Position numbers and translations under genes: made by a program | In this document: piece after piece, positions 1-64,000 of the stretch | Layout of the letters: each line of letters opens with the position of its first letter | Numbering within the stretch: the stretch's first letter is position 1 | The notes under the pieces: generated by a model | Seen by the model: only the letters and a program-made list of their open reading frames with translations | Told to the model about the DNA's origin: nothing | Databases searched by the model: none | Source: Cellulophaga lytica DSM 7489 | GTDB lineage: Bacteria; Bacteroidota; Bacteroidia; Flavobacteriales; Flavobacteriaceae | Assembly: GCF_000190595.1 (NCBI RefSeq) | Contig: NC_015167.1 | Coordinates: 2,469,501-2,533,500 of the forward strand | Direction of reading: 5' to 3' | DNA: 64,000 nt

Positions 1-1
1 C

Positions 2-880
2 GAAACTTTTAATCCTGGGAATTCTGTAAAAGACCGTATGGCTTTACAGATGATTGAAGATGCAGAGGCAGACGGAAGGCTTAAACCAGGCGGAACAATA
101 ATAGAAGGTACTTCTGGTAATACAGGAATGGGATTGGCATTGGCTGCTATAATAAAAGGATACAAATGTATTTTTGTAATGGCAGATAAACAGTCTAAAG
201 AAAAAGTAGATATTTTAAAAGCAGTAGGTGCAGAGGTTGTTGTTTGCCCTACAGCGGTAGAGCCAGAGGATCCACGTTCTTACTACTCTGTTTCTAAACG
301 TTTAGGAGAAGAAATACCAAATTCATGGTATGTAAATCAATATGACAATCCGTCTAACGCTAAAGCACATTTTTTAAGTACAGGTCCAGAAATTTGGGAG
401 CAAACAGAAGGTAAAATAACACATTTTGTTGTTGGTGTTGGTACTGGTGGTACTATATCTGGTGTTGGTAAATACCTAAAATCTAAAAACCCTAATGTAA
501 AAGTTTGGGGTGTAGATACATACGGTTCTGTATTTAAAAAATACCATGAGACGGGCGAGTTTGATGAAAACGAGATTTACCCATACATAACAGAAGGTAT
601 TGGTGAAGATATTTTACCTAAAAATGTAGATTTTAGTATTATTGATGGTTTTACAAAAGTAACCGACAAAGATGCTGCTGTATACACGCAACGCTTGGCT
701 AAAGAAGAAGGTATGTTTTTAGGCAATAGTGCAGGTGCCGCTATTAAAGGTGTGTTGCAGTTAAAAGAACATTTTACAAAAGATGATGTAGTTGTGGTAC
801 TTTTTCACGATCACGGAAGTAGGTATGTTGGTAAAATGTTTAATGATGATTGGATGAGAGAACAAAACTTTATAGAATAA
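2..880 (+). CDS. Cystathionine beta-synthase/cysteine synthase family PLP enzyme (5' partial)
   Basis: Fold-type II PLP enzyme of the cysteine synthase/CBS family, which makes or condenses cysteine from activated serine. The gene is cut by the window start; the reading frame is open from base 2, well before the first visible ATG at 38. The fragment begins inside the NPGNSVKDR block, which holds the Schiff-base lysine. It continues with the GTSGNTG substrate loop, the PLP-phosphate loop GVGTGGTISG and a late GNSAGAA motif. The C-terminal tail (HGSRYVGKMFNDDWM) resembles the CBS catalytic core more than CysK, and there is no C-terminal CBS-domain pair. About 292 residues are visible. It lies just upstream of an acetyltransferase and near sulfate and persulfide genes, which suggests sulfur amino acid metabolism. 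CBS versus CysK activity cannot be settled from sequence alone. Confidence 0.9.
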   Translation, partial: ETFNPGNSVKDRMALQMIEDAEADGRLKPGGTIIEGTSGNTGMGLALAAIIKGYKCIFVMADKQSKEKVDILKAVGAEVVVCPTAVEPEDPRSYYSVSKRLGEEIPNSWYVNQYDNPSNAKAHFLSTGPEIWEQTEGKITHFVVGVGTGGTISGVGKYLKSKNPNVKVWGVDTYGSVFKKYHETGEFDENEIYPYITEGIGEDILPKNVDFSIIDGFTKVTDKDAAVYTQRLAKEEGMFLGNSAGAAIKGVLQLKEHFTKDDVVVVLFHDHGSRYVGKMFNDDWMREQNFIE

Positions 881-892
881 AGGTTAGTGCAT

Positions 893-1480
893 ATGCAGAG
901 TGAAAAAGAAAAAATGCTTTCTGGTAAGCCGTATTCTCCTTACGATAAACAATTAGCAGCAGAGCGTTTAAAAGCAAAAGAAATTGTTTTTAATTTTAAC
1001 TCTCGCAGGCCCACACAAATAAAAGAACAAAAGCAAGACTTAATAGAGCTTTTAAGTAAAACTCCTAAGCGGTTCTATATAGAGCCGCCTTTTAGGTGTG
1101 ATTATGGTTATAATATAGAAATTGGCACTAACTTTTTTGCCAATTATAACCTTACTATTTTAGACTGTGCAAAAGTTACCATAGGAGACAATGTAATGCT
1201 AGGTCCTAATGTTGCAATGTATACCGCAACACACCCCATACACCACAGTATTAGAAACAAACATTATGAGCACGCTTTACCTATAACTATTGGTAGTAAT
1301 GTATGGGTTGGCGGTAACGTTGTTATAAACCCAGGAGTAACTATTGGTGCTAATAGTGTTATTGGTTCTGGTAGTGTAGTAACTAAAAATATTCCTAGTA
1401 ATGTAGTTGCAGTAGGTAATCCTTGTGTGGTTAAAAGGCAAATTACCGAAGAAGATAAAGTCTATTTTGATATAAAATAG
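893..1480 (+). CDS. Maltose/galactoside O-acetyltransferase family (left-handed beta-helix)
   Basis: Acetyl-CoA-dependent sugar O-acetyltransferase of the Maa/LacA type. The N-terminal cap starts MLSGKPYSPYDKQL, typical of the mac domain. From about residue 75 on there are hexapeptide repeats forming a left-handed beta-helix, with the catalytic His region THPIHH and the GSNVWVGGNV strand. About 195 aa, normal for the family. I prefer the ATG at 893 over an in-frame GTG at 887, because an AAGG stretch at 880-883 is properly spaced for 893. It starts 12 bp after the PLP enzyme, so the two are probably cotranscribed. The family resembles serine acetyltransferase in fold only; a role in cysteine synthesis is not supported by the N-terminus. 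Confidence 0.88.
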   Translation: MQSEKEKMLSGKPYSPYDKQLAAERLKAKEIVFNFNSRRPTQIKEQKQDLIELLSKTPKRFYIEPPFRCDYGYNIEIGTNFFANYNLTILDCAKVTIGDNVMLGPNVAMYTATHPIHHSIRNKHYEHALPITIGSNVWVGGNVVINPGVTIGANSVIGSGSVVTKNIPSNVVAVGNPCVVKRQITEEDKVYFDIK

Positions 1481-1506
1481 TAACTTGTGTGCTATAATTT
1501 TTTAGC

Positions 1507-2289
1507 ATGATAACACTAAAATTAGCAAACCAAACCGTTAAGATTGATAAAGGTGAACTGGTAAATTACATTGTTAATGATGTAGAGTTTATACACCAAA
1601 AGGGAGATCCAGGTTGGCGAAACGCAGATACAGAAATGTTTCCTATTATTGGGCCAACTGCAGAAGCAAATTTTAAGGTACAAACACCAAAAGGAGATGC
1701 TGTGCAAGACCAACACGGTTTATTAAGAGAGTTAGCATATACACTGGTAGAAAATAGCAGTACTACGGCAATTTTTCAAAAGGAGTATAAGGCCAATACC
1801 AAAGTAACCAATTCTAAATATCCAAATAAATCTACTGTAAGTGAATTGTACTGGCCATATGATTTTCAATTTCAAAAAAAATACCAACTTACTAATAGCG
1901 GGTTAAAAATCACATTTACAATTACAGCAGAAGAAGGTATGCCGTATATGTTAGGGTACCATCCTGCTTTTAAAACCGAAAACAGTACTACACAAGTTAG
2001 TTATGGAGAAAATACTAAAGCTAGTGTACAAGATATAAAAGCTGCCGGTAGTGTGGCTTATCCTTTAAGAGATGTTACTAAGGCAGAACTACAAAATACA
2101 AATGCTATTACTATAGAAACCCAAGGTTTTAAAGAGTTAATGTTATGGACAGAGGTAGACACTATGTTATGTATAGAGCCTATTACATTTTACCCTTATG
2201 ATGTTGCACAAAACAAATTATTTAAAGGGTTTAGCCATATAGCTAAGTTGCCAGCTGAATATAAAGTGTTTTTAAAACCAATTAATTAG
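1507..2289 (+). CDS. Aldose 1-epimerase (galactose mutarotase-like) family protein
   Basis: Beta-sandwich aldose epimerase-like protein that would interconvert anomers of sugars or sugar phosphates in the cytoplasm. Visible marks are the QHGLLRE segment, a central LGYHPAF block with the catalytic-type His, and a C-terminal LCIEPITFYPYD stretch with the catalytic-type Glu. 260 aa, close to the YeaD/LacX subfamily rather than the longer GalM. No signal peptide. It follows the acetyltransferase by 26 bp and may share its transcript. Substrate unknown. Confidence 0.85.
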   Translation: MITLKLANQTVKIDKGELVNYIVNDVEFIHQKGDPGWRNADTEMFPIIGPTAEANFKVQTPKGDAVQDQHGLLRELAYTLVENSSTTAIFQKEYKANTKVTNSKYPNKSTVSELYWPYDFQFQKKYQLTNSGLKITFTITAEEGMPYMLGYHPAFKTENSTTQVSYGENTKASVQDIKAAGSVAYPLRDVTKAELQNTNAITIETQGFKELMLWTEVDTMLCIEPITFYPYDVAQNKLFKGFSHIAKLPAEYKVFLKPIN

Positions 2290-2345
2290 TAAATTATTTG
2301 TCACCCAATTTTTCAAATTTTTATTTATACTATAAACAATAACTG

Positions 2346-2353
2346 TAAATTTG
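2346..2353 (+). promoter_or_regulatory. Candidate -7 element of the SulP gene
   Basis: TAAATTTG matches the Bacteroidota -7 consensus TAnnTTTG and ends 4 bp before the SulP start codon. If used, transcription would begin at or next to the ATG, giving a leaderless mRNA. No good -33 TTG is visible at the expected distance, so support is weak. Confidence 0.3.
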
Positions 2354-2357
2354 CCTA

Positions 2358-4082
2358 ATGCAGCATTTCTTTCCCATACTAACGTGGCTTAAAAGCTATA
2401 AAAAAGGAGATTTTATAAAAGACTTATTGGCTGGTTTTACCGTTGGTATTATTTTAATCCCTCAAGGTATGGCATATGCTATGATTGCTGGTTTACCACC
2501 GGTTTATGGTCTGTATGCAGCCTTGTTTCCTACCTTAATGTATGTTTTTTTAGGAACATCTAGGCAGTTGGCTGTGGGGCCTGTTGCTATGGATTCTTTA
2601 TTGGTTGCAGCCGGTTTAGGAGCTTTGTCACTTGCCACTACACAAGATTATATTGCTATGGCAATTGTGTTGGGTTTTATGGTTGGTGCTACTCAGTTTT
2701 TATTGGGGTTATTTAGAATGGGTTTTTTAGTAAACTTTATGTCTAAACCTGTAATTAGTGGTTTTACATCTGGTGCAGCAATTATAATTATGTTTAGTCA
2801 GCTTAAACATTTACTAGGCGCAAATATAGAGGGCAGTAGCAAATTTGTAACTTTAATAAAAAATGTGTTTGCAAAAGTAGCAGAAACCAATATGTACGAC
2901 TTTGCCATTGGTATGGTTGGTATACTTATAATAGTGGTAGTAAAAAAAATAAATAAAAAAATACCGTCTATTTTATTTGTAGTAGTATTGGGTATTTTGG
3001 CTGTTTACTTTTTTAAACTAGAGCAATACGGAGTAAAAATAGTAGGTGCTATACCAGACGGTTTACCTTCATTTGGTGTACCTAACATAAATATAAAAAA
3101 CATATTAGATATTTGGCCAATTGCAGTAACATTAGCTTTGGTTGGCTATTTAGAGGCTATTTCAATAGGTAAAGCTTTAGAAGAAAAAAGTGGTAAAGAA
3201 ACTATAAACCCAAATCAGGAGTTAATTGCTATTGGATCTGCAAATATGGTAGGTTCTTTTTTTAAATCTTTTCCGGTTACAGCAAGTTTTTCTAGGTCCG
3301 CTATAAATTATGAGGCAGGAGCAAAAACAAATTTAGCATCACTTTTTAGCGTAATAATGGTAGTGGTGGTGTTATTATTTTTAACACCATTATTTTTCTA
3401 TCTACCTAAAGCAGTATTAGCATCTATAATAATGGTTTCTGTATTTGGATTAATAGATATAGCTTATCCCAAAGAACTCTGGAAACATCGTAAAGACGAG
3501 TTTTTAGTTTTACTAGCAACATTTATTTGTACGGTCTTTATAGGCATAAAAGAGGGTATTTTAGTGGGTGTTTTATTTTCATTATTGTTAATGGTGTACA
3601 GAACATCTAAACCACATTTTGCAGTGTTAGGAAACGTAAAAGGTACAGATTATTACAAAAATGTTAGCCGTTTTGGTACAGAGGTAATTACAAGAGATGA
3701 TTTATTAATAGTTAGGTTTGATGCGCAGTTGTATTTTGGTAATGCAAGCTATTTTAAAACAGAATTGTACAAACACATACACAAAAAAGGTGCCGCTCTA
3801 AAAGGTGTAATATTAAATGCTGAAGCCATAAATTATATAGACTCTAGCGCTGCACAAATGCTAGAAAAAGTAATTAGAGAAATTCACGAAAAAAACATAC
3901 AGTTTTATGTTGCTGGAGCAATAGGTCCTGCAAGAGACATTATTTTTACAAGCGGAATTATAACAGAGTTGCACAGAGAGTTTTTGTTTGTAAAAACATC
4001 TGAAGCTGTAACGTATTTTGATGAGCCAAAGGAAATATCAATGTTAAGAGCCAAAGTGGCACACCAAAAAAATTTTAACTGA
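2358..4082 (+). CDS. SulP family inorganic anion transporter (sulfate permease)
   Basis: Inner-membrane SLC26/SulP transporter for sulfate or a related anion. It opens with the family's usual start (FFPILTWLKSYKKGD), then the conserved block IPQGMAYAMIAGLPPVYGLY at about residues 35-54. Around 12 hydrophobic segments follow to about residue 415. A cytoplasmic STAS domain at about 440-560 includes an INYIDSSA-like core. 574 aa, full length. Its neighbour is a persulfide dioxygenase-rhodanese fusion, so the physiological cargo could be a sulfur oxyanion made from persulfide, such as sulfite, sulfate or thiosulfate. That link is inferred from neighbourhood only. Confidence 0.93.
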   Translation: MQHFFPILTWLKSYKKGDFIKDLLAGFTVGIILIPQGMAYAMIAGLPPVYGLYAALFPTLMYVFLGTSRQLAVGPVAMDSLLVAAGLGALSLATTQDYIAMAIVLGFMVGATQFLLGLFRMGFLVNFMSKPVISGFTSGAAIIIMFSQLKHLLGANIEGSSKFVTLIKNVFAKVAETNMYDFAIGMVGILIIVVVKKINKKIPSILFVVVLGILAVYFFKLEQYGVKIVGAIPDGLPSFGVPNINIKNILDIWPIAVTLALVGYLEAISIGKALEEKSGKETINPNQELIAIGSANMVGSFFKSFPVTASFSRSAINYEAGAKTNLASLFSVIMVVVVLLFLTPLFFYLPKAVLASIIMVSVFGLIDIAYPKELWKHRKDEFLVLLATFICTVFIGIKEGILVGVLFSLLLMVYRTSKPHFAVLGNVKGTDYYKNVSRFGTEVITRDDLLIVRFDAQLYFGNASYFKTELYKHIHKKGAALKGVILNAEAINYIDSSAAQMLEKVIREIHEKNIQFYVAGAIGPARDIIFTSGIITELHREFLFVKTSEAVTYFDEPKEISMLRAKVAHQKNFN

Positions 4083-4093
4083 TAAATATCAGT
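4078..4093. promoter_or_regulatory. 16-bp perfect palindrome between SulP and persulfide dioxygenase genes
   Basis: ACTGATA-AA-TATCAGT overlaps the SulP stop codon and lies about 55 bp upstream of the persulfide dioxygenase start. No T-run follows, so it is not a normal terminator. It could be an operator for a sulfur-responsive regulator; this is a guess from position. Confidence 0.35.
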
Positions 4094-4147
4094 AACTAAA
4101 AAAAATAATTAACGTAGTTTTACGCGTTTACAAAATTGAAAAGGATT

Positions 4148-5557
4148 ATGAATATAGAACAGATTTATACAGGATGCTTGGCACAAGGTGCTTATTATAT
4201 AGAGAGTAATGGCGAGGTTGCAATTATAGACCCGTTAAGAGAAATAGACCCTTATATTAAAAGAGCAACTACAGATAATGCTACTATAAAATATATTTTT
4301 GAAACTCATTTTCATGCAGATTTTGTTAGCGGACACGTTTCTTTGTCTAAAGCAACTGGCGCACCAATAGTTTTTGGGCCAAACGCAAATACTGGTTTTG
4401 ATGCCCTTATAGCAGAAGACTTACAAGAGTTTAAAGTAGGTAATGTAACAATTGTGGTATTACATACACCAGGGCATACTATGGAGAGTACAACCTATTT
4501 ATTGCGTGATGAAAATGGTAAAGACCACGCTATTTTTTCTGGTGACACATTGTTTTTAGGAGATGTTGGTAGACCAGATTTAGCACAGAAAGCAGGTGAA
4601 ATTACAGAAAAAGATTTAGCAGGCTTTTTGTTTGATAGTTTACGTAACAAAATTATGCCTTTAGCAGATGATGTTATTGTGTACCCAGCTCACGGTGCAG
4701 GTTCTGCTTGTGGTAAAAATATGATGAAAGAAACCGTAGACACACTAGGTAACCAAAAGAAAATGAATTATGCCTTACGTGCAGATATGACTAAGGAAGA
4801 ATTTATAAAAGAGGTTACAGATGGTTTAGCTCCTCCTCCAAAATATTTTCCGCTTAATGTTAAAATGAATAAAGAGGGGTATGATGATATAGCTGTTGTA
4901 CAAGAAAGAGGTACAAGACCATTATCACCAGAAGAGTTAGAGGTTGTAGCAAATGAAACTAATGCAATTGTTTTAGATGTTAGGCACCAAAATGAATATG
5001 TAGAAGAACACATACCAAGATCTATTTTTATAGGACTTAATGGTAGTTTTGCTCCTTGGGTAGGTGCTTTAATTGCAGATGTTAAGCAACCTATTGTTTT
5101 GGTTGTACCAGACGGACTAGAAAAAGAAGCAATTACACGCTTGTCTCGTGTTGGTTTTGATAATACTATTGGTTATTTAAAAGGTGGTATTGAAGCTTGG
5201 AAAGCTGCGGGTAAAGAAGTAGATAGCTTACGCTCTATATCTGCACAAGAAGCTAAAAAAGAAATTGCAGAAAAAAATGCACCTGTTTTTGATGTTCGTA
5301 AAGTAGGCGAGTACCAGTCAGAGCATTTAGTAGATGTTACAAGTACACCATTAAGTATGCTAAACAACCATTTAGCAGAGTTTCCTAAAGAAGAAACTTT
5401 TTATATACATTGTGCTGGTGGTTACAGATCTGTAATTGCTGCATCTATTTTAAAAAGCAGAGGAATTCATAATTTAGTAGATATTGCAGGTGGTTTTGCG
5501 GCTATGCGTAAAGCAGATATGAATATAACAAAATACGTTTGTCCATCTACTTTGTAG
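4148..5557 (+). CDS. ETHE1-like persulfide dioxygenase fused to two rhodanese domains
   Basis: Metallo-beta-lactamase-fold persulfide dioxygenase (residues about 1-240) followed by two rhodanese domains (about 265-355 and 370-465). The metal site reads THFHADF, with the second-metal His replaced as in mononuclear-iron ETHE1 enzymes. HTPGHT and FSGDTLF supply the other iron ligands. The first rhodanese has no active-site Cys and is probably structural. The second keeps CAGGYRS with the sulfur-carrying Cys. I chose the ATG at 4148, preceded by AAAGGA, over an in-frame TTG at 4136. It would oxidise glutathione- or bacillithiol-type persulfides to sulfite and exchange sulfane sulfur with thiosulfate. 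It sits directly behind a SulP permease. Confidence 0.92.
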   Translation: MNIEQIYTGCLAQGAYYIESNGEVAIIDPLREIDPYIKRATTDNATIKYIFETHFHADFVSGHVSLSKATGAPIVFGPNANTGFDALIAEDLQEFKVGNVTIVVLHTPGHTMESTTYLLRDENGKDHAIFSGDTLFLGDVGRPDLAQKAGEITEKDLAGFLFDSLRNKIMPLADDVIVYPAHGAGSACGKNMMKETVDTLGNQKKMNYALRADMTKEEFIKEVTDGLAPPPKYFPLNVKMNKEGYDDIAVVQERGTRPLSPEELEVVANETNAIVLDVRHQNEYVEEHIPRSIFIGLNGSFAPWVGALIADVKQPIVLVVPDGLEKEAITRLSRVGFDNTIGYLKGGIEAWKAAGKEVDSLRSISAQEAKKEIAEKNAPVFDVRKVGEYQSEHLVDVTSTPLSMLNNHLAEFPKEETFYIHCAGGYRSVIAASILKSRGIHNLVDIAGGFAAMRKADMNITKYVCPSTL

Positions 5558-5576
5558 TAGTAGCACAACACAAATT

Positions 5577-5628
5577 ACAAAAGGTTAAAACAGTTTGGTG
5601 CTTACCAGCTTGTTTTAACCTTTTTTGT
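5577..5628 (+). terminator. Rho-independent terminator
   Basis: A long stem pairs AAAAGGTTAAAACA near 5578-5592 with TGTTTTAACCTTTT near 5611-5624, followed by T residues. It closes the persulfide dioxygenase gene and separates it from the sugar transporter. Confidence 0.85.
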
Positions 5629-5746
5629 TTTTAGTAGCTATTGCGTCATAATTACTTTAAAACCATCTGTTAGTCGAAAAAAAATGGTTTACGTGCTGTC
5701 TTTTAAATACATTGTACATTAAATTAAAAACCAAACAAACTACGAT

Positions 5747-7114
5747 ATGAAAACTACAAGCAAAGTACCTGTTGTAACCAAAAAAATGTTGCTTCCGTTT
5801 ATTTTAATTACTTCTTTATTTGCCTTATGGGGCTTTGCTAATGCAGTTACAGACCCTATGGTATCTGCATTTAAAAAAGTGTTAGAACTTAGCAACACAC
5901 AGGCATCTATGGTACAAATGGCTTTTTACGGTGGTTACTTTTGTATGGCATTACCGGCAGCAATGTTTATGCGTAAATACTCATACAAAGTAGGTGTGTT
6001 AATTGGTTTAGGCTTGTTTGCAACGGGAGCATTACTTTTTTATCCGGCAGCAGTAACAGAGCAATTTTGGTTTTTTTGTTTAGGCTTGTATATTTTAACC
6101 TTTGGCTTGGCTTTTTTAGAGACAGCAGCAAACCCATATGCATTAGCAATGGGAGCAAAAGAAACAGCTACACAGCGTTTAAATTTGGCACAAGCGTTTA
6201 ATCCGGTTGGGTTAATTGCGGGTATTTTAATTGCTAAATTTTTTGTAGCAGAAAAACTACAGTCAGATGATTATGAAAACTTTGCAGCATTAGACTCCGT
6301 TAAAAAAGCGGCTATAACTGCATCAGATTTAGCGGTTATTAGAGACCCGTATGTGATTTTAGGATTAGTTTTAATTGGTTTTTTTGTATTGTTTTTGGTA
6401 AGTAAAATGCCTCAGAATAGTACAGAGGGTAAAATGCCAAGCATAAAAGAGACATTTAAAGACTTAGCTAAAAATAAAAAATATGCGTTGGGTGTTTTAG
6501 CGCAAATACTATACGTAGGAGCACAAATTATGTGTTGGACCTATATTTATCAATACGTAGAAGGCTTGGTTAATACCGGTGTTTTTAAAGAAAGTTATAT
6601 TACAGTATTTGGTACAGAGGTATTAAAAGACGGATTCTATTATCAAATTATAGCCTTTTTACTTTTTGTAGTTGGTAGGGCTATTGGCACAGCAATGTTG
6701 CGTTTTATGAGCGCAGGTAAACTACTTTCTGGTTTTGCAGTACTGGCAATTGTATTTGTTTTAGGTACTATTTTTATAGATGGTATGTTTGGCTTGTATA
6801 GTTTGGTGGGCGTATCATTTTGTTTGTCTTTAATGTTTCCTACTATTTATGGTATTGCTTTAGATGGCTTAACAGAAGACCAGTCTAAAGTAGGTTCTGC
6901 AGGTTTAATAATGGCAATTGTTGGTGGTGCTTTAATGCCACCTCTACAGGGTTTAATTATAGATATGGGAGGTACAGGAGTATCAGACACCACAATAATG
7001 GGCGTATCAGAAATTAATTTCTCTTTTATATTGCCTTTTTTATGTTTTGTATACATAGCTTGGTATGGCTATATGGTGTTTAAAAAGTATGAGGCTGGTG
7101 TAATAACAACATAA
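5747..7114 (+). CDS. Sugar MFS transporter, FucP/NagP type
   Basis: Proton-coupled sugar symporter of the FucP subfamily of the major facilitator superfamily, 455 aa with about 12 membrane segments. Diagnostic blocks are ALWGFANAVTDPM in the first helix and LETAANPYALAMG followed by RLNLAQAFNPVG in the N-terminal half. Flavobacterial relatives carry fucose, glucose or N-acetylglucosamine. A beta-propeller lactonase gene follows about 100 bp downstream, in keeping with sugar catabolism, but the sugar cannot be named. No regulator is adjacent. Confidence 0.9.
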   Translation: MKTTSKVPVVTKKMLLPFILITSLFALWGFANAVTDPMVSAFKKVLELSNTQASMVQMAFYGGYFCMALPAAMFMRKYSYKVGVLIGLGLFATGALLFYPAAVTEQFWFFCLGLYILTFGLAFLETAANPYALAMGAKETATQRLNLAQAFNPVGLIAGILIAKFFVAEKLQSDDYENFAALDSVKKAAITASDLAVIRDPYVILGLVLIGFFVLFLVSKMPQNSTEGKMPSIKETFKDLAKNKKYALGVLAQILYVGAQIMCWTYIYQYVEGLVNTGVFKESYITVFGTEVLKDGFYYQIIAFLLFVVGRAIGTAMLRFMSAGKLLSGFAVLAIVFVLGTIFIDGMFGLYSLVGVSFCLSLMFPTIYGIALDGLTEDQSKVGSAGLIMAIVGGALMPPLQGLIIDMGGTGVSDTTIMGVSEINFSFILPFLCFVYIAWYGYMVFKKYEAGVITT

Positions 7115-7217
7115 TTACACAAACACTTTTTTAAGCTATTGTAAATTTAAAGTAGCTTATAAAGTAATGTTACTCTTTTATTTGTAATTTGTGTTTTAAA
7201 TAACTAGCATTTAAATT

Positions 7218-8267
7218 ATGATTGTATTGGTTGGTGGTTACACCCAAAAAATGTCTGAAACCTTAATAGGAAAAAGTAAAGGTATTTACATTTTAAAATG
7301 GAATAAAGATACAGGTACTACTACAGAAATAGGACATTTACCACTTAAAAACCCAAGCTATTTTGCTTACAATGAAAAAAACAATTGTTTGTATGTTATT
7401 GAAGAAATTGCCTATGAAGATACACCAAAACTAAAAGTGTTTAAACACAACGGTAATGGTAATTATACATTTATAGATGAAAAATACATACACGGCGCAT
7501 ACCCTTGCCACATAGCCATATCACCAAATGGTAAAGAAGTTGCTGTTGCCAATTATGGTACAGGAAATGCTGAGGTGTATGCCATACAGAAAAACGGTTT
7601 TGTGCAAAATGCTCAAATTTTACAACATACCGGTAAAGGAGTAAACCCAGGCAGACAAGAAGGGCCGCACGCGCATATGTGCTTGTACAACAAAAACAGA
7701 ATGTATGTAACAGACCTAGGTTTAGATGTTGTTAAAACCTATGAAAAAGGTAGCAATACTGGTTTTATGAATAGGGCTAACTTAGACTTTAAAGTAGCCG
7801 CAGGTAGTGGAGCAAGACACTGTGTTTTTCATCCTAAAAAAGAGTTTGTGTATGTGTTAACCGAAATGTTTGGTACTGTAAGTGTATTTTCTACTAAAGA
7901 CAGTAGTTTGTTGCAAACCATAAAATTGTTGCCAGAATCTTTTACAGGTTTGCCAGGTGCGGCAGCTATTAGAATAAGTGATAACGGAAAATTTTTATAC
8001 GCATCAGAAAGAACCACTAGTCAAATTATAGTTTTTAAGATTGATAAAAAAACGGGAGAATTAACATTGGTAGAGCGTGTAGATGCGGGCAGTAAAGTAC
8101 CAAGAGATTTTAATTTGTCTCCGTCTGAAGATTGGTTACTGGTTGCTGGTCAAAGCTCTAATGATGTAAGTGTTTTTAAAAGAAATAAAGATGAAGGTAC
8201 GTTAACCCTATCACACCAAATAAAAGACATAAATACCCCAACTTGCATAGTTTGGCATAAAGCCTAA
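7218..8267 (+). CDS. Lactonase family beta-propeller protein (6-phosphogluconolactonase-like)
   Basis: Seven-bladed propeller of the YbhE/Pgl lactonase family, 349 aa. Visible family marks are the opening VGGYTQ strand, repeated blade motifs such as HIAISPNGKEVAVANYG and HCVFHPKKEFVYV, and the conserved GARHCVFHP and KVPRDFNLSPS segments. There is no clear signal peptide, so it is probably cytoplasmic. It would hydrolyse a sugar lactone, perhaps 6-phosphogluconolactone. It follows the FucP-type transporter on the same strand. Confidence 0.85.
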   Translation: MIVLVGGYTQKMSETLIGKSKGIYILKWNKDTGTTTEIGHLPLKNPSYFAYNEKNNCLYVIEEIAYEDTPKLKVFKHNGNGNYTFIDEKYIHGAYPCHIAISPNGKEVAVANYGTGNAEVYAIQKNGFVQNAQILQHTGKGVNPGRQEGPHAHMCLYNKNRMYVTDLGLDVVKTYEKGSNTGFMNRANLDFKVAAGSGARHCVFHPKKEFVYVLTEMFGTVSVFSTKDSSLLQTIKLLPESFTGLPGAAAIRISDNGKFLYASERTTSQIIVFKIDKKTGELTLVERVDAGSKVPRDFNLSPSEDWLLVAGQSSNDVSVFKRNKDEGTLTLSHQIKDINTPTCIVWHKA

Positions 8268-8286
8268 ATTGTATTTTTTTGGTAAT

Positions 8287-8300
8287 ATGACATTTGTCAT
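8287..8300. promoter_or_regulatory. 14-bp perfect palindrome upstream of hemN (FNR/HcpR-type box)
   Basis: ATGACATTTGTCAT lies 51 bp before the hemN start codon. The TGAC-N4-GTCA shape fits binding sites of CRP/FNR-family regulators of anaerobic or nitrosative metabolism, and hemN is a common target. A near copy, TGATAATTGTCA, occurs at 10833-10844. Confidence 0.5.
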
Positions 8301-8351
8301 AGTTATAGCATAAAATAGCCTGTATTTTTACCTTAAAAATACGCTATATAA

Positions 8352-9713
8352 ATGTGCAATTTAGTTCAGAAATACAATATTCCAGGTCCAAGATATACTA
8401 GCTACCCAACAGTTCCGTATTGGGATATTAATACGTTCTCTGGTAAGGAGTGGGAGCGTACCTTAATAAAATCTTTTAAAGAAAGTAACGCTACAGAAGG
8501 CATCAGTTTGTACATACACTTGCCTTTTTGTGAAAGTCTTTGTACGTTTTGTGGTTGCCATAAACGTATAACCAAAAGGCATGAAGTAGAAACACCTTAT
8601 ATACAAGCAGTATTAAAAGAGTGGCAATTGTATTGCAATATGTTGCCAGAAAAACCAATTGTTAAAGAGTTGCATTTGGGTGGTGGTACACCTACTTTTT
8701 TTACACCAGAAAACTTACAGGCACTTATAAATGGTATTTTTAGAAAAGCAGAACGAGCAGCGGAATACGAGTTTAGTTTTGAAGGTCACCCAAACAACAC
8801 TACTAAAGCACATTTACAAGCATTATATAACGTAGGTTTTAGGCGTGTAAGCTATGGCGTGCAAGATTATAACAGTACGGTACAAAAAGCAATAAACAGA
8901 GTACAGTCTTTTGAGAATGTAAAAAATGTAACGGAGTGGGCTAGAGAAATAGGGTATACCTCTGTTGGTCATGATATTATTTTTGGACTGCCACACCAAA
9001 CACTACAGCACGTAGAAGAAACCATTTTAAAAACAAAAGAATTGCTGCCAGATAGGTTGGCTTTTTACAGTTACGCACACGTACCGTGGTTAAAAGGTAA
9101 TGGACAGCGAGGTTATAAAGACGAAGATTTGCCAACAGCAACGCAAAAAAGAGACCAGTATGAGAAAGGAAAAAACTTACTAGCAAAAGTAGGTTATAAA
9201 GAAATAGGTATGGATCATTTTGCCCTAGAGAACGATAGTTTATACCAGTCTATGGTAACTAACAATTTACATAGAAATTTTATGGGGTATACACCATCTA
9301 AAACACAAGTAATGATTGGTTTAGGTGTTTCTAGTATTAGTGATAGTTGGTATAGTTTTGCACAAAATGTAAAAAGTTTAGAAGAATACAATCATTTGGT
9401 ATTTAATAATATAATTCCTATTTATAGAGGACACATTTTAACACAAGAAGATGTTGTAATTAGAAAACATATTTTAAATTTGATGTGTAGGTTAGAAACT
9501 TCTTGGAGTAACAAAAATGAAGAATTTGCACAATTAAGCGAAACTTTAGACAAGTTACAAGAAATGAAGAATGATGGTCTTATAGAAATTTCTTCTACAA
9601 AGCTAACTGTATTAGATAAAGGCAGGCCTTTTATTAGAAATATATGTATGGCTTTTGATGTGTTACTACATCAAAAAACACCACAGACAAGACTATTTTC
9701 AATGACAATTTAA
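8352..9713 (+). CDS. hemN: Oxygen-independent coproporphyrinogen III oxidase
   Basis: Radical SAM enzyme that converts coproporphyrinogen III to protoporphyrinogen IX without oxygen, in haem biosynthesis. The N-terminus NIPGPRYTSYPT is diagnostic. The 4Fe-4S loop CESLCTFCGC supplies the CxxxCxxC ligands plus the HemN-specific fourth Cys. LHLGGGTPTF and the HGxN-like FEGHPNNTT segments follow, and a HemN C-terminal domain begins at about residue 360. 453 aa, full length. A universal stress protein gene begins 22 bp downstream, so they are likely cotranscribed, and an FNR-type palindrome precedes it. This fits induction at low oxygen. Confidence 0.95.
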   Translation: MCNLVQKYNIPGPRYTSYPTVPYWDINTFSGKEWERTLIKSFKESNATEGISLYIHLPFCESLCTFCGCHKRITKRHEVETPYIQAVLKEWQLYCNMLPEKPIVKELHLGGGTPTFFTPENLQALINGIFRKAERAAEYEFSFEGHPNNTTKAHLQALYNVGFRRVSYGVQDYNSTVQKAINRVQSFENVKNVTEWAREIGYTSVGHDIIFGLPHQTLQHVEETILKTKELLPDRLAFYSYAHVPWLKGNGQRGYKDEDLPTATQKRDQYEKGKNLLAKVGYKEIGMDHFALENDSLYQSMVTNNLHRNFMGYTPSKTQVMIGLGVSSISDSWYSFAQNVKSLEEYNHLVFNNIIPIYRGHILTQEDVVIRKHILNLMCRLETSWSNKNEEFAQLSETLDKLQEMKNDGLIEISSTKLTVLDKGRPFIRNICMAFDVLLHQKTPQTRLFSMTI

Positions 9714-9735
9714 TTATAAACTTTAAATTTTACGC

Positions 9736-10554
9736 ATGAAAAAAATAATAGTACCTGTAGATTTTTCAGATCAATCTAATAAAGCATTAAAAGTTGCTGC
9801 ATCTTTAGCTAGTAAGCACAACGCAGAGCTTGTAGTTTTGCATATGTTAGAGCTAAATGCTGTAATGATTTCTTCTGAAGGATTACCACAAGAGCAAGTT
9901 GTATTTTTATTAAAACTTACAGAAAAAAGATTCTCAGAGTTTTTAGACAAACCATTTTTAAAAGACCTAACAGTAACACCAATAATAAAACATTACAAAG
10001 TGTTTAGTGAGGTTAATGAGGTAGCAGAAGAGCACAAAGCAGACTTAATTGTTATGGGCTCCCACGGTGTAGATGGTTTAGAAGAAATTTTTATAGGTAG
10101 CAATACAGAGCGTGTAGTGCGTAATGCAACAGTGCCAGTTTTGGTAATTAAAGATGATATTGAAGATTTTACAGTAAACTCTATTGTTTTTGCGTCTAGT
10201 TTTAATGAAGATAACATACCAGCTTTTCATAAAGTAAAAAGTTTTGCCAACCTTTTAGGAGCCAAAATAAACTACGTGTATATAAACACACCAGGTGATA
10301 ATTTTTTAAGTACAGAAGATGCGTATACCAGAATAGCACAGTTTATATCTAAAACCAATGCCGGTATAGAAGTAGAAATTTATAACGACTATACTGTAGA
10401 AAAAGGAATTTTAAATTACAGCAATACAACAAATGCAGATTTAATAGCCATATCTACACACGGCAGAAAAGGCTTATCTCACTTTTTTATGGGCAGCATA
10501 GGAGAAGATGTTGCAAACCACGCCACCATACCCGTTGTAACATTTAAAATATAA
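9736..10554 (+). CDS. Universal stress protein, tandem UspA domains
   Basis: Two UspA folds in one 272-aa chain (about 1-140 and 145-272). Each starts with a beta strand (KKIIVPVDFSD; NSIVFASSF) and ends with the loop that binds ATP in many family members. The first has MGSHGVDGLEEIFIGSNTERV and the second STHGRKGLSHFFMGSIGE. Both carry the G-x2-G-x9-G pattern, so nucleotide binding is plausible. It is coupled to hemN by a short gap, in keeping with a role at low oxygen. Confidence 0.92.
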   Translation: MKKIIVPVDFSDQSNKALKVAASLASKHNAELVVLHMLELNAVMISSEGLPQEQVVFLLKLTEKRFSEFLDKPFLKDLTVTPIIKHYKVFSEVNEVAEEHKADLIVMGSHGVDGLEEIFIGSNTERVVRNATVPVLVIKDDIEDFTVNSIVFASSFNEDNIPAFHKVKSFANLLGAKINYVYINTPGDNFLSTEDAYTRIAQFISKTNAGIEVEIYNDYTVEKGILNYSNTTNADLIAISTHGRKGLSHFFMGSIGEDVANHATIPVVTFKI

Positions 10555-10558
10555 ACAT

Positions 10559-10590
10559 AAAAAAAGCAGGTTTTAAAAACCTGCTTTTTC
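10559..10590 (+). terminator. Bidirectional Rho-independent terminator
   Basis: AAAAAGCAGGTT pairs with AACCTGCTTTTT, with A- and T-runs on both sides. It can end the hemN-usp transcript on the plus strand and the small minus-strand gene on the other. Confidence 0.92.
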
Positions 10591-10640
10591 ATTTCAACCA
10601 AACATGTAATCAATTATTACAACTAACCATTAACCACGTA

Positions 10641-10772
10641 TTATTCTTTTTTTTTAGTACTATTCATTAAAAAACCTACAACTATTGCCACTATTACAAT
10701 GCATACTAGCGCAAAAATGGCAATCATTATTTTACCATTATTTAAATTAGATAATATTATATTTAATTTCAT
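10641..10772 (-). CDS. Small single-pass membrane protein (43 aa)
   Basis: An ATG at 10772 opens a 43-codon frame. The product has a short polar N-terminus, one strong membrane segment (IMIAIFALVCIVIVAIVVGF, about residues 15-34) and a basic end, STKKKE. It is followed by the bidirectional terminator at 10559-10590. A TGATAATTGTCA box lies 61 bp upstream, resembling the box before hemN. No family recognised; the coding call rests on the clean hydropathy pattern and flanking signals. Confidence 0.55.
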   Translation of the reverse strand: MKLNIILSNLNNGKIMIAIFALVCIVIVAIVVGFLMNSTKKKE

Positions 10773-10832
10773 TATTGGTGGTGTATTTATGTTTTATACC
10801 GTAAAGATATTGGCTAAAACCCACCTATAATA

Positions 10833-10844
10833 TGATAATTGTCA
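10833..10844. promoter_or_regulatory. Near-palindromic FNR/HcpR-type box
   Basis: TGATAATTGTCA differs at only three positions from TGACATTTGTCA before hemN, and keeps the outer TGA...GTCA. It precedes the 43-aa membrane protein gene on the minus strand. It may be a second target of the same regulator. Confidence 0.35.
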
Positions 10845-10863
10845 GTCTTGTAAAAAAAAGTAA

Positions 10864-11040
10864 TTAAAGTTCTGTACCTGTACTAAAAACAGCAATAGTT
10901 AATAGTATTAATGCTGCAATTACAATTATAAATGCAGCTATAGTAATAGTGTTGTTCTGAAAAAAGTAGTTACTTGTTTTTTTCTCTTCTTCTTTCATAA
11001 ACTTAATATCTTCTTCTCCTTGTTTTAAATCTCTTTTCAT
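10864..11040 (-). CDS. Small membrane protein, unknown function (58 aa)
   Basis: From the ATG at 11040 the product is a charged N-terminus (MKRDLKQGEEDIKFMKEEEKK), then one membrane helix (about residues 32-52, IAAFIIVIAALILLTIAVF), ending TGTEL. An upstream in-frame ATG at 11064 is less likely because the extra eight residues add nothing recognisable. It has the same architecture as the neighbouring 43-aa protein: both are one-helix small proteins on the minus strand. Function unknown. Confidence 0.6.
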   Translation of the reverse strand: MKRDLKQGEEDIKFMKEEEKKTSNYFFQNNTITIAAFIIVIAALILLTIAVFSTGTEL

Positions 11041-11221
11041 TGTTATAGTTTTTAGTGTGTGCACAAGTATACAAGAATGTGGTAAAAACTAGTATCGCAA
11101 AAAAAAATAAAAATAACTCAAATGCTTTATGGTAAATGAGTTAAGGATAATATCATTTGCGGCAATGTAACCCCTATAGTTTGCTGAAATTTGTAACACA
11201 AACAAATAAAATATAAAAATT

Positions 11222-11551
11222 ATGAGCAATAACAGTAACACATTATTAGGAGTATTAGCAGGAACCGCAGTAGGAGCAACATTAGGAATTTTGTTTGCGC
11301 CAGACAAAGGAATTAATACCAGAAGAAAATTGGTAGATGAAGCCGTAGCAACAAAAGAATCTCTTGCAGATAGTGCTTTAGATTTAAGAAATACGGTAGC
11401 TGCAACAGTAGCAACAAATAAGGAAACGTTAGACACAAAAATTGAAAATTTAGTATCTGACGCTAGTTACAAAGCAGACGATGTAATTAACCAATTAGAA
11501 GGTAAATTAAAAGAGCTAAAGGCTAAAAACAAAAAATTACAAAAATCATAA
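11222..11551 (+). CDS. YtxH-domain protein
   Basis: 109 aa. It starts with a Gly-rich membrane-inserting segment (LLGVLAGTAVGATLGILFAPDKG, about residues 8-30) typical of YtxH/gas-vesicle-like stress proteins. A long charged helix follows, likely a coiled coil, with Lys/Asp/Glu repeats. It is first in a tight operon with the holin-like and DUF6327-like genes (1-bp and 10-bp gaps). Such trios are common in flavobacteria and are linked to envelope or desiccation stress; that role is inferred. Confidence 0.85.
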   Translation: MSNNSNTLLGVLAGTAVGATLGILFAPDKGINTRRKLVDEAVATKESLADSALDLRNTVAATVATNKETLDTKIENLVSDASYKADDVINQLEGKLKELKAKNKKLQKS

Positions 11552-11899
11552 ATGAGTGTAATTAACTCCATAGACAAAACGGCAACTGAAGCCGCAGCGG
11601 CTGGAAAAAAATACGTAGATGTATCTAAAAAATACTACGAGCTAAAAGTTTTTCAGCAGTTAACAAGTACATCATCCTATGTAGTAAAAACAGTTATTAT
11701 AGGAGGCCTACTACTGTTAGCATTTTTGTTTATGGCAATTGGCGCTGCACTGGCTTTAGGAGACTTGTTTAACAATATACCATTAGGGTATTTGGCAGTA
11801 GGAGGTATTTTTATACTGTTTGGCCTATTGGTGTATAGTAGAAGAACATTTATAGATAAAATATTAATTAAAAATATGTCTAAAACATATTTTGATTAA
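11552..11899 (+). CDS. Phage-holin-family-like / YqjE-type membrane protein
   Basis: 115 aa, with two membrane helices at about residues 50-72 and 78-98, after an amphipathic N-terminus and before a basic tail. This matches the small competence/holin 3_6 (YqjE-like) family that accompanies YtxH proteins in Bacteroidota. It begins one base after the YtxH stop codon, so translation is probably coupled. There are no phage genes nearby, so it is a cellular membrane protein and not a lysis holin. Confidence 0.75.
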   Translation: MSVINSIDKTATEAAAAGKKYVDVSKKYYELKVFQQLTSTSSYVVKTVIIGGLLLLAFLFMAIGAALALGDLFNNIPLGYLAVGGIFILFGLLVYSRRTFIDKILIKNMSKTYFD

Positions 11900-11909
11900 A
11901 CCACAAACT

Positions 11910-12107
11910 ATGCAATACACATCATTTAAGCAAATTGAGCTGGATTTGAAAAGGCTTAGTTTAGAAAGGCAAATACTAGTAGAAGAGCTAAAAGCACAAA
12001 AACACCAAGTTGCAGAAGACTTAAAACCATACAACTGGGTAAGCTGGGCTTATAAGCTAGCACGTAAATACGGAGCTTTACTAGTTATTAAAAAACTATT
12101 TAAATAA
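11910..12107 (+). CDS. Small coiled-coil protein of the YtxH operon (DUF6327-like)
   Basis: 65 aa from the ATG at 11910; an upstream in-frame TTG at 11892 overlaps the previous gene and is less likely. It begins MQYTSFKQIELDLKRLSLER, a helical and highly charged stretch, and ends in a basic, weakly hydrophobic segment (KYGALLVIKKLFK). Position and length match the third gene of flavobacterial YtxH operons, often labelled DUF6327; that label is from memory of the layout. Molecular role unknown. Confidence 0.6.
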   Translation: MQYTSFKQIELDLKRLSLERQILVEELKAQKHQVAEDLKPYNWVSWAYKLARKYGALLVIKKLFK

Positions 12108-12146
12108 GCTATTGCCTAACGTTTAATCACAAAAACACACACAACT

Positions 12147-12464
12147 ATGAGTAATGAATATGCAAAAAACGAAAGAGATAACATAGAAAAATACCAAGCA
12201 AAAGGTTACACAAGTAATTTTAGTGTGGTAGATGGCAAATTGGTAGACGTAGAAGAAAAAACCAAATACACGCCACAACAAGTTTTTGTGGTAGAAGAAC
12301 ACAGGTATGAGGGTATGAGTAACCCGTCTGATATGTCTATACTGTATGTTATAAAAACAGAAGACAACAATAAAGGTACAGCTTTAATTGGCTATGGGCC
12401 AACGGGTAATTTAAATGCAGCAGAATTTTTTAAAGACATACCCAAAGAAAATTACAACAATTAA
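12147..12464 (+). CDS. Conserved small protein, often mislabelled phosphoribosylpyrophosphate synthetase
   Basis: 105 aa, soluble and acidic. It resembles a family of roughly 100-aa Bacteroidota proteins. An N-terminal Lys/Tyr-rich part (KGYTSNFSVVDGKL) is followed by the block RYEGMSNPSDMSILYVI and a late GYGP motif. That family is often annotated in databases as PRPP synthetase, although it lacks any PRPP-binding loop; the enzyme name should not be used. It is the last gene of the stress-type operon and is followed by a strong terminator. Confidence 0.6.
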   Translation: MSNEYAKNERDNIEKYQAKGYTSNFSVVDGKLVDVEEKTKYTPQQVFVVEEHRYEGMSNPSDMSILYVIKTEDNNKGTALIGYGPTGNLNAAEFFKDIPKENYNN

Positions 12465-12496
12465 ACTGTTCCCCAAAACAGCTCTATATATATGAG

Positions 12497-12530
12497 AAAA
12501 AGCAACACTATTTTTAGTGTTGCTTTTTTG
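12497..12530 (+). terminator. Rho-independent terminator
   Basis: AAAAAGCAACACTA pairs with TAGTGTTGCTTTTT and is followed by a T-run. It ends the YtxH operon and belongs to the first unit of a 211-bp tandem duplication. Confidence 0.9.
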
Positions 12531-12547
12531 TTTATAGCAAACTACCA

Positions 12548-12640
12548 TTAAAAAGCTACCATTGGTAAAGTATTTTGCTACAACTATACATATGTATGTT
12601 TTAAGTAGAAAAATTAATTATAAATTGTAAGAAAATTAGT
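12548..12640 (+). repeat. Degenerate copy of the cassette leader repeat (copy 0)
   Basis: This stretch aligns with 12754-12846, sharing ATTAAAAA-CTACCA, GGTAAA-TATTTT and ATTGTA-GAAAATTA. The two copies are offset by about 206-211 bp, and the GACTGTTCCCC-terminator segments in front of them (12465 and 12676) repeat too. The region from 12465 is therefore a degenerate tandem duplication. This copy has lost the -33 TTG of the other leaders. Confidence 0.6.
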
Positions 12641-12675
12641 TAGTTTGTTTTTAAGTTAGAATTGTAAGAGACGAG

Positions 12676-12741
12676 ACTGTTCCCCAAAAGAACCTCTCTT
12701 TTAAGAGAGCAGCACTATGTATATAGTGTTGCTTTTTTTTG
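12676..12741 (+). terminator. Double hairpin ending in a T-run (duplicate of preceding terminator)
   Basis: Begins ACTGTTCCCCAAAA, as at 12465. It then holds a CTCTCTT/AAGAGAG hairpin (12694-12709) and AGCAGCACTAT/ATAGTGTTGCT (12708-12733), followed by eight T residues. No gene precedes it, so it either is a duplicated relic or ends a short untranslated RNA starting around 12650. Confidence 0.6.
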
Positions 12742-12753
12742 TAGTAATTTATA

Positions 12754-12932
12754 ATTAAAAAACTACCACAGGTAAACTATTTTATGTCAATTACACATTT
12801 CCGTAATTGTGATATAAAAAATAGTTTTACATTGTAGGAAAATTAACAGACAAAAAACAACTAGAAAGGCAAATGTGCGTTTATACAACCATATTGGCGG
12901 AATAAACGCAATTAATTGCGTTTATATGTAGT
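12754..12932 (+). repeat. Cassette leader repeat, copy 1
   Basis: One of three well-preserved copies (others at 33395-33531 and 40310-40396). It has CAATTACACATTTCCGTA followed by a promoter-like segment, the block TTGTAGGAAAA, then a hairpin-prone tract. The tract pairs GCGTTTAT with ATAAACGC and contains a perfect 24-bp palindrome at 12902-12925. Similarity to the other leaders ends at TAGTT (12929-12933), exactly where the first gene cassette begins. It behaves like a fixed platform next to which cassettes have been inserted. Confidence 0.7.
12807..12835 (+). promoter_or_regulatory. Promoter-like element of leader copy 1
   Basis: TTG at 12807-12809, an 18-bp spacer, then TACATTGT at 12828-12835. 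The same TTG-N17/18-TANATTGT arrangement is conserved in the two other leaders, while neighbouring bases vary. It resembles the Bacteroidota -33/-7 promoter and would transcribe the cassettes. Confidence 0.5.
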
Positions 12933-12947
12933 TAGGCAACATAAAAA

Positions 12948-13937
12948 ATGACGCGTAAAAAAATAATAGTTCCTTCAAGATTAACTTTTCAGAACTCAAT
13001 AGATTTTGTGAAAAATTTGCGCGCTTTAGAACCACATAAAGAAATTAATTTCGACTTTACAAATTTAGTAACAATTGACCCTTTTTCATTACTTCTAGTT
13101 TCTAGTGAAATTCAAAGATGTAGGAGTCGACTGAAAGAATCAAAATTCATGGCAACTAATTTTGAACATTGTTCTTACGCAGCTCATATGGGATTTTTTC
13201 AAGCTTTTGGAATGAATTTCGGTAAAAAACCAGGAGAAGCTAAAGGTAGTTCGACTTATATCCCGATAAATATTTACAATACACAAGAAATTAAAAAAGA
13301 TGCTCGTGATTTAATGATTAATCCCGCTGAATTGTTAGAATCCAAAGCAAAGGAGATTTCTAACATTTTAACTCGTAGTGAAAGTGGAGATTTAAATGAA
13401 GTTTTGACTTATTGTTTACGTGAGATATTTAGAAATGTAATAGAACATAGTCATTCAGAACAATTTGGATTTTGTGCTCAATATCGACCTTCATTAAATA
13501 GAGTTTCCTTTTCTATTATAGACAGAGGAATTGGACTTAAGGAATCTTTAGAAAACAATCCTACTCTAAATTTGAATAATGATGAAGATGCTATTAGAGC
13601 AGCTTTAAAACCAGCTACTTCTGGAAAGGTTTATAAAGGTCAGAAAAACAAACCAAAAGGAGAATGGGCTAATTCAGGTTATGGTTTATTTATGACAAGT
13701 AATATTTGTAAAAGAGGTGGTGGTTTTTTTATTGCTAGCGGAGATTTTGGATATTACACATCTGAGAATAAAGAAAGAATATTGGAAACACCATTTAAAG
13801 GAACTGCTTTGAATTTAGCACTTGACACAAATCGAATAAAAAACTTATATACTATGTTAAGAGAAATAGATAATAATGATATAAAATCGAAAAGCAAACC
13901 ATCAAAATCCTCAATGGGATTAATGAATAAAAAATAA
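12948..13937 (+). CDS. STAS-like plus GHKL ATPase domain protein (cassette gene)
   Basis: 329 aa, soluble. Residues about 1-95 look like a STAS-type fold (INFDFTNLVTIDPFSLLLV). Residues about 140-310 are a histidine-kinase-like ATPase: N box EIFRNVIEHS, G1 box IIDRGIGL, and a G2-like SGYGLFMTSN. It lacks a phospho-acceptor His domain and sensor regions, so it is more like an anti-sigma or switch ATPase than a full kinase. It is the first cassette gene after leader copy 1: GTTAGGCAAC lies just upstream and its exact reverse complement just after the stop. Function unknown; a role in defence or signalling is possible but unsupported. Confidence 0.7.
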   Translation: MTRKKIIVPSRLTFQNSIDFVKNLRALEPHKEINFDFTNLVTIDPFSLLLVSSEIQRCRSRLKESKFMATNFEHCSYAAHMGFFQAFGMNFGKKPGEAKGSSTYIPINIYNTQEIKKDARDLMINPAELLESKAKEISNILTRSESGDLNEVLTYCLREIFRNVIEHSHSEQFGFCAQYRPSLNRVSFSIIDRGIGLKESLENNPTLNLNNDEDAIRAALKPATSGKVYKGQKNKPKGEWANSGYGLFMTSNICKRGGGFFIASGDFGYYTSENKERILETPFKGTALNLALDTNRIKNLYTMLREIDNNDIKSKSKPSKSSMGLMNKK

Positions 13938-13940
13938 TAC

Positions 13941-14089
13941 GTTGCCTAACACCGTATAAAATTAATGGCTAGTTCTCGCCTACTTACGAATCCCGAAGCG
14001 TCGGGACTAGCGGATTTTCTATTCGGTTTTTATTTGCTAAATTTAGTGCTTAAACCACGCAACAAACCATATGCAAACACGTTAGCCAC
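13941..14089. other. attC-like recombination site 1
   Basis: 149 bp. It starts with GTTGCCTAAC, the exact reverse complement of the 5' end of the preceding cassette (12931-12940), and ends with GTTAGCCAC, the start of the next cassette. Inside is a central hairpin, TCCCGA (13991-13996) with TCGGGA (14001-14006). The R''-stem-R' layout is that of integron attC sites; GCCTAAC fits RYYYAAC. Confidence 0.65.
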
Positions 14090-14096
14090 AAGCTGA

Positions 14097-14603
14097 ATGA
14101 ACCAACTGAAAGCCAAAATAAAATACCTGAAATCATTTCTAAAATCGGAATGGGATTTTAATGATTATCCATTAGAAACGTGGAAAAATCCGAATTCGGA
14201 ACAAAACAATTTGGAATATGGAGCAAAATTTACGAATTGGTGGAGTTTAGTCGCTCACGGAGAAACGGAAAATAAAGCTGTTGAAAATCTAAAAAAGCAC
14301 CTTACTGATTTTAAGAATAATAATACGGAAATTCCAAGACCTGGAGCAAATGTTCCATTAGAATATACCGAGAGTGACCGAATTGAAAAAAACGAACATA
14401 TCGCAGTCGAATTTTTTGACAAAATAATCGGAATTAATTTCTACGACTGTTTTATATCTGACTTGAGTTCATTGCACGATTTTGATTTAGTCAATGAACA
14501 AACTTTAGAAAAAATTGAATCTGTATTTGGAATAGTTCCTAGAGACAAAGACTATTTCTTATCCGATATTTTCGAACAAATAAATGAAAAAGCCAGTGGC
14601 TAA
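14097..14603 (+). CDS. Hypothetical cassette protein
   Basis: 168 aa, soluble, rich in Asn, Lys and Glu; no signal peptide or membrane segment. The central part (FTNWWSLVAHGETENKAVENL) has a faint HicB-antitoxin look, but there is no HicA partner and the C-terminal half does not fit. By eye it uses codons such as CGG, GGA and ACG more than the surrounding core genes, in keeping with acquisition. It begins 16 bp after GTTAGCCAC, and the reverse complement GTGGCTAAC overlaps its stop codon, so this is a compact single-gene cassette of about 0.5 kb. Confidence 0.65.
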   Translation: MNQLKAKIKYLKSFLKSEWDFNDYPLETWKNPNSEQNNLEYGAKFTNWWSLVAHGETENKAVENLKKHLTDFKNNNTEIPRPGANVPLEYTESDRIEKNEHIAVEFFDKIIGINFYDCFISDLSSLHDFDLVNEQTLEKIESVFGIVPRDKDYFLSDIFEQINEKASG

Positions 14604-14783
14604 CACCGTGTAAAAAACATAGCTAATAATTACTAAACCAAAAGGTTTTGTATATTTAGTAAGTCCGCCAAATTTTTTATTTGGCTTTTGAAAAGAGAAA
14701 AATTAAAAACAAAATATAATCCCGAGGCTTCGGGACGGCTCTGTGTTAACCCGAAAAGTTAGCGTCTTTTTATACGCAACTAA
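14596..14783. other. attC-like recombination site 2
   Basis: Starts with GTGGCTAAC (14596-14604), the reverse complement of 14081-14089. The GTGTAAAAAACATAGCTAA arm near 14607 pairs roughly with the reverse complement of 14753-14778. The central hairpin is TCCCGA (14720-14725) with TCGGGA (14730-14735). The 3' GTT is degraded. Confidence 0.55.
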
Positions 14784-14818
14784 TTAAGAAAATTGAATCT
14801 TATAGAAAAGAAACTTTG

Positions 14819-15286
14819 ATGAAAAAAATTATATTACTTGTGATAATAGGACTTTCAATTTTTGCTTGTGCAGATGACAATGAATGTTGTGTAAACGTTG
14901 ATATTGGAATTGATATAAAATACTTAAATGCGGAAGGCGATAACTTATTTGAAATAGATAATGGTTATAACGAAACGAGCATTACCATTTACCATAAGAT
15001 AAACGGAGAATGGAACAAATATTATAAAAGTAATTTAGACTCCCCAAAAGGAATTAAGGTTGTTAAAGGAGAAAACGGAAAAGTTTTAAATATTTCACCA
15101 AGTACAACGTTGGACGCAAACAACCTCTCAGAAACTAAAATTGAATTTTCTGACTCTGATTTCGATATTATAAAAACAGAAATTGACAAAAACAGTTCTA
15201 ATACAATTGTAACAAAAGTATGGTATAATGGAAATTTAAAATGGGAAGCTAATAATAGCGAAAGAATGTTTGAAATAATTAAATAA
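14819..15286 (+). CDS. Small lipoprotein (cassette gene)
   Basis: 155 aa from the ATG at 14819; an in-frame TTG three bases earlier is less likely. It has a clear lipoprotein signal peptide with lipobox SIFAC and Cys17, then ADDNECC. The rest is an acidic, beta-rich domain with no recognised family. It lies between two attC-like sites, the second of which is degenerate. Likely anchored in the outer or inner membrane, facing the periplasm; function unknown. Confidence 0.7.
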   Translation: MKKIILLVIIGLSIFACADDNECCVNVDIGIDIKYLNAEGDNLFEIDNGYNETSITIYHKINGEWNKYYKSNLDSPKGIKVVKGENGKVLNISPSTTLDANNLSETKIEFSDSDFDIIKTEIDKNSSNTIVTKVWYNGNLKWEANNSERMFEIIK

Positions 15287-15291
15287 AAACA

Positions 15292-15445
15292 GTTTACAGC
15301 TATGCGTATAATTCATTGCTAGTATACGCCTACTTACAAATCCCGAAGCTTTTAGACTAGCAGACTTTTTATTCTGTTTTTATTTTCTAAATTAGGTGCT
15401 TAAGCCACGCACTAACTATATACAAATACATTATACATCATTTAA
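15292..15445. other. attC-like site 3, degenerate
   Basis: Clearly related to site 1: it shares a CGCCTACTTAC-AATCCCGAAGC core, a TTTTATT-TGTTTTTATTT tract and CTTAA-CCACGCA near the 3' side. The GTT/AAC cores are mutated (ATT at about 15430), and the central hairpin has decayed. It is probably no longer a working site. Confidence 0.5.
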
Positions 15446-15476
15446 GCACAACATTAAAAATTAGAATTATTATTTG

Positions 15477-15584
15477 ATGGAAGAAAAGTTAGTGATGAGT
15501 ATAGCAGAAAAGTGGAGTGTTAATCCAACAAAACTATTGGAACGGACATACATAAAAAATGAGTTAGGATTGGTAGGGAAATAA
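15477..15584 (+). CDS. Short ORF or gene remnant (35 aa)
   Basis: A 36-codon frame from ATG to TAA, beginning MEEKLVMSIAEKW. It is helical and charged and might be the tail of a larger lost gene, for example a nuclease of the Rpn type. No family can be assigned, and it may not be expressed. Confidence 0.25.
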   Translation: MEEKLVMSIAEKWSVNPTKLLERTYIKNELGLVGK

Positions 15585-15597
15585 ATACTACAGCTAA

Positions 15598-16089
15598 ATG
15601 AAACAGTACAGTTTAAATGAAAAGATAATAGTACTTAAGGCAAAAAAAAGCCCACTCTTTATTAGAGTTGTTATGTTCTTTTTTGCTTTTACATCATTTC
15701 TTATACCATTAGTAGCTACTATTATGTCAATTGCAATTGGAAAAGGATTACAGATAGGGTACTTTATTGGTTTATTCTTATTTGGACTTATAGGGTTTAG
15801 ACTTTTAAAAATAGCTCTTTGGAATACTTATGGTAAAGAGACTATAATCTGGAATTCATCAACATTAAAATACGAAGCAAATTTTGGATGGTTTAAGGAT
15901 CAAACAAAAACTATAAAATTAAATAATATAGATTTTTTTATAAATAAAATAGGATACGCAGAAGAAAAAATAGGAACATTGGTTATAGGGGATGAAAATA
16001 AAAAAATAGAATCAGCTATTAAAATACCAACAGTTCAGATTGAGGAATTGATAGTGAAATTAAAAGAGATAGAACAAACTGGTGTATAA
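15598..16089 (+). CDS. Two-helix membrane protein, unknown function
   Basis: 163 aa. A short cytoplasmic N-terminus is followed by two adjacent membrane helices (about residues 22-48 and 53-72), then a soluble C-terminal domain of beta strands (TIIWNSSTLKYEANFGWF). The layout resembles bacterial PH-domain membrane proteins. No catalytic motif. It lies between a degenerate attC-like site and another unknown exported protein, in a region that seems to have accumulated acquired genes. Confidence 0.65.
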   Translation: MKQYSLNEKIIVLKAKKSPLFIRVVMFFFAFTSFLIPLVATIMSIAIGKGLQIGYFIGLFLFGLIGFRLLKIALWNTYGKETIIWNSSTLKYEANFGWFKDQTKTIKLNNIDFFINKIGYAEEKIGTLVIGDENKKIESAIKIPTVQIEELIVKLKEIEQTGV

Positions 16090-16144
16090 CAATAATTAAG
16101 GCAAATTAGTTTATTATGCAAGCAATGATTATTCAAAAAAACGG

Positions 16145-17089
16145 ATGAAAAAACAAACATTCCTTCTCCTTTTTATTATTCTAATGTTACAAAGTTATAT
16201 TGTAAAATCTCAGCAAGCATTTGTAACTCCCTCAAGTTATATAGATAGTATTTTTAGTGCTGTAGAAAATAATGATTTTGAAAAATTTAGAAGACAGTTT
16301 GATTCTAGTGAATTAAAAAGGATTAACCACTTGAAGAAAACACAAAAGGGAAGTAAAATGCTTGAGAATTTTATTCTTTATGTAAATAATCAAGAAAAGA
16401 TAATAGCAAAGAATTATAAGGATATAAGCGATACTATAAAAAAGTATAATCTAAAACTTGATAATCAATATTATAATACATTTAAATATTATATAAAACC
16501 AAATGCAAATAATGAACCAGATGAGAGAACAGCTAACGTAAGTTTTAATTTCTTAAAAGATTCTTTATTGATTACCATTTCTCCCTATTACTATAAATTG
16601 AATAGATATAATAACCAGTGGGTTTCTAAAAATAAACTAGAATTAGAAAATTATAAACTAAGTAAAATTTCTTCTCAAAAAACATACTTTATTAATGAGT
16701 TAAATGAAGACTTTTATACTTATGGCGTCAAAATTTTTAATATAATTAAGAATAAAGATTTCAAAAAATTAAGTAAAGAATACCCTCAGGAAAAAGAATA
16801 TGATTTATTAGATGCTCCAATGAGGTCTGCAAGAGAACTTTCTAATTATTTACGGGAAAATAAGGCTAAATTAAATAAGGGTTTTTATAAGTTAGAAATT
16901 TTAGAGTCAATTATACCTGAAAAAACACAGGTTAGATGGTACAAAAAACAATACAGATATGAGGCTAATATGGAGATAAGGTTATTTGTGAAAACTAGTA
17001 AAGGAGATAGGTATTTAAATATAATTTGTTTGCCTACAAAAAATAGGATAATGCTTTATAACATAGATACAGATCTAGATTTACCTTAA
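16145..17089 (+). CDS. Exported hypothetical protein
   Basis: 314 aa with an N-terminal signal peptide (MKKQTFLLLFIILMLQSYIV, cleaved after about KSQQ) and no lipobox. The mature part is Lys/Asn/Tyr-rich, with two similar segments that both include YIDSIFSAVENNDFEKF-type helix patterns (about 32-50 and 190-210). This suggests an internal repeat of a small helical domain. Likely periplasmic. No family recognised. Confidence 0.65.
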   Translation: MKKQTFLLLFIILMLQSYIVKSQQAFVTPSSYIDSIFSAVENNDFEKFRRQFDSSELKRINHLKKTQKGSKMLENFILYVNNQEKIIAKNYKDISDTIKKYNLKLDNQYYNTFKYYIKPNANNEPDERTANVSFNFLKDSLLITISPYYYKLNRYNNQWVSKNKLELENYKLSKISSQKTYFINELNEDFYTYGVKIFNIIKNKDFKKLSKEYPQEKEYDLLDAPMRSARELSNYLRENKAKLNKGFYKLEILESIIPEKTQVRWYKKQYRYEANMEIRLFVKTSKGDRYLNIICLPTKNRIMLYNIDTDLDLP

Positions 17090-17171
17090 TCATAATTAAG
17101 TACAAGAGTAACAAATGGAATTTACACAAAAAAATATACAATACCAATAGTACTTATTTTTTGGATTTTAT

Positions 17172-17411
17172 ATGTTTTACAAACCTGAAATTTGTTTTTT
17201 AATTCTTGGTTCTTTACTTATACTAATAGGAATTAAATCTTGGGCTGTTATAATGGGTATTAAAAAAACGGAATTGAATGCATAGGTAAAGCCCTATTCT
17301 ATGGCGCTGATAAAGAGGGGATGTAGAATACTTGCAATTGAATTTAAAACTAGAAATGGACAACAGGTAAAGAAAAAAGCCATACAGTTATGCATCAACC
17401 AATTTAAGTAA
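17172..17411 (+). pseudogene. Broken DUF3592-like small membrane protein
   Basis: An 80-codon frame is interrupted by TAG at 17283-17285. Before the stop is a one-helix protein (CFLILGSLLILIGIKSWAV). After it, in the same frame, comes LAIEFKTRNGQQVKKKA, which looks like the soluble strand of DUF3592-type proteins. One base change explains the break. The remnant sits in a gene-poor stretch, and this is the only feature seen between 17090 and 17485. Confidence 0.45.
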
Positions 17412-17485
17412 AATTAAATATTACAAAGACAAAATTAAAGTGCCTGTACCTGTCTTGTATAATAAAAATAATCACCTCAATTTTG

Positions 17486-18049
17486 ATGGAAGAAAAGTTA
17501 AGAGATCATATTCAAAATTTAATACCTCTTACAGATGATGAGTTTTCATTTATTCTATCGCATTTTTCATTTGAAAAATATAAAAAAAATGATTTTCTTA
17601 TTCAAGTAGAAGATAATGTAAAGTATTGTTATTTTGTTGTTTCGGGACTTTTAAAATTAGTTTACGATGACACAAATGGGAAACAGCATATTGTTTCATT
17701 TGCAATGGAAGACTGGTGGGAAAGTGACTTTTCAGCTTATTTTACACAAACTAAAGCTAAAATGTCATTACAGTGTATTGAGGACACTATGGTATTTTCT
17801 TTAAGCTTTAAAAATTATCAAAAACTATTATCTCAATTACCCAAAATGGAGCGTTTTTTTCTCCAAAAATCTAACGCAGGATACATTTCTTCACAAAATA
17901 GAATTTTATCTTTTTTAACTTCAAATGCTCAGCAAAGGTATAAACAGTTACTTAAACAATATCCTCAACTATTTCAGCGAGTTCCCAAAACTCTTTTAGC
18001 TTCATATTTAGGTGTTTCACGTGAGACACTTAGTCGGCTTTCTTCTTAA
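17486..18049 (+). CDS. Crp/Fnr family transcriptional regulator
   Basis: 187 aa from the ATG at 17486, preferred over a TTG three bases earlier. An N-terminal cyclic-nucleotide-binding-fold domain (about 25-115) lacks the full cAMP-binding loop and any FNR-type cysteine cluster. A C-terminal winged helix ends VPKTLLASYLGVSRETLSRLSS, the recognition helix. Such short flavobacterial regulators often act on the neighbouring gene. GTGAT-N4-ATCAC lies 22 bp after its stop codon, upstream of the RidA-like gene, and is the natural candidate operator. Confidence 0.88.
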   Translation: MEEKLRDHIQNLIPLTDDEFSFILSHFSFEKYKKNDFLIQVEDNVKYCYFVVSGLLKLVYDDTNGKQHIVSFAMEDWWESDFSAYFTQTKAKMSLQCIEDTMVFSLSFKNYQKLLSQLPKMERFFLQKSNAGYISSQNRILSFLTSNAQQRYKQLLKQYPQLFQRVPKTLLASYLGVSRETLSRLSS

Positions 18050-18071
18050 TGTATTTAGTCTCTTTAAAATT

Positions 18072-18085
18072 GTGATGTTTATCAC
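18072..18085. promoter_or_regulatory. CRP-like palindrome upstream of RidA-like gene
   Basis: GTGATGTTTATCAC: perfect 5-bp arms with a 4-bp centre, close to the CRP consensus half sites TGTGA/TCACA. It lies 55 bp before the RidA-like start and just after the Crp/Fnr gene, so autonomous control of the pair is likely. Confidence 0.6.
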
Positions 18086-18140
18086 GCTCTAACAGTACTC
18101 TAGTTTAGAAGTTTGTAGTGTACAAAATAAAACTACAATT

Positions 18141-18605
18141 ATGAGAAATAAAATAGTAGCAATTATATTATTAATTACTGTTTCTGCATTAGCACAAAAT
18201 AAAAAAGAAGAAAAAATGGAAAAAAGAATAATTAATCCTTGGAAATGGCAGAACGAAAGAAGTTATGCACAAGCAATTGAAGTAAGAAAACCAGAAGGAA
18301 CTTTGTATGTTTCTGGGCAAACAGCAATAGATGCTGATGGAAAATCTAGCACTGCAGATATGCAAACTCAATTACTTAAATCTATAGAAAATTTAGAAAA
18401 AGTGATAACGGAAGCCGGTTATGAATGTAAAAATATTGTGAGATTAAACATTTATACAACTTCATCTGAAGAGCTTTTTACCTGTTTTGATATTTTCCAG
18501 AATTGGATTAAGAAACATAACATAAAGCAAGCAAGTACACTATTAGAAGTTAAAAGTCTTTTTGAAACTTTAAAAATAGAATTAGAAGTTACCGTGGTAA
18601 AATAA
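18141..18605 (+). CDS. Exported RidA/YjgF-family protein lacking the catalytic arginine
   Basis: 154 aa. An N-terminal signal peptide (about residues 1-18, ending ALAQ) is followed by a RidA fold (about 40-154) with the typical GTLYVSGQTAIDADG strand and the NIVRLNIYTTS segment. Imine deaminases of the RidA clade need an Arg in a block like ARSxVEV. Here the aligned block reads QASTLLEVKSL, so the Arg is gone and deaminase activity is unlikely. The export signal is also unusual. It is probably controlled by the upstream Crp/Fnr protein. A degenerate attC-like site follows. Confidence 0.82.
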   Translation: MRNKIVAIILLITVSALAQNKKEEKMEKRIINPWKWQNERSYAQAIEVRKPEGTLYVSGQTAIDADGKSSTADMQTQLLKSIENLEKVITEAGYECKNIVRLNIYTTSSEELFTCFDIFQNWIKKHNIKQASTLLEVKSLFETLKIELEVTVVK

Positions 18606-18642
18606 TATTGGATTAAGGTACTAAAATCATAAAAAAACAAAT

Positions 18643-18770
18643 AGCTGACAATGTGTAAAGGTAATAGCTAGTTTACGCCTATTTATGAACTCCGTAGTAT
18701 ATGTATTTATCTATTTTTTATGTACTATTTATTTGCTAATTTGGTACGGAAATATATAAACACTTTAAAA
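18643..18770. other. attC-like site 4, degenerate (end of first cassette block)
   Basis: Related to sites 1 and 3: GCTGACAATGTGTAAAG, TAGCTAGTTTACGCCTA, and a TTTATTTGCTAATTTGGT tract. The AAC core has become GAC. It marks the right edge of the acquired block; ordinary core-like genes resume at 18809. Confidence 0.45.
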
Positions 18771-18808
18771 CTAATTCTATAATAATAAAAACCATTAAAT
18801 ATTTTCCA

Positions 18809-19840
18809 ATGAAAAATATATCTATACTTGCAAGTCTTTTAGTTGCCTTAGCTTTTATTTCATGTAAAAATGATAAAAAAACAGAGAAAAATGAACTACA
18901 GGAACCAGTTAAAAAAGAAGAGGCTGTTACAAAAAAGGATGTACAAACAGATAAACCAGATAATACTAATGTAAAAGAATTTTTATGGGATAATATACCT
19001 GAATCTACCCTAGATATTGGTGCGTACCCTTACATTACACCACCAAAAGGGATGATTGTAGACAAAGATGGATCTGAATCTTTTGAATTTGATAAGCTTG
19101 AGTTTTTTGATGGTAATACGTTTTTTGTACTAGACGGTAGAGTAGAGCGTATGCAAATAAAAATGGAAGGCGATAAAGAATGGCAACAATATTTATTTGA
19201 TAAAAGTGTCTCTGAATATTTAAAATCTATTGGAGCAAATTTAATTTTTGAAGGACAAATTCCGTCAGAGTTAACTCAAAAATGGGGCGACAGTCCAAAT
19301 GCTATTTACAAACATATGCACGAGTTTTATGGAGCAGATGTGGTAAACCATCCTGTTAGTTTTTATGTGCTTAAAACCGCAGATAAAAAAATAGCTTTTC
19401 AAGTATCCTCTAACTCCAAAACCATTTCAGTTGTAGAAAATAAAGCGTTTGTACAAACAATACAAAAAGTTACTGCAGAGGATATTTTAAAAGAAATTAC
19501 AGATAAAGGTATTGCTACATTACATATTAATTTTGATACTGGTAAATCTAGAATTAAGGCAGATTCTTATGAAGTAATTAGTGAAATATCTAAAATGATG
19601 AAATCTAATCCAGAACTAAAAATTAGTATTGAAGGGCACACAGATAATGTAGGTGACGCTTCTTCTAACCTAAAACTATCTAAAAACAGAGCACAAGCCG
19701 TACTAATGGCTATTGTAGAAGAAGGTATTAATGAGACCCGTTTAAAAAGTGAAGGATTTGGACAAACAAAACCTTTAGATGATAATACTACAGAAGAGGG
19801 TAAAGCACAAAATAGAAGAGTAGAGCTAAGAAAAATATAG
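18809..19840 (+). CDS. OmpA-family lipoprotein
   Basis: 343 aa. A lipoprotein signal ends at LAFISC (Cys19), then a charged linker. A middle domain (about 60-215) is unrecognised. A C-terminal OmpA/MotB peptidoglycan-binding domain (about 225-343) shows INFDTGKS, IEGHTDNVGD and QNRRVEL, with the Asp and Arg that bind diaminopimelate. It would anchor the outer membrane to peptidoglycan. It stands alone and is closed by a strong terminator. Confidence 0.9.
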   Translation: MKNISILASLLVALAFISCKNDKKTEKNELQEPVKKEEAVTKKDVQTDKPDNTNVKEFLWDNIPESTLDIGAYPYITPPKGMIVDKDGSESFEFDKLEFFDGNTFFVLDGRVERMQIKMEGDKEWQQYLFDKSVSEYLKSIGANLIFEGQIPSELTQKWGDSPNAIYKHMHEFYGADVVNHPVSFYVLKTADKKIAFQVSSNSKTISVVENKAFVQTIQKVTAEDILKEITDKGIATLHINFDTGKSRIKADSYEVISEISKMMKSNPELKISIEGHTDNVGDASSNLKLSKNRAQAVLMAIVEEGINETRLKSEGFGQTKPLDDNTTEEGKAQNRRVELRKI

Positions 19841-19909
19841 TATATGTAAAGTAGCCTTTTATAGCAATTTGTAATAAGTTTTGTTAAAGGGTTATTTATA
19901 AGGAAACAG

Positions 19910-19946
19910 AGCCTCTGAATTTTTTATTCAGAGGCTATTGTTTTTT
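19910..19946 (+). terminator. Rho-independent terminator
   Basis: AGCCTCTGAAT (19910-19920) pairs with ATTCAGAGGCT (19926-19936) around a T5 loop, followed by TTGTTTTTT. It separates the OmpA-type gene from the MerC-folE operon. Confidence 0.93.
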
Positions 19947-19964
19947 AATATCCTATAAATTTAT

Positions 19965-20017
19965 TACAACTTTGTTGCATTAATAAAATACATCCTTATA
20001 TTTGCAACCTTGTTGCA
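19965..20017 (+). promoter_or_regulatory. MerC-folE promoter with two Zur-like boxes
   Basis: Box 1 is TACAAC-TTT-GTTGCA (19965-19979) and box 2 is TGCAAC-CTT-GTTGCA (20003-20017, a perfect palindrome). A good promoter lies exactly between and under them: -33 TTG at 19975-19977, a 19-bp spacer, and -7 TATATTTG at 19997-20004. Box 1 covers the -33 and box 2 the end of the -7. Such a layout implies direct repression by a Fur-family dimer. Zinc (Zur) is inferred from the regulated genes. Confidence 0.75.
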
Positions 20018-20033
20018 TTAAATATAGTTTATT

Positions 20034-20438
20034 TTGAAATTAACGTTAAACAGGCCAGATACTTTTGGTGCACTTGCCAGTGCCTTATGCTTAGTTCATT
20101 GCTTTGCTACACCTTTTATTTTTATAGTACATAGTTGTGCTGCTGGTGGCTGTGTAACTAGTCCGGTATGGTGGCGTAGCTTAGATTATATTTTTTTAAT
20201 TATTTCATTTTTAGCGGTATTGCAATCTGCAAAAAATACCTCTAAAAATTTTATGAAACCTTTACTTTGGGCAAGCTGGTTTAGCCTGTTTTTTTTAATT
20301 GTAAACGAAAAAATACAGTTACTTTCTTTACCAGAAACCGTAACTTATATTATAGCTATTGTACTTGCTGCATTGCATATTTATAACTTAAAATATTGCC
20401 AGTGTAAAACCAATAATTGTTGTAGTAATAATGGATAA
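20034..20438 (+). CDS. MerC-like membrane protein
   Basis: 134 aa with four membrane helices. Its N-terminus DTFGALASALCLVHC and the later Cys/His-bearing GGCVT segment match MerC-domain metal transporters. It ends with a Cys-rich tail (YCQCKTNNCC). The start is TTG at 20034; no ATG or GTG is available in frame between the promoter and the conserved N-terminus. In Bacteroidota, MerC-like proteins of this kind occur in zinc-controlled loci and not in mercury resistance. It overlaps folE by 8 bp, so the two are translationally coupled. Confidence 0.82.
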   Translation: MKLTLNRPDTFGALASALCLVHCFATPFIFIVHSCAAGGCVTSPVWWRSLDYIFLIISFLAVLQSAKNTSKNFMKPLLWASWFSLFFLIVNEKIQLLSLPETVTYIIAIVLAALHIYNLKYCQCKTNNCCSNNG

Positions 20439-21093
20439 AAATAATATAGAAACAGTAGGAGATAACCATATAGCTACAAGTGTAGATACTCCTTTGCGTA
20501 AAAATGCTTTTCTAAAGTCTGATGATGAAAAGATAAGCGCTATTCAGCATCACTTTAAAAAAATAATGGAAGAGTTAGGTTTAGATATTACAGACGATAG
20601 CTTATCTGGTACGCCATATAGAGTTGCAAAAATGTATGTTAAAGAACTTTTTTATGGTTTAGATCCTAAAAACAAGCCAAAATTATCTGTTTTTGAAAAC
20701 AAGTATGCTTACAATAAAATGTTGGTAGAGCAAAACATTACTATAGACTCCTCTTGTGAGCATCATTTTTTACCAATAACGGGTTTTGCACACATTGCAT
20801 ATGTGCCAAAAGATAAGGTTATTGGGTTATCTAAAATAAATAGGTTGGTAGATTATTATGCGCACAGACCACAGGTACAAGAGCGTTTGTCTTTGCAAAT
20901 ATTAAAAGACCTTCAAAATACATTAGAGACACAAGATGTTATAGTTATGGTAACAGCAAAACACTTATGTGTATCATCTAGAGGCATAAAAGACAAAAAT
21001 AGCTTTACCACTACAATAGAATACGGTGGTTGTTTTACCAATGAGCAAACCAGAAACGACTTTTTAAAAATAATAGAGAAAACAACGGTATAA
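20431..21093 (+). CDS. folE: GTP cyclohydrolase I
   Basis: 220 aa. Converts GTP to dihydroneopterin triphosphate, the first step of folate and pterin synthesis. The zinc site is visible in SSCEHHFLPITG (Cys plus His-His) and in the later KHLCVSSRGIKD (second Cys). The substrate block VPKDKVIGLSKINRLVDYYAHRPQVQE is intact. This is the classical zinc-dependent FolE. Its place behind a double Zur-like box suggests an extra copy made under zinc limitation; whether a second folE exists elsewhere cannot be seen here. Confidence 0.95.
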   Translation: MDKNNIETVGDNHIATSVDTPLRKNAFLKSDDEKISAIQHHFKKIMEELGLDITDDSLSGTPYRVAKMYVKELFYGLDPKNKPKLSVFENKYAYNKMLVEQNITIDSSCEHHFLPITGFAHIAYVPKDKVIGLSKINRLVDYYAHRPQVQERLSLQILKDLQNTLETQDVIVMVTAKHLCVSSRGIKDKNSFTTTIEYGGCFTNEQTRNDFLKIIEKTTV

Positions 21094-21196
21094 TTTTAAA
21101 AATAAAAACAGTAATCTAAACCTTCACAATTGTATGTGTTTTTTATTTGTTACATTGGTATACTAATAATAACAACCAACCAAACAAATTTTAAAT

Positions 21197-21547
21197 ATGA
21201 AAAATACAAGCCACTCACTATTAGTTATTCTTTTCTTTCTTATAATTGTTTCTTGTGATAAGAAAATAACGTTTGAGCAGCAAATTAGTCAAGATGTTTA
21301 TCAAAAAATAGCGAGTGGGTATTGTGAAGAAGATAAAATACCAAAAGACGCAGTAATTAAAAACTTTAAGATAGGAGAAATTACGCCTATTGGAGATACA
21401 GGTATGATTGATGTTGCTTTGGAGTTTGATATTACTGATGCAGATGGTAATGAAGAGCACATTACAGAAGCAATGCTTTATTTAGATAAAGGAAAGGATA
21501 AAAAAATGCTTGCTATTTTTTGTGAGTACGATTATAGAAAGCAGTAA
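21197..21547 (+). CDS. Small lipoprotein
   Basis: 116 aa. Signal peptide with lipobox IIVSC (Cys20), then a compact domain with VALEFDITDADGNEEHI. No family recognised. It starts about 100 bp after folE and has its own terminator at 21600. It is probably a separate transcript. Confidence 0.7.
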   Translation: MKNTSHSLLVILFFLIIVSCDKKITFEQQISQDVYQKIASGYCEEDKIPKDAVIKNFKIGEITPIGDTGMIDVALEFDITDADGNEEHITEAMLYLDKGKDKKMLAIFCEYDYRKQ

Positions 21548-21599
21548 TACAATACCTAAACTTATAGGGCATACTCTATTTTATAAAAATTACATATTA

Positions 21600-21633
21600 A
21601 CAGCAATTTTTATGTTTACCAAAATTGCTGTTT
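21600..21633 (+). terminator. Rho-independent terminator
   Basis: CAGCAATTTT (21601-21610) pairs with AAAATTGCTG (21621-21630), followed by TTTAG. The rest of the 21548-21878 gap is AT-rich, and I see nothing else in it. Confidence 0.75.
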
Positions 21634-21878
21634 AGTATACCATACATAAACCAGTTTTGCTTATCAACTGTAATAAATACTGCTATTTATTATTTTGGTA
21701 TAAATTTTTTCTCTAAACATAGTTTTAAATACTAAAAGTTTACAATAGTACCTCTACAGCATCAAATATATACCAAACCCGGTCATATATATATTCATAC
21801 AACTATAACTCCTTAATTATCTGTACGTTTACTTTGTGTAAAAAAAGTAATTAATAACAGTACAAAATATAATTATAG

Positions 21879-22448
21879 ATGAGAAGGGGATTAATGGTAT
21901 TATTTTTTTTAACTCTAACCTTGTTTTCTTGCAAAGACAAGGAGATAGGTACAGAAGAGGGAATTGTAAACATTGAAAAAATTTTAGAAGAGAATTTTGA
22001 TGATGATTTTGAAGTGTATCAATTGTCATTAAACGCATCTACTTTAAAAAGTAACCTAGATAATATAACAAGAGTATATAAGGTTAAGGACATTTTTTTT
22101 CAGGACAAGTTTGTTTATAATGGTTTTACAGATCCCGTAAAAAGTCCGTTTGCAAATTTATTTAAACAAAATAAGCCTTTTAAAGTAGGAGATGCTAATG
22201 TATCTATTATTCCTACTAAATATAAAGAGGCTATAGCGCTTTTAAAAGAAAAAGGATTGTTTAAAGAAAAATCAGACTACATACTTAACGATTGGGTTTT
22301 TGAAGCAGATAAAAATGGAGATATTTTTTCTGAATTTGATTTGCAATATGAAGTAGGGGCTAATAAAGTTGGTAAAGTTATCACAATAATTTATGATGAG
22401 TATAGCTTTAAAGTAGATAAGAATAATGCATTAAGTTTAATAAAGTAG
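21879..22448 (+). CDS. Lipoprotein, first of a three-gene operon
   Basis: 189 aa. A signal peptide with lipobox LFSC (Cys18) is followed by KDKEIGTEEGI. The soluble domain has alternating charged strands; the segment from about 30 to 60 (IEKILEENFDDDFEVYQLSLN) parallels the start of the next gene's product (VEDQFGLDKDAYSLTIS). The two lipoproteins are therefore distant paralogues. The next gene starts 7 bp downstream. Function unknown. Confidence 0.7.
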   Translation: MRRGLMVLFFLTLTLFSCKDKEIGTEEGIVNIEKILEENFDDDFEVYQLSLNASTLKSNLDNITRVYKVKDIFFQDKFVYNGFTDPVKSPFANLFKQNKPFKVGDANVSIIPTKYKEAIALLKEKGLFKEKSDYILNDWVFEADKNGDIFSEFDLQYEVGANKVGKVITIIYDEYSFKVDKNNALSLIK

Positions 22449-22455
22449 TAGTAAA

Positions 22456-23082
22456 ATGAGTAAAGTAATAAAAAGTTTATGCTGTGTGTTGCTTCTAGTT
22501 TTATCTAGTTGTGGAAAAGGAGCTAGTGGTACTATAGTATTAAGTACAAAAGAAGGAGTTTCAGAAATAAAAAAAATAGTAGAAGACCAATTTGGGTTAG
22601 ACAAAGATGCTTACTCTTTAACTATTTCTAACAAAAGTTTAAACTCTATAGAGGTAGAGCAGGTAACTGTTATGCTAGCAGAAAAAGGTAAATCTTCTAT
22701 GTGGTTTTATTCTACGTTAATGAACAAACTTTTTAAGCCAGAATCTGGAGTAAAAGAGACTGATAATACAAAAGCCGTAAAATTAAAAGATTTTAATGTA
22801 GATAATATCCTAGCAAATTATAACAAGGCAATTGTTTTAATAGAAAAAGAAACAAAAGAATTTAATAACTACAGGTTAGAAGGTAGTTATAGTATGATTG
22901 TAGATCAAAAGACAGGAAAAATAAATGAGTCTTTTAATTTATTTGCTGATAAAATCTCTACCAAAGAAAACAGTTTTTACGGCAAACGAATAGAAGATAG
23001 CAATGTGTTTAAATTTTCATTTAAAACTGATGAAAATGGTGCACTTGTAGCTACAGAAGGATTAAACGTATTTGAAAAATAA
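22456..23082 (+). CDS. Lipoprotein, paralogue of the preceding gene
   Basis: 208 aa, signal peptide with lipobox LSSC (Cys19). It shares with its upstream neighbour an initial helix-strand element (EIKKIVEDQFGLD...YSLTIS) and a C-terminal strand pattern ending near FSFKTDENGAL. Both look like periplasmic binding or sensing domains of one unrecognised family. It is the middle gene of the operon, 26 bp before the third gene. Confidence 0.7.
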   Translation: MSKVIKSLCCVLLLVLSSCGKGASGTIVLSTKEGVSEIKKIVEDQFGLDKDAYSLTISNKSLNSIEVEQVTVMLAEKGKSSMWFYSTLMNKLFKPESGVKETDNTKAVKLKDFNVDNILANYNKAIVLIEKETKEFNNYRLEGSYSMIVDQKTGKINESFNLFADKISTKENSFYGKRIEDSNVFKFSFKTDENGALVATEGLNVFEK

Positions 23083-23108
23083 ATAATAACCAACTAAATA
23101 AAATTAGA

Positions 23109-23579
23109 ATGAAAATAGAATTGTACAAAGCAGTAGATCATCCTACAATTGAAGACGTAGAAAAAGTATTAAAAGAAAAATTAGGAGATAAGTACGAGTA
23201 TAAATTGAAGAAAAAAGCAAGCTTAGCTGGTGCTATGGTTGGCGGAGCGGCTCAAGATCAAATTACCGTAATTAAAAATGCTTACCACAGAACGGTTGTT
23301 GGTTTACAAACAACATCTAGCTCATCACCATCTGTACCTAAGTACACAACTATAAACTTTTCTGAAGCTACATTAGCTGGCTGGTTAGGTTTTTTAAATA
23401 ACCAAGTAGGCTTTATTGGCAGAATTGTAATACGCTTAATATATGGTAGTGATTCTGAAATTTATGATGAAGTAAGAAACACTATTAAAGACAACATGAA
23501 TATAGAAATAGAAGTGCATGAAGCAGGTTTAGGTGCATTATTTAAAAAGAAGAAAAAGGAAGAAACTGTAGAAGCATAG
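23109..23579 (+). CDS. Cytoplasmic partner protein of the lipoprotein pair
   Basis: 156 aa without a signal peptide. The N-terminal half is charged (IEDVEKVLKEKLGDKYEYKLKKK). A weakly hydrophobic Gly/Ala patch follows (LAGAMVGGAAQDQ), then a Ser-rich loop. The C-terminus has a FIGRIVIRLIYG helix and a basic tail, FKKKKKEE. It may bind membranes loosely. It forms an operon with the two lipoproteins and ends at a strong terminator. No family recognised. Confidence 0.6.
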   Translation: MKIELYKAVDHPTIEDVEKVLKEKLGDKYEYKLKKKASLAGAMVGGAAQDQITVIKNAYHRTVVGLQTTSSSSPSVPKYTTINFSEATLAGWLGFLNNQVGFIGRIVIRLIYGSDSEIYDEVRNTIKDNMNIEIEVHEAGLGALFKKKKKEETVEA

Positions 23580-23596
23580 ATGCTTACTTAAAACAA

Positions 23597-23637
23597 AAAA
23601 AAGTCCCTTATCTAAATTTTAGATAAGGGACTTTTTG
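23597..23637. terminator. Bidirectional terminator between converging genes
   Basis: AAAAAGTCCCTTATCT pairs with AGATAAGGGACTTTTT, flanked by A- and T-runs, so it works for both the plus-strand operon and the minus-strand receptor operon. Confidence 0.95.
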
Positions 23638-23663
23638 CTTGCACAAAGTCTTTTTTTTAAGAC

Positions 23664-25031
23664 TTAGAAAGCACCAATAAAGTGGCTACCAGTTGTGTTA
23701 ACTAGTTCTGCACCTTTTGTAACTTGGCCAGTTACAGTGTTTATAACGTATATGTTTCCGTTTTTACCAACAGGAGCTTGTGTTACGTAAATATCATCAC
23801 CATCTACAACAAAACCTTGGTACTGAAATAATTCAAAATCTACTTCGTAAGGAATGTCATTTATAGTTGTTGCTGTTTTTGCATTTAAATCAACCAATGC
23901 AAAAAAGCTTTCGCCTCTACCAGAAATACCTTCTGCAGAACCATTATGGCGGTAAGCAACAACAGCTTTACCATTAGCAGCTGGTCTCCAAGCTAAAATA
24001 TAAGCACCTTCTACACCTAAAGCATCATCTAAATTAAAATCATACGAATTATCATATTCATTATCTGCATCAATTTTTAAGATATGAGAACCATTAGGAT
24101 CACTTTGGTTAGCTTGGTATACGCTACCATTGTATAAAAATGCATTAATACTACGGTAACCGTTTGTATTGCCATTACCGGCAGTAGAAGTAATTACGGT
24201 TGGGTTTAATAAAGATGGGTAGTCTAATACAATTGTTTTAGAACCTAAAATTTCATAATCACTGTCAGACTCTGCAGTAGCAGGGTCTACTTTACTTAAA
24301 CGTGCGCCAATGTATAATTTATCTCCAGCAGCATTTAAAGTAGGCATATCTATTCTAGAAATGTAATAACCTTGCGCTTCTTCTTCTGCAGATAAAGAAA
24401 TGCTTTGCTCTTCAAAGTTTTTAATAGAAGAGTTTTCTAAATCTAAAGTAACTACACCCATAGTAGCTTCAGTGCGTAAATATGTATCATCTGTAGCATC
24501 ATCAGGTGTACCATTATCATCAAACTGGTGTTCTGTAGAAACATAAACAGCAGTACCTGTTTGGTCACCATCAAATAATTTTATCCATCTTGGAGCAGTA
24601 CCAACATAAGGAGCAATACTAACTTCTGTACCTGTTTTGGTAAAATTTTGTCCGCCTTCTACAGTGTATTTTGTATAATTACCACCAGTATCACCAGCAT
24701 AACTAATATTAAACATTGTACTACCATCTTCAGATGATTGTAACCTTGCAGTTCTGTTAGATGGCACAATAAATCCGTTATCAAAAGGAGCAATAGATAC
24801 CGTTGGGTCTTTGGCATCTTCACTAGATAAAGAGTAAATTAAAGTACCACCATTACCATCTCCAGGATTGTCTCCCATTTTAGCTGCTGCAACAGTTATC
24901 CATCTGCCAGCAATTGGCTCTTCAGTATCTGTTGGTGCATCTCCGCTATCATCACTACTACAAGAAGCCAATAACCCTAATGTAGCAAAGGCTACAGCAA
25001 AAGATTTAATATGTATTAAATTACGTTTCAT
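23664..25031 (-). CDS. DUF4374-like propeller lipoprotein (XusB-like)
   Basis: 455 aa. Signal peptide with lipobox LLASC (Cys24), then an acidic linker. The body shows repeated beta-propeller blades of the DUF4374 type with Asp/Gly-rich loops and the GRWITVAAAK opening. In Bacteroides the siderophore-binding lipoprotein XusB is, to my knowledge, such a propeller and works with the TonB receptor XusA. Here it starts 20 bp after the TonB receptor gene, in one operon. It is predicted to sit on the cell surface and hold a ferric siderophore. The match is by fold and context, and the ligand is unknown. Confidence 0.75.
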   Translation of the reverse strand: MKRNLIHIKSFAVAFATLGLLASCSSDDSGDAPTDTEEPIAGRWITVAAAKMGDNPGDGNGGTLIYSLSSEDAKDPTVSIAPFDNGFIVPSNRTARLQSSEDGSTMFNISYAGDTGGNYTKYTVEGGQNFTKTGTEVSIAPYVGTAPRWIKLFDGDQTGTAVYVSTEHQFDDNGTPDDATDDTYLRTEATMGVVTLDLENSSIKNFEEQSISLSAEEEAQGYYISRIDMPTLNAAGDKLYIGARLSKVDPATAESDSDYEILGSKTIVLDYPSLLNPTVITSTAGNGNTNGYRSINAFLYNGSVYQANQSDPNGSHILKIDADNEYDNSYDFNLDDALGVEGAYILAWRPAANGKAVVAYRHNGSAEGISGRGESFFALVDLNAKTATTINDIPYEVDFELFQYQGFVVDGDDIYVTQAPVGKNGNIYVINTVTGQVTKGAELVNTTGSHFIGAF

Positions 25032-25051
25032 TTTATATAATGTTTAAAAAA

Positions 25052-27478
25052 TTAAAATTTATTTATGGTATAATTAAGTTTAAAGTAAAAGGCTCTACCT
25101 GGTTTTTGTACCGATAAGTTGTCGTACACAGGCTCATCAAAAATGTTTTTAATATCAAAACTTGCAATCAGTTTTTTATTAGGAAAAACATAGCTAAGTC
25201 CAAAATCTTGTACCAATTGTGTAGGTACTTTAAAAAACTCGTCTCCTACAGTATTTTTACCTTGTGGTGGTAGGTAAGAGAACTCATCTGTAAAGTACAT
25301 TGTATAAAAAAGGTTTAACCTAGATTTTTGTTGTATTACATTTTTAAAAGCGTAACGCACATTACCATTCATAGTAAAAAACGGAGTGTTAGGTACAGCT
25401 ATGTCTATACCATTACTTTCTATATTTAGTTTAAACGTAGAGGCATTAAAATTTAGGTTAAAGTTGTTGTTAAACGTATAATTTAATTGTGCGTCTATAC
25501 CTTTAGATGTTCCGCTTCCTTGGTTTACGTATACAATTAGTTCATCATCAATATTTAAAGATGTTTCTATAGGTAAGCCAATACGGTCTTTTATGTTTCT
25601 AGAAAACAAATTGGTAGCTACAGTAAAATTGTGTTTTTTAACCTGAAAAGAACCAAACCTAAACCCTAAATTGTAATTGTTACTTTGCTCTGGATTAATA
25701 CTTGTGTTAGCAACTACATTGTCTCCATCATCACCAAAAACCTCTGTTTCATTAGGTAATCTTATGGCTTTTTCTGCAGATGCTAATACGGTAATAGTAG
25801 GTGTTATGGTGTAAGATGTAGCAAAACCATAACCAGTGTGCTCTACATCACTAACAGTAATTTCATCTACAACAGTAGCATTACCATTACTATCTTCTTG
25901 TATCTCTGGATCTATATTTTCTGTTTTTTGCTGATATAGTTTACCAAACACATTTGCTTTTAACTTGTTATTTACGGCAGACAGCTCATAACTTAAAGAG
26001 TATATGTTTTTATGTAAATTTCTTGTGCCTTTAAATGTGTTTTCTAAAACAGACCTTAGCTCGTCACTATCTTCTCTATCAATTCCACTATAAATATGAT
26101 TGGCAACTATTTTGTTATTCTTATTAATAGCGTAAGATATACCTGTTCTAATAGAAGAAACATCTCTTTTAATTTTAGCTAAAGTTGGTCCGCCTTCTTG
26201 CTGAGATCTCCAAGTATATTGGTATTCATCTCCTCTAAAATCAATTGCTCTATCTCCGTTCCAACTATAGGCCCAAGAAACAGTGTCATTAACAGTACGG
26301 TTTCTTTTACCATAAACACCGTTTATTGTAACATCTAATCCTTTGGTAAAAAGATCATTTTTTTTGTAAATAAAATTAGCCAGTAATGCATTAGACTCTA
26401 AAAACCTGTCTTTATATGGCGTAATTGTCATAAAAGCACCATGCTGTACCTCTTTATAATCATCAGATCCGGTAACACCAACCAAAAACTGATCTGCCCA
26501 TTTTACATTTGTAAATCCAATTTGTGCCATACCACCAGTAGAGCGGTAAGCATCATTAAACCTACGAGCTGTTATAGGGGTTTGTACACCACCTAAACCA
26601 GTAACAACTACACTTCTTCCAGATACTTTATAGTCGTTATCTGAGTAATTGTGAAAAAGAGAAGTTTTTACAGTAAAACCACTATTGTTAGACCTGTACA
26701 AACCATTAACACTAGCTTGTAAGGTGTTAAAAGACCCGTAAGATACAGATGCATTTAAATTAGTTTTAGCATTATCTTTTAGTACAACATTAATTGCACC
26801 ACCCAAGGCATCATCTGCCAAATGGCCAGGGACAACACCTTTGTATACTTCTATATTTTTTATCATAGAAGGTGGTATGCTATTTAAGTTAAATGAAGAA
26901 CCATACATAGAACTAGGAATACCGTCTATAAAAATACGTACAGCACTACCAGATAATCCGTTTAGACTATAGCTAACGTCTGACCCTAAACCACCATTTT
27001 GTCTTATTTTTACACCAACAGTAGTGTTAAGTAGCTCATTTGTTTGTATGTTTCTAATACTTGCTTCTTCAGTTTTTACTACGTTTACAGCAAAACCTTG
27101 AGTTTCTATTTGGGTTTCTTTTGTTTTACCGTTTAGTAACACCTCATTTAGCTCATTGTCTTCATTATAGCTAAGTGTATGTTTAATTTTTGTGTTTTTT
27201 TTAGATACCTTAACCGAAATATATTCAATGTCTTTACCGTAGTATTTTATTGCAATTTTATGAGTTCCGTAACCAAGGTTGTTTAGTGTAAAGCATCCCT
27301 TGCTGTTTGTATAAGAGTGCTGAATTGGTTTTTCTGTAAAAACAGATGCTTCTGCAACCGGTATACCATTTTTAAAATAAATAACTCCAGATATAGTACC
27401 TGTTTCAATTTCTTCAGATGCTTGTGAAAAAACCGGAAAAGTTAATAACAGGCTTAAAACTGATACTATTTTTAACAT
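25052..27478 (-). CDS. TonB-dependent outer-membrane receptor (siderophore type)
   Basis: 808 aa. Signal peptide (about 1-20), a carboxypeptidase-regulatory-like domain (about 25-105), a plug (about 125-235, with GVKIRQNGGLGSDVSYSLNG) and a 22-strand barrel ending in an aromatic residue (LNYTINKF). It carries ferric siderophores or similar ligands across the outer membrane using TonB energy. It is the first gene of the operon with the DUF4374-like lipoprotein. It is divergent from an AraC regulator, with two strong palindromes between them, as expected for iron-controlled uptake. Confidence 0.92.
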   Translation of the reverse strand: MLKIVSVLSLLLTFPVFSQASEEIETGTISGVIYFKNGIPVAEASVFTEKPIQHSYTNSKGCFTLNNLGYGTHKIAIKYYGKDIEYISVKVSKKNTKIKHTLSYNEDNELNEVLLNGKTKETQIETQGFAVNVVKTEEASIRNIQTNELLNTTVGVKIRQNGGLGSDVSYSLNGLSGSAVRIFIDGIPSSMYGSSFNLNSIPPSMIKNIEVYKGVVPGHLADDALGGAINVVLKDNAKTNLNASVSYGSFNTLQASVNGLYRSNNSGFTVKTSLFHNYSDNDYKVSGRSVVVTGLGGVQTPITARRFNDAYRSTGGMAQIGFTNVKWADQFLVGVTGSDDYKEVQHGAFMTITPYKDRFLESNALLANFIYKKNDLFTKGLDVTINGVYGKRNRTVNDTVSWAYSWNGDRAIDFRGDEYQYTWRSQQEGGPTLAKIKRDVSSIRTGISYAINKNNKIVANHIYSGIDREDSDELRSVLENTFKGTRNLHKNIYSLSYELSAVNNKLKANVFGKLYQQKTENIDPEIQEDSNGNATVVDEITVSDVEHTGYGFATSYTITPTITVLASAEKAIRLPNETEVFGDDGDNVVANTSINPEQSNNYNLGFRFGSFQVKKHNFTVATNLFSRNIKDRIGLPIETSLNIDDELIVYVNQGSGTSKGIDAQLNYTFNNNFNLNFNASTFKLNIESNGIDIAVPNTPFFTMNGNVRYAFKNVIQQKSRLNLFYTMYFTDEFSYLPPQGKNTVGDEFFKVPTQLVQDFGLSYVFPNKKLIASFDIKNIFDEPVYDNLSVQKPGRAFYFKLNYTINKF

Positions 27479-27506
27479 AGAATTAAATTATTTTTTATAT
27501 TTATTA

Positions 27507-27543
27507 AGACTTAGTCTAAATTAATTTAGATTTGCAAATCTAA
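27507..27543. promoter_or_regulatory. Fur-like operators between receptor and AraC genes
   Basis: Two palindromes sit side by side: AGACT-T-AGTCT at 27507-27517 (flanked by TAAA) and an 18-bp perfect palindrome, TTAGATTTGCAAATCTAA, at 27526-27543. The TTTAGA/TCTAAA elements resemble Fur-family sites. A related half, TAAGTCTAAAT, recurs at 29117-29127 before the ankyrin-PepSY operon, which suggests shared iron control. Confidence 0.6.
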
Positions 27544-27602
27544 GTTTAGGACAACTGAAACAACTAACGTAAAAGGAAGTTTTAACAACGTATTAAGAAA
27601 TA

Positions 27603-28583
27603 ATGAGTGTAGAGTTAAAAAGCTTTTCTTCTTTTATTAATTTTAATTGTAGCACTGTAATGGCTACCCAAGATAAAATTAGTTTAAAGGGGACCAACAT
27701 AGTAAGTAATGTACACAACCAAGTAGATGAAGAGGTCTTAGTGTGTAATAGTACTATAGTTGTAGCTAATAAAAACACAGTAACAGAAATAGGGTTTAAT
27801 GTAGATGTTACTAGTGATGTTAGATTTGTAAAGTTGCATTTTTCATTGCGAGGTAATTATTTACACTCTTGTACCAATACAACCAATTTTAAGGTAAATG
27901 TGCCAGAAGGGTGTTGTAATATGTTTTTTGTGCCAGTTTTACCAACAGTAGAAACGTATACAGGTAGGCACCATAAAACTTTAGAGGTATATATTACACC
28001 GCAAGAATTGGCAAAAATTGTAGGTGCTGAATTTGGGACAGATTTAAAACAGTTTTTTTCTAAAATTACCGCCCTAGAGCCAGCAGCTTATTATAAAAAA
28101 AGTAAACAAATACCTTTAAAATTTAAAAACCAGATTAACGAAATTTTACAGTGTAAATACACTGGTAGTTTAAAAGACAATTATTTAAAAAGCAGGCTTA
28201 TAGTTTTACTAATAGATTTTTTAATGAAAACAGTAAAACCTGTGGCAGAAGAGGCAATTATAGCTGAGCAAGATTATTTAGCACTGGTAAAAGTAGAGGC
28301 GTATTGTAACCAAAACTTAAAGAAAAAACTAACCATTAATCATTTATCGCTTATCGCTGGCTTTAATACAACAAAGTTAAAACGCGACTTTAAAAAGGTA
28401 TATAAAACCACCATTTTTAAACACATAACCCAACTAAGAATGCAAAAAGCAAAAGAGCTTATACAGGAAAAAGGCTTGTCTATTGCTGAGGTTTCTTATG
28501 AAGTTGGCTACTCTAACCCACAGCATTTTACGGCAGCTTTTAAAAAAACAATTGGCTACTTACCAAGTAAACTAATTAAATAA
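27603..28583 (+). CDS. AraC family regulator (PchR-like)
   Basis: 326 aa. An unconserved N-terminal sensor half and a C-terminal double helix-turn-helix (about 228-326) with the AraC signature ending EVGYSNPQHFTAAFKKTIGYLPS. The overall length and the position next to a TonB receptor match PchR-type regulators, which sense an imported siderophore and activate its receptor. It is divergent from the receptor operon and shares the palindromic control region. Confidence 0.9.
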   Translation: MSVELKSFSSFINFNCSTVMATQDKISLKGTNIVSNVHNQVDEEVLVCNSTIVVANKNTVTEIGFNVDVTSDVRFVKLHFSLRGNYLHSCTNTTNFKVNVPEGCCNMFFVPVLPTVETYTGRHHKTLEVYITPQELAKIVGAEFGTDLKQFFSKITALEPAAYYKKSKQIPLKFKNQINEILQCKYTGSLKDNYLKSRLIVLLIDFLMKTVKPVAEEAIIAEQDYLALVKVEAYCNQNLKKKLTINHLSLIAGFNTTKLKRDFKKVYKTTIFKHITQLRMQKAKELIQEKGLSIAEVSYEVGYSNPQHFTAAFKKTIGYLPSKLIK

Positions 28584-28586
28584 CCA

Positions 28587-28958
<372 letters not shown>

Positions 28959-29094
28959 TTAATTTTGTAGTAGCTGTTGGTTGCATACAAATGTAAACAC
29001 TTAAAAGTTATAGTGTACTTAACTGCTGTAATCTTCCTTGTAAAATTGTTAAATAAAAAATCTATTTTTAATCATTCTAAATAAAAATAGTTCT

Positions 29095-29127
29095 TATATT
29101 TGCGCTTTATCAATACTAAGTCTAAAT
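29095..29127 (+). promoter_or_regulatory. Promoter and Fur-like half site of the ankyrin-PepSY operon
   Basis: TATATTTG at 29095-29102 fits the -7 consensus. TAAGTCTAAAT (29117-29127) just downstream matches an arm of the operator at 27507-27520 and would block transcript initiation if bound. The -33 element is not clear. Confidence 0.5.
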
Positions 29128-29165
29128 AAACAAATAAGCTTTATTTATTATAAATACACTTTATT

Positions 29166-30641
29166 ATGAAAAAAATAACAACACTTGTTTTACTACTGTT
29201 TGTAGGTACTATTGCCGCACAAGACGCAAATGTTTTTTGGTCTCGTGGTTTTTTTAAGCCAAATACTACAGTTAAAGATATACAAGCAAAAGAAGCTGCA
29301 GGTAACAGTGCAACGGCATTAAGCTCTAATAATTTTGATGCTACTACAAATGCTATTTTAGCAAATGCATCTACAGAGGTTGTAGACTACTTGTTAAGTT
29401 TAAAAGGTAATGATGTAAATAAGGTTACCCATGACGGACGTACTTACCTTTTTTGGGCAGCTATGAAGGGTAATTTACCATTAATGAAAAAGCTAATTAA
29501 GCTAGGTGCAAAAACAGATGTTGTAGATGATAAAGGAAGTTCTGTATTACTTTTTGCTGCTGGTGGCGGACAAACTAATCCAGAATTATACGATTTGTTA
29601 TTGGCAAACGGTGCTAAAATAACAGAAACTACGCCTAAAGGTGCCAACGCTATTTTAAAATTAGTTGGTGGTGCTAAAGACCTTAAAGATTTAAACTACT
29701 TTTTAGAAAAAGGGTTAGACTTAAACCACACAGATAAGGATGGACACAATGCTGTAGATTATGCAGCACGTTCTGGTAACCAAACAATTATAGCACAGTT
29801 GGTTAAAAAAGGAGTTGCTTATAAAGATACTAATGCAGATGGTAGCAATGCTATTTTAGTAGCGTCAGAAGGTGGTAGAGGTCCTGGTAATAGCTTAGCG
29901 TTTTTTAAGTATTTAGAAGGTTTAGGTATAAACCCAAATGTTACAGATAATAATGGTGTTACACCAATACATAATTTGGCTAGCAGAAATAAAGACAATG
30001 CTATTTTTAATTACTTTATAAACAAAGGTGTTACTACAACAAAAGCAGATGCTAAAGGAAATACTCCGTTAATGAATGCTGCTGGGCGTAACAGTTTAGA
30101 GGTTGTAAAGTTTTTTGAGGTTAAAAATTTAGATGCTAAAAATAAAGATGGCAAAACAGCATTAACTAATGCGGTAGCATATAATAGTGCAGATGTTGTT
30201 ACTTATTTAATAAACAAAGGAGCTGCTATTGATGTGGTAGATACAAAAGGAAACAATTTGGCATACTACTTGGTTAACTCTTACTCTAAAAGAAATAAAA
30301 AAGCGTTTACAGAAAAATGGAACTTGTTAACTGCTAAAGGTTTAAATATGACACACGTACAAGAGGGTAAAAACAATATTTTACACTTGGCTGTAGCTAA
30401 AAATAATAAAGACTTATTAGCTAAAATAGCACCATTAAGTATTGATGTAAATGCTAAAAATGCAAACGGATTAACACCTTTACATTTGGCTGCTATGACA
30501 ACTAATAATGTAGACTTAATTAAGTATTTAATTAGTGTTGGAGCTAAAAAAGACGCTGTAACAGAGTTTGAAGAAACGGTTTATGACTTAGCTTCTGAAA
30601 ACGAACTTTTGAATAAAAATAAAATTGAATTTTTAAAATAA
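29166..30641 (+). CDS. Periplasmic ankyrin-repeat protein
   Basis: 491 aa. A cleavable signal peptide (about 1-18, ending IAAQ) is followed by roughly eleven ankyrin repeats of about 33 residues. Several are canonical (DGKTALTNAVAYNSADVVTY, NGLTPLHLAAMTTNNVDLIK). It probably scaffolds proteins in the periplasm. It is the first gene of an operon with DUF2271 and the PepSY-flavoprotein fusion (6-bp and 7-bp gaps), so it likely serves the same iron reduction or flavin function. Confidence 0.88.
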   Translation: MKKITTLVLLLFVGTIAAQDANVFWSRGFFKPNTTVKDIQAKEAAGNSATALSSNNFDATTNAILANASTEVVDYLLSLKGNDVNKVTHDGRTYLFWAAMKGNLPLMKKLIKLGAKTDVVDDKGSSVLLFAAGGGQTNPELYDLLLANGAKITETTPKGANAILKLVGGAKDLKDLNYFLEKGLDLNHTDKDGHNAVDYAARSGNQTIIAQLVKKGVAYKDTNADGSNAILVASEGGRGPGNSLAFFKYLEGLGINPNVTDNNGVTPIHNLASRNKDNAIFNYFINKGVTTTKADAKGNTPLMNAAGRNSLEVVKFFEVKNLDAKNKDGKTALTNAVAYNSADVVTYLINKGAAIDVVDTKGNNLAYYLVNSYSKRNKKAFTEKWNLLTAKGLNMTHVQEGKNNILHLAVAKNNKDLLAKIAPLSIDVNAKNANGLTPLHLAAMTTNNVDLIKYLISVGAKKDAVTEFEETVYDLASENELLNKNKIEFLK

Positions 30642-30647
30642 TAGAAA

Positions 30648-31133
30648 ATGAAATTTAAAGTAGTAATTATAGCAATAGTAGGTTTGTTTACTATGGCAGC
30701 TTTTACAACGGCTCCTAAAACTAGCCAATACAAATGTATGATTCAGTTAAAAAATTATGAGGGTGAAGGTGCTTACGTTGTGGTATCTTTATTAGATGCT
30801 GAAGGTAAATACGTAGAGACATTAAATGTTTTGGGTGATGACCCAGAGTGGTACCATGATTTAACCAAATGGTACAACTTTTTTGAAAATAAGAAACCAA
30901 GTATAGATGCCATAACAGGTGCTACAATTAGTGGTGGTGAACGTGCTATAAAAGTTATTAAAATTGATGACGATAAAATAGACAGTGGTTATAAAATTAG
31001 GTTTGAAACTGCTGTAGAAGATCAAAAATATGTTGAGGACGATGTAACTTTTGAGCTTACTTCTGCAAGCGTAAATAGCAAAGTAGATGGTACTGGTTAC
31101 ATTCGTTACATACGTATGTTACCACAGAAATAA
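30648..31133 (+). CDS. DUF2271 domain periplasmic protein
   Basis: 161 aa. Signal peptide (about 1-22), then a DUF2271 domain with GDDPEWYHDLTKWYNFF and the conserved IDAITGATISGG block. That block resembles FMN-binding-domain segments in which a threonine takes a covalent flavin; here the TGAT sequence is present, so a covalently bound flavin is possible. It lies between the ankyrin protein and the PepSY-reductase, in keeping with a periplasmic electron-transfer step. Confidence 0.82.
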   Translation: MKFKVVIIAIVGLFTMAAFTTAPKTSQYKCMIQLKNYEGEGAYVVVSLLDAEGKYVETLNVLGDDPEWYHDLTKWYNFFENKKPSIDAITGATISGGERAIKVIKIDDDKIDSGYKIRFETAVEDQKYVEDDVTFELTSASVNSKVDGTGYIRYIRMLPQK

Positions 31134-31140
31134 TTAATTT

Positions 31141-33342
31141 ATGACATTATCAGTATGGAGATACAGCCACCTTGTGTTGGCTGTATCTTCTTCTATTTTT
31201 ATTTTATTGGCAGCCGTAACAGGTTCTGTTTTAGCGTTAGAGCCAATTAGCAATCGTATACAGCCATACACTACAGGCGATTTAGACCAAATTACTGTTG
31301 CAGAATTTACACATACACTACAGCAAAAGTATGCAGAGGTTATTTCTGTAGAAATAGATAAAAATAGCTGGGTTACAGCATCTGTTATTACCAAAGATGG
31401 TACAGATAAAATAATATACATAGACCCTAAAACAGGAGATAGTTTAGGTACACCTAAAGAAACTAGCCCTGTGTTTAAATTTGCAACTACCTTACACCGT
31501 TCCTTATTTTTAAAAGGCATTGGTAGGTTTTTTGTAGGCTTGTCTTCATTATTACTTTGTTTAATAAGTATTAGCGGTATTTTTTTAATCTTAAAAAAGC
31601 AAGGTGGTGTTAAAGGTTTTTTTAAACCAATAGTTAAAGAAAGCTTTAATCCGTATTACCATACGGTTTTTGGTAAATGGTTGCTTATTCCTATTTTAAT
31701 AGTAACGCTAACAGGCGTGTATTTGTCTTTAGAACAGTTTTCTATAATACCGTCTGCAAAAATTGTACACCAAGAAGATACCTTGTTTGCAGAAGAACCA
31801 GTTATTCCTGTATCTGAGTTTAAGGTTTTTAAAAATATAAAATTATCAGAAGTTCGTAAAATAGAGTACCCTTTTGCACCTTTTCCAGAGAGTTACTTTT
31901 TAGTGCAATTAACAAATAAAGAGTATTTAATAAACCAATTTAATGGAGATATAGTTAGTCAGGTTAACTATCCGTTTTATGTAATATTAACTTATTACAG
32001 TACACTTTTTCATACAGGGCAGGGGAGTATAGTATGGAGTATAGTTTTGTTATTAGCCTCTATTGGTATTTTATTTTTTATGTATTCTGGCTTTAGCATT
32101 ACACTAAAACGCAGAAAATCTAGAATAAAAAACAAGTATAAAAAAGACAATTGCGATTATGTAATTCTTATTGGGTCTGAAAACGGAAACACCTTTTATT
32201 TTGCCAACGCATTATACTCAGAGTTACTACGTTTGGGTAAAAAAGCATATTTGGCAGAACTAAACAGCTACAAAAGCTATAAAAATATGCAGCATTTGGT
32301 GGTAATGACCTCTACTTATGGCACAGGAGAAGCACCAACAAATGCTAAAAAGTTTAAAGCACTTTTAAATACGCACCAACAAGGCGCAAAGTTTAACTAC
32401 TCGGTTGTAGGTTTTGGATCATTAGCATACCCAGACTATTGCAAGTTTGCTTATGATGTAGATACTATGTTACAAGCGCACCCAAACAATAACCGTTTGG
32501 CAGATGTGTTTACCATAAACAACCAAAGTTTAGAATCTTTTAACCAGTGGTTGTTAGCGTGGAGCAAGCAAGAAAATTTAAACATAAGTTTACCAAAAGC
32601 TATTGGTAGTAAAAAGAAACGTAAAACCTATGCTTTTACTGTAACCAAACACACCAAGGCAGAAAATAATCCGGACGATACTTTTTGTATATACCTAAAA
32701 CCAGTAGAAAAAGTAAAGTTTACCTCCGGAGATTTACTCTCTATTTTGGGCGAAAAAGACCAGAGAGAACGTTTGTACTCCATTGGTAAGTGGAATAAAA
32801 ACGAGCTTGTTATAAGCGTTAAACGTCATCAAAAAGGCAGTGTGTCTAATAGGCTACAAAACCTTGCTGTGGGCAACAAAATAAGCTGTGGTATAGTAAA
32901 AAACAAAGCATTTCATTTGCCTAAAAAAGCAAAAGAAGCCCTGTTAATAGCAACTGGTACAGGTATTGGCCCTTATTTAGGGATGATACACCAAAACACT
33001 GCACACAAAAAATTACACCTGTATTGGGGTGGGCGTACAGCAGCATCTTTTGAGCTATACAAAAACCAATTAGAAACACAGCAACAAGCAGGTAACCTAA
33101 CCTCTTTACATTTGGCATTGTCTAGAGAACAAGCCCAAAAAGTATACGTGCAAAACCTGTTAGCGGCAAATGGTAAAGAAGTTGCCCAACTTATAAAAAA
33201 CAAAGGTTATATTTTAATTTGCGGCTCTATAGGTATGCAAAAAGAGGTTACTACGGTTTTAGATACCATTTGTAAAAACCACCTAAAAAAGCCACTGAGT
33301 TACTACCAAAACAAAGGTTATATTTTAATGGACTGCTACTAA
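31141..33342 (+). CDS. PepSY membrane protein fused to flavodoxin and NADPH:flavin reductase domains
   Basis: 733 aa. The N-terminal half is a PepSY-associated transmembrane unit with four helices (about 8-32, 124-146, 177-198 and 295-318) and a periplasmic PepSY region. Then comes a flavodoxin domain (about 340-480; IGSENGNTFYFANAL and STYGTGEAP bind FMN). A ferredoxin-reductase-like module follows (about 495-733; FAD motif RLYSIG and NADPH loop ATGTGIGPY). It would pass electrons from cytoplasmic NADPH across the inner membrane, most likely to reduce ferric siderophore. It corresponds in role to XusC-type partners. Confidence 0.88.
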   Translation: MTLSVWRYSHLVLAVSSSIFILLAAVTGSVLALEPISNRIQPYTTGDLDQITVAEFTHTLQQKYAEVISVEIDKNSWVTASVITKDGTDKIIYIDPKTGDSLGTPKETSPVFKFATTLHRSLFLKGIGRFFVGLSSLLLCLISISGIFLILKKQGGVKGFFKPIVKESFNPYYHTVFGKWLLIPILIVTLTGVYLSLEQFSIIPSAKIVHQEDTLFAEEPVIPVSEFKVFKNIKLSEVRKIEYPFAPFPESYFLVQLTNKEYLINQFNGDIVSQVNYPFYVILTYYSTLFHTGQGSIVWSIVLLLASIGILFFMYSGFSITLKRRKSRIKNKYKKDNCDYVILIGSENGNTFYFANALYSELLRLGKKAYLAELNSYKSYKNMQHLVVMTSTYGTGEAPTNAKKFKALLNTHQQGAKFNYSVVGFGSLAYPDYCKFAYDVDTMLQAHPNNNRLADVFTINNQSLESFNQWLLAWSKQENLNISLPKAIGSKKKRKTYAFTVTKHTKAENNPDDTFCIYLKPVEKVKFTSGDLLSILGEKDQRERLYSIGKWNKNELVISVKRHQKGSVSNRLQNLAVGNKISCGIVKNKAFHLPKKAKEALLIATGTGIGPYLGMIHQNTAHKKLHLYWGGRTAASFELYKNQLETQQQAGNLTSLHLALSREQAQKVYVQNLLAANGKEVAQLIKNKGYILICGSIGMQKEVTTVLDTICKNHLKKPLSYYQNKGYILMDCY

Positions 33343-33351
33343 AAACAAACT

Positions 33352-33383
33352 AAAACCCGTAACTGTATGTTATGGGTTTTTTT
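33352..33383 (+). terminator. Rho-independent terminator
   Basis: AAAACCCGTAAC (33352-33363) pairs with GTTATGGGTTTT (33369-33380), then TTT. It ends the iron operon directly before the second cassette block. Confidence 0.9.
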
Positions 33384-33394
33384 GTGCCATTTAT

Positions 33395-33531
33395 ACTCTT
33401 TTTTAACCCAATTACACATTTCCGTATTTGTACTACAAAAAATGTTTCTATATTGTAGGAAAAAGTAATTATTGTGTTTATACCACCAATATGGCAGAAT
33501 AAACGCAATTAATTGCGGTTACTAACTAGTT
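33395..33531 (+). repeat. Cassette leader repeat, copy 2
   Basis: Shares CAATTACACATTTCCGTA, TTGTAGGAAAAA, the GTTTATACCACCAATATGG hairpin and AATAAACGCAATTAATTGCG with copy 1, and GCGGTTACTAACTAGTT with copy 3. The promoter-like element is TTG at 33428-33430, an 18-bp spacer, then TATATTGT at 33449-33456. Identity with both other copies stops after TAGTT at 33531. Confidence 0.75.
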
Positions 33532-33552
33532 GTAAAACATTAGAAAAAAACT

Positions 33553-34401
33553 ATGCGAAATCTAATAAACGCTTTTCTTGACAGTTCAAAAGACCGGTTG
33601 AAAAATCCGTTTATTGGAGCATTTGTTTTTGCTTGGATTGGAATAAATTGGCGACCAATTATTACACTTTTGTTTTCTGAAAAGAGCATTGCTGAACGTA
33701 TTCAAAAAATAGAAACTGATTATAGTTCATTATGGTTGACATTATTTTTACCGTTAATCATAGCAGTATTCTATATAGTGGTAATACCCTACATAATGTG
33801 GCTCTTTGACACTTTTTCAAATCTTGCTTTGAAAAATCGGAAAGAAAATTTATTTAAACATAGAATGCACGATATAGAAGGAAGAAAGAAAATGGCCATT
33901 GGCGAAAGCGAGATTGAAGAAATTAAATCGAACTATAGAGAAAAAGCGGATTTGAATAAAAAAATGGAGCAAATGGCTTTGACACTTGAAAAGAAAAACG
34001 AAATTATAGAAAACTTGCAAGTTAAAGTTGAGACACTTACAACAGACTACGATAATTTAAAGAAACTTTCGACTGATGCTACAAATTTGAGCTTCACTTT
34101 GGAGGAAGAGCAGAAACTAAATAAAGAATACTCTGAATTTAGAAATGAGGATTACTCTGAATATTTTGAAGAAGTTGGTGCCGAAGTAAGCCAAAACAAT
34201 TCTGTTCCCGATAAAATCAATAAAATTATAATTGAAAAGTACATTTATGCTGGCATTATCAAAAAGATAGAAGACCGACAAGAACAAACATTAGATTATG
34301 TTTTTACAAGAAAGGGAAGATATTTTTGGAAGGAATATGTTAGTGGAATAAGAGTTAGTAAACCAACAACGATAAGTTCGGCTGATGATTTACCATTTTG
34401 A
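33553..34401 (+). CDS. Two-helix membrane protein with coiled coil (cassette gene)
   Basis: 282 aa. An N-terminal NPFIGAFVFAWIGINWRPI segment precedes two membrane helices (about 22-45 and 62-88). A cytoplasmic coiled coil follows (about 110-180, Lys/Glu heptads), then a C-terminal domain (about 215-282) resembling a winged helix. It may be a membrane-tethered sensor or effector. GTTGTAAAAC begins the cassette 24 bp upstream and GTTTTACAAC follows the stop by 8 bp, so it is a one-gene cassette of about 1.03 kb. No family name known to me. Confidence 0.7.
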   Translation: MRNLINAFLDSSKDRLKNPFIGAFVFAWIGINWRPIITLLFSEKSIAERIQKIETDYSSLWLTLFLPLIIAVFYIVVIPYIMWLFDTFSNLALKNRKENLFKHRMHDIEGRKKMAIGESEIEEIKSNYREKADLNKKMEQMALTLEKKNEIIENLQVKVETLTTDYDNLKKLSTDATNLSFTLEEEQKLNKEYSEFRNEDYSEYFEEVGAEVSQNNSVPDKINKIIIEKYIYAGIIKKIEDRQEQTLDYVFTRKGRYFWKEYVSGIRVSKPTTISSADDLPF

Positions 34402-34409
34402 GAAATAAC

Positions 34410-34570
34410 GTTTTACAACATCGTATAAAAACAATAGGGCAATTTTAGCAAAACTGAATGGTTTGGGTATATTTCGAGGTCGCCAAATTTTTAAATTTGG
34501 CTTGTAGCTCAACAGAATGATAACAGCGTATTTTCAGCCCTACTGTTCTTATACACAACCGTTCTAAAAC
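34410..34570. other. attC-like recombination site 5
   Basis: 161 bp. Left arm GTTTTACAACATCGTATAA...CAATAGGGC and right arm GCCCTACTGTTCTTATACACAAC then GTTCTAAAAC are complementary over about 30 bp with few mismatches. The left end is the exact reverse complement of this cassette's own start (33529-33538). The right end starts the next cassette. Confidence 0.7.
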
Positions 34571-34590
34571 ATTAAAACAAATGAACAAAA

Positions 34591-35322
34591 ATGAAAAATA
34601 AATTTATTCTAATATTGATTACATCAGTTACTTTTTTAAGTATGACATATAAGAATTTAGAACCTGTGAAGTGCTTAGTTGGAGGCAATAATAGTTTATT
34701 TGATGTACACCTCAAAATAAATGGAGTAAGTATTAAAAATGGATATGTGGGTAATCTTAAAATTATGAATGAAAATCACCCCTTAAAAGAAGGGTTAGAC
34801 AATATGCCTTCTTTTATGAAAGATGAGCTTGCTTTTATCCTAAAAGAAGGTGAAAACAATATTGAATTAGAATTTAAAAGAAATGGAGGTAGCTATGAAA
34901 GCAATGGACAATTTACTTTTTCATTGACCCGTTCAAGTTTAAACATTCCTCTTTATTATTTTTCAAGTCGAAAAGATTCTGGAAAAGTAACTTCAAAGTT
35001 TTATATACAGGATAAGAAGCTAAAAGAAAATTATACCAGTCTAGGTAATACAGATGCTTCATTTATTGCTTCTGAAAAAATTAATTACTTCCAAGCTTTT
35101 TTAAATGATGAAAGTTTAATGTCTTTTGGGGGTACAAGTGGAATTACTGATTTAGATTTAATTGAAGATAATAACAAGTTAGAAATCAAATATAAAAGTG
35201 CATACGAAGGTGAATTCTCATATTATATTAAAACTCCTAACTTTACTAAAAAAGTAATAAAAAACATATCTAAAGACCAACTTAATAAAACAATAGTTGA
35301 TGTCTACGAGTTTAAAAAGTGA
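34591..35322 (+). CDS. Exported hypothetical protein (cassette gene)
   Basis: 243 aa with an N-terminal signal peptide (about 1-19, FILILITSVTFLSM). The body is beta-rich and Ser/Asn-rich, perhaps two immunoglobulin-like domains. The ATG at 34591 is the right start: one ten bases upstream runs into a stop after six codons. The cassette opens with GTTCTAAAAC (34561-34570), and GTTTTACAAC follows the gene, 9 of 10 complementary. Function unknown. Confidence 0.65.
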   Translation: MKNKFILILITSVTFLSMTYKNLEPVKCLVGGNNSLFDVHLKINGVSIKNGYVGNLKIMNENHPLKEGLDNMPSFMKDELAFILKEGENNIELEFKRNGGSYESNGQFTFSLTRSSLNIPLYYFSSRKDSGKVTSKFYIQDKKLKENYTSLGNTDASFIASEKINYFQAFLNDESLMSFGGTSGITDLDLIEDNNKLEIKYKSAYEGEFSYYIKTPNFTKKVIKNISKDQLNKTIVDVYEFKK

Positions 35323-35335
35323 AATTAAAAATAAC

Positions 35336-35560
35336 GTTTTACAACGCTGTGTATAAAACATAGCTAGTAAGTGCTAATTCGATTGGTTTGGAATTATTTA
35401 CTAAGACCGCCAAATAGAATATTATGCGATAGCGAAATGGTCTATTTTGGCTTTTAAAAGAGAAAATTTAAAACAAAATATTTATATTTAGCTAAGTGAC
35501 AAACTGAAACGATAGTGCTTATCACCTGCCTTACGTTTCTTATACATAAACGTTGTGAAC
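35336..35560. other. attC-like recombination site 6
   Basis: 225 bp, the largest of the set. Left end GTTTTACAAC-GCTGTGTATAAAAC, right side GTTTCTTATACATAAAC then GTTGTGAAC. A TAGCTAGTAAGTGCTAATT arm and a GCCAAATAGAATA/TATTTTGGC hairpin lie inside. It separates the preceding cassette from the Mokosh pair. Confidence 0.6.
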
Positions 35561-35606
35561 CATCAAAGAATAACCGTACTCAAATTGAAAAACTGAATAT
35601 TATTGA

Positions 35607-38600
35607 ATGATTTTAGACAAATACCAACTATGCGGAGAAATCCAAAACAGAGGTTATTCATCAACCGCTAAAGTGACAGATGAAAGTGGAGAAATTTATT
35701 TTGCCAAATGGATAAAAGGAATTGAGAAAAATTCACAGCCGAGTAAAATTCTCTATAGCAAATTAAGACACTTAAAAAAAGCATTTCACGCTTCCCTACC
35801 GAAAATTATTGAATACGAATGGGACGAAAATCAAAGCGCGTATTGCATAATATTTGAAAATAAAAACGCAAGTTCTTTAGAAGAAAATATTTTTGAAATT
35901 AAACCAACGCATTTTTTAAAAGGGATTGAACAAATTGCAAATTGCTTACAGCAATTGCAACAAAAACATAAACTTACTCACGGAGATATAACACCTGCAA
36001 ATATACTTGTAGATGAAAACTTTGATTTTTACTTAATTGATTTCGGAATTTCAGATATTTCTGCAACCTTAAGCCAATCACAAGAATTAGAAATTTTCGC
36101 AAAAGAATTTGCGTCACCTGAAAAATGGGATAGAAAAATCCCAAAGGGATTTCCTTATCAATCAGACATTTATTCTATAGGAAAAGTTATTGAATGGTAT
36201 TTTACACAAAATGAAATTAACGAATTTGGAAGTATCAAAGAGTTAATAGATAAATGTTGTGAAACACAACCTAATGAAAGACTGAACTACAATCAATTTA
36301 ATGAAGATCTCTTAAAAATTTATCAAAGTATTTCATTCAATTCTGATTACTATATCTATACTTCAGGAGAAAACAATGAAGAACTAATTAATGAATTAAA
36401 TGATAAAAACATTAAAATTGAAGTTTGGAGTAGTTCTAAAAATGAAAACATAATTCTACTTGATATAATTACTAATTCTTTCATTGTACATTGTTTATGG
36501 ATAATAGATGAAAATGAATTGACAATTCGTAATTTTTGTAGTAAAATAGAAGATGAAAAGAAGCATTCAAGAATTTCAAAATATGGAAAGAAGTTTAATG
36601 TTCCATTATCTTTTACTTCTCAATACCGCCAAATTGATTATCATAACTTAACACCTTTTTTTAAAAAAATACAAAAAGAAAAACAACACGAAAGCGAATA
36701 TAGAAAAGGAAAAAGAGAGATTACTAAAGAATTGAAATTCTTTAAAGATTTACTAACCAAAGAAATGCAAGTTTTAGAAAAAAACTCATTAAGGTTACGT
36801 TTTGTAAGTTTTGAGAAAAAAGGAAATTATGAAATTTTATTTAAAATTCAAGACAATAAAAAATTCAGCAAGAATGGTTTAATTTTTTCTCATATTGACA
36901 AAGCAACACCACCAAGTCCAGAAGATTTTGAATTTATCGTAAGTGAAACTGCCGATAAAAAACAAATGAAAGACCCAATGAAATTTTCGGGAGTTGCTTA
37001 TGATTTCAATACAAAAACAAGAGTTCTAAAATTTAAGGATTGTGAACGATTAGATTTTGAAAAAATCCCCAAAAATGGTTACATATTTGAAAATATCAGT
37101 AAACAAGAAGAGGAAAAGAAAAGACAATTAGAAGCAATACGAAAAGTAGAGTATAATGAAGTTCAAAATAGAGATTTAATACATTACGTTTTTAATCCTA
37201 CTGATTTGCAAGGCAAATATCTTGATTTTCAGGAACTAACAAATGTTTATCAAACAGACGAAAAAGGTAATGACTTTGTATATAGTTTTAATCAACAAAA
37301 AGCAATACTAAATGCAATTCATAGAGAACCTTTAACAATTATTCAAGGTCCACCAGGAACAGGAAAAACAACTGTAATAACAGAAACAGTATTTCAAATA
37401 TTAAATAAAAATCCTGATGCTAAAATTTTAATCACTTCTCAAACAAATGATGCAGTTGATAATGTTTTAGATAATCTATTGGAAAAAGAAATTCCAATTG
37501 TTCGGTTAAGTGGCATTAGAAAACCAAAAGCAAGTTTGCAAAAACATACTTTAGACAGAAAAATTGAAGGTTGGAAAGAAGAAGTAAGAAAAAAAGCTAA
37601 AGCCAATTGGAAACTATATAAAGAACAATTTAAAAGGGCATTAGAAAAAGAGAATATTATTCTATTACCAATTTTTGAAATTCTTTCTTCCAATAAACAA
37701 TGGAAAGTAAAAAAGCAACAAATAGAAAAAATGTTAGAACGTTTCAATATGTTTAAAGGTTTAGAAAAATCTTTAACTTCTGAAACAGCCTTTATAACAT
37801 CAATCAATAGTTTTGTAAAAGTAAATTTTGAAGAATATTTTTTAAAACAACAAATATTTAAAGATTGGTTAGCAACAATTAGTTCGTTAGATGAGAATAG
37901 CAATATAAATCAAAAATTAATAGATAGCATTAGAGTAATTGGAGCAACAACTAATCATATTGCATCAAAAAAATATCAAAAATATAATTTTGAATTTGAC
38001 TATGTAATAATGGACGAAAGTGGAAAAGCAACCACAGCAGAAGCATTAATACCAACAGTTTTAGCCGAAAAATTAATTCTTGTTGGCGACCATAGGCAAT
38101 TAAGACCAATGCTAACTGCAAATCGTGAAGTTGAAAAATGGTTAAGAGAAAAGTTTAAAACTGACACGGATGAATTTGATAGTTGGGATGATTATTTTAA
38201 TAGACCAAGTTTATTTGAGCAAGTAATAACAAAAATTGATGATGACTTTAAAAGTCAGTTAGAAGAATGTAGAAGAAGTTCAAAAGACCAAGTTTTACTA
38301 ACTTCAAAATGCTTTTACGAACCTTTTGGAGATGAACCTATAAAACCAGTTGAAAGACCGCAAGAAAAAGAACATAATCTTGATTTAAAAATTGATAGTT
38401 CAATTATCTTCCTTGACATTGGTAATTCATATAAAAGTGAAATTGATAGAAATGGTTCGTCAAGAAATAAATTAAGTGCTGAATTAATTCCAGAACTTCT
38501 AAATAAATTAGAGAGGTTTGATAAAGTAAAGAATTACACAATTGGTGTTATTACGGGGTATTCTGCACAAGTAAGAGAAATAAGAAAAGTTGTAAGAAAT

Positions 38601-38933
38601 AAAGTTGATTATCGTAAACTAAAAAATGTAAAATCTAACAATGTAGTTATATCTGTTGTAGATAAATTTCAAGGTTTAGAAAAGGATATTATAATTTTTG
38701 ATTTAGTAAGAAGTCAGCAACAAACATTAGGATTTTTATCTAATGCAAATCGTATAAATGTCGCTTTATCAAGACAAAAAAAACTATTAATTATTGTTGG
38801 TAATTTAGATAGTATATTGAGTGCTAAACCACCAAAAGATTTGGAAAACACAAATCAAAAACCAGCATTGCAAAAATATTTAAGTGAATTGAAGAAAGAT
38901 TGGATTGTTAAAAACGTAGAACAAATATTTTAA
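35607..38933 (+). CDS. mkoA: Mokosh type I MkoA: Ser/Thr kinase-like domain fused to SF1 helicase
   Basis: 1108 aa. Residues about 1-240 are a kinase fold: Lys near 33 in FAKW, catalytic loop HGDITPAN (about 124) and DFG (about 145). A linker of about 300 residues is followed by a superfamily 1 (COG1112/UPF1-like) helicase: Walker A GPPGTGKTT (about 581), motif II DESG (about 802), GYSAQV, and motifs V/VI DKFQGLEKDII and NVALSRQKK (about 1018-1058). Kinase plus helicase in one chain with a PLD partner next door is the definition of the antiphage system Mokosh type I. The stop codon overlaps the mkoB start by one base. It is carried as a cassette-like insert. Confidence 0.87.
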   Translation: MILDKYQLCGEIQNRGYSSTAKVTDESGEIYFAKWIKGIEKNSQPSKILYSKLRHLKKAFHASLPKIIEYEWDENQSAYCIIFENKNASSLEENIFEIKPTHFLKGIEQIANCLQQLQQKHKLTHGDITPANILVDENFDFYLIDFGISDISATLSQSQELEIFAKEFASPEKWDRKIPKGFPYQSDIYSIGKVIEWYFTQNEINEFGSIKELIDKCCETQPNERLNYNQFNEDLLKIYQSISFNSDYYIYTSGENNEELINELNDKNIKIEVWSSSKNENIILLDIITNSFIVHCLWIIDENELTIRNFCSKIEDEKKHSRISKYGKKFNVPLSFTSQYRQIDYHNLTPFFKKIQKEKQHESEYRKGKREITKELKFFKDLLTKEMQVLEKNSLRLRFVSFEKKGNYEILFKIQDNKKFSKNGLIFSHIDKATPPSPEDFEFIVSETADKKQMKDPMKFSGVAYDFNTKTRVLKFKDCERLDFEKIPKNGYIFENISKQEEEKKRQLEAIRKVEYNEVQNRDLIHYVFNPTDLQGKYLDFQELTNVYQTDEKGNDFVYSFNQQKAILNAIHREPLTIIQGPPGTGKTTVITETVFQILNKNPDAKILITSQTNDAVDNVLDNLLEKEIPIVRLSGIRKPKASLQKHTLDRKIEGWKEEVRKKAKANWKLYKEQFKRALEKENIILLPIFEILSSNKQWKVKKQQIEKMLERFNMFKGLEKSLTSETAFITSINSFVKVNFEEYFLKQQIFKDWLATISSLDENSNINQKLIDSIRVIGATTNHIASKKYQKYNFEFDYVIMDESGKATTAEALIPTVLAEKLILVGDHRQLRPMLTANREVEKWLREKFKTDTDEFDSWDDYFNRPSLFEQVITKIDDDFKSQLEECRRSSKDQVLLTSKCFYEPFGDEPIKPVERPQEKEHNLDLKIDSSIIFLDIGNSYKSEIDRNGSSRNKLSAELIPELLNKLERFDKVKNYTIGVITGYSAQVREIRKVVRNKVDYRKLKNVKSNNVVISVVDKFQGLEKDIIIFDLVRSQQQTLGFLSNANRINVALSRQKKLLIIVGNLDSILSAKPPKDLENTNQKPALQKYLSELKKDWIVKNVEQIF

Positions 38934-40300
38934 TGGACATACAAGAAATACATAAAAAGTTAGACAAACAATGTCCAAGCGATTATAAGATAAATGAAAT
39001 TATCCAATTTGCATATCCTTACAGACGAGTTCGTATAAATGCGACTGTAAATAAATCGCCTGAAAAATCAATACAACAAGTGTATTCTGTTTTTTTAAGA
39101 ACAATAAAAGCAGGTTATAACAAAGAAGAACAATTAATCAAATTTTTAGGTCTTAACAAAGAAGACTTTATATTAAGGGAATTATACTTTTTGCGTGAAA
39201 GAGGCTTCGTAAATTTTGCTTCAGGTATTTGGTTAGTAACCAAACAAGGAGAAGAATTTGTAAAAGATAATAGCATTTTAAAAATTCTTGAAGAAGAAGA
39301 ATTTGAATTTTTAATTGATGCAATATCAAATGAAGCCATTCAAAAGAATTTTAGATTATTTAGCGATAAAAGTATTGAAAACAAATTAAATTCAGAGATA
39401 GATTATTCAATCAAAAATCCTGAATTGCTTAAAAATAAAAACGAACAACTTTCTGATATTTATAAAAGAGAGAATAATGGAAAAGCATATTTAGTTGATT
39501 ACGACAAGTCAAACATTAAGTTTGATAAAAAGGAAAATCACGATTATTATTTAATCGAATATATTCCAATAAAGGAAAAAGAAAGTGAATTAGAACCATA
39601 TATTGAAGTTAGAAATACAGATAAAGATATTTCAAAAGAAAAACGCCTTTCAAAATCTCTATCTGAAAAATATCCAAGTATATTATATCAGTTTACAACT
39701 TCCGATAGAACAAGTTTTGCAAAAATTCAAGAAGATAATAATAGTGAACTTTTAGAAGAGTTTAAAGTAACCGAAACTGAGAAAAAGATAACCGAAACGC
39801 AAGCACTTTCGGTTTGGGAAACGCAAGAAAAATTTGCAGAAGCATTAAAGACAGTTAAATCTAAAATATTAATAGAAAGTCCTTGGGTAAAACGTGCTAC
39901 TTTAAAATATATAATTAGCATTGAGAAAGCATTACAAAGAAATGTAAATGTTATCATATTATATGGAATTGAAAGTAATGATGAACATCATTACGGAACA
40001 ATTGAAAAACTTCGAAAGTTAAAAAGCAAATACCAAAATAATTTTCATTTAATCCATTTACCTACTCATTTTGAAGAACAAGAGAACTATAAAATGACAG
40101 GAACACATAGAAAATTGATAATAAAAGACAATGACTATTATATACAAGGAAGTTTTAATTTTCTATCATTTAACAAAGAAAAAGGACAGAAAATAGCGAA
40201 TGAGGAAAGTATTTTAATTCCTCAAAATGTGGAAATGAAATGGAAGAACGTTCTGAAAGAATACGGAATAAATAAGGGTGGTAACAAAGGACTGAGGTGA
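38933..40300 (+). CDS. mkoB: Mokosh type I MkoB: PLD-family protein
   Basis: 455 aa. The N-terminal part (about 1-110) is helical and winged-helix-like (RERGFVNFASGIWLVTKQGE). The middle is unassigned. The C-terminal third (about 290-440) is a phospholipase D-type nuclease domain with one HKD motif, HRKLIIKD followed by GSFN (about 392-411), and an earlier SPWVKRATL strand. A single HKD motif means it must dimerise to form an active site. It overlaps mkoA (TAATG), so production is coupled. In Mokosh the pair blocks phage growth; the trigger and target are not shown by the sequence. Confidence 0.85.
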   Translation: MDIQEIHKKLDKQCPSDYKINEIIQFAYPYRRVRINATVNKSPEKSIQQVYSVFLRTIKAGYNKEEQLIKFLGLNKEDFILRELYFLRERGFVNFASGIWLVTKQGEEFVKDNSILKILEEEEFEFLIDAISNEAIQKNFRLFSDKSIENKLNSEIDYSIKNPELLKNKNEQLSDIYKRENNGKAYLVDYDKSNIKFDKKENHDYYLIEYIPIKEKESELEPYIEVRNTDKDISKEKRLSKSLSEKYPSILYQFTTSDRTSFAKIQEDNNSELLEEFKVTETEKKITETQALSVWETQEKFAEALKTVKSKILIESPWVKRATLKYIISIEKALQRNVNVIILYGIESNDEHHYGTIEKLRKLKSKYQNNFHLIHLPTHFEEQENYKMTGTHRKLIIKDNDYYIQGSFNFLSFNKEKGQKIANEESILIPQNVEMKWKNVLKEYGINKGGNKGLR

Positions 40301-40318
40301 AAACCATTAACTTTTCAC
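40297..40318 (+). terminator. Hairpin at the end of mkoB
   Basis: GTGAAAA (40297-40303) pairs with TTTTCAC (40312-40318) and overlaps the mkoB stop. There is no long T-run, so termination may be weak. It takes the place of the terminators in front of the other leaders. Confidence 0.4.
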
Positions 40319-40396
40319 TAAAACACTTCTGTAATTGCACTAAAAAAATAATTTTATATTGTAGGAAAATGTAATTATTGCGGTTACTAACTAGTT
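40310..40396 (+). repeat. Cassette leader repeat, copy 3 (shortened)
   Basis: Shares CTGTAATTGCACTA-like and TATATTGTAGGAAAATGTAA segments with the others, and GCGGTTACTAACTAGTT with copy 2. The hairpin tract is missing, as if deleted between the AATTATTG and AATTAATTG repeats seen in copy 2. The promoter-like element is TTG at 40335-40337, a 17-bp spacer, then TATATTGT at 40355-40362. The cassette joint is at 40394-40396. Confidence 0.7.
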
Positions 40397-40426
40397 GTGC
40401 ATTAATATAAACCTACCATCAAACTA

Positions 40427-41023
40427 ATGGAAAACGAATTTGCTAAAGTAATGTCCGAGAGGACAGATGAAGAATTAATAAAGATTGTAACAGTTGAAAG
40501 AGAAAGATACAATACGACTGCAATCGAAGCAGCAGATGCGGAAGTTGAAAAACGGAATATAGACACATCTGAATTCGTAAAAATCCGAGAAAAAGCAACA
40601 GCCGAAAAAGAACAAAAACAAAAAGTTGACTCAAATGTTGTTGGTTCTGGAATTCGATTTGTGAATTTACTGATTGACTTTATTGTATGGTTGGTTTTAG
40701 CATTTATTATCAGTTTTGTAATCGGACTTTTTGTCCAACCGACTGACCAAGGAATGATTTCACTAATTGGTTATATTTTAATTTTTGGAACTTTTATAGC
40801 TTACTATGCGATAATGGAAATTAAATTTCAAAAAACAATTGGAAAGTTTGTAACCAAAACAAAAGTTGTGAAAATGAACAGAGAAAAACCGACAGACGGA
40901 GATATAATGACTCGGACTTTTTGCCGACTAATTCCATTTGACCGACTTTCGTTTCTATTTGTTAATAACGGAATTCACGATTTTTTATCGAAAACAAAAG
41001 TTGTAAAAGACAATGTGGAATAA
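40427..41023 (+). CDS. RDD family membrane protein (cassette gene)
   Basis: 198 aa. A charged helical N-terminus (about 1-70) is followed by an RDD domain. GIRFVNLLIDFIVW opens the first membrane helix, IGKFVTKTKVV is the conserved loop and TRTFCRLIPFD the third motif, with three membrane helices in all. RDD proteins are proposed ion or small-molecule transporters. It is the first cassette after leader copy 3: GTTGTGCATTA upstream and TAATGCCAAC after the stop are complementary with one base missing. Confidence 0.8.
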   Translation: MENEFAKVMSERTDEELIKIVTVERERYNTTAIEAADAEVEKRNIDTSEFVKIREKATAEKEQKQKVDSNVVGSGIRFVNLLIDFIVWLVLAFIISFVIGLFVQPTDQGMISLIGYILIFGTFIAYYAIMEIKFQKTIGKFVTKTKVVKMNREKPTDGDIMTRTFCRLIPFDRLSFLFVNNGIHDFLSKTKVVKDNVE

Positions 41024-41028
41024 AATAC

Positions 41029-41175
41029 TAATGCCAACATTGTATAACCTCAATTACGTCGTCCTGACAGTTCGGGAGACTAGGTCCTAATCTACTCGGA
41101 ATTGCTAACGTCAGTTCTTTACCGAAAATTATTAACTTTAATCCCGTAACTGACGGTTATACAAGACCGTTGCGC
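41029..41175. other. attC-like recombination site 7
   Basis: 147 bp, bounded by TAATGCCAAC and GTTGCGC. Inner arms TTGTATAACC (41040-41049) and GGTTATACAA (41155-41164) are perfectly complementary. A second arm pair is CAATTACGTC with TCCCGTAACTGACG. The core TAGGTCCTAATCTACTCGG is shared with site 8. Confidence 0.65.
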
Positions 41176-41188
41176 ATAATTTGAGAAA

Positions 41189-41752
41189 ATGGGATTAGAC
41201 ATTAATTTAATGGTAAATAATGATAGTGAAGTAATCACGTCAGAATACTTTGAAAATAGCAATCTCTATTCTCTGAGTAGAGAATTTTGTAATTTAATGT
41301 GCAGACCAGGAGTAGTTGAACACACATCTGAATTTGACCAAATTGGAGAAATAACGAATATCAATATATCTCATTTGTACAAAATGACCGAATACCCAAG
41401 CGAAGAGGAAGAAGTCAATATGATTGAGTTTGCGGAAAATGAAGAAGAAAAGGAATGTTTAAAGTCTGATTTCGAAAAGAGAAAAGAAGATTTAAATGGA
41501 AATATAAACCAAGTAAAAGTTCTTGTAGAAAACTTAATCAATAAACTGGAAAATATTGATAATCTGTACGAAAAATTAATAAAAACGGATTTTGACTCAA
41601 TGAACTCTGAATACTATTTTTCGGACTTCAATAAAGACAAAGGAGAAGGTTATGTTGGAAATAATTTTGGACAAGACTTACGAAATTTCAAAAGATTTAT
41701 TGACTATGCGATTGACCGAAATTCAGAAACAATTTGGTTTGAATATGTATAA
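41189..41752 (+). CDS. Acidic hypothetical protein (cassette gene)
   Basis: 187 aa, strongly acidic, soluble, mostly helical, with a run EYPSEEEEVNMIEFAENEEE near residues 70-89. It starts MGLDINLMV, a beginning seen in many small uncharacterised cassette and phage proteins. No motif points to an activity. It is enclosed by two nearly identical attC-like sites, so it can be seen as a mobile single-gene unit. Confidence 0.6.
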   Translation: MGLDINLMVNNDSEVITSEYFENSNLYSLSREFCNLMCRPGVVEHTSEFDQIGEITNINISHLYKMTEYPSEEEEVNMIEFAENEEEKECLKSDFEKRKEDLNGNINQVKVLVENLINKLENIDNLYEKLIKTDFDSMNSEYYFSDFNKDKGEGYVGNNFGQDLRNFKRFIDYAIDRNSETIWFEYV

Positions 41753-41877
41753 CCGCAATTACGGCGTCCCTAAAGTTCGGGAGGCTAGGTCCTAATCTAC
41801 TCGGAATTGCTAAAGTCTGTGATAAGCCGAAAACATTAACTTTAATCCCGTAACTGACGGTTATACGAGACCGATAT
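41744..41877. other. attC-like recombination site 8
   Basis: Nearly a copy of site 7: it shares TAGGTCCTAATCTACTCGG, AACTTTAATCCCGTAACTGA and the GTATAACC/GGTTATAC arms. The left end overlaps the stop codon of the preceding gene, so the outer R'' box is missing. The 3' GTT reads GAT, so the site is probably damaged. Confidence 0.55.
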
Positions 41878-41899
41878 AAACAAAACCTTAAAAACCGAG

Positions 41900-42526
41900 A
41901 TGATAAAACAAAAATTCCTAAATTTAATTAGAAAATATTCTTCTAATGAAGATTATAATTTGGAATGTTGGATTGAAATTGAGGACAATTATTTGTCTAA
42001 ATCTCGTCATTATCATAATCTTGAGCATTTAGATAATATGATTTCGGAATTAAGTAAAATTCAATCAGAAGTTAACGATTTAGACTGCTTATTATTTGCC
42101 ATCTACTATCATGACATTATTTACAAACCAACTAAAAGCGATAATGAACATCAAAGTGCTTTAAGGTTTGAAAATAGAATTGCTAAAACTTCATTTAACA
42201 AATTGAGTAAATGTATAGCGCAAATTGAGGCAACAAAAGAACATAAATTATCAGATGACAATGATACAAACATACTTTTAGATTTAGATCTTTCAGTATT
42301 AGGTAAAAGTACTGAAGAGTATAAAAAATATAGTGAGAACATCAGAAAAGAATATAGAATCTACCCAGATTTTATGTATAAGAAAGGAAGAAAAAAAGTA
42401 CTTAAAAGCATTTTGGAATTGGATTCTATTTATAAAACAGATTATTTCAAACAACTTTATGAAAAACAAGCAAAAAAGAACTTAACGCTTGAATTAAATC
42501 AATTTTTAAAAGCAAAACCTAAATAG
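41900..42526 (+). CDS. Predicted metal-dependent HD-superfamily phosphohydrolase
   Basis: 208 aa, cytoplasmic. HD-domain marks: RHYHNLEHLDNM (first His), AIYYHDIIYKP (the HD pair) and LDLDLSVLG (distal Asp). This matches the COG4339 family of uncharacterised phosphohydrolases. It is the last gene of the third cassette block; no attC-like site follows it. The substrate, perhaps a nucleotide, is unknown. Confidence 0.82.
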   Translation: MIKQKFLNLIRKYSSNEDYNLECWIEIEDNYLSKSRHYHNLEHLDNMISELSKIQSEVNDLDCLLFAIYYHDIIYKPTKSDNEHQSALRFENRIAKTSFNKLSKCIAQIEATKEHKLSDDNDTNILLDLDLSVLGKSTEEYKKYSENIRKEYRIYPDFMYKKGRKKVLKSILELDSIYKTDYFKQLYEKQAKKNLTLELNQFLKAKPK

Positions 42527-42705
42527 CTAAAGTAAAAGACTTTAAATTAAGTGAAGAAGCAATATTGGTGCTTTAAAAAAATAAAAAAAATGACATCTAC
42601 AATTTTGACCTTTCAAATAAAAAACTAGAATAATTATTACTACTATAAGCGTAAAACATACTTAAATTGTAGTATTTGGCACAAAAAAACAATGATATAA
42701 AAGCA

Positions 42706-43545
42706 ATGATTACACTAAATAAAACAATAGCATATTCTAAAAATTGGAAACATACTTTTATGATTGCGTTATTGCTAGGAACATTTGTTTCAATTTTATT
42801 GATAGCCTTAGAACCCTTTGATAGTAATAACGAGTTTTCATACAAATATTTAATTCTTTCTGGTTATGCATTTTGCCTAATAATACCTATACTGCTTGTT
42901 CATCCTATTGAAAATTACTTTTATAAAATTCAAACAAAACGATGGTTTGTATTAAATGAGTGTTTGTATATTATTGCAACTGCCTTTATTGTATTTCTTT
43001 TCGCTTTTTTTTATCACTTTTATGTAGTTAGTGGTTTATCTTCATTTACGTCTAAATTAATATGGGGTTTTATAAAATCGTTTGGAATACCATTTACACC
43101 TATTGTGGTTCCTTTTTGGCTTTATTTGCGCTCTAAATTTGGCTCTATAGAGGTTCCTTTGTATAATAAAGAAAATACTAAAAGAAATAAAACCATAACT
43201 ATTGTTGGCAATAATAAGTCTGAAACCTTAACCATTTTTGAATCGGATTTTATTTTTGCAAAAGCGCAACAAAATTATGTAGATGTATACTACAATACAG
43301 AAAACGGAATGCAGCAAAAAACTTTTAGGAGCACACTCTCTAATATAATGAAACAGCTTCCTAAAGCCTGGCAAGTGCACCGTTCTTACTTGGTTAATTT
43401 AGATTATCTAAAAACTGTAGAAGGCAATGCAAGAAAACGTTTTATAAGAATATCTGCAACCGAGGAAACAATACCAATTTCTCAAATTTACTATGAAGCC
43501 TTAAAAAAAAGGCTTTCAAATTCGTCCCAACAGCTTCAAAATTAG
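42706..43545 (+). CDS. LytTR-type membrane regulator
   Basis: 279 aa from the ATG at 42706; a TTG 30 bp upstream is less likely. Four membrane helices (about 17-165) are followed by a LytTR DNA-binding domain (about 175-275) ending in the typical WQVHRSYLVNLDYL and ISQIYYEAL blocks. It has no receiver or kinase domain, so it senses through its membrane part. Four direct repeats of 20 bp start inside its last codons and run towards the next gene, the likely binding array. Confidence 0.85.
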   Translation: MITLNKTIAYSKNWKHTFMIALLLGTFVSILLIALEPFDSNNEFSYKYLILSGYAFCLIIPILLVHPIENYFYKIQTKRWFVLNECLYIIATAFIVFLFAFFYHFYVVSGLSSFTSKLIWGFIKSFGIPFTPIVVPFWLYLRSKFGSIEVPLYNKENTKRNKTITIVGNNKSETLTIFESDFIFAKAQQNYVDVYYNTENGMQQKTFRSTLSNIMKQLPKAWQVHRSYLVNLDYLKTVEGNARKRFIRISATEETIPISQIYYEALKKRLSNSSQQLQN

Positions 43546-43590
43546 CCCAGGCCATTCAAATTTAACCCAAAAACTTCAAGTTAATCACAC
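43515..43590 (+). repeat. Four tandem 20-bp direct repeats, probable LytTR operator array
   Basis: Copies start at 43515, 43535, 43555 and 43575, exactly 20 bp apart, with core TTCAAATT-N3-CCCA (TTCAAATTCGTCCCA, TTCAAAATTAGCCCA, TTCAAATTTAACCCA, TTCAAGTTAATCACA). LytTR domains bind pairs of direct repeats about two helix turns apart, so a spacing of 20 bp fits well. The array ends 59 bp before the next start codon and overlaps the regulator's stop codon. Confidence 0.75.
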
Positions 43591-43648
43591 TCTTTTTTTT
43601 CTATTGTTTTTATGTTTTCTCTTTGTTGAGAACTTAAAAAACAAACAA

Positions 43649-44863
43649 ATGAAAACTCGTATACTTTTTATCCTAGCCATTTCAATACTATCTTTAACAA
43701 GTTGCTCTTCTGGTAAATATGTAAACTATTTAAAAAATAATACAGAGGTAGTTAAAATGAAAGATTCACTTCAGTTTAATTCACTAGATGAAGATTTTTA
43801 CAAAAACAAACTCTTTTTAGTTGGTGAAGTACACGAGGTTGAAACATCTCCAAGAATTGATTTTGCATTATTTAGTCAACTTAATGAAAAAATAAAAATT
43901 GATGTTTACTTGGCGGAAATGGACATTGCCCAAGGATATTATTTACAAGAATATATAAAAGGTTCTAATGAATTAGAGCTTAAAAACATACTTAAAAAAT
44001 GGCCAGTTTACATAGGAAGCATTTCTAAGCAATACAGAAATAAATGGAAAAATATGAGAACATATTATGCTCAACTCCCAGAGACCTCTAAATTTAAACT
44101 AGTAGGAATTGATAGAATTGTGGACTTTGAACTAACTCAAAAACTATTAAAAGAAAAGCTACCTAAAAAATATCATAGAGAGATTCCTAACACTAAAGAT
44201 TCTTTAATTTTTTGGTCTAAAAATAAGCTCAATGCTATTCTAGAAAAAGAGAAAACACAACTAGATAAAAACACATTTAATTTACTAGAAAATATAGAAT
44301 ACAACATTTCTAATTATGGTAAAACAAGAAGCAGGGATAAGTTTATGTATCAAAACTTTAAAAGATTATATGCACAAAATGAATGGGGAAATAAGAATAT
44401 TTATGCCGGATTTGGTTTTTCTCATACACTACAAGCTTATAATTATACTTTTGCGGGACGAATTAAGAAAGACACTACATTACCATACGCAAACAAAATG
44501 GTTAGCCTAAATACAATGTATGTAGACTCTAAATTAACTGTAGATAGTAGAGCGTTACCAAAGTTTATGCAAGATAAAGGCAAAGCGTTTACAAAATTTA
44601 ATTATTCACAAGACAGTAGGCTTTTTATGTATATAAAAGGTATTGCAGACTATAAAAAAGTAACCGTACCAAATACAATAAGTTTGCTTAAACTAGATGC
44701 AGAGGGATCACCTTACTTAAACTCTACAAGAGGTACTAAAGTTAAAAACCTTATACCTATTTGGGATGCTTATGATATTATTGATGGTACATCTACTACA
44801 GACTATGCGCAATATATATTATTTGTTCGTAATGCAGATTGGATTCAGCCAGATTTAAAATAA
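43649..44863 (+). CDS. Lipoprotein with EreA/ChaN (Tiki-like) fold
   Basis: 404 aa from the ATG at 43649. The signal peptide ends in a lipobox, LTSC (Cys18). The body begins LFLVGEVHEVETSPRID, with the Gly-Glu-x-His motif of the erythromycin-esterase/ChaN superfamily. A later GFGFSHTLQAYN supplies the second His cluster. The role of such secreted relatives is unknown; hydrolase activity or haem binding are the two known themes. It is the likely target of the adjacent LytTR protein, since the repeat array lies between the genes. Confidence 0.7.
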   Translation: MKTRILFILAISILSLTSCSSGKYVNYLKNNTEVVKMKDSLQFNSLDEDFYKNKLFLVGEVHEVETSPRIDFALFSQLNEKIKIDVYLAEMDIAQGYYLQEYIKGSNELELKNILKKWPVYIGSISKQYRNKWKNMRTYYAQLPETSKFKLVGIDRIVDFELTQKLLKEKLPKKYHREIPNTKDSLIFWSKNKLNAILEKEKTQLDKNTFNLLENIEYNISNYGKTRSRDKFMYQNFKRLYAQNEWGNKNIYAGFGFSHTLQAYNYTFAGRIKKDTTLPYANKMVSLNTMYVDSKLTVDSRALPKFMQDKGKAFTKFNYSQDSRLFMYIKGIADYKKVTVPNTISLLKLDAEGSPYLNSTRGTKVKNLIPIWDAYDIIDGTSTTDYAQYILFVRNADWIQPDLK

Positions 44864-44948
44864 CCTATATTAAAAATGTATAAAAAAAATAGTATTTTTA
44901 GCTTGGTACTATACCATTTAAATTAAGTATTTAATTAGAGCATTAATT

Positions 44949-45281
44949 ATGGAAAAAAAGAAATTACCCAACAGTAAATTAATTTATCTTTTAGCAATGT
45001 TAAGTTGTTTTCTATTTTGTTTTGGTGGTTTTTCAATCCTATTTGCTTTAATTTCATATTTTCTTGCTAAAAAATCTGAGCGTATTTACAGAGAAAACCA
45101 AGACGAATACCATAATATTAAGAGTGTAAAAAAAGGGAAAGTAATTGCTATTATAGGTATAGTTTTAAATTTAATTATTTTGGGTATTACTATCTGGACC
45201 TTAGCAACCATTGGTTGGGACAGTTGGTCTGATGAGTTTGTAAGAAGATGGAACGCTGGTGTGGAAAGTAATAGTTATTAA
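44949..45281 (+). CDS. CCC-motif-like small membrane protein
   Basis: 110 aa with two hydrophobic regions (about 11-38 and 60-82). It follows the pattern of flavobacterial CCC-motif membrane proteins (KLPNSKLIYLL, LAKKSERIYREN, GKVIAIIGIVLN). The Cys triplet itself is reduced to isolated cysteines in SCFLFCFGG. No enzymatic motif. The gene stands alone. Confidence 0.65.
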   Translation: MEKKKLPNSKLIYLLAMLSCFLFCFGGFSILFALISYFLAKKSERIYRENQDEYHNIKSVKKGKVIAIIGIVLNLIILGITIWTLATIGWDSWSDEFVRRWNAGVESNSY

Positions 45282-45316
45282 TATACAATAATTTATTCTG
45301 CCTTTAAATTAAATAA

Positions 45317-45904
45317 ATGTATTTAAAGATTAACGATAAGCAAGTATAAAAAGAAGACTTAATTAAGTTAATATCTAAAAATAAATTACAAGCAGTTAGC
45401 TACATTGTCCAACAGGTAAACATTGGTCTTAAAGACGCTTATAATATCGTTGAAAACTTAGAAGATAATCCAACTTATTATGATAATAAAGTATTAGATA
45501 TTGCAGAAAGAGACTCCCGAAGCGAAGAAACTATTGTAATTGAAGAAAAACAAATTCTAAATAAAGATCTAATTGAGTTTACTGGCCAAAATAAATTAGA
45601 AATTATTGAACAAATAAGGGAAGCTTTAAATGTTGACTTAAAAACAGCCAAGAAAATAACAGAGCAATTGGGAGAGAATATCGATGATGAAGGTAGGTTT
45701 GTAGTAGATATAACTAAAGAAACGGTTATAGATAAAGAGTTTTCTTTGGTAAATGTTAAAAATAGGGATGATAAAAATGATAATGAGCCAAAAAGAAAAG
45801 TTGCTTCACACATTATAAAAACTAATGATAACACAAAAAAATGGGTTTATTTAATAGTCTTAGTTACTATTGCTATAATTTTTTATTTTTTAATGACTAA
45901 TTAA
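45317..45904 (+). pseudogene. Protein with two L7/L12-like repeats and a C-terminal helix, broken by an early stop
   Basis: An ATG at 45317 opens a frame that meets TAA at codon 11 (45347-45349) and then stays open to 45904. The downstream part has two similar segments of about 35 residues (NKLQAVSYIVQQVNIGLKDA; NKLEIIEQIREALNVDLKTA). These resemble the C-terminal domain of ribosomal protein L7/L12, as in several membrane-bound regulators. The end is one membrane helix, WVYLIVLVTIAIIFYFLM. No other ATG can give the first repeat, so the gene is broken unless translation starts at a rare codon such as the TTG at 45668. Confidence 0.6.
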
Positions 45905-45960
45905 CTTATTTTATTTTTAGAAAATAAGATACTAATGAATTTATAAATAAACAGTTAAAG

Positions 45961-47691
45961 GTGGTTAAAAAAAAGTTGGCAATAGTAGGCGTAGGTCCTA
46001 GAGGGCTTTATGCGGCAGAAAATTTTATAACACAATTAAGTTTAACAGAAAGCCAAACTACGTTAGAGCTGTTGCTGTTTGAAGTAACAGGCGATTTTGG
46101 AAACGGACAAGTATACAGTACAGCGCAAGTAAAATCTAACTGGATAAATATAACAGAGCGTATACTTACATTGCCTAAAAGAGATGAGGTAGTATACAAT
46201 GGTACTATTATTCCAGGTTTTTCTTCATATCACCACTGGGCCAATTTAAACTTTGATAAAATAGGGAGCTCAGAACCAGATATATATCCTCCAAGGGCAA
46301 AAATAGGAGCGTATTTAAAAGAACGGTTTACTTCATTAATTACACCACTTTTACTAAATAAAACAGCTACATTATATAATCAGAATGTAAAAAGTATAGA
46401 GGTATTAGCTAATAATAAAGTTAGATTAACAACAGAAAATCAGAATTTTACAGGCTTGGATGAGGTGCTGCTTACTATTGGTCACCAGTCCACAAAATTA
46501 TCTGAGCAGCTAATTAAATGGAACAGTTATTTTAAAAATAACTCTAATGTTCATCTTTTTTTAGACCCTTATCCTGTTAAAAATTATATAGATGTTACCA
46601 ATACACAATGTAAAGCACATATTGGTGTTAGGGGGTTTGGTTTAGCAATGTTAGATGTTATGCGTGGTGTATTAGCTAAACAAGGTACTTTTAAAATCAC
46701 AGATAAACATACCCAAAAGTGTCAGTTTACTGCCAATAAAAATGCAAATACGGTAATAGTGCCTTTTTCATTAGATGGCTTACCACCGGTTCCTAAACCT
46801 TTAAACAAGGTTATAGATGATTTATACAAACCATCTAAAGAACAGCTTAGTAATTTAGAAAAAGAAATAGGAGATAAAACAGCTCAAAGTAATGCTAAAG
46901 GAGTAGACTTTTTGGTGTCTGCTATAGTGCCAATTGTTGCAAGTATTTATACCTCATTACCACATACTTTAGGAAATAAAAATTATACGTTTAAACAGGT
47001 TGAAGAAGCCGCATTTAAATGGATAACGAATCAAAATTACAAGCATAGCCTAATATTGCCTACAGAAACACCAATTGTATCCTTGATAAATAGTTATGTA
47101 GATATGGCAACAGCTACAAGTGCAATAAGTTTAGACTTTTGTGTTGGACAGGTTTGGAGACATTGTCAGCCATCAATTTACAAACAGCTCTCATATAATA
47201 ATTTTAGTAATGAGGTATTTGCTAATATAATTGCTTTGGATGAGCAAATAAAAAGGTATTCTTATGGGCCACCTGTAGAAAGTATTCAGCAAATGTTAGC
47301 TTTGGTAGATGCGCAAATTCTAAATCTAGAATATGTAAATAATCCTGAAATTGAGTTGTCTGAAAATGGGTGGATTATAAAATCCAAAAATAAAAATATA
47401 GTTGCCAATATAATGATAAATTCAGTTTTAGATGCTCCAGATATTACAGCAGTTAAATCTGACTTAGTTAAAAGTTTGCTTTATAATGAGTCTATAAAAA
47501 TAGTAAGCGATAATCTTGGGGTACAAACAACTAAAGATGGGTATCTTATAGAAAAAGACACAGAAAACAAATTACCAATAGCCTTACTTGGTAGGTTAGC
47601 AAAAGGTACAGTTATTGGCGTAGATGCTATATTAGAATGTTTTGGAGATAGACCTGCAGAATGGGCTAAAGCAGCTGTTAATAGAAAATAA
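45961..47691 (+). CDS. FAD/NAD(P)-binding protein
   Basis: 576 aa. An N-terminal dinucleotide-binding loop, AIVGVGPRGLYAAENF, belongs to the FAD/NAD(P)-binding family PF13454 (HpnW/SidA-like group). The second conserved strand is EVLLTIGHQS and the C-terminal block ALLGRLAKGTVIGVDAILECFG. The start is GTG at 45961; no ATG or TTG lies in frame upstream. It is probably a cytosolic oxidoreductase or N-hydroxylase relative. It has no operon partner. Confidence 0.82.
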   Translation: MVKKKLAIVGVGPRGLYAAENFITQLSLTESQTTLELLLFEVTGDFGNGQVYSTAQVKSNWINITERILTLPKRDEVVYNGTIIPGFSSYHHWANLNFDKIGSSEPDIYPPRAKIGAYLKERFTSLITPLLLNKTATLYNQNVKSIEVLANNKVRLTTENQNFTGLDEVLLTIGHQSTKLSEQLIKWNSYFKNNSNVHLFLDPYPVKNYIDVTNTQCKAHIGVRGFGLAMLDVMRGVLAKQGTFKITDKHTQKCQFTANKNANTVIVPFSLDGLPPVPKPLNKVIDDLYKPSKEQLSNLEKEIGDKTAQSNAKGVDFLVSAIVPIVASIYTSLPHTLGNKNYTFKQVEEAAFKWITNQNYKHSLILPTETPIVSLINSYVDMATATSAISLDFCVGQVWRHCQPSIYKQLSYNNFSNEVFANIIALDEQIKRYSYGPPVESIQQMLALVDAQILNLEYVNNPEIELSENGWIIKSKNKNIVANIMINSVLDAPDITAVKSDLVKSLLYNESIKIVSDNLGVQTTKDGYLIEKDTENKLPIALLGRLAKGTVIGVDAILECFGDRPAEWAKAAVNRK

Positions 47692-47739
47692 ATATGGTAA
47701 AAAGTAGTTTTAGATTGTAGTAATAACCAATTCTAACTT

Positions 47740-48354
47740 ATGAACTATAATGATTTTAAAAGTAGTGCTAAAAAATTTTCTAATGAAGTGCTTTTTGATA
47801 GCTTATTGCATAGAGACCTTTGTAATGATGAGCGTAGAGCTTATACAGAAGAAATACACAAAAGAGGTCTAGAGTCGCAATTGGCAGAAGCTACAGAAGC
47901 TAATAATGCTAGAAAAAATAGTATTATAGACTCTGTAAAAAATTTACCAAAACAAGAGTTATTAAATGTAATTGTTTTTAATATAGATAAGTTTACAGAA
48001 GAGCAATTAACCATTTTTAGGAACGAAGCAGTAGCAAGAGGTTTGCAAAACGAGTTAACAGCTGCTTTAAATGAAAAAGCAAAAAGCGATAAAGAGTTTA
48101 GAGATACAGTAATAAATAACGCCGATAATATTGGACAAATGATGAATAATTTTACAGAGCATTTGTTTACAATTTCACCAGAGTTAAAAAAGAGTGTAGA
48201 AAAAGCAGAAAAGAAGTCTAAAGCCAACAGAATTGTTGGTATAGTTTTGTTAGTAATTGGTATTTTACTACTATCAAAAACTGGATGGAATACCATTTCT
48301 TTTGGTATAACCGCTTTGGGTATTTTTTTATTTGTAAGAGGAGTTTTAAAATGA
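47740..48354 (+). CDS. Membrane-anchored hypothetical protein
   Basis: 204 aa. The N-terminal two thirds are soluble and helical, with two similar segments (NEVLFDSLLHRDLCNDERRA and KQELLNVIVFNIDKFTEEQL). They look like a repeat in which a helix pair is followed by ARGLQNEL or KRGLESQL. Two adjacent membrane helices form the C-terminus (about 163-202). It begins a run of small genes that are likely cotranscribed. Function unknown. Confidence 0.65.
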   Translation: MNYNDFKSSAKKFSNEVLFDSLLHRDLCNDERRAYTEEIHKRGLESQLAEATEANNARKNSIIDSVKNLPKQELLNVIVFNIDKFTEEQLTIFRNEAVARGLQNELTAALNEKAKSDKEFRDTVINNADNIGQMMNNFTEHLFTISPELKKSVEKAEKKSKANRIVGIVLLVIGILLLSKTGWNTISFGITALGIFLFVRGVLK

Positions 48355-48371
48355 TAAAAATATAATATGGA

Positions 48372-48584
48372 ATGGTAGTAATTTTGGGAATCCTTTTTGC
48401 TGCATTTTTATATTGGGCTTACTTACCAGATTATAAAATGAACCCTAAAGAATTTTGGAAAACTTTAATTGGTATGCCAATAGGATTGTTTTTGGGTTTT
48501 ATAGGGTTTGGAGCTTTAAATGAAGTAATTCGTATATGGGCTACAGGAAAAAAATCGATTAATAAAAACGATAAAAAAATATAA
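48372..48584 (+). CDS. Small two-helix membrane protein
   Basis: 70 aa, starting at the ATG at 48372 (an ATG five bases earlier is out of frame and stops at once). Helices at about 2-17 and 33-52 are joined by YLPDYKMNPKEFWKT. The C-terminus is basic (KKSINKNDKKI). It lies 17 bp after the previous gene. No family recognised. Confidence 0.55.
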   Translation: MVVILGILFAAFLYWAYLPDYKMNPKEFWKTLIGMPIGLFLGFIGFGALNEVIRIWATGKKSINKNDKKI

Positions 48585-48604
48585 CTAAAGCAGAATAGCG
48601 CCAT

Positions 48605-49429
48605 ATGAAACTACCAAATAATATTGCAGAAATATCTTTAGATAAGGAAGTACAAGTAGGTGTGTACCCTCCAAATGGTTTTTTACATTTTTATGAGGCT
48701 AGTTTGGGCAACGGAGATTATTTTGGATTGTATTGGGAGTTTGGTAAAGAGGATAAAGAACCTATTGTTTGCGAAATGATCCATGATGAAGGTATTATTA
48801 AACCTAGTTTCTCATCGTTAGATAAGTTTTTAGAATGGTATAAATTAAATGATTTTGATTATGGTGATGAAGAAATTGAAGATGAAAAGTTAGTTTACAA
48901 CTATCTAGAAAAAGGAAACCAATGCCTAAAGCAGAACAATGTAAATAAAGCTATTGAGTTTTATAAAATGAGTACAGAAAGTTTTGGAGAACTAAGCGAA
49001 AACTGGTTTAAACTAGCATCACAATATAAAAGAATTGGTAATGAACTAGATTTTCAGAAAAGCATAATAAACTCAGTAATTTCTAATTGGGCTATAGAGT
49101 TTCCTTCTCAAAATGTGATAAGATTGCTAAAAAACTGTACGCCAGTAAAAGAGCTAGAGAATCATCCTTTACTTAAAAATAGAAAAAATTTAGATCTTAA
49201 TTTTGGAGGTCAGAAAGAAAATGAAAATTACGAAGTAATTAAAGATATTTTTACAGAACTCTATGAAATAGGGGATACTAACAAGGCTATGTTACTAGAG
49301 CAGAATTACGCATTAATGATGTATTGGGAAACATCTTCTTTTCAAGAAAGAAACAATTTTAATATAAACGATTGGAGAAGCAAGTTTGCTCAAAAAACAA
49401 AATCAAGAATAACGCTAAATAAGTTATAA
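48605..49429 (+). CDS. TPR-containing hypothetical protein
   Basis: 274 aa, cytoplasmic, acidic. An N-terminal domain (about 1-85; GNGDYFGLYWEFGKEDKEP) resembles SMI1/KNR4-like immunity folds. Two or three tetratricopeptide-like helix pairs follow (about 97-165; KAIEFYKMSTESFGELSENW), with a helical C-terminus. The SMI1-like resemblance is weak. It would fit an immunity protein, but no toxin is adjacent. Confidence 0.6.
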   Translation: MKLPNNIAEISLDKEVQVGVYPPNGFLHFYEASLGNGDYFGLYWEFGKEDKEPIVCEMIHDEGIIKPSFSSLDKFLEWYKLNDFDYGDEEIEDEKLVYNYLEKGNQCLKQNNVNKAIEFYKMSTESFGELSENWFKLASQYKRIGNELDFQKSIINSVISNWAIEFPSQNVIRLLKNCTPVKELENHPLLKNRKNLDLNFGGQKENENYEVIKDIFTELYEIGDTNKAMLLEQNYALMMYWETSSFQERNNFNINDWRSKFAQKTKSRITLNKL

Positions 49430-49446
49430 GTAAACAATAATCTTTT

Positions 49447-50301
49447 ATGAAAATGAAAAAAATACTACTTGTATTACTTGCAATAGTTTTAGTTTCTTGT
49501 GCAGACAAGAAAACCAAAACAGAAGATATTAAAGTAACAGAAGCTACTTCTAATAAAACGGAAGAGGTTAGTAAAAAAGAAGAGTCATTTAAACCATTAA
49601 ACAAAGACATTAATTTAGGAAGCTATACAGGTAAAATAAACAACAATTTAGATGTTGCATTTCATATAAATAATGATGAAGGACACATAAGTGGATTTTA
49701 TTATTACAAAAAAATAGGTGTAGATATAAAAGTAGTTGGTACAGTTGTAGCAGATAGTTTGCTTGGGTACGAGCTAAATTATAAAAATGATACACTAGCA
49801 ATTATAAAAGGAAAAATTAATGATTCTGGTATAAAAGGAACGTGGGTAAACGCAGAAAATAAAAAAGAATATCCTTTAGCTTTAACAAAAGCAGCTAAAA
49901 AAGTAACTCCGTTGCCAGCAGATATACTGGGCGAATATTACAATGACGTGTGCAACCTAACGCTTACGTTTACAAAGTCTAAAGGGGAGTACTACTACAC
50001 CTATAAATCTAAAGAACGAAACTTAAAAGGCAAACTTAATTTTTATAGAGAAGATGGTTTATATATAAATCTATCAGAGATTGAATATGCTGAAGATTAT
50101 TTTGATATTGACTTATTTGAAGAAGATCCAGAAAAAGAAAAGGAATATACAAAGCTTAAAAAAATAGGCAAGCGTAAGCTTGGTGTAGAGTGCTACTATA
50201 GTCCAGGAGAATTAACAATTCAGAATTACGGTAATGCAATGAATTATTATGTGAAATTAAATGATTGCGGAGAAAAATATATTCATTTTAAAAAGAAGTA
50301 G
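49447..50301 (+). CDS. Lipoprotein with repeated beta domain
   Basis: 284 aa. Lipobox VLVSC (Cys19), then a charged linker. Two similar lipocalin-like segments follow (about 60-135, with INNDEGHISGFYYYKKIGVD; and about 155-280). The ATG at 49453 is a possible alternative start. It probably sits in the outer membrane. It follows the TPR protein by 17 bp. Confidence 0.65.
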   Translation: MKMKKILLVLLAIVLVSCADKKTKTEDIKVTEATSNKTEEVSKKEESFKPLNKDINLGSYTGKINNNLDVAFHINNDEGHISGFYYYKKIGVDIKVVGTVVADSLLGYELNYKNDTLAIIKGKINDSGIKGTWVNAENKKEYPLALTKAAKKVTPLPADILGEYYNDVCNLTLTFTKSKGEYYYTYKSKERNLKGKLNFYREDGLYINLSEIEYAEDYFDIDLFEEDPEKEKEYTKLKKIGKRKLGVECYYSPGELTIQNYGNAMNYYVKLNDCGEKYIHFKKK

Positions 50302-50321
50302 AATAACAACATACACAAATA

Positions 50322-51014
50322 ATGAAACAGTTTTTAATTACATTACTTTTAGTTCTACTATTAAGTTTTTCTTTTGTAAAACAGCAAACTAAAGCAGAAG
50401 ACATAAGAGAATGGAATAGGTTTGAACTTACAGGTATAGTTAAAACTTTAAAAGAAAAAACATATAAGGCTAATTTTACTAGTAAATCAATTAAAGAAGA
50501 TGAGCTTAGTATATTAAACACCGTAATTGTTAGTTTTGATAGTATAGGAAGGTATACTAAAAGCATTACTTTAAACCCAGATAATAACAAAACTAGTAGT
50601 ACAATAACTAAGTATACAAAAGCTAAAAATTATGAGTCTTTTCATTACAGTAAAGACAATGTTTTACGCAACAAAAGCGTAATAAAGTATGTGTCTGATT
50701 CATTAATTTTAGAGGAATCTTTTGCACCTAATGGCGAGTTATTATTTTCTATTAGAGTTGAAAAGCAAAATGATAGATTTTCTAAAGTAACTCTTGTAAA
50801 CGGGGATAAAATAGATTCACATTTTTATTATTATACAGATGATAAATTTATAAATAATATAGTAACCTTGAATAAAAATAAGGATACTATATCTCATATA
50901 AAATACAAGTATCTAGCGTTTGATAAAAATGGAAATTGGACCAAAAGATTGTCTAAAAATTACTTTAATAAAAATGATATAGGTAAACTAGAAGTAAGGG
51001 AAATAAGCTATTAA
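50322..51014 (+). CDS. Exported hypothetical protein
   Basis: 230 aa with a signal peptide (about 1-18, LLLVLLLSFSFV). Beta strands with regular YxxDxxGxW-like turns (SFDSIGRYTKS, AFDKNGNWTKR) recall RHS/YD-type repeat proteins or periplasmic beta-sheet proteins. The closing DKNGNWTKR is seen in several Bacteroidota secreted proteins. No catalytic motif. Confidence 0.6.
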   Translation: MKQFLITLLLVLLLSFSFVKQQTKAEDIREWNRFELTGIVKTLKEKTYKANFTSKSIKEDELSILNTVIVSFDSIGRYTKSITLNPDNNKTSSTITKYTKAKNYESFHYSKDNVLRNKSVIKYVSDSLILEESFAPNGELLFSIRVEKQNDRFSKVTLVNGDKIDSHFYYYTDDKFINNIVTLNKNKDTISHIKYKYLAFDKNGNWTKRLSKNYFNKNDIGKLEVREISY

Positions 51015-51035
51015 AAGTAACTAATAAGATTGTTT

Positions 51036-51070
51036 TAAATATACAATAAACGCCTACGAATATTAATTGT
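51036..51070. repeat. Intergenic direct repeat (second copy at 53487-53522)
   Basis: TAAATATACAA and TACGAATATTAATTGT occur here and again at 53487-53522 in the same order and spacing. Both copies lie in gaps between lipoprotein or membrane genes. They may be remnants of cassette-type sites (the CTTACGAAT core also occurs in attC-like site 1), or duplicated promoters. Confidence 0.5.
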
Positions 51071-51146
51071 TGTTTTTTTTGTTGGTTTACTATTGTTAGT
51101 ATTGGTATACTTCAAAAATATATTTTAAAAAAATCGAATTTATCTA

Positions 51147-53066
51147 ATGATTAAAAAAAGCATTCTTTTATTGTGTTTCATTTTTTGTGTTAGTTGCAAG
51201 AGTGCACAACATAAATTCCCTTCTTATAAAAACATAGTTAACACATTTTTTACAGATTATGATTTGCCTAACGGGCAAGATGCAAGTGATATTAGATTTA
51301 TTAAAAAAAAGGAAGGTTATTACATACAAGAATATAACTATGATTCGGAAGGTTATAAAGAACCAGAACTTTTTTGGGATGCACCTACTAATAAATACCA
51401 AGTTTTAAGCTTTCCTAAAGGTAAAGTGTTAAATACCGAGTATGCAAATTATCATTTAACATACTTTTATAAAGAAAGATTTAATGTGTTGCCTTATTAT
51501 GGTTATGTGGGTTGGACCAAAGATGTTATTGCTTTTTTAGAGCAAAAAAAGGACTTAACAGATTTAGAATACTATGCTTTAGGAAGAGCATACAGTGCCA
51601 GTGCAAGTCATTTATTAAATAATAGTTATGAATTTGGAAATCCTAAAAATCAATTTAATTTTTTAGAGTCTGGTAAAAATCAATTTACAAAAGAACAGCT
51701 TAAAAAGTATATGTATTATGTAGAGAAATCTATAGAGAGTTTTACTATACTCTGTCAAAAAAATCCAGATTATCCAACAGTTGTAGGTAACATTTGTAAT
51801 AAATTAGATAACGAGTATGTTACTGCTTATTTAAACCTTAGCATTTACCAAAACCAGGCAGAGGCTTTAGCATTTTTACCAGAGGATTTGTATACAGATT
51901 TTGTTATGGATTATGCCAAAAACTATTTAAACTCCTTAGAACCTAATGCAATTTTATTTACTACAGGTGATAATGATACATTTCCGTTTATGTATGCACA
52001 AGCAAAGCTAAAACACCGCCAAGATGTTGCTATTGTAAATACAAGTTTGTTAAACCAAAACAGTTATGTAAATCATTTAAGAGATGATATGGTTTTAGCT
52101 TCACCACCAATTAAGTTTGCATTAAAACCAGATGCATATGCAAAAGAAAATTTATCTTATATAGTTTTAGGTAGCAATAAAAATGATGATAAGTATTTAG
52201 ACTTAAAAAGCACACTACAATTAATAAATGAAAAAGATTCATCTGTTGTTTATAAAGCAGCAAAAGAGAATGCTAAATTGTCTACAAATAAAATAGCTAT
52301 TGCTATTAACCAAGACACCTTAAAACTTACATATAAAACAAATTATATAGTAAAGGGAGAATTACTTGCGTTAGATATTATAGCCTCAAATATAAAAACA
52401 AGACCTGTTTACTGTAAATTTAATGAGTTGCCTGTAGTATCTAACTATTTAGAGAAATCTGGTTTTGCATATAAAATAACAGCTAATCCTAAAAACAAAA
52501 TAGAAAATGATAAGTATGTAGCAGGTATAGATACAGATAAAACCTATGCTGTTTTAGTAGATAATTTTCAATATCACAAAAACACAAAAAATAGCTCAAA
52601 AACTGAGCTTTCTGTCTTAATAAGTTATGCATCTTCTTATGAAACTCTTATTAATCATTACAAAAAAGTAGGAGATATTAAAAAATGTAAAGAAGTTTTA
52701 GATGCGTTCACAAATTTTTATCCAAAAGACCTTTACGCAGATATTAGTTTTATGATTTCATCTATGGCAAAAAATCCGTATGCCATAAAAGATTTTAAAA
52801 ATGGAGATCTTATGGTTGAAAATCTTATTGAAAATTTAGAGCGTATAAAAAGAAATAACAAAGAGAGTACAACCTCTGACAAAACAGCAGCTTTAAAAAA
52901 ATTAATTTTTGGAGATGAGGTTAATGATAAATTAAGTGAAAATGAACTAGAGTTTTATTCGTATATTATTACAGATATATCAAATATAGAAGAGGTAAAT
53001 ACTAATTTAACTTCTCGTTTGCATACGTTAAAAAATTACTTTGTAGAACAGCTTAGTCAGTTTTAA
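51147..53066 (+). CDS. Lipoprotein related to the soluble part of DUF2723 proteins
   Basis: 639 aa. Signal peptide with lipobox CVSC (Cys17). The central region (about 265-315) reads LEPNAILFTTGDNDTFPFMYAQ, then VAIVNTSLLNQ. This is the hallmark of the C-terminal domain of DUF2723 proteins (GT117 family, protein O-mannosyltransferase-like). The membrane part of that family is missing, so this is a stand-alone lipid-anchored version. Later parts (about 480-560) look TPR-like. It may bind glycans or work with a glycosyltransferase elsewhere. Confidence 0.7.
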   Translation: MIKKSILLLCFIFCVSCKSAQHKFPSYKNIVNTFFTDYDLPNGQDASDIRFIKKKEGYYIQEYNYDSEGYKEPELFWDAPTNKYQVLSFPKGKVLNTEYANYHLTYFYKERFNVLPYYGYVGWTKDVIAFLEQKKDLTDLEYYALGRAYSASASHLLNNSYEFGNPKNQFNFLESGKNQFTKEQLKKYMYYVEKSIESFTILCQKNPDYPTVVGNICNKLDNEYVTAYLNLSIYQNQAEALAFLPEDLYTDFVMDYAKNYLNSLEPNAILFTTGDNDTFPFMYAQAKLKHRQDVAIVNTSLLNQNSYVNHLRDDMVLASPPIKFALKPDAYAKENLSYIVLGSNKNDDKYLDLKSTLQLINEKDSSVVYKAAKENAKLSTNKIAIAINQDTLKLTYKTNYIVKGELLALDIIASNIKTRPVYCKFNELPVVSNYLEKSGFAYKITANPKNKIENDKYVAGIDTDKTYAVLVDNFQYHKNTKNSSKTELSVLISYASSYETLINHYKKVGDIKKCKEVLDAFTNFYPKDLYADISFMISSMAKNPYAIKDFKNGDLMVENLIENLERIKRNNKESTTSDKTAALKKLIFGDEVNDKLSENELEFYSYIITDISNIEEVNTNLTSRLHTLKNYFVEQLSQF

Positions 53067-53106
53067 GAGTAAGTTTTTTGCAGTGTAAGTAGTTAGTTTT
53101 AGAACT

Positions 53107-53481
53107 ATGCCTATAAAAAAAATACAAATACACAGTTATTCAGGTATACTATTAACTGGGCTTTACGGAGTTTTTTTAAGAGTTTTAAGGGAGTGTTTTG
53201 ATGTTTCTAGTGAGAACTTTATTTTCATTTTTGTTGTACCTGCAATTATAAGTTTAGTACCTGTTTATTATGCAACTACTGGTATTTACAGATCTAAACT
53301 AAAACTTTTCTTCTACCCTTTTTTTTCGACACTATTATTTTTAATAATATACTCTGTAAGTAGTTGGACGGATTTTCCTTTATTTCTACTTTTAGGATTA
53401 CCATTCTATATAATTATAGGCGTGCTTGGTATACTGGTAGGCGGAGTCGTTAAAGAGCAGAACTCAAAAGGACTTAAATAA
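53107..53481 (+). CDS. Small polytopic membrane protein
   Basis: 124 aa with four predicted membrane helices (about 12-28, 37-58, 68-86, 92-113). A short charged N-terminus precedes them and a charged tail follows. No family recognised. It lies 40 bp after the DUF2723-like lipoprotein gene and may be cotranscribed with it. Confidence 0.55.
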   Translation: MPIKKIQIHSYSGILLTGLYGVFLRVLRECFDVSSENFIFIFVVPAIISLVPVYYATTGIYRSKLKLFFYPFFSTLLFLIIYSVSSWTDFPLFLLLGLPFYIIIGVLGILVGGVVKEQNSKGLK

Positions 53482-53578
53482 CCAGATTAAATATACAACA
53501 CACCCTTACGAATATTAATTGTAACGTTGATAGTTACACAACTGTATGTATTATTGTTTTAATTAAAATAATACATAA

Positions 53579-54187
53579 ATGAAGATTGGCTTGCTCTGTA
53601 TAATGGTTTTTAGTCTTATTTCTTGTGGTAGTAAAGAAAAACAGGAAATTAAAGAATTAGAAAAGCTAGAAGCTAATTCTAGTGTAAAGTTGACTGATAC
53701 TTTACGTATTAATAAAGACTTTACAATATCTTATTTAAAAATTGACTCGTTAACCTATTCAAACTTTAAAAAACAAAACAAAGTAGCTTTTACAGAAACT
53801 AAAAACGCTAGTTTAAGTTGTGGAAACTCTAGTCCAATGTGGAATTCCGGTATTAGACTAAAAAATGATACACTAGGTATAGAACTAAATTTTAATAAAA
53901 GCTGGGTAGAAAATATGCCAGAGCCTAAAGAGCAAGTATTAACCAGAATAACTTTAGATAAAGCAAAAGCAAAGTTTTATAACGGAATTATACTAGGTAA
54001 GTCTAACACAATAGAAATAAAAGAAAAGTTTGGTAAGCCAGTAAGTGAGGGTAACTACGTATTACAGTATGTTTTTAAATCAACTAGTATTATGTTTGTT
54101 TATAATGAGTTAGGCATTGTAAATTATATGGTAATGTCTAAAGCATACCAAGAGCCTAAACCACAATTTAGTTTAGCATTAAATTAA
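53579..54187 (+). CDS. Lipoprotein
   Basis: 202 aa. Lipobox LISC (Cys16), then GSKEKQEIKEL. The soluble domain is beta-rich with a late block GKSNTIEIKEKFGKPVSEGNYVLQYVF, a pattern like BamE/SmpA-type small lipoprotein domains, in which a helix plus GxP turn precedes strands. BamE identity is not claimed. It is the start of a three-gene run of exported proteins. Confidence 0.65.
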   Translation: MKIGLLCIMVFSLISCGSKEKQEIKELEKLEANSSVKLTDTLRINKDFTISYLKIDSLTYSNFKKQNKVAFTETKNASLSCGNSSPMWNSGIRLKNDTLGIELNFNKSWVENMPEPKEQVLTRITLDKAKAKFYNGIILGKSNTIEIKEKFGKPVSEGNYVLQYVFKSTSIMFVYNELGIVNYMVMSKAYQEPKPQFSLALN

Positions 54188-54219
54188 TGAGATAGATCCT
54201 ATTAAGCAATTTATAAAAT

Positions 54220-54717
54220 ATGAAACAGGTACTAATTGTATGCTTATTATTAATTTCTTCCTTTTGTTTTTCTCAAGCAAATAAGTTGCAAAAGAATTTA
54301 ATTCCGACTAAAGTAGATAGTATTCAGTTTTCAATTTGGCATATACAGACTAAAGAAACTTCAAACCCAGGTACAAAAGTTAAGGAGTATAAAAAAGAAT
54401 TGGGTTATACTGTATTAGATAAAAAAGACCAACATACCTTTATAAAAAAACTGCAAAGTCCAGAATCGTACAATTCATCTAGAGCGTTGTTGCATCATTA
54501 TAATTTAGTATTTCTAATATATCATAATGGTAAAATAGTAGGTAAAGTACATATTTCTTCAATTACAGGAAATATAGATGTAGAAAATGTGCAAAATCAA
54601 AACAACTATAAAAGTAGTGTTTCTAAACAAATGGGTAAGTATTTAATTGGCTTGCTTAAAAAGTATAAGCTACTAAAATTAGTAGATGAGGTAAACTTAA
54701 AAGGACTATCAACTTAA
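54220..54717 (+). CDS. Exported hypothetical protein
   Basis: 165 aa with a signal peptide (about 1-19, cleaved after CFSQ). The mature protein is small and basic, with VDSIQFSIWHIQTKE and HHYNLVFLIYHNGKIVGKV strands. No lipobox at the right place. It lies 32 bp after the previous lipoprotein gene and 18 bp before the next gene, so the three form an operon. Function unknown. Confidence 0.6.
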   Translation: MKQVLIVCLLLISSFCFSQANKLQKNLIPTKVDSIQFSIWHIQTKETSNPGTKVKEYKKELGYTVLDKKDQHTFIKKLQSPESYNSSRALLHHYNLVFLIYHNGKIVGKVHISSITGNIDVENVQNQNNYKSSVSKQMGKYLIGLLKKYKLLKLVDEVNLKGLST

Positions 54718-54735
54718 TTTAAAAAAAGAATTACG

Positions 54736-55671
54736 ATGAATACTATAAAAAAAAGAGGTTTAAATAATGCCATAATAGTATTGGTGTGCTTTTTCCTTTT
54801 TCAGAATACCTATAGTCAATCAAAAATTTATTTTGATAAAGATTGGAAAACAACAACCAAAGATAAAGCACAGTTTTACAGAGTTGTTACCAAAAAGAAC
54901 GATTCTCTTTTTCATATAAAAGACTTTTATATAAATGGAGTGCTACAAATGAATGGTCATTTTTCTAATCTAGAAAAAGAAGTTATAGAAGGTAAAGTAA
55001 CCTTTTATGATGAAAAAGGAAGAAAAACAAATAGCGCAAATTATGTAAATGGTGTTCTAAACGGACCAAGTATTGTTTACTTAAAAAACGGTAAAATAGA
55101 GTATACAACTGAATACAAAAATGGCAAAATATACAATGGCATTTATAAAGCAGCAACAGTTAAATATTTATATAAAAATGGTGTAACTGCTAAAAGAATT
55201 GAGTTTTTATCTCCAAATGATTATTACCCTTTGGCAACTACAGTATATGGTAAAGAAAAAGATAGTGTGTATTGGTACACTAGTAAAGGCAAAAAAATAG
55301 GATTTGGTATTTATAAAGGCATTGACCCCATAAATGGATTAGATATTAAAAAGAGTTGGTTAAAAGTTACACATACGTATTATAATAACAGAAAAAAAGA
55401 CGGGGTACAAAGCATATTTTATGAAGGTAAATTAATTGCAGAAAATACGTTTGCTAATGATGTACTGCTGTTAAATATGAGTTTAAATCCGCTTACAGGC
55501 AAATTTGTAACGTGTAAATACAAAAATAATAAACCCTACCAAGGACATTATTTTGTGTACCATATTACACAAGATTATTATGATGAATATGTTTATGATA
55601 CCGGAAAAATTGTCTCATACAAAAAATATAAAAGTATAAACGGGGTAATAAATACAGACTCACCTAATTAA
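54736..55671 (+). CDS. Exported MORN-variant (YwqK-type) repeat protein
   Basis: 311 aa. Signal peptide (about 1-28, ending NTYSQ). The body shows repeats of the MORN_2 type (NGHFSNLEKEVIEGKVTFYDE; GRKTNSANYVNGVLNGPSIV; KNGKIEYTTEYKNGKIYNG), each with the G-x-Y-x-N-G turn. Databases often call these YwqK antitoxins, but a secreted form is common in Bacteroidota, and no toxin is nearby. It may bind surfaces or lipids. Last gene before the tmRNA terminator. Confidence 0.75.
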   Translation: MNTIKKRGLNNAIIVLVCFFLFQNTYSQSKIYFDKDWKTTTKDKAQFYRVVTKKNDSLFHIKDFYINGVLQMNGHFSNLEKEVIEGKVTFYDEKGRKTNSANYVNGVLNGPSIVYLKNGKIEYTTEYKNGKIYNGIYKAATVKYLYKNGVTAKRIEFLSPNDYYPLATTVYGKEKDSVYWYTSKGKKIGFGIYKGIDPINGLDIKKSWLKVTHTYYNNRKKDGVQSIFYEGKLIAENTFANDVLLLNMSLNPLTGKFVTCKYKNNKPYQGHYFVYHITQDYYDEYVYDTGKIVSYKKYKSINGVINTDSPN

Positions 55672-55770
55672 ATTATAGTGTTGTAAAACAACACTTTATG
55701 GTTTTTTTATAAGTAACAAATATTTAAGTATATGTAGCAGTAACATTAAATAAAGCTAATTTTAGACATA

Positions 55771-55806
55771 AAAAAACCTGCTCAAATAAATGGGCAGGTT
55801 TTTTAG
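55771..55806. terminator. Terminator shared by tmRNA (minus) and the MORN operon (plus)
   Basis: AAAAAACCTGC (55771-55781) pairs with GCAGGTTTTTT (55794-55804). A-runs on one side and T-runs on the other make it work in both directions. It lies 22 bp beyond the tmRNA 3' end. Confidence 0.9.
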
Positions 55807-55827
55807 GTTACAACCTAATTGTTGTTG

Positions 55828-56220
55828 TGGAGCCGGAGGGATTCGAACCCTCGTCCAAACAAGTAACCAAAGAGCTTTCTACACGCTTAGTCTTTTCTTG
55901 TTTTTTCGATTATAAGCTGGTTAAAGACAACCTACTTATAACTTATCTTCTTTAGTTTCAAAAAGGCAACAAAGCACTGCCTAATCTATATTGACATTTA
56001 CGATGCCTCAAAATAGAACGCCGTCAATCAAGGCTTTCTGGAGACATAAAGCTTGTACACCTTGTGTACCTAGGCTAATCTTACTATAATTCAGATTATG
56101 CAGCTAAAGCGTAGTTATTCTCGCCGTTTAAAAAGTTGGTCTAGCCTTTAACGTGTTTCAATGCCATTACACGACGTGCTTACTGTTCAATTAATCTCGC
56201 TGTCAAAACCAGTCGGCCCC
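55828..56220 (-). ncRNA. ssrA: Transfer-messenger RNA (tmRNA)
   Basis: 393 nt. The 5' end reads GGGGCCGACTGGTTTTGACA and the 3' end GGTTCGAATCCCTCCGGCTCC then A, so the seven-pair acceptor stem forms and the T-loop is standard. The terminal CCA is not encoded (ACAA follows) and must be added. The resume frame at 56125-56096 encodes the tag GENNYALAA then TAA, typical of Bacteroidota with the ClpXP-degradation end ALAA. Pseudoknots should fill the remainder. It rescues stalled ribosomes together with SmpB, whose gene is not in the window. Confidence 0.98.
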
Positions 56221-56267
56221 AATATTACAGTAATTATTATGGCGTTTTAACGGGCTATTCGCTATAT

Positions 56268-56301
56268 TTTTTTAAGTTTTATAGCTATAAAACTTAAAAA
56301 A
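56268..56301. other. 34-bp perfect palindrome upstream of tmRNA
   Basis: Seventeen-base arms, each starting TTTTTTAAGTTTTATAG, meet at AGCT without a loop. It lies 48 bp upstream of the tmRNA 5' end and 133 bp before the next plus-strand gene. It looks like a bidirectional terminator or protein-binding cruciform. Apart from this, 56221-56433 holds only the presumed promoters of the two divergent genes. Confidence 0.6.
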
Positions 56302-56433
56302 GATGTCGCTACTATCCCTAACGCGGTCGGCAAAGGTAATTCAAAAAGTATTCCAAAAAAAGTTTTGTTTGTCATCTTGTCATATGTTACATTTACAACT
56401 ATACTTAAATTTTAAGTTATAAAACAATTTTCT

Positions 56434-57636
56434 ATGAAATTCGGAATCATTAAAGAACGTAAAAACCCGCCAGACCGTCGTGTGGTATTATCTCCAGAAG
56501 CTTGCAAAAAGGTTATAAAAAACTATAAACAAGCTCAAGTAATAGTAGAACCGTCAGATATTAGGGTTTATAATGATTCAGAATACACAGAGCAAAATAT
56601 TACAGTAGCCAACCAAATGCAAAATTGTGATGTTCTTGTAGGTGTTAAAGAAGTACCTATAAGCGCATTAATACCTAATAAAAAGTATTTTTTCTTTTCG
56701 CATACCATAAAAAAACAACCCTATAACAGAGACTTACTAAAAGCTATATTAGAAAAAAATATAGAGTTTTACGATCATGAAGTTATAGTAAGTCAAAAAA
56801 ACACACGCTTAGTAGCTTTTGGTAAATACGCGGGTATTGTTGGTGCATACAATGGTTTTAGAGCTTATGGTTTAAAATACGGTGCTTACAACTTACCTAA
56901 AGCCGAAACATTAAAAGATCAGCAAGAGTTAATAACCCAATTAAAAAAAATAAAATTACCAAATATTAAAATTGTGCTAACAGGTAAAGGCCGTGTGGGT
57001 AACGGAGCCAAGGAAATGTTAGACGGTATGGGCTTAGAGCAAGTAGGCTTAAAAGACTATTTAAATAAAAGTTTTAATATTCCTGTTTATTGCCAAATAG
57101 ACGTTTTAGATTACAACAAACGTAAAGATGGTGAGCGTAGCAACAAGCAAGAGTTTTTTACCAATCCATCAGAATATAAGTCTAACTTTTTTAGGTTTGC
57201 AAAAGTGTCAGACATATATATAGCAGGGCATTTTTACGGAGACGGAGCACCATACTTATTTACAAAAGAGGATGCAAAACATACCGATTTTAAAATAAAG
57301 GTTGTAGCAGATATTAGTTGCGACATTAACGGCCCTGTAGCTACAACCATTAAAGCATCTACCATTGCAGATCCTGTGTATGGTTATGATCCAGAAACAG
57401 GTGAAGAAACAGATTATAAAAATCCTAATGCCATAGCAGTTATGGCTGTAGATAATTTACCATGTGAGTTGCCAAGAGATGCAAGCGTAGGTTTTGGACA
57501 GTCTTTTATAAAACACGTAATCCCCGCCTTTTTTAATGAGGATAAAGACGGAGTGTTAGAACGTGCTAGAATGACAAAAGATGGCAAGTTAACCGATAGG
57601 TTTTCTTATCTACAAGACTATGTAGACGGTAAATAG
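56434..57636 (+). CDS. Saccharopine dehydrogenase (lysine-forming)-like NAD(P)-dependent oxidoreductase
   Basis: 400 aa of the alanine dehydrogenase/PNT superfamily. The N-terminal domain opens GIIKERKNPPDRRVVLSP, with the Arg-Arg substrate pocket and a later HTIKKQPYN block. The nucleotide domain has LTGKGRVGNGAKEML. ADISCDINGPVATT and a late GYDPETGEETD place it with LYS1-type saccharopine dehydrogenases rather than alanine dehydrogenase. It may serve lysine catabolism. It converges with the DUF1361 gene, with 4 bp between the stops. Confidence 0.85.
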   Translation: MKFGIIKERKNPPDRRVVLSPEACKKVIKNYKQAQVIVEPSDIRVYNDSEYTEQNITVANQMQNCDVLVGVKEVPISALIPNKKYFFFSHTIKKQPYNRDLLKAILEKNIEFYDHEVIVSQKNTRLVAFGKYAGIVGAYNGFRAYGLKYGAYNLPKAETLKDQQELITQLKKIKLPNIKIVLTGKGRVGNGAKEMLDGMGLEQVGLKDYLNKSFNIPVYCQIDVLDYNKRKDGERSNKQEFFTNPSEYKSNFFRFAKVSDIYIAGHFYGDGAPYLFTKEDAKHTDFKIKVVADISCDINGPVATTIKASTIADPVYGYDPETGEETDYKNPNAIAVMAVDNLPCELPRDASVGFGQSFIKHVIPAFFNEDKDGVLERARMTKDGKLTDRFSYLQDYVDGK

Positions 57637-57640
57637 TACT

Positions 57641-58288
57641 TTATTTTTTAAAGACTATTTTTTTATGTAGCGTCCAAAATAAAATATATAACAAACCACC
57701 AAAAGCAAACGTCATTGACCAAACATTGTAATTGGTTAAACTGTGTGCAATATTGTAGGCAAGTATATGTGGTTTTGTAAATAAATCCCAAGAGTTAAAA
57801 CGTAAAAACCTACCTAAGTACACACCATAACCACAAAGTAAACACAGGTATATCATAAAAAAATGAGCATTTTTAGCATTGTACTTACTTTTTAGCACAT
57901 GGTAAACATCTATCATAGAGAATAACCCAAGTAGCAAACCAATAATAGCGTATACAAATACAAGTAACAAGTCTAACCAAACTAAAGTAGCATTTTCGTT
58001 TTGTAAATGTATAAGGTCTGTAATTATATACGGGCTATTAGGTAAAAACAGTAGCCACATTCCAAAAAAAACAAATTGTCCTATTTTGCTATAGTTACTA
58101 TTGTTTAGGTACTTTAATACCTGAGAAAATAAATAGGGTAAACCAGCCAAAAATAAGTTCCACACTAAAAAACTAAAAAATAATGATCCTGTAATTTTTA
58201 TGCGAACTGCTAAAATTAAAATAGCAAAACTTATGGCTGCTAATAAACCAATGTTAGAGGTTGTAAATAAAATTAATTTCTGTTTCAT
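57641..58288 (-). CDS. DUF1361 membrane protein
   Basis: 215 aa, about seven membrane helices. The family hallmark FLPNSPYIITDLIHL is at about residues 80-94, with GRFLRFNSWD near 157-166. Function of the family is unknown. It starts 2 bp after the Coq4-like gene and is the last of the minus-strand operon headed by the winged-helix regulator. Confidence 0.9.
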   Translation of the reverse strand: MKQKLILFTTSNIGLLAAISFAILILAVRIKITGSLFFSFLVWNLFLAGLPYLFSQVLKYLNNSNYSKIGQFVFFGMWLLFLPNSPYIITDLIHLQNENATLVWLDLLLVFVYAIIGLLLGLFSMIDVYHVLKSKYNAKNAHFFMIYLCLLCGYGVYLGRFLRFNSWDLFTKPHILAYNIAHSLTNYNVWSMTFAFGGLLYILFWTLHKKIVFKK

Positions 58289-58290
58289 TT

Positions 58291-58746
58291 TTATGATATT
58301 AAAAAGGTTGTTTTAATTTTTTGGACAGGTAAATGCAGCATTCTTAAAAAATTTAACTGATGAAATTGTAAAGCTTTACCGCCTTTGTAGTATGCTTTTT
58401 TAAAAACTTTAAAATAGTCAGGGTAGAGTAGTAGCCCTAAAAATACAACCGAGAATAAATAAAGACTACGCTTGCCATTTCCTAACAAATAAAACTGCAT
58501 GCTAATTTCTTCTGGTACTGTAATACCTGTATTTGTAAGTACATGAAATACATCATGACTTTCTAACTTTGCTTGTAGTTCAAAATTATGTTTTGTTATA
58601 AAAATACCTAAACTATTACCTAATGTACCTTTAGGGTAGTCTAATAAAGTGGCTATTTGTATGTTCCATGCATTGTTCTTTTTTAAAAATTTCTGATACG
58701 GAATTTTACTCCAGTCATATAACTTTTCTAATACTATTGCTCTCAT
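58291..58746 (-). CDS. Coq4-like protein
   Basis: 151 aa. The block HDVFHVLTNTGITVPEEISMQ (about 67-87) matches the HDxxH-x(n)-E metal/ligand motif of the ubiquinone-biosynthesis scaffold Coq4, though here quinone synthesis is not implied: flavobacteria use menaquinone. A hydrophobic segment (about 95-110) suggests membrane association. The gene is preceded by the 17-bp operator at 58765-58781. Confidence 0.7.
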   Translation of the reverse strand: MRAIVLEKLYDWSKIPYQKFLKKNNAWNIQIATLLDYPKGTLGNSLGIFITKHNFELQAKLESHDVFHVLTNTGITVPEEISMQFYLLGNGKRSLYLFSVVFLGLLLYPDYFKVFKKAYYKGGKALQFHQLNFLRMLHLPVQKIKTTFLIS

Positions 58747-58764
58747 ATTTTAATTTTTAAAAGT

Positions 58765-58781
58765 ACTTTGTTTTTCAAAGT
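58765..58781. promoter_or_regulatory. 17-bp operator, copy 1 (Coq4-like gene)
   Basis: ACTTTGTTTTTCAAAGT, 6-bp perfect arms with a 5-bp spacer, 19 bp before the Coq4-like start. It is the exact reverse complement of the copy at 59731-59747. Both promoters of this small operon carry it, and the operon encodes a winged-helix protein. Confidence 0.8.
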
Positions 58782-58801
58782 GTAGGGGTAAAAAAATAGT
58801 A

Positions 58802-59095
58802 CTATTGTTTTCCTATTAATTTTTCAAGTGCATCTATATGTTTTTTAAACTCTTGCTTACCCAATTTTGTGGCAGAATATCGTGTATTTGGTTTTTTACC
58901 AATAAATTGTTTTTCAACCTTTATATACTCTACCTTTTCTAAAGATTTGGTGTGACTGGCTATATTACCGTCAGTTGCACCTAATAGTTCTTTTAACATA
59001 TTAAAATCTGCATAATCATTAACCATTAAAATAGACATAATGCCCAATCTAATACGGTGATCAAATGCTTTATTAATATTGTTTATAATACTCAT
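58802..59095 (-). CDS. Winged-helix transcriptional regulator (HTH_27/ArsR-MarR-like)
   Basis: 97 aa, a stand-alone winged helix of the PF13601 type: FDHRIRLGIMSIL, the recognition helix LLGATDGNIASHTKSLE and the wing VEKQFIGKKPNTRYSAT. No ligand domain. It starts 2 bp after the membrane protein gene. Its probable targets are the two identical 17-bp operators before the first gene of the operon and before the Coq4-like gene, giving feedback control. Confidence 0.9.
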   Translation of the reverse strand: MSIINNINKAFDHRIRLGIMSILMVNDYADFNMLKELLGATDGNIASHTKSLEKVEYIKVEKQFIGKKPNTRYSATKLGKQEFKKHIDALEKLIGKQ

Positions 59096-59097
59096 AC

Positions 59098-59721
59098 TTA
59101 ACTACGATCATGTTTAAAATACATTAAAGATCCATAAATAATATGGCAGACTCCAAAACCTAAGGCCCAAAAATATAAACCATATCCAATAAATTGGGTA
59201 GAAATTAAACCAATAGCAATTATTGTTATGCCTAAATAACGTACGCCGCCCAATGTGTATTTACTAGCATTAACACAGGCAAGTCCGTAAAAAATTAGGG
59301 TAGCAGGAGCTACAATTTTTATGTATTCATATTGTATTAACACCAAACAAAATAGTCCGCCAACAACCAATGGTAGCGCAAAGTTTAGTAATAAACGTTT
59401 GCTAGATACATCCCACATTTTTTCACCACTTTTTTTAGCTTTAAAATAGGTAAGTACAGTACCAGTTACTAAGGCCAACACCATAACGCTTAAAGCAATT
59501 ATAAGTAAACTATCTAGTGCGCCAAAAGTCATCAAAAAACGTTTTAACTTACTTGGTTCTGCTTTTATATTATGTATAATATTGTGTGCTAAATAAGCTC
59601 CAATTAACGCATACACGCCAGCTAATATTCCAGACAGTCCACTTAAAGACATAAAACGAGACGACTTACTCATCATATTCTTAATTTCAGAAATATCGTC
59701 TAAGTATTTTTTAGAATCCAT
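59098..59721 (-). CDS. Polytopic membrane protein of the winged-helix operon
   Basis: 207 aa from the ATG at 59721. A frame extending to 59775 would run across the operator and is unlikely. A cytoplasmic N-terminus (MDSKKYLDDISEIKNMMSKS) precedes six predicted helices. Such proteins regularly accompany PF13601 regulators in Bacteroidota and may sense a signal at the membrane. The operator at 59731-59747 lies 9 bp before the start. Confidence 0.75.
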   Translation of the reverse strand: MDSKKYLDDISEIKNMMSKSSRFMSLSGLSGILAGVYALIGAYLAHNIIHNIKAEPSKLKRFLMTFGALDSLLIIALSVMVLALVTGTVLTYFKAKKSGEKMWDVSSKRLLLNFALPLVVGGLFCLVLIQYEYIKIVAPATLIFYGLACVNASKYTLGGVRYLGITIIAIGLISTQFIGYGLYFWALGFGVCHIIYGSLMYFKHDRS

Positions 59722-59730
59722 ATTTAAAGT

Positions 59731-59747
59731 ACTTTGAAAAACAAAGT
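59731..59747. promoter_or_regulatory. 17-bp operator, copy 2 (autoregulation)
   Basis: ACTTTGAAAAACAAAGT, the exact reverse complement of the copy at 58765. It sits so close to the start of the first operon gene that binding would block initiation. Confidence 0.8.
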
Positions 59748-59802
59748 AAGTTAAAATAATTGTGTTATGCAACAACCCATATAAAATTTATATATTTAAA
59801 TT

Positions 59803-60165
59803 ATGAAACCAGCGGAAGAATACATCTACAATGCACCAGAAAATTATAGACCTATTTTAATGCATTTACACGGAACTATAGTACGTACTTTGCCTAGTGT
59901 AGATTTAAAGTTTAAATACAAGCTTCCTTATTTTTATGTAGATGATAGTCCTTTTTGTCATTTAAATTACAATAAAAACTATGTAGATTTGGTTTTTAAA
60001 AACGGACAATATTTAACAAAGTATACAGAGTTGTTAGTTGTAGACGGACGTAAAAAAATGAAATCTTTACGTTATACAAGTTTAGAGGAAGTTAATGATA
60101 CTGTTTTAGTAGCTGTGGTTAAAGATGCTTACCAGGTACGCCATAAAAAGTTTTATGGAAATTAA
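59803..60165 (+). CDS. DUF1801 (YdhG-like) protein
   Basis: 120 aa, soluble. KPAEEYIYNAPENYRPILMHL, LKFKYKLPYFYV and the late YTSLEEVND block are the marks of DUF1801/YdhG-type proteins, a small alpha-beta fold of unknown biochemistry. It is divergent from the winged-helix operon, with 81 bp between the start codons. A shared promoter region is likely, and the operator may affect both. Confidence 0.85.
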   Translation: MKPAEEYIYNAPENYRPILMHLHGTIVRTLPSVDLKFKYKLPYFYVDDSPFCHLNYNKNYVDLVFKNGQYLTKYTELLVVDGRKKMKSLRYTSLEEVNDTVLVAVVKDAYQVRHKKFYGN

Positions 60166-60168
60166 TTT

Positions 60169-60204
60169 TTAAAAAAAGAAAAGGCAACTGGTTAGAGTTG
60201 CCTT
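60169..60204 (-). terminator. Rho-independent terminator of the TlpA-type gene
   Basis: AAGGCAACT (60181-60189) and AGTTGCCTT (60196-60204) form a 9-bp stem. Read on the minus strand it is followed by a T-rich tail (60182-60169). It may also stop the DUF1801 transcript. Confidence 0.85.
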
Positions 60205-60226
60205 ATTGATAACTAAATGTAAATGG

Positions 60227-62143
60227 TTACGAGTTTAGCAAGTCAATCTTTAATGATAATTCTTTTACTAATTTATCTGTACTACCACTGTAGCCAACAG
60301 ATACAAATTTTATGTTTCCGTCCGGACCAATAATTACTTTTGTAGGTATACCTGTTACCTCAAAATTAGACGCAACTTGGTATTCTCTACTACCTTCTTT
60401 AACAGGGTTATCTACCACAACCTGAAAGCTATAATTGTTATTTTTTACAAAATCACCAGCTAATTTACTTCTGGTTTCATAGTCACCGCTTTCCATAGTG
60501 TCTACAAATAAAAATACCACATTTTTATTGTCTTTATATTTGTCTACAGCTTTTTGCATACCAGGAAAAGAAGCCTTACAAGGGCCACACCAGGTTGCCC
60601 AAAAATCTAAAATAACAGTTTTACCTTTTAAAGATGCTAGTTCTACCGTTTCTCCTTCTAAATTTTTAAGTCTAAAGTTTTTAGGCTTTTCATTTATCAT
60701 TTCTTCTTTGGTTTTTGCAACCAATTTTTGATGCCCAACTTTTTCAAGTGCTTTTAACTTTTCTTCAAAACCGTTTTCAGAACCGTTTTGTGTAATGTAA
60801 GCTTTTTTATAGTAGTCATTAATTTTTGCTGTTGTGTTGCCTTCTTCAATAAATTTAGCGGCTTCTTTTAAAACGGTATCGTACTGTTTACCTTCACTTA
60901 AAAACATAATATAACGTTCATTAAGCTCAGGGTCTTTGCCTTCTGCAATTGCTTCTTTTTGGTAGCTTATGGCTTCATCAATTTCTCCTTGTTTAAACTT
61001 AATTAACGCATACGTATCTGCATACATATTGTATGAACTTTTCATATTATCTATGTACTGAGATTTTGTACTGTATGCAGGTTTTTCTTCAGGATTATTT
61101 ATTGCGTTTTTAGTAAGTTCTAGAGATTTTTTAGATATTTCTGCTGCAAAGTCTAAATTTTCTCCTTTCTCTGCATAACTCCAAGCAAGACTATTATATG
61201 AGCTAGGTAGCATATTTTTATCGGTCACCTGAGACATTAGTTGTACATACTCTTCTTTATTTCCATTTTCTATGGCTTTAGCGGCTAGCCTAGTAACCAT
61301 ATAGTCTTTAATTTTGCTTTTTTCGCCAAATACTTCTTTAAATTTGGTGTAAAGCTGTTTTTGCTTTTCATAATCTTGTTCTTTATAAAAAGTAGCCCAA
61401 GCTTTTTGCTGTGCATTTGTACCAGTAGGAAATTTTTCTTCCATAACAAGCTGTAAAGAATCTGTTTTACTTTTTTCTCCTAAAGTTTGGTATAGGGAGT
61501 TAAGGTTTCTATAGTCTTGTTCTGTTAAGTTGGTGTTATTAGAGTAAGTAGCAATACGTTCTTTAATATAGTTTTCTGCTTCTGTTTTATCTTCTGCCAT
61601 AAAAGTTCTAGGAAATACAACATCCCAGTCTTTCTGAATTTCCTTATGAGATAATACATCTGAGCTCATTTCTTTATAAGCTTCTTTTTTATCTACATCT
61701 AAACCAAGGTTAGCACCCATTCTTAATTTAAAGTTAGCCAAACTAGCCATTGCACCAGCTAAAGTGTCGCCGTTACTATTTGTTAATGGCAGCAAATATC
61801 CTTTGTTATTGTTAGTGTCAAAGTCCTTTTTATTTTTAAAATTAAACGCAATAGCAATTGCAGAATCTGGTATTACAATAGAAGCTTTGTATAAACTATC
61901 TGCTTTACTCAAGTTAAGATCTACAGGATATTGTTTATAACCAACCGTATAATAGTAAAAAGCATTAATATCTTCCTTTTTAGCTGTAGTGGCATAACTT
62001 AGGTGTAAAGAGTCTCCTGGTGTTGGTGTAGCACTAGAAATATGTAAAGATCCTATAGTAGTACCAGTGTCTTTTGTTGTATTATCACATGAAAAGCATA
62101 ACAAAGCAAATGTAAATGCTAATAAACATTTTATAGTTTTCAT
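60227..62143 (-). CDS. TlpA-family thioredoxin lipoprotein
   Basis: 638 aa. Lipobox CFSC (Cys19). The first 480 residues are helical and TPR-like, after an N-terminal beta domain (GSLHISSATPTPGDSLHLSY). The C-terminal domain (about 500-638) is a thioredoxin of the TlpA/ResA type with ILDFWATWCGPCKASF; the CGPC pair is intact and a cis-Pro is present in VTGIPTKVI. It should act as a membrane-anchored periplasmic thiol reductase. The large TPR part suggests it recognises a partner protein. Confidence 0.88.
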   Translation of the reverse strand: MKTIKCLLAFTFALLCFSCDNTTKDTGTTIGSLHISSATPTPGDSLHLSYATTAKKEDINAFYYYTVGYKQYPVDLNLSKADSLYKASIVIPDSAIAIAFNFKNKKDFDTNNNKGYLLPLTNSNGDTLAGAMASLANFKLRMGANLGLDVDKKEAYKEMSSDVLSHKEIQKDWDVVFPRTFMAEDKTEAENYIKERIATYSNNTNLTEQDYRNLNSLYQTLGEKSKTDSLQLVMEEKFPTGTNAQQKAWATFYKEQDYEKQKQLYTKFKEVFGEKSKIKDYMVTRLAAKAIENGNKEEYVQLMSQVTDKNMLPSSYNSLAWSYAEKGENLDFAAEISKKSLELTKNAINNPEEKPAYSTKSQYIDNMKSSYNMYADTYALIKFKQGEIDEAISYQKEAIAEGKDPELNERYIMFLSEGKQYDTVLKEAAKFIEEGNTTAKINDYYKKAYITQNGSENGFEEKLKALEKVGHQKLVAKTKEEMINEKPKNFRLKNLEGETVELASLKGKTVILDFWATWCGPCKASFPGMQKAVDKYKDNKNVVFLFVDTMESGDYETRSKLAGDFVKNNNYSFQVVVDNPVKEGSREYQVASNFEVTGIPTKVIIGPDGNIKFVSVGYSGSTDKLVKELSLKIDLLNS

Positions 62144-62248
62144 CTTTTATCTAATTTTTTAGTTGAAAGATAAAAGTATTAGATTTGTAGGAAAATAACT
62201 AGTTAAAATTGAATTATTTATAATTTTTTTTAACTATTTAGCATTAAA

Positions 62249-64000
62249 TTAAAGTTTTTTTAAAACAATTAAAGAATTGTTCTGAGCATTAATTACTTGT
62301 TTAAAAAGTTCTTTTAAAGAAAAGTATTCTTCAGGACTATATTGTTCTTTATTTATTATTAATTTGAAGGACACAGTAATTAATCCAGGTTTAGAGTTAA
62401 CCAACATTTGCAATCTACCTCCTTTGTTAGGTAGAGACAAGTTAATACTTTTAGGTATTTCTACAATGGTGTAGCTTGTTGGAATTTTTATTTTGGCTGC
62501 ATAAGTGTAAGTACGTTTAAATCCAAAATCTACAGGGTATTTACGATCTTCTGCAGTGAAAGGGTTAGAGGAGCCAAAAGACTTAACTAAAAACGGGTTT
62601 ATATACAATGTATTTTGGTCTAGTACAGTGTTGTCAGTATATGAGAAATTTTCAACAGTACGTTTTTCATTGCTTTGCTCTTCAACTAAATTATACTCGT
62701 TAATTTCTGCATTAACCCCAATCTCTTTTTCCTTATCGTTTAAATAATCATCTTCTGTGGTGTCGTTTAAAACTTTTTTTCTTTCAATAGCTAAATAACC
62801 ACTATTCATTTCATTATAGGAGCCTGTAATTTTATGAGTTTCTGGATCTAATTCTAAGTTAGCTAATACGTAAAGCTGATTGTCTTTTTGTGGCGTAATA
62901 GTTTCCCAGTAACTATCGTTTTTAAAGTCCATTACTCTACCTTGGTAGTTTAATGCTCTGTATGGTAACATACCAAATGGCATTAACTTATCAGACGCAT
63001 CTAGTAAATATGTTTTTCCGCCAATTATAGTTTTAGCTATCACATAGTTAAAATCAGACATTACCGGATGAGATTTTTTAGGCAAGCCATTACTTCTGGT
63101 AGATAATAAGACTAAATCTGTTTTTAAACCAGCACTGTTTAATAGGTTTATTAAGGAAATATTTATTTCACCTATGTTTCCTGTTTTATTATCAAAAGCA
63201 TTTTTTACTCTAATATCCCTGTAAATACCATACTTGCCATTCCAAGTAAACCTATCTTTTACAAAATTAAAAATGTTTTTAGCTCTGGTTAAAGAGTCAC
63301 CTTCTGTTAATAGAGACTCTGGTACATTTTTCTCAAAAAAACCTTTTTTAGTTAATTGTCTACCTATGTTTTTATCTTGTTTAAATTCTTTATCTACATC
63401 TTGCCAAGTTTGTGTAAATCTATCTCTACCTCCTTTTAAATCATAATGTACAGATAACTCAAAATCTATTCTAGAAATGTAATTTTTAGGAGAGAGCATA
63501 AAATCTTCATCGTCATTAAATGCAGGTATATCTTTCATGGCATATTTTAATACCTCGCAATCAGCGCTTTCTGGGTAGCCATCTACTTTAAAACATCTTT
63601 TTTCTATCTCAGATGTATTGGTTTCTAACTTTAAAAAACCAATTAGACTCCTATTATAAACATAGTTTCCGGGAATTTTTGCGTTAAACTCACTATATAT
63701 TTTTGGAATATTAGATTGAAATTGCCATCCTTTAAAATTGTATATAAAAGGAGATGTTAAAGTGTATTCAAGTTCTATAATACTACCAACCTTAGCATCA
63801 GGAAAAGCAAATTTTTTGGTAGACCATCTTTCATTTTCACGGACGGTGAATATATTATTTAACGATAATTTTATCTTAGACTGTCCATTATGAGTAACGG
63901 CTTTAATATCCTCAATTTTTTCACTAACCTTGTTATTAGCATAATATGAAATAGCTACATTAGCTTTAGAAAGTCCTTCTTTTTTTAATATTTTTATTTT
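62249..64000 (-). CDS. DUF3857/transglutaminase-like periplasmic protein (5' partial)
   Basis: The frame stays open from 62249 to the window edge, so the first in-window ATG (63538) is internal and the N-terminus lies outside. Visible from the edge: a DUF3857 beta domain (KVGSIIELEYTLTSPF, about 60 codons after the edge), then the transglutaminase-like core (ERGRDRFTQT-type helix, NRSNGLPKKSHPVMSDFN). A DUF3858-like C-terminal domain follows. The usual catalytic Cys of the core is replaced: the GEINISLINLLNSAGL block has no Cys at the expected place. It is probably a non-enzymatic member. About 583 codons are visible. Confidence 0.82.
   Translation of the reverse strand, partial: KIKILKKEGLSKANVAISYYANNKVSEKIEDIKAVTHNGQSKIKLSLNNIFTVRENERWSTKKFAFPDAKVGSIIELEYTLTSPFIYNFKGWQFQSNIPKIYSEFNAKIPGNYVYNRSLIGFLKLETNTSEIEKRCFKVDGYPESADCEVLKYAMKDIPAFNDDEDFMLSPKNYISRIDFELSVHYDLKGGRDRFTQTWQDVDKEFKQDKNIGRQLTKKGFFEKNVPESLLTEGDSLTRAKNIFNFVKDRFTWNGKYGIYRDIRVKNAFDNKTGNIGEINISLINLLNSAGLKTDLVLLSTRSNGLPKKSHPVMSDFNYVIAKTIIGGKTYLLDASDKLMPFGMLPYRALNYQGRVMDFKNDSYWETITPQKDNQLYVLANLELDPETHKITGSYNEMNSGYLAIERKKVLNDTTEDDYLNDKEKEIGVNAEINEYNLVEEQSNEKRTVENFSYTDNTVLDQNTLYINPFLVKSFGSSNPFTAEDRKYPVDFGFKRTYTYAAKIKIPTSYTIVEIPKSINLSLPNKGGRLQMLVNSKPGLITVSFKLIINKEQYSPEEYFSLKELFKQVINAQNNSLIVLKKL

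Follow-up and report, generated by a model that had tools for sequence, protein, structure and literature searches.

How did a predicted two-gene defence operon come to lie between an attC-like site and an attI-like leader in the chromosome of Cellulophaga lytica DSM 7489, and can it still leave this position? The window, that is the whole stretch of 64,000 nucleotides analyzed here, carries mkoA (35607-38933, 1108 aa; + strand, as are all features below unless stated), predicted to combine a protein-kinase-like domain with an SF1 helicase, and mkoB (38933-40300, 455 aa), a predicted PLD-type nuclease with a single HKD motif at residue 392. The lengths, the domains and the one-base overlap at 38933 (TAATG) agree with a sequence-only reading of the window, which had also named the pair Mokosh. 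Profile searches place the genes as MkoA and MkoB and not in another family: MkoA matches the PADLOC model PDLC03920 with an E-value of 6.4e-143 (residues 2-1095 onto model positions 7-1097 of 1112), and MkoB matches PDLC03922 with 2.5e-30 over residues 24-377. MkoA has the Pfam domains Pkinase, AAA_11 and AAA_12, with kinase motifs HGD at 125 and DFG at 145 and a helicase Walker A motif at 581, and the PLDc_2 match of MkoB falls under the Pfam cut-off. Mokosh systems are divided into type I and type II. Judged by its sequence, mkoAB is a Mokosh operon, and the separation into two genes makes it type I; it shares with that type a first gene for a kinase joined to an SF1 helicase and a second for a PLD nuclease, and the MkoA model is matched over almost its whole length. 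Unlike known type I systems, the pair in the window is cassette-borne and its MkoA contains a hypervariable block (residues 201-354). Type II, with mkoC, is described in PMC10013915. At an E-value of 1e-80, MkoA is found in 1 of 18 genomes of the genus, the window's own, and the four sister genomes lack it; no relative was confirmed in viral_contigs, and none was found in plasmids at 1e-60.

The homologues point to the form in which the operon arrived. The pair lies between attC-like site 6 (35343-35551; fold z -2.3), directly 5' of it, and leader copy 3 (40331-40393), and the site ending GTTGTGAAC was located at 35552-35560, both as previously claimed. In Winogradskyella epiphytica (L056) and Maribacter sedimenticola (L055), whose MkoA copies are 89% identical to that of the window, the pair forms an entire cassette with an attC-like site at each end, the full counterpart of the window's cassette body without attC (35552-40285). 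Nucleotide identity of the body to both cassettes is 91-92% over 35561-40275, the 5' untranslated stretch included. The W. epiphytica cassette sits in a stretch with 12 sites, measures 4847 nt, starts with GTTGCCAACC and ends with GGTTGGCAAC; its arms are perfect over 10 nt, with 7 of 7 variable positions pairing, and those of the Maribacter cassette have one mismatch. A two-gene cassette of the unusual size proposed in the sequence-only reading is represented by a complete homologue of 4.85 kb. In the window the GTT-side 5' end is present and the attC is gone; the 5' and 3' arms no longer pair because the 5' arm, GTTGTGAACC, has drifted.

Outside the window, the sample comprised seven distinct close homologues (six loci, one being G075, the Maribacter sedimenticola contig, plus G029). 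Two of the seven are intact cassettes with both sites, one retains a trace of the cassette 5' end and four have no trace, so the homologues do not always sit in core contexts devoid of the flanking repeats. The full 5' untranslated stretch is common to the window, W. epiphytica and Maribacter and absent from the other four homologues; a Saprospiraceae copy shares it in part (score 36; best of 500 shuffles 27). An HsdR gene lies directly upstream of three of the four homologues without a cassette trace, and the flank upstream of the fourth resembles theirs.

The sequence behind mkoB preserves what became of the cassette's 3' end. As the sequence-only reading had noted, the 5' arm of the pair does not recur as its reverse complement after the gene; an arm relic and an IS110 end stand there instead. 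The relic, GGGTGGTAAC (40276-40285), agrees at 8 of 10 bases with the 3' (R'') arm shared by the W. epiphytica and Maribacter Mokosh cassettes, and is followed by a remnant of about 50 nt of an IS110-family element (40286-40336, - strand) with the last transposase codons, NYRSVLVKS*. MkoB homology stops at residue 446-449 of 455, and the attC arm and the remnant of the IS supply the final residues. The remnant aligns to the IS end at C1:1079418 with a local alignment score of 63 (best of 500 shuffles 30), and at the window site this end stands behind AAC. The transposase family is assigned from the full element in the sister genome G305, of whose kind the window keeps only the end: its transposase matches DEDD_Tnp_IS110 (PF01548, 2.9e-18) and Transposase_20 (PF02371, 1.7e-22), and the whole element is inserted, as read by eye, between the R'' arm and the remainder (L'' side) of an attC. 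The same end occurs at other places, found with a search pattern that includes AAC; matches with three mismatches, once or twice each in G034, G082, G159 and G316 and two in the window's genome (G000), were counted as background. Two other explanations were considered for this junction. Random decay of the 3' attC was ruled out by the IS110-family end itself, and a standard array terminus was dropped because a full IS with transposase splits an attC in G305. Leader copy 3, a partial attI covering nhmmer profile positions 7-90, is truncated at its 5' end and has an internal deletion of about 43 nt that appears identical, by reading, in the G305 leader.

Several points can be read directly from the sequence: the genes are Mokosh, the pair forms a cassette in two further genera, and behind mkoB stand a relic of the arm, a piece of the IS and a shortened leader. 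From these we infer the following order of events. A Mokosh operon would have been captured as one two-gene cassette, third behind an attI-like leader, by an IntI-like enzyme acting in trans. An IS110-family element would then have landed in the cassette attC, immediately after the R'' arm, and a deletion at GTAATT, a brief sequence in common, would have taken out the greater part of the IS together with what was left of the attC, joining the cassette to the truncated next leader. With its normal exit site gone, the pair would now be largely fixed; it may be transcribed from the leader, with MkoA sensing phage nucleic acid or phage protein and licensing the MkoB nuclease. We are confident that mkoAB once was a cassette and that an IS insertion plus a deletion cost it the exit site, and equally that its capture, as a large two-gene cassette, was the work of a flavobacterial integron-like system. 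Elements with DEDD transposases at one end of attC sites have been described as IS1111-attC insertion sequences (Tetu and Holmes 2008; Post and Hall 2009; via PMC11187229). The likeness holds at the level of the IS110/IS1111 family, which is characterized by the lack of terminal inverted repeats and by a fixed target that a guide RNA specifies. Unlike the IS1111-attC elements, the flavobacterial one separates R'' from L'' in a divergent attC-like site.

The earlier proposal that the 3' end was lost and the pair fixed thus stands in its first part, given the arm relic and the IS110 end, while fixation is no more than likely, since the pair is now followed by a partial attI. The pair could still be mobile, with site 6 recombining with the partial attI in leader copy 3 (attC x attI excision): the order attC - mkoAB - partial attI is in direct orientation, the crossover region of leader copy 3 is kept with a cassette behind it, and delta-attI-type cassettes of mobile integrons, in which a partial attI follows the cassette in place of attC, provide a functional precedent (PMC12901181). 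However, the missing 43 nt or so belong to the attI core, and the core pattern search misses this leader; the 5' arm of the pair has drifted, and neither a circle nor an empty site was seen. We regard continued mobility as improbable. The origin also differs from the delta-attI-type cassettes as presented in the accessible text of PMC12901181, being read here from the sequence as an IS hit and deletion.

Further leaders, cassettes and attC-like sites surround the pair. Leader copy 2 (pad 1; 33409-33528), detected with the nhmmer leader profile, consists of a stretch that is promoter-like by shape alone, as set against the promoter consensus, and an attI-like site with its core at G000:C1:2502999; the G of the crossover triplet after it is 33529. 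Cassette A follows (body 33529-34419), with an ORF at 33553-34401 (282 aa) that matches no Pfam family and with arms, starting GTTGTAAAAC and ending GTTTTACAAC, that pair at 7 of 7 variable positions. Its attC-like site (34417-34560; AAC ... GTATAA ... TTATAC ... GTT) folds in the bottom strand at -22.1 kcal/mol (z -3.7, mononucleotide shuffles). Cassette B (body 34561-35345; ORF 34591-35322, 243 aa) has arms that pair at 6 of 8 positions, and its attC is site 6. First behind leader copy 3 is a cassette (40394-41038) with an ORF at 40427-41023 for a Pfam RDD protein; it starts with GTTGTGCATTA, ends with CTAATGCCAAC and has an attC-like site (41036-41168; fold z -2.6) of a type present in 15 additional copies genome-wide (14 outside the window). 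Integron integrases recombine bottom-strand hairpins of attC with attI; here bottom-strand folds of five attC-like sites gave z of -2.2 to -3.7 with mononucleotide shuffles, and an Rfam search of 33300-42700 returned nothing at the gathering threshold.

The same arm pairing extends to a larger set of 60 cassettes, delimited mechanically with stretches of at least 6 kb between found sites left out: a cassette's own 5' and 3' arms pair at 6 or more of 8 positions in 41, against 4.4% for arms of different cassettes. Integron R boxes follow the consensus RYYYAAC and GTTRRRY. Canonical boxes are rare in this set (GTTRRRY in 3/60, RYYYAAC in 2/60), the AAC and GTT cores being a search condition of the site finder. 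The finder is incomplete, having missed both sites beside the Maribacter Mokosh cassette and one site inside a 9-kb stretch, which were found by reading; its controls gave one site each in the reversed window and in window positions 1-30000, and none in reversed Maribacter or in window positions 43001-64000.

Leaders of this kind are, by their sequence, attI-like sites with a promoter-like stretch, scattered over the chromosome. The window's genome has 14 attI cores, one at the integrase gene and 13 dispersed. An orthologous leader stands behind the same gene in G302, G303 and G309 and, truncated, in G305, and the right border of this locus differs between genomes. A 289-aa gene common to G302, G305 and G309 was considered as the window's LytTR gene and ruled out, being another gene. 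The attI core pattern finds no match in W. epiphytica or Maribacter, so the evidence for dispersed pads comes from five genomes within a single genus and does not extend to every genome with such cassettes.

The candidate enzyme is encoded about 819 kb from the Mokosh leader, where an IntI-like gene (297 aa) has its own attI and array, with 24 sites in the 35 kb around it; seven of ten ORFs scanned in this main array gave no defence match. The attI core directly follows the integrase gene in G000, G302, G303, G305, G309, G034, G082 and G159, the last three being assigned by the core; in G305 the integrase is broken. The enzyme lacks the IntI-specific insertion (around patch III), having 22 residues between the aligned pieces versus 65 in IntI4 (2a3v), and scores 206.8 bits against TIGR02249, for which the cut-off is 265. 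A Maribacter enzyme (L084) has an equally short spacing, 91 residues, and no sites were found at a second Maribacter integrase locus, which lies at a contig end. Against capture speak this missing insertion, the broken integrase of G305, the drifted 5' arm of the window's copy, the four of seven homologues lacking a cassette trace, and two points taken up below: the mixed MkoA tree and the end of the cassette B identity inside its attC.

A further possibility is that homologous recombination following DNA uptake, or else gene conversion, exchanges loci of this kind, and that the IntI-like enzyme plays a minor part today. Cassette B bears on it directly, having a copy in the main array (ORF C1:1672327-1673055, minus strand) whose protein is identical at 243/243 residues. 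The two share 922 identical bases, from window position 34560, the crossover start, to 35481, inside the attC; the first part of site 6 is identical to the main-array copy and the remainder different. That the block stops within the attC suits homologous exchange, as do tandem repeats in G302 and G309, made up of the 3' end of the upstream gene and the leader, and the intermixing, in the MkoA tree, of cassette copies with non-cassette copies from restriction islands. The intermixing suggests either that homologous recombination also moves the pair or that the protein is a mosaic. Against this, the left border of the block coincides with the crossover, the first cassette has a perfectly matching arm for 20 of 42 leader matches (2.3% with swapped starts), and contents at the orthologous leader locus differ almost wholly among the five clade genomes. 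We consider exchange of this kind unlikely as the main route, and the 922-nt identity of cassette B with a main-array cassette somewhat raises the probability that we give to dispersed pads served in trans by an integron-like system. As a separate observation, an identity that ends inside the attC and not at a crossover is not explained by integrase action alone.

That mkoAB was never a cassette here, site 6 being the last attC of the first array and the pair mere chromosomal flank, would accord with the lack of an attC behind mkoB and with the four homologues free of cassette traces, but it is very improbable, for the body begins at the crossover base with the 5' untranslated stretch known from the Winogradskyella and Maribacter cassettes, stops in what remains of the 3' arm of those cassettes, and belongs to an operon whose MkoA is missing from the four sister genomes and, at an E-value of 1e-80, from 17 of the 18 genomes of the genus.

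Capture by an integron-like system, the reading we prefer for the pair, leads to a broader proposal towards which we lean with less assurance: in Flavobacteriaceae, one IntI-like recombinase without the IntI-specific domain may serve scattered attI pads in trans, cassettes may be whole defence operons, and the landing of an IS110-family element in an attC can freeze a capture. Sedentary chromosomal integrons with defence cassettes were described by Darracq et al. 2025 (via the review PMC12409362), and they resemble the present system in having defence genes as cassettes, attC-like hairpins, an attI beside the integrase gene and an array of small ORFs in one direction. Unlike them, the system here has multi-gene units of 3.7-8.2 kb, dispersed attI copies, an integrase without the IntI-specific insertion and R boxes off consensus. 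The Salinibacter ruber M1 integron, given in the portion available of PMC9024848 as the complete integron of Bacteroidetes, is from the same phylum. The attI site is described as adjacent to intI (PMC9668308). Set against an attI core at 14 places in one genome is the general picture of one attI per integron platform; if the integrase works in trans, the acquisition and expression of defence genes would be spread over the genome and not queued in one array. For a Tenacibaculum genome, the relevant passage of PMC10013915 reports no integrons by IntegronFinder, and non-canonical sites and integrase may explain such misses by standard searches. Integron-borne defence systems are portrayed, in the sections consulted of PMC12409362, as streamlined to small size with larger ones absent. 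In contrast, two-, three- and six-gene defence units occupy single cassettes here: beside the Mokosh pair there are a three-gene Lamassu cassette of 3.7 kb and a six-gene cassette of 8.2 kb combining AbiE with a restriction-like unit.

The window genes mkoA (35607-38933) and mkoB (38933-40300) overlap by one base, as the sequence-only reading had placed them, and its assignment of the pair to Mokosh agrees with PADLOC profiles: MkoA matches PDLC03920 over nearly its full length (E 6.4e-143) and MkoB matches PDLC03922 (E 2.5e-30). By Pfam, MkoA joins a kinase to an SF1 helicase, with HGD, DFG and Walker A motifs at residues 125, 145 and 581; MkoB has a single HKD motif at position 392, and its PLDc_2 match lies under the cut-off. 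By analogy with the Mokosh family, MkoA may act as sensor and switch and MkoB as nuclease. Residues 201-354 of MkoA (window 36207-36668), between the kinase and helicase parts, are hypervariable, with 22-65% identity to five homologues (blocks of ~20 residues) and 85-100% directly before the block. This block resembles a sensor module that has been swapped or changes quickly, and makes a good candidate region for sensing; through it, the MkoA tree may be a mosaic.

Peptide patterns, whose reach is close relatives only, were used to look for MkoA homologues in the species-genome collection; 36 stretches matched, six of which encode a relative. At E 1e-80, 3 of 299 family genomes have a match, the window's own genome and, again, the Maribacter locus included. 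Both searches combined yield seven distinct homologues outside the window. The pair had been read as a possible oversized cassette, to be checked by its boundaries in the flanks of homologues, and two of the seven have attC-like sites on both sides. In Winogradskyella epiphytica (L056) the two genes form a complete cassette that measures 4847 nt between crossovers, starts with GTTGCCAACC, ends with GGTTGGCAAC and is followed by a full attC-like site; 12 sites were found on this contig. In Maribacter sedimenticola (L055) attC-like sites flank the pair, and the arms match with one mismatch. The 5' untranslated stretch of the window pair aligns in full with both copies; a trace of it is left in a Saprospiraceae MAG (L058; alignment score 36 vs 27 for the highest of 500 shuffles) and was not found in the other four homologues (scores 15-19, within shuffles). 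Of these four, L057, L059 and L060 stand directly behind an HsdR gene (PF04313), and the upstream flank of the L054 copy resembles that of L060. The Saprospiraceae trace, AACCATCAAAGAA at L058 9954-10000, belongs to a copy without attC. Adjoining the Maribacter Mokosh cassette are ORF-less units (L055 9610-9945 and after 14790) with the crossover GAT/ATC instead of GTT/AAC.

Site 6, the attC-like site directly 5' of the window pair, ends at 35552-35560 as previously read, and the suspected loss of the 3' end is borne out, with an arm relic and then an IS110-family end behind mkoB. Homology of mkoB stops at residue 446-449 of 455; GGGTGGTAAC at 40276-40285 is 8/10 as in the 3' arm of the intact cassette, and AAAGGACTGAGGTGAAAACC stands directly 3' of AAC. 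Ends of the AACAAAGTACTGTGGTAAAAA type recur at five other places in the window's genome with at most one mismatch (C1:812274, 1079418, 1656292, 1710892 and 2657349), in the four sister genomes and as six exact copies in W. epiphytica; another four genomes have one or two matches each, all with three mismatches, and the backward control of the pattern gave 0 or 1. The sister genome G305 contains a whole IS110-family element (L159 9100-10320) with a 332-aa transposase (PF02371 and PF01548), flanked by TATTGCTAAC and CCGTGTATAATT, which places it within an attC-like site, between R'' and L''. It should be possible to read the guide RNA of the IS110-family element from its non-coding end. The window remnant codes for NYRSVLVKS and a stop, the copy at C1:1079418 for NYRSVLVES and a stop, and the two align with a score of 63 vs 30 for the highest of 500 shuffles. 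By reading, the junction between the remnant and the truncated leader 3 (40331-40393) lies within GTAATT, found on both sides; an internal deletion of ~43 nt in leader 3 is common to G305.

At the window locus, all five genomes of the clade have the same gene 5' of a leader, which is truncated in G305. At the right border, the window's LytTR gene (PF04397) is also present in G303, and G302, G305 and G309 share another gene of 289 aa. Between the border genes, 47 ORFs of at least 80 aa lie on the leader strand (7 in the window's genome, 6 in G303, 12 each in G302 and G309, 10 in G305), and three genome pairs have one ORF each in common. Among the 18 genomes of the genus, MkoA is found at E 1e-80 in the window's own genome only. 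At the position orthologous to window 33272-33560, G302 and G309 carry a tandemly repeated unit made of the last 70 bp of the upstream gene, the terminator and the leader; each copy has different cassettes, and IS110 remnants form the joints.

The genome, one contig of 3.77 Mb in which the window spans C1:2469501-2533500, encodes a 297-aa tyrosine recombinase (C1:1685207-1686097, minus strand) ~819 kb from mkoA; immediately after its gene come an attI copy and the main array, ~24 kb of mostly small same-direction ORFs on the minus strand. Of 299 family genomes, 141 contain relatives of the recombinase at E 1e-60, and identity of at least 79% outside the genus is confined to G034, G082 and G159. 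The system is integron-like and not filed as a canonical integron because the recombinase aligns with IntI4 in two segments and lacks 43 residues at the IntI-specific insertion, scores 206.8 against TIGR02249 (cut-off 265), and is accompanied by R boxes off the consensus (GTTRRRY in 3/60, RYYYAAC in 2/60). We delimited 60 cassettes over 20 regions, leaving out stretches of 6 kb or more; 41 of them have at least 6 of 8 arm pairs, vs 4.4% for arms of different cassettes, and the misses include stretches where the site finder skipped a site. Cassettes with at least 6/7 paired arm positions number 41; their median length is 771 nt, and the longest, at 4847 nt, is the W. epiphytica Mokosh cassette. 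Integrons in Bacteroidota are not new, since PMC8618304 lists this phylum among those with integrons. Among the literature matches listed, a set of titles and abstract starts largely from outside subscription journals and without the Science papers on defence cassettes, none describes a flavobacterial integron with dispersed attI or Mokosh as a cassette.

An attI core pattern (at most two mismatches, 25 genomes) located 14 distinct places in the window's genome, of which one adjoins the integrase gene, and 12-18 in G302, G303, G305 and G309; the congener G300 has one match, at two mismatches, and the remaining 12 congeners have none. The core stands at one place, adjoining the integrase gene, in G034 and in G082 and at two places in G159, and none was found in G079, G029, W. 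epiphytica or Maribacter; the backward control gave 0, except 1 in G309. The full leader shows the same split, with 18-31 matches in 5 of 18 genus genomes and two weak matches in one. We took the 42 leader matches extending to the end of attI, which excludes truncated leaders; at least two appear to be spurious, and the sequence behind the leader amounts to just 166 nt in one case and to no more than 1.5 kb in many. The arm that follows matches at all seven positions in 20/42 (swapped starts 2.3%) and at six or more in 33/42 (swapped starts 16.7%); therefore, most of these leaders carry their own cassette. A further complete leader lies at window 12780-12933, and the arms of its first cassette match 7/7 (site at ~13947).

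Cassette B, which adjoins the Mokosh pair, equals a main-array cassette (L043) ~830 kb away over 922 identical nt, and its protein agrees at 243/243 residues. Identity begins at window 34560, the start of the crossover triplet, and stops at 35481, inside attC; the final 70 nt of this attC differ, which makes site 6 chimeric. From these sequences, a recent move of cassette B between main array and window is hard to avoid; the left border speaks for integrase action, and the right border does not. The Mokosh pair itself would have been captured by attC x attI recombination at the leader and shifted to third place by later insertions; an IS110-family element would then have hit the cassette's attC, and a subsequent deletion would have fixed the pair. 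Judged from leader shape against the promoter consensus, the pair is probably expressed from the leader, and the 54-nt cassette 5' stretch is hardly long enough to contain a separate promoter.

Other large defence cassettes are present. In the main array, three Lamassu genes (C1:1678335-1681871, minus strand; LmuA 4.9e-43, LmuC 7.1e-7, LmuB 8.1e-92) form a single intact cassette of 3656 nt with arms GTTAGGGCTA / TAGCCCTAAC. The M. sedimenticola integrase array (L220), with a divergent IntI-like gene 5' of it, includes an 8.2-kb cassette (8282-16470) with perfect 9-nt arms GTTACCCAC / GTGGGTAAC and six closely spaced genes: AbiEi, AbiEii, an ATPase that weakly matches a restriction enzyme, two matchless genes and an Eco57I-like methylase. 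Behind a dispersed leader at C1:2652642 lies a candidate defence helicase, PDC-S53 (L047 5485-8181 = C1:2653484-2656180; 1340 bits).
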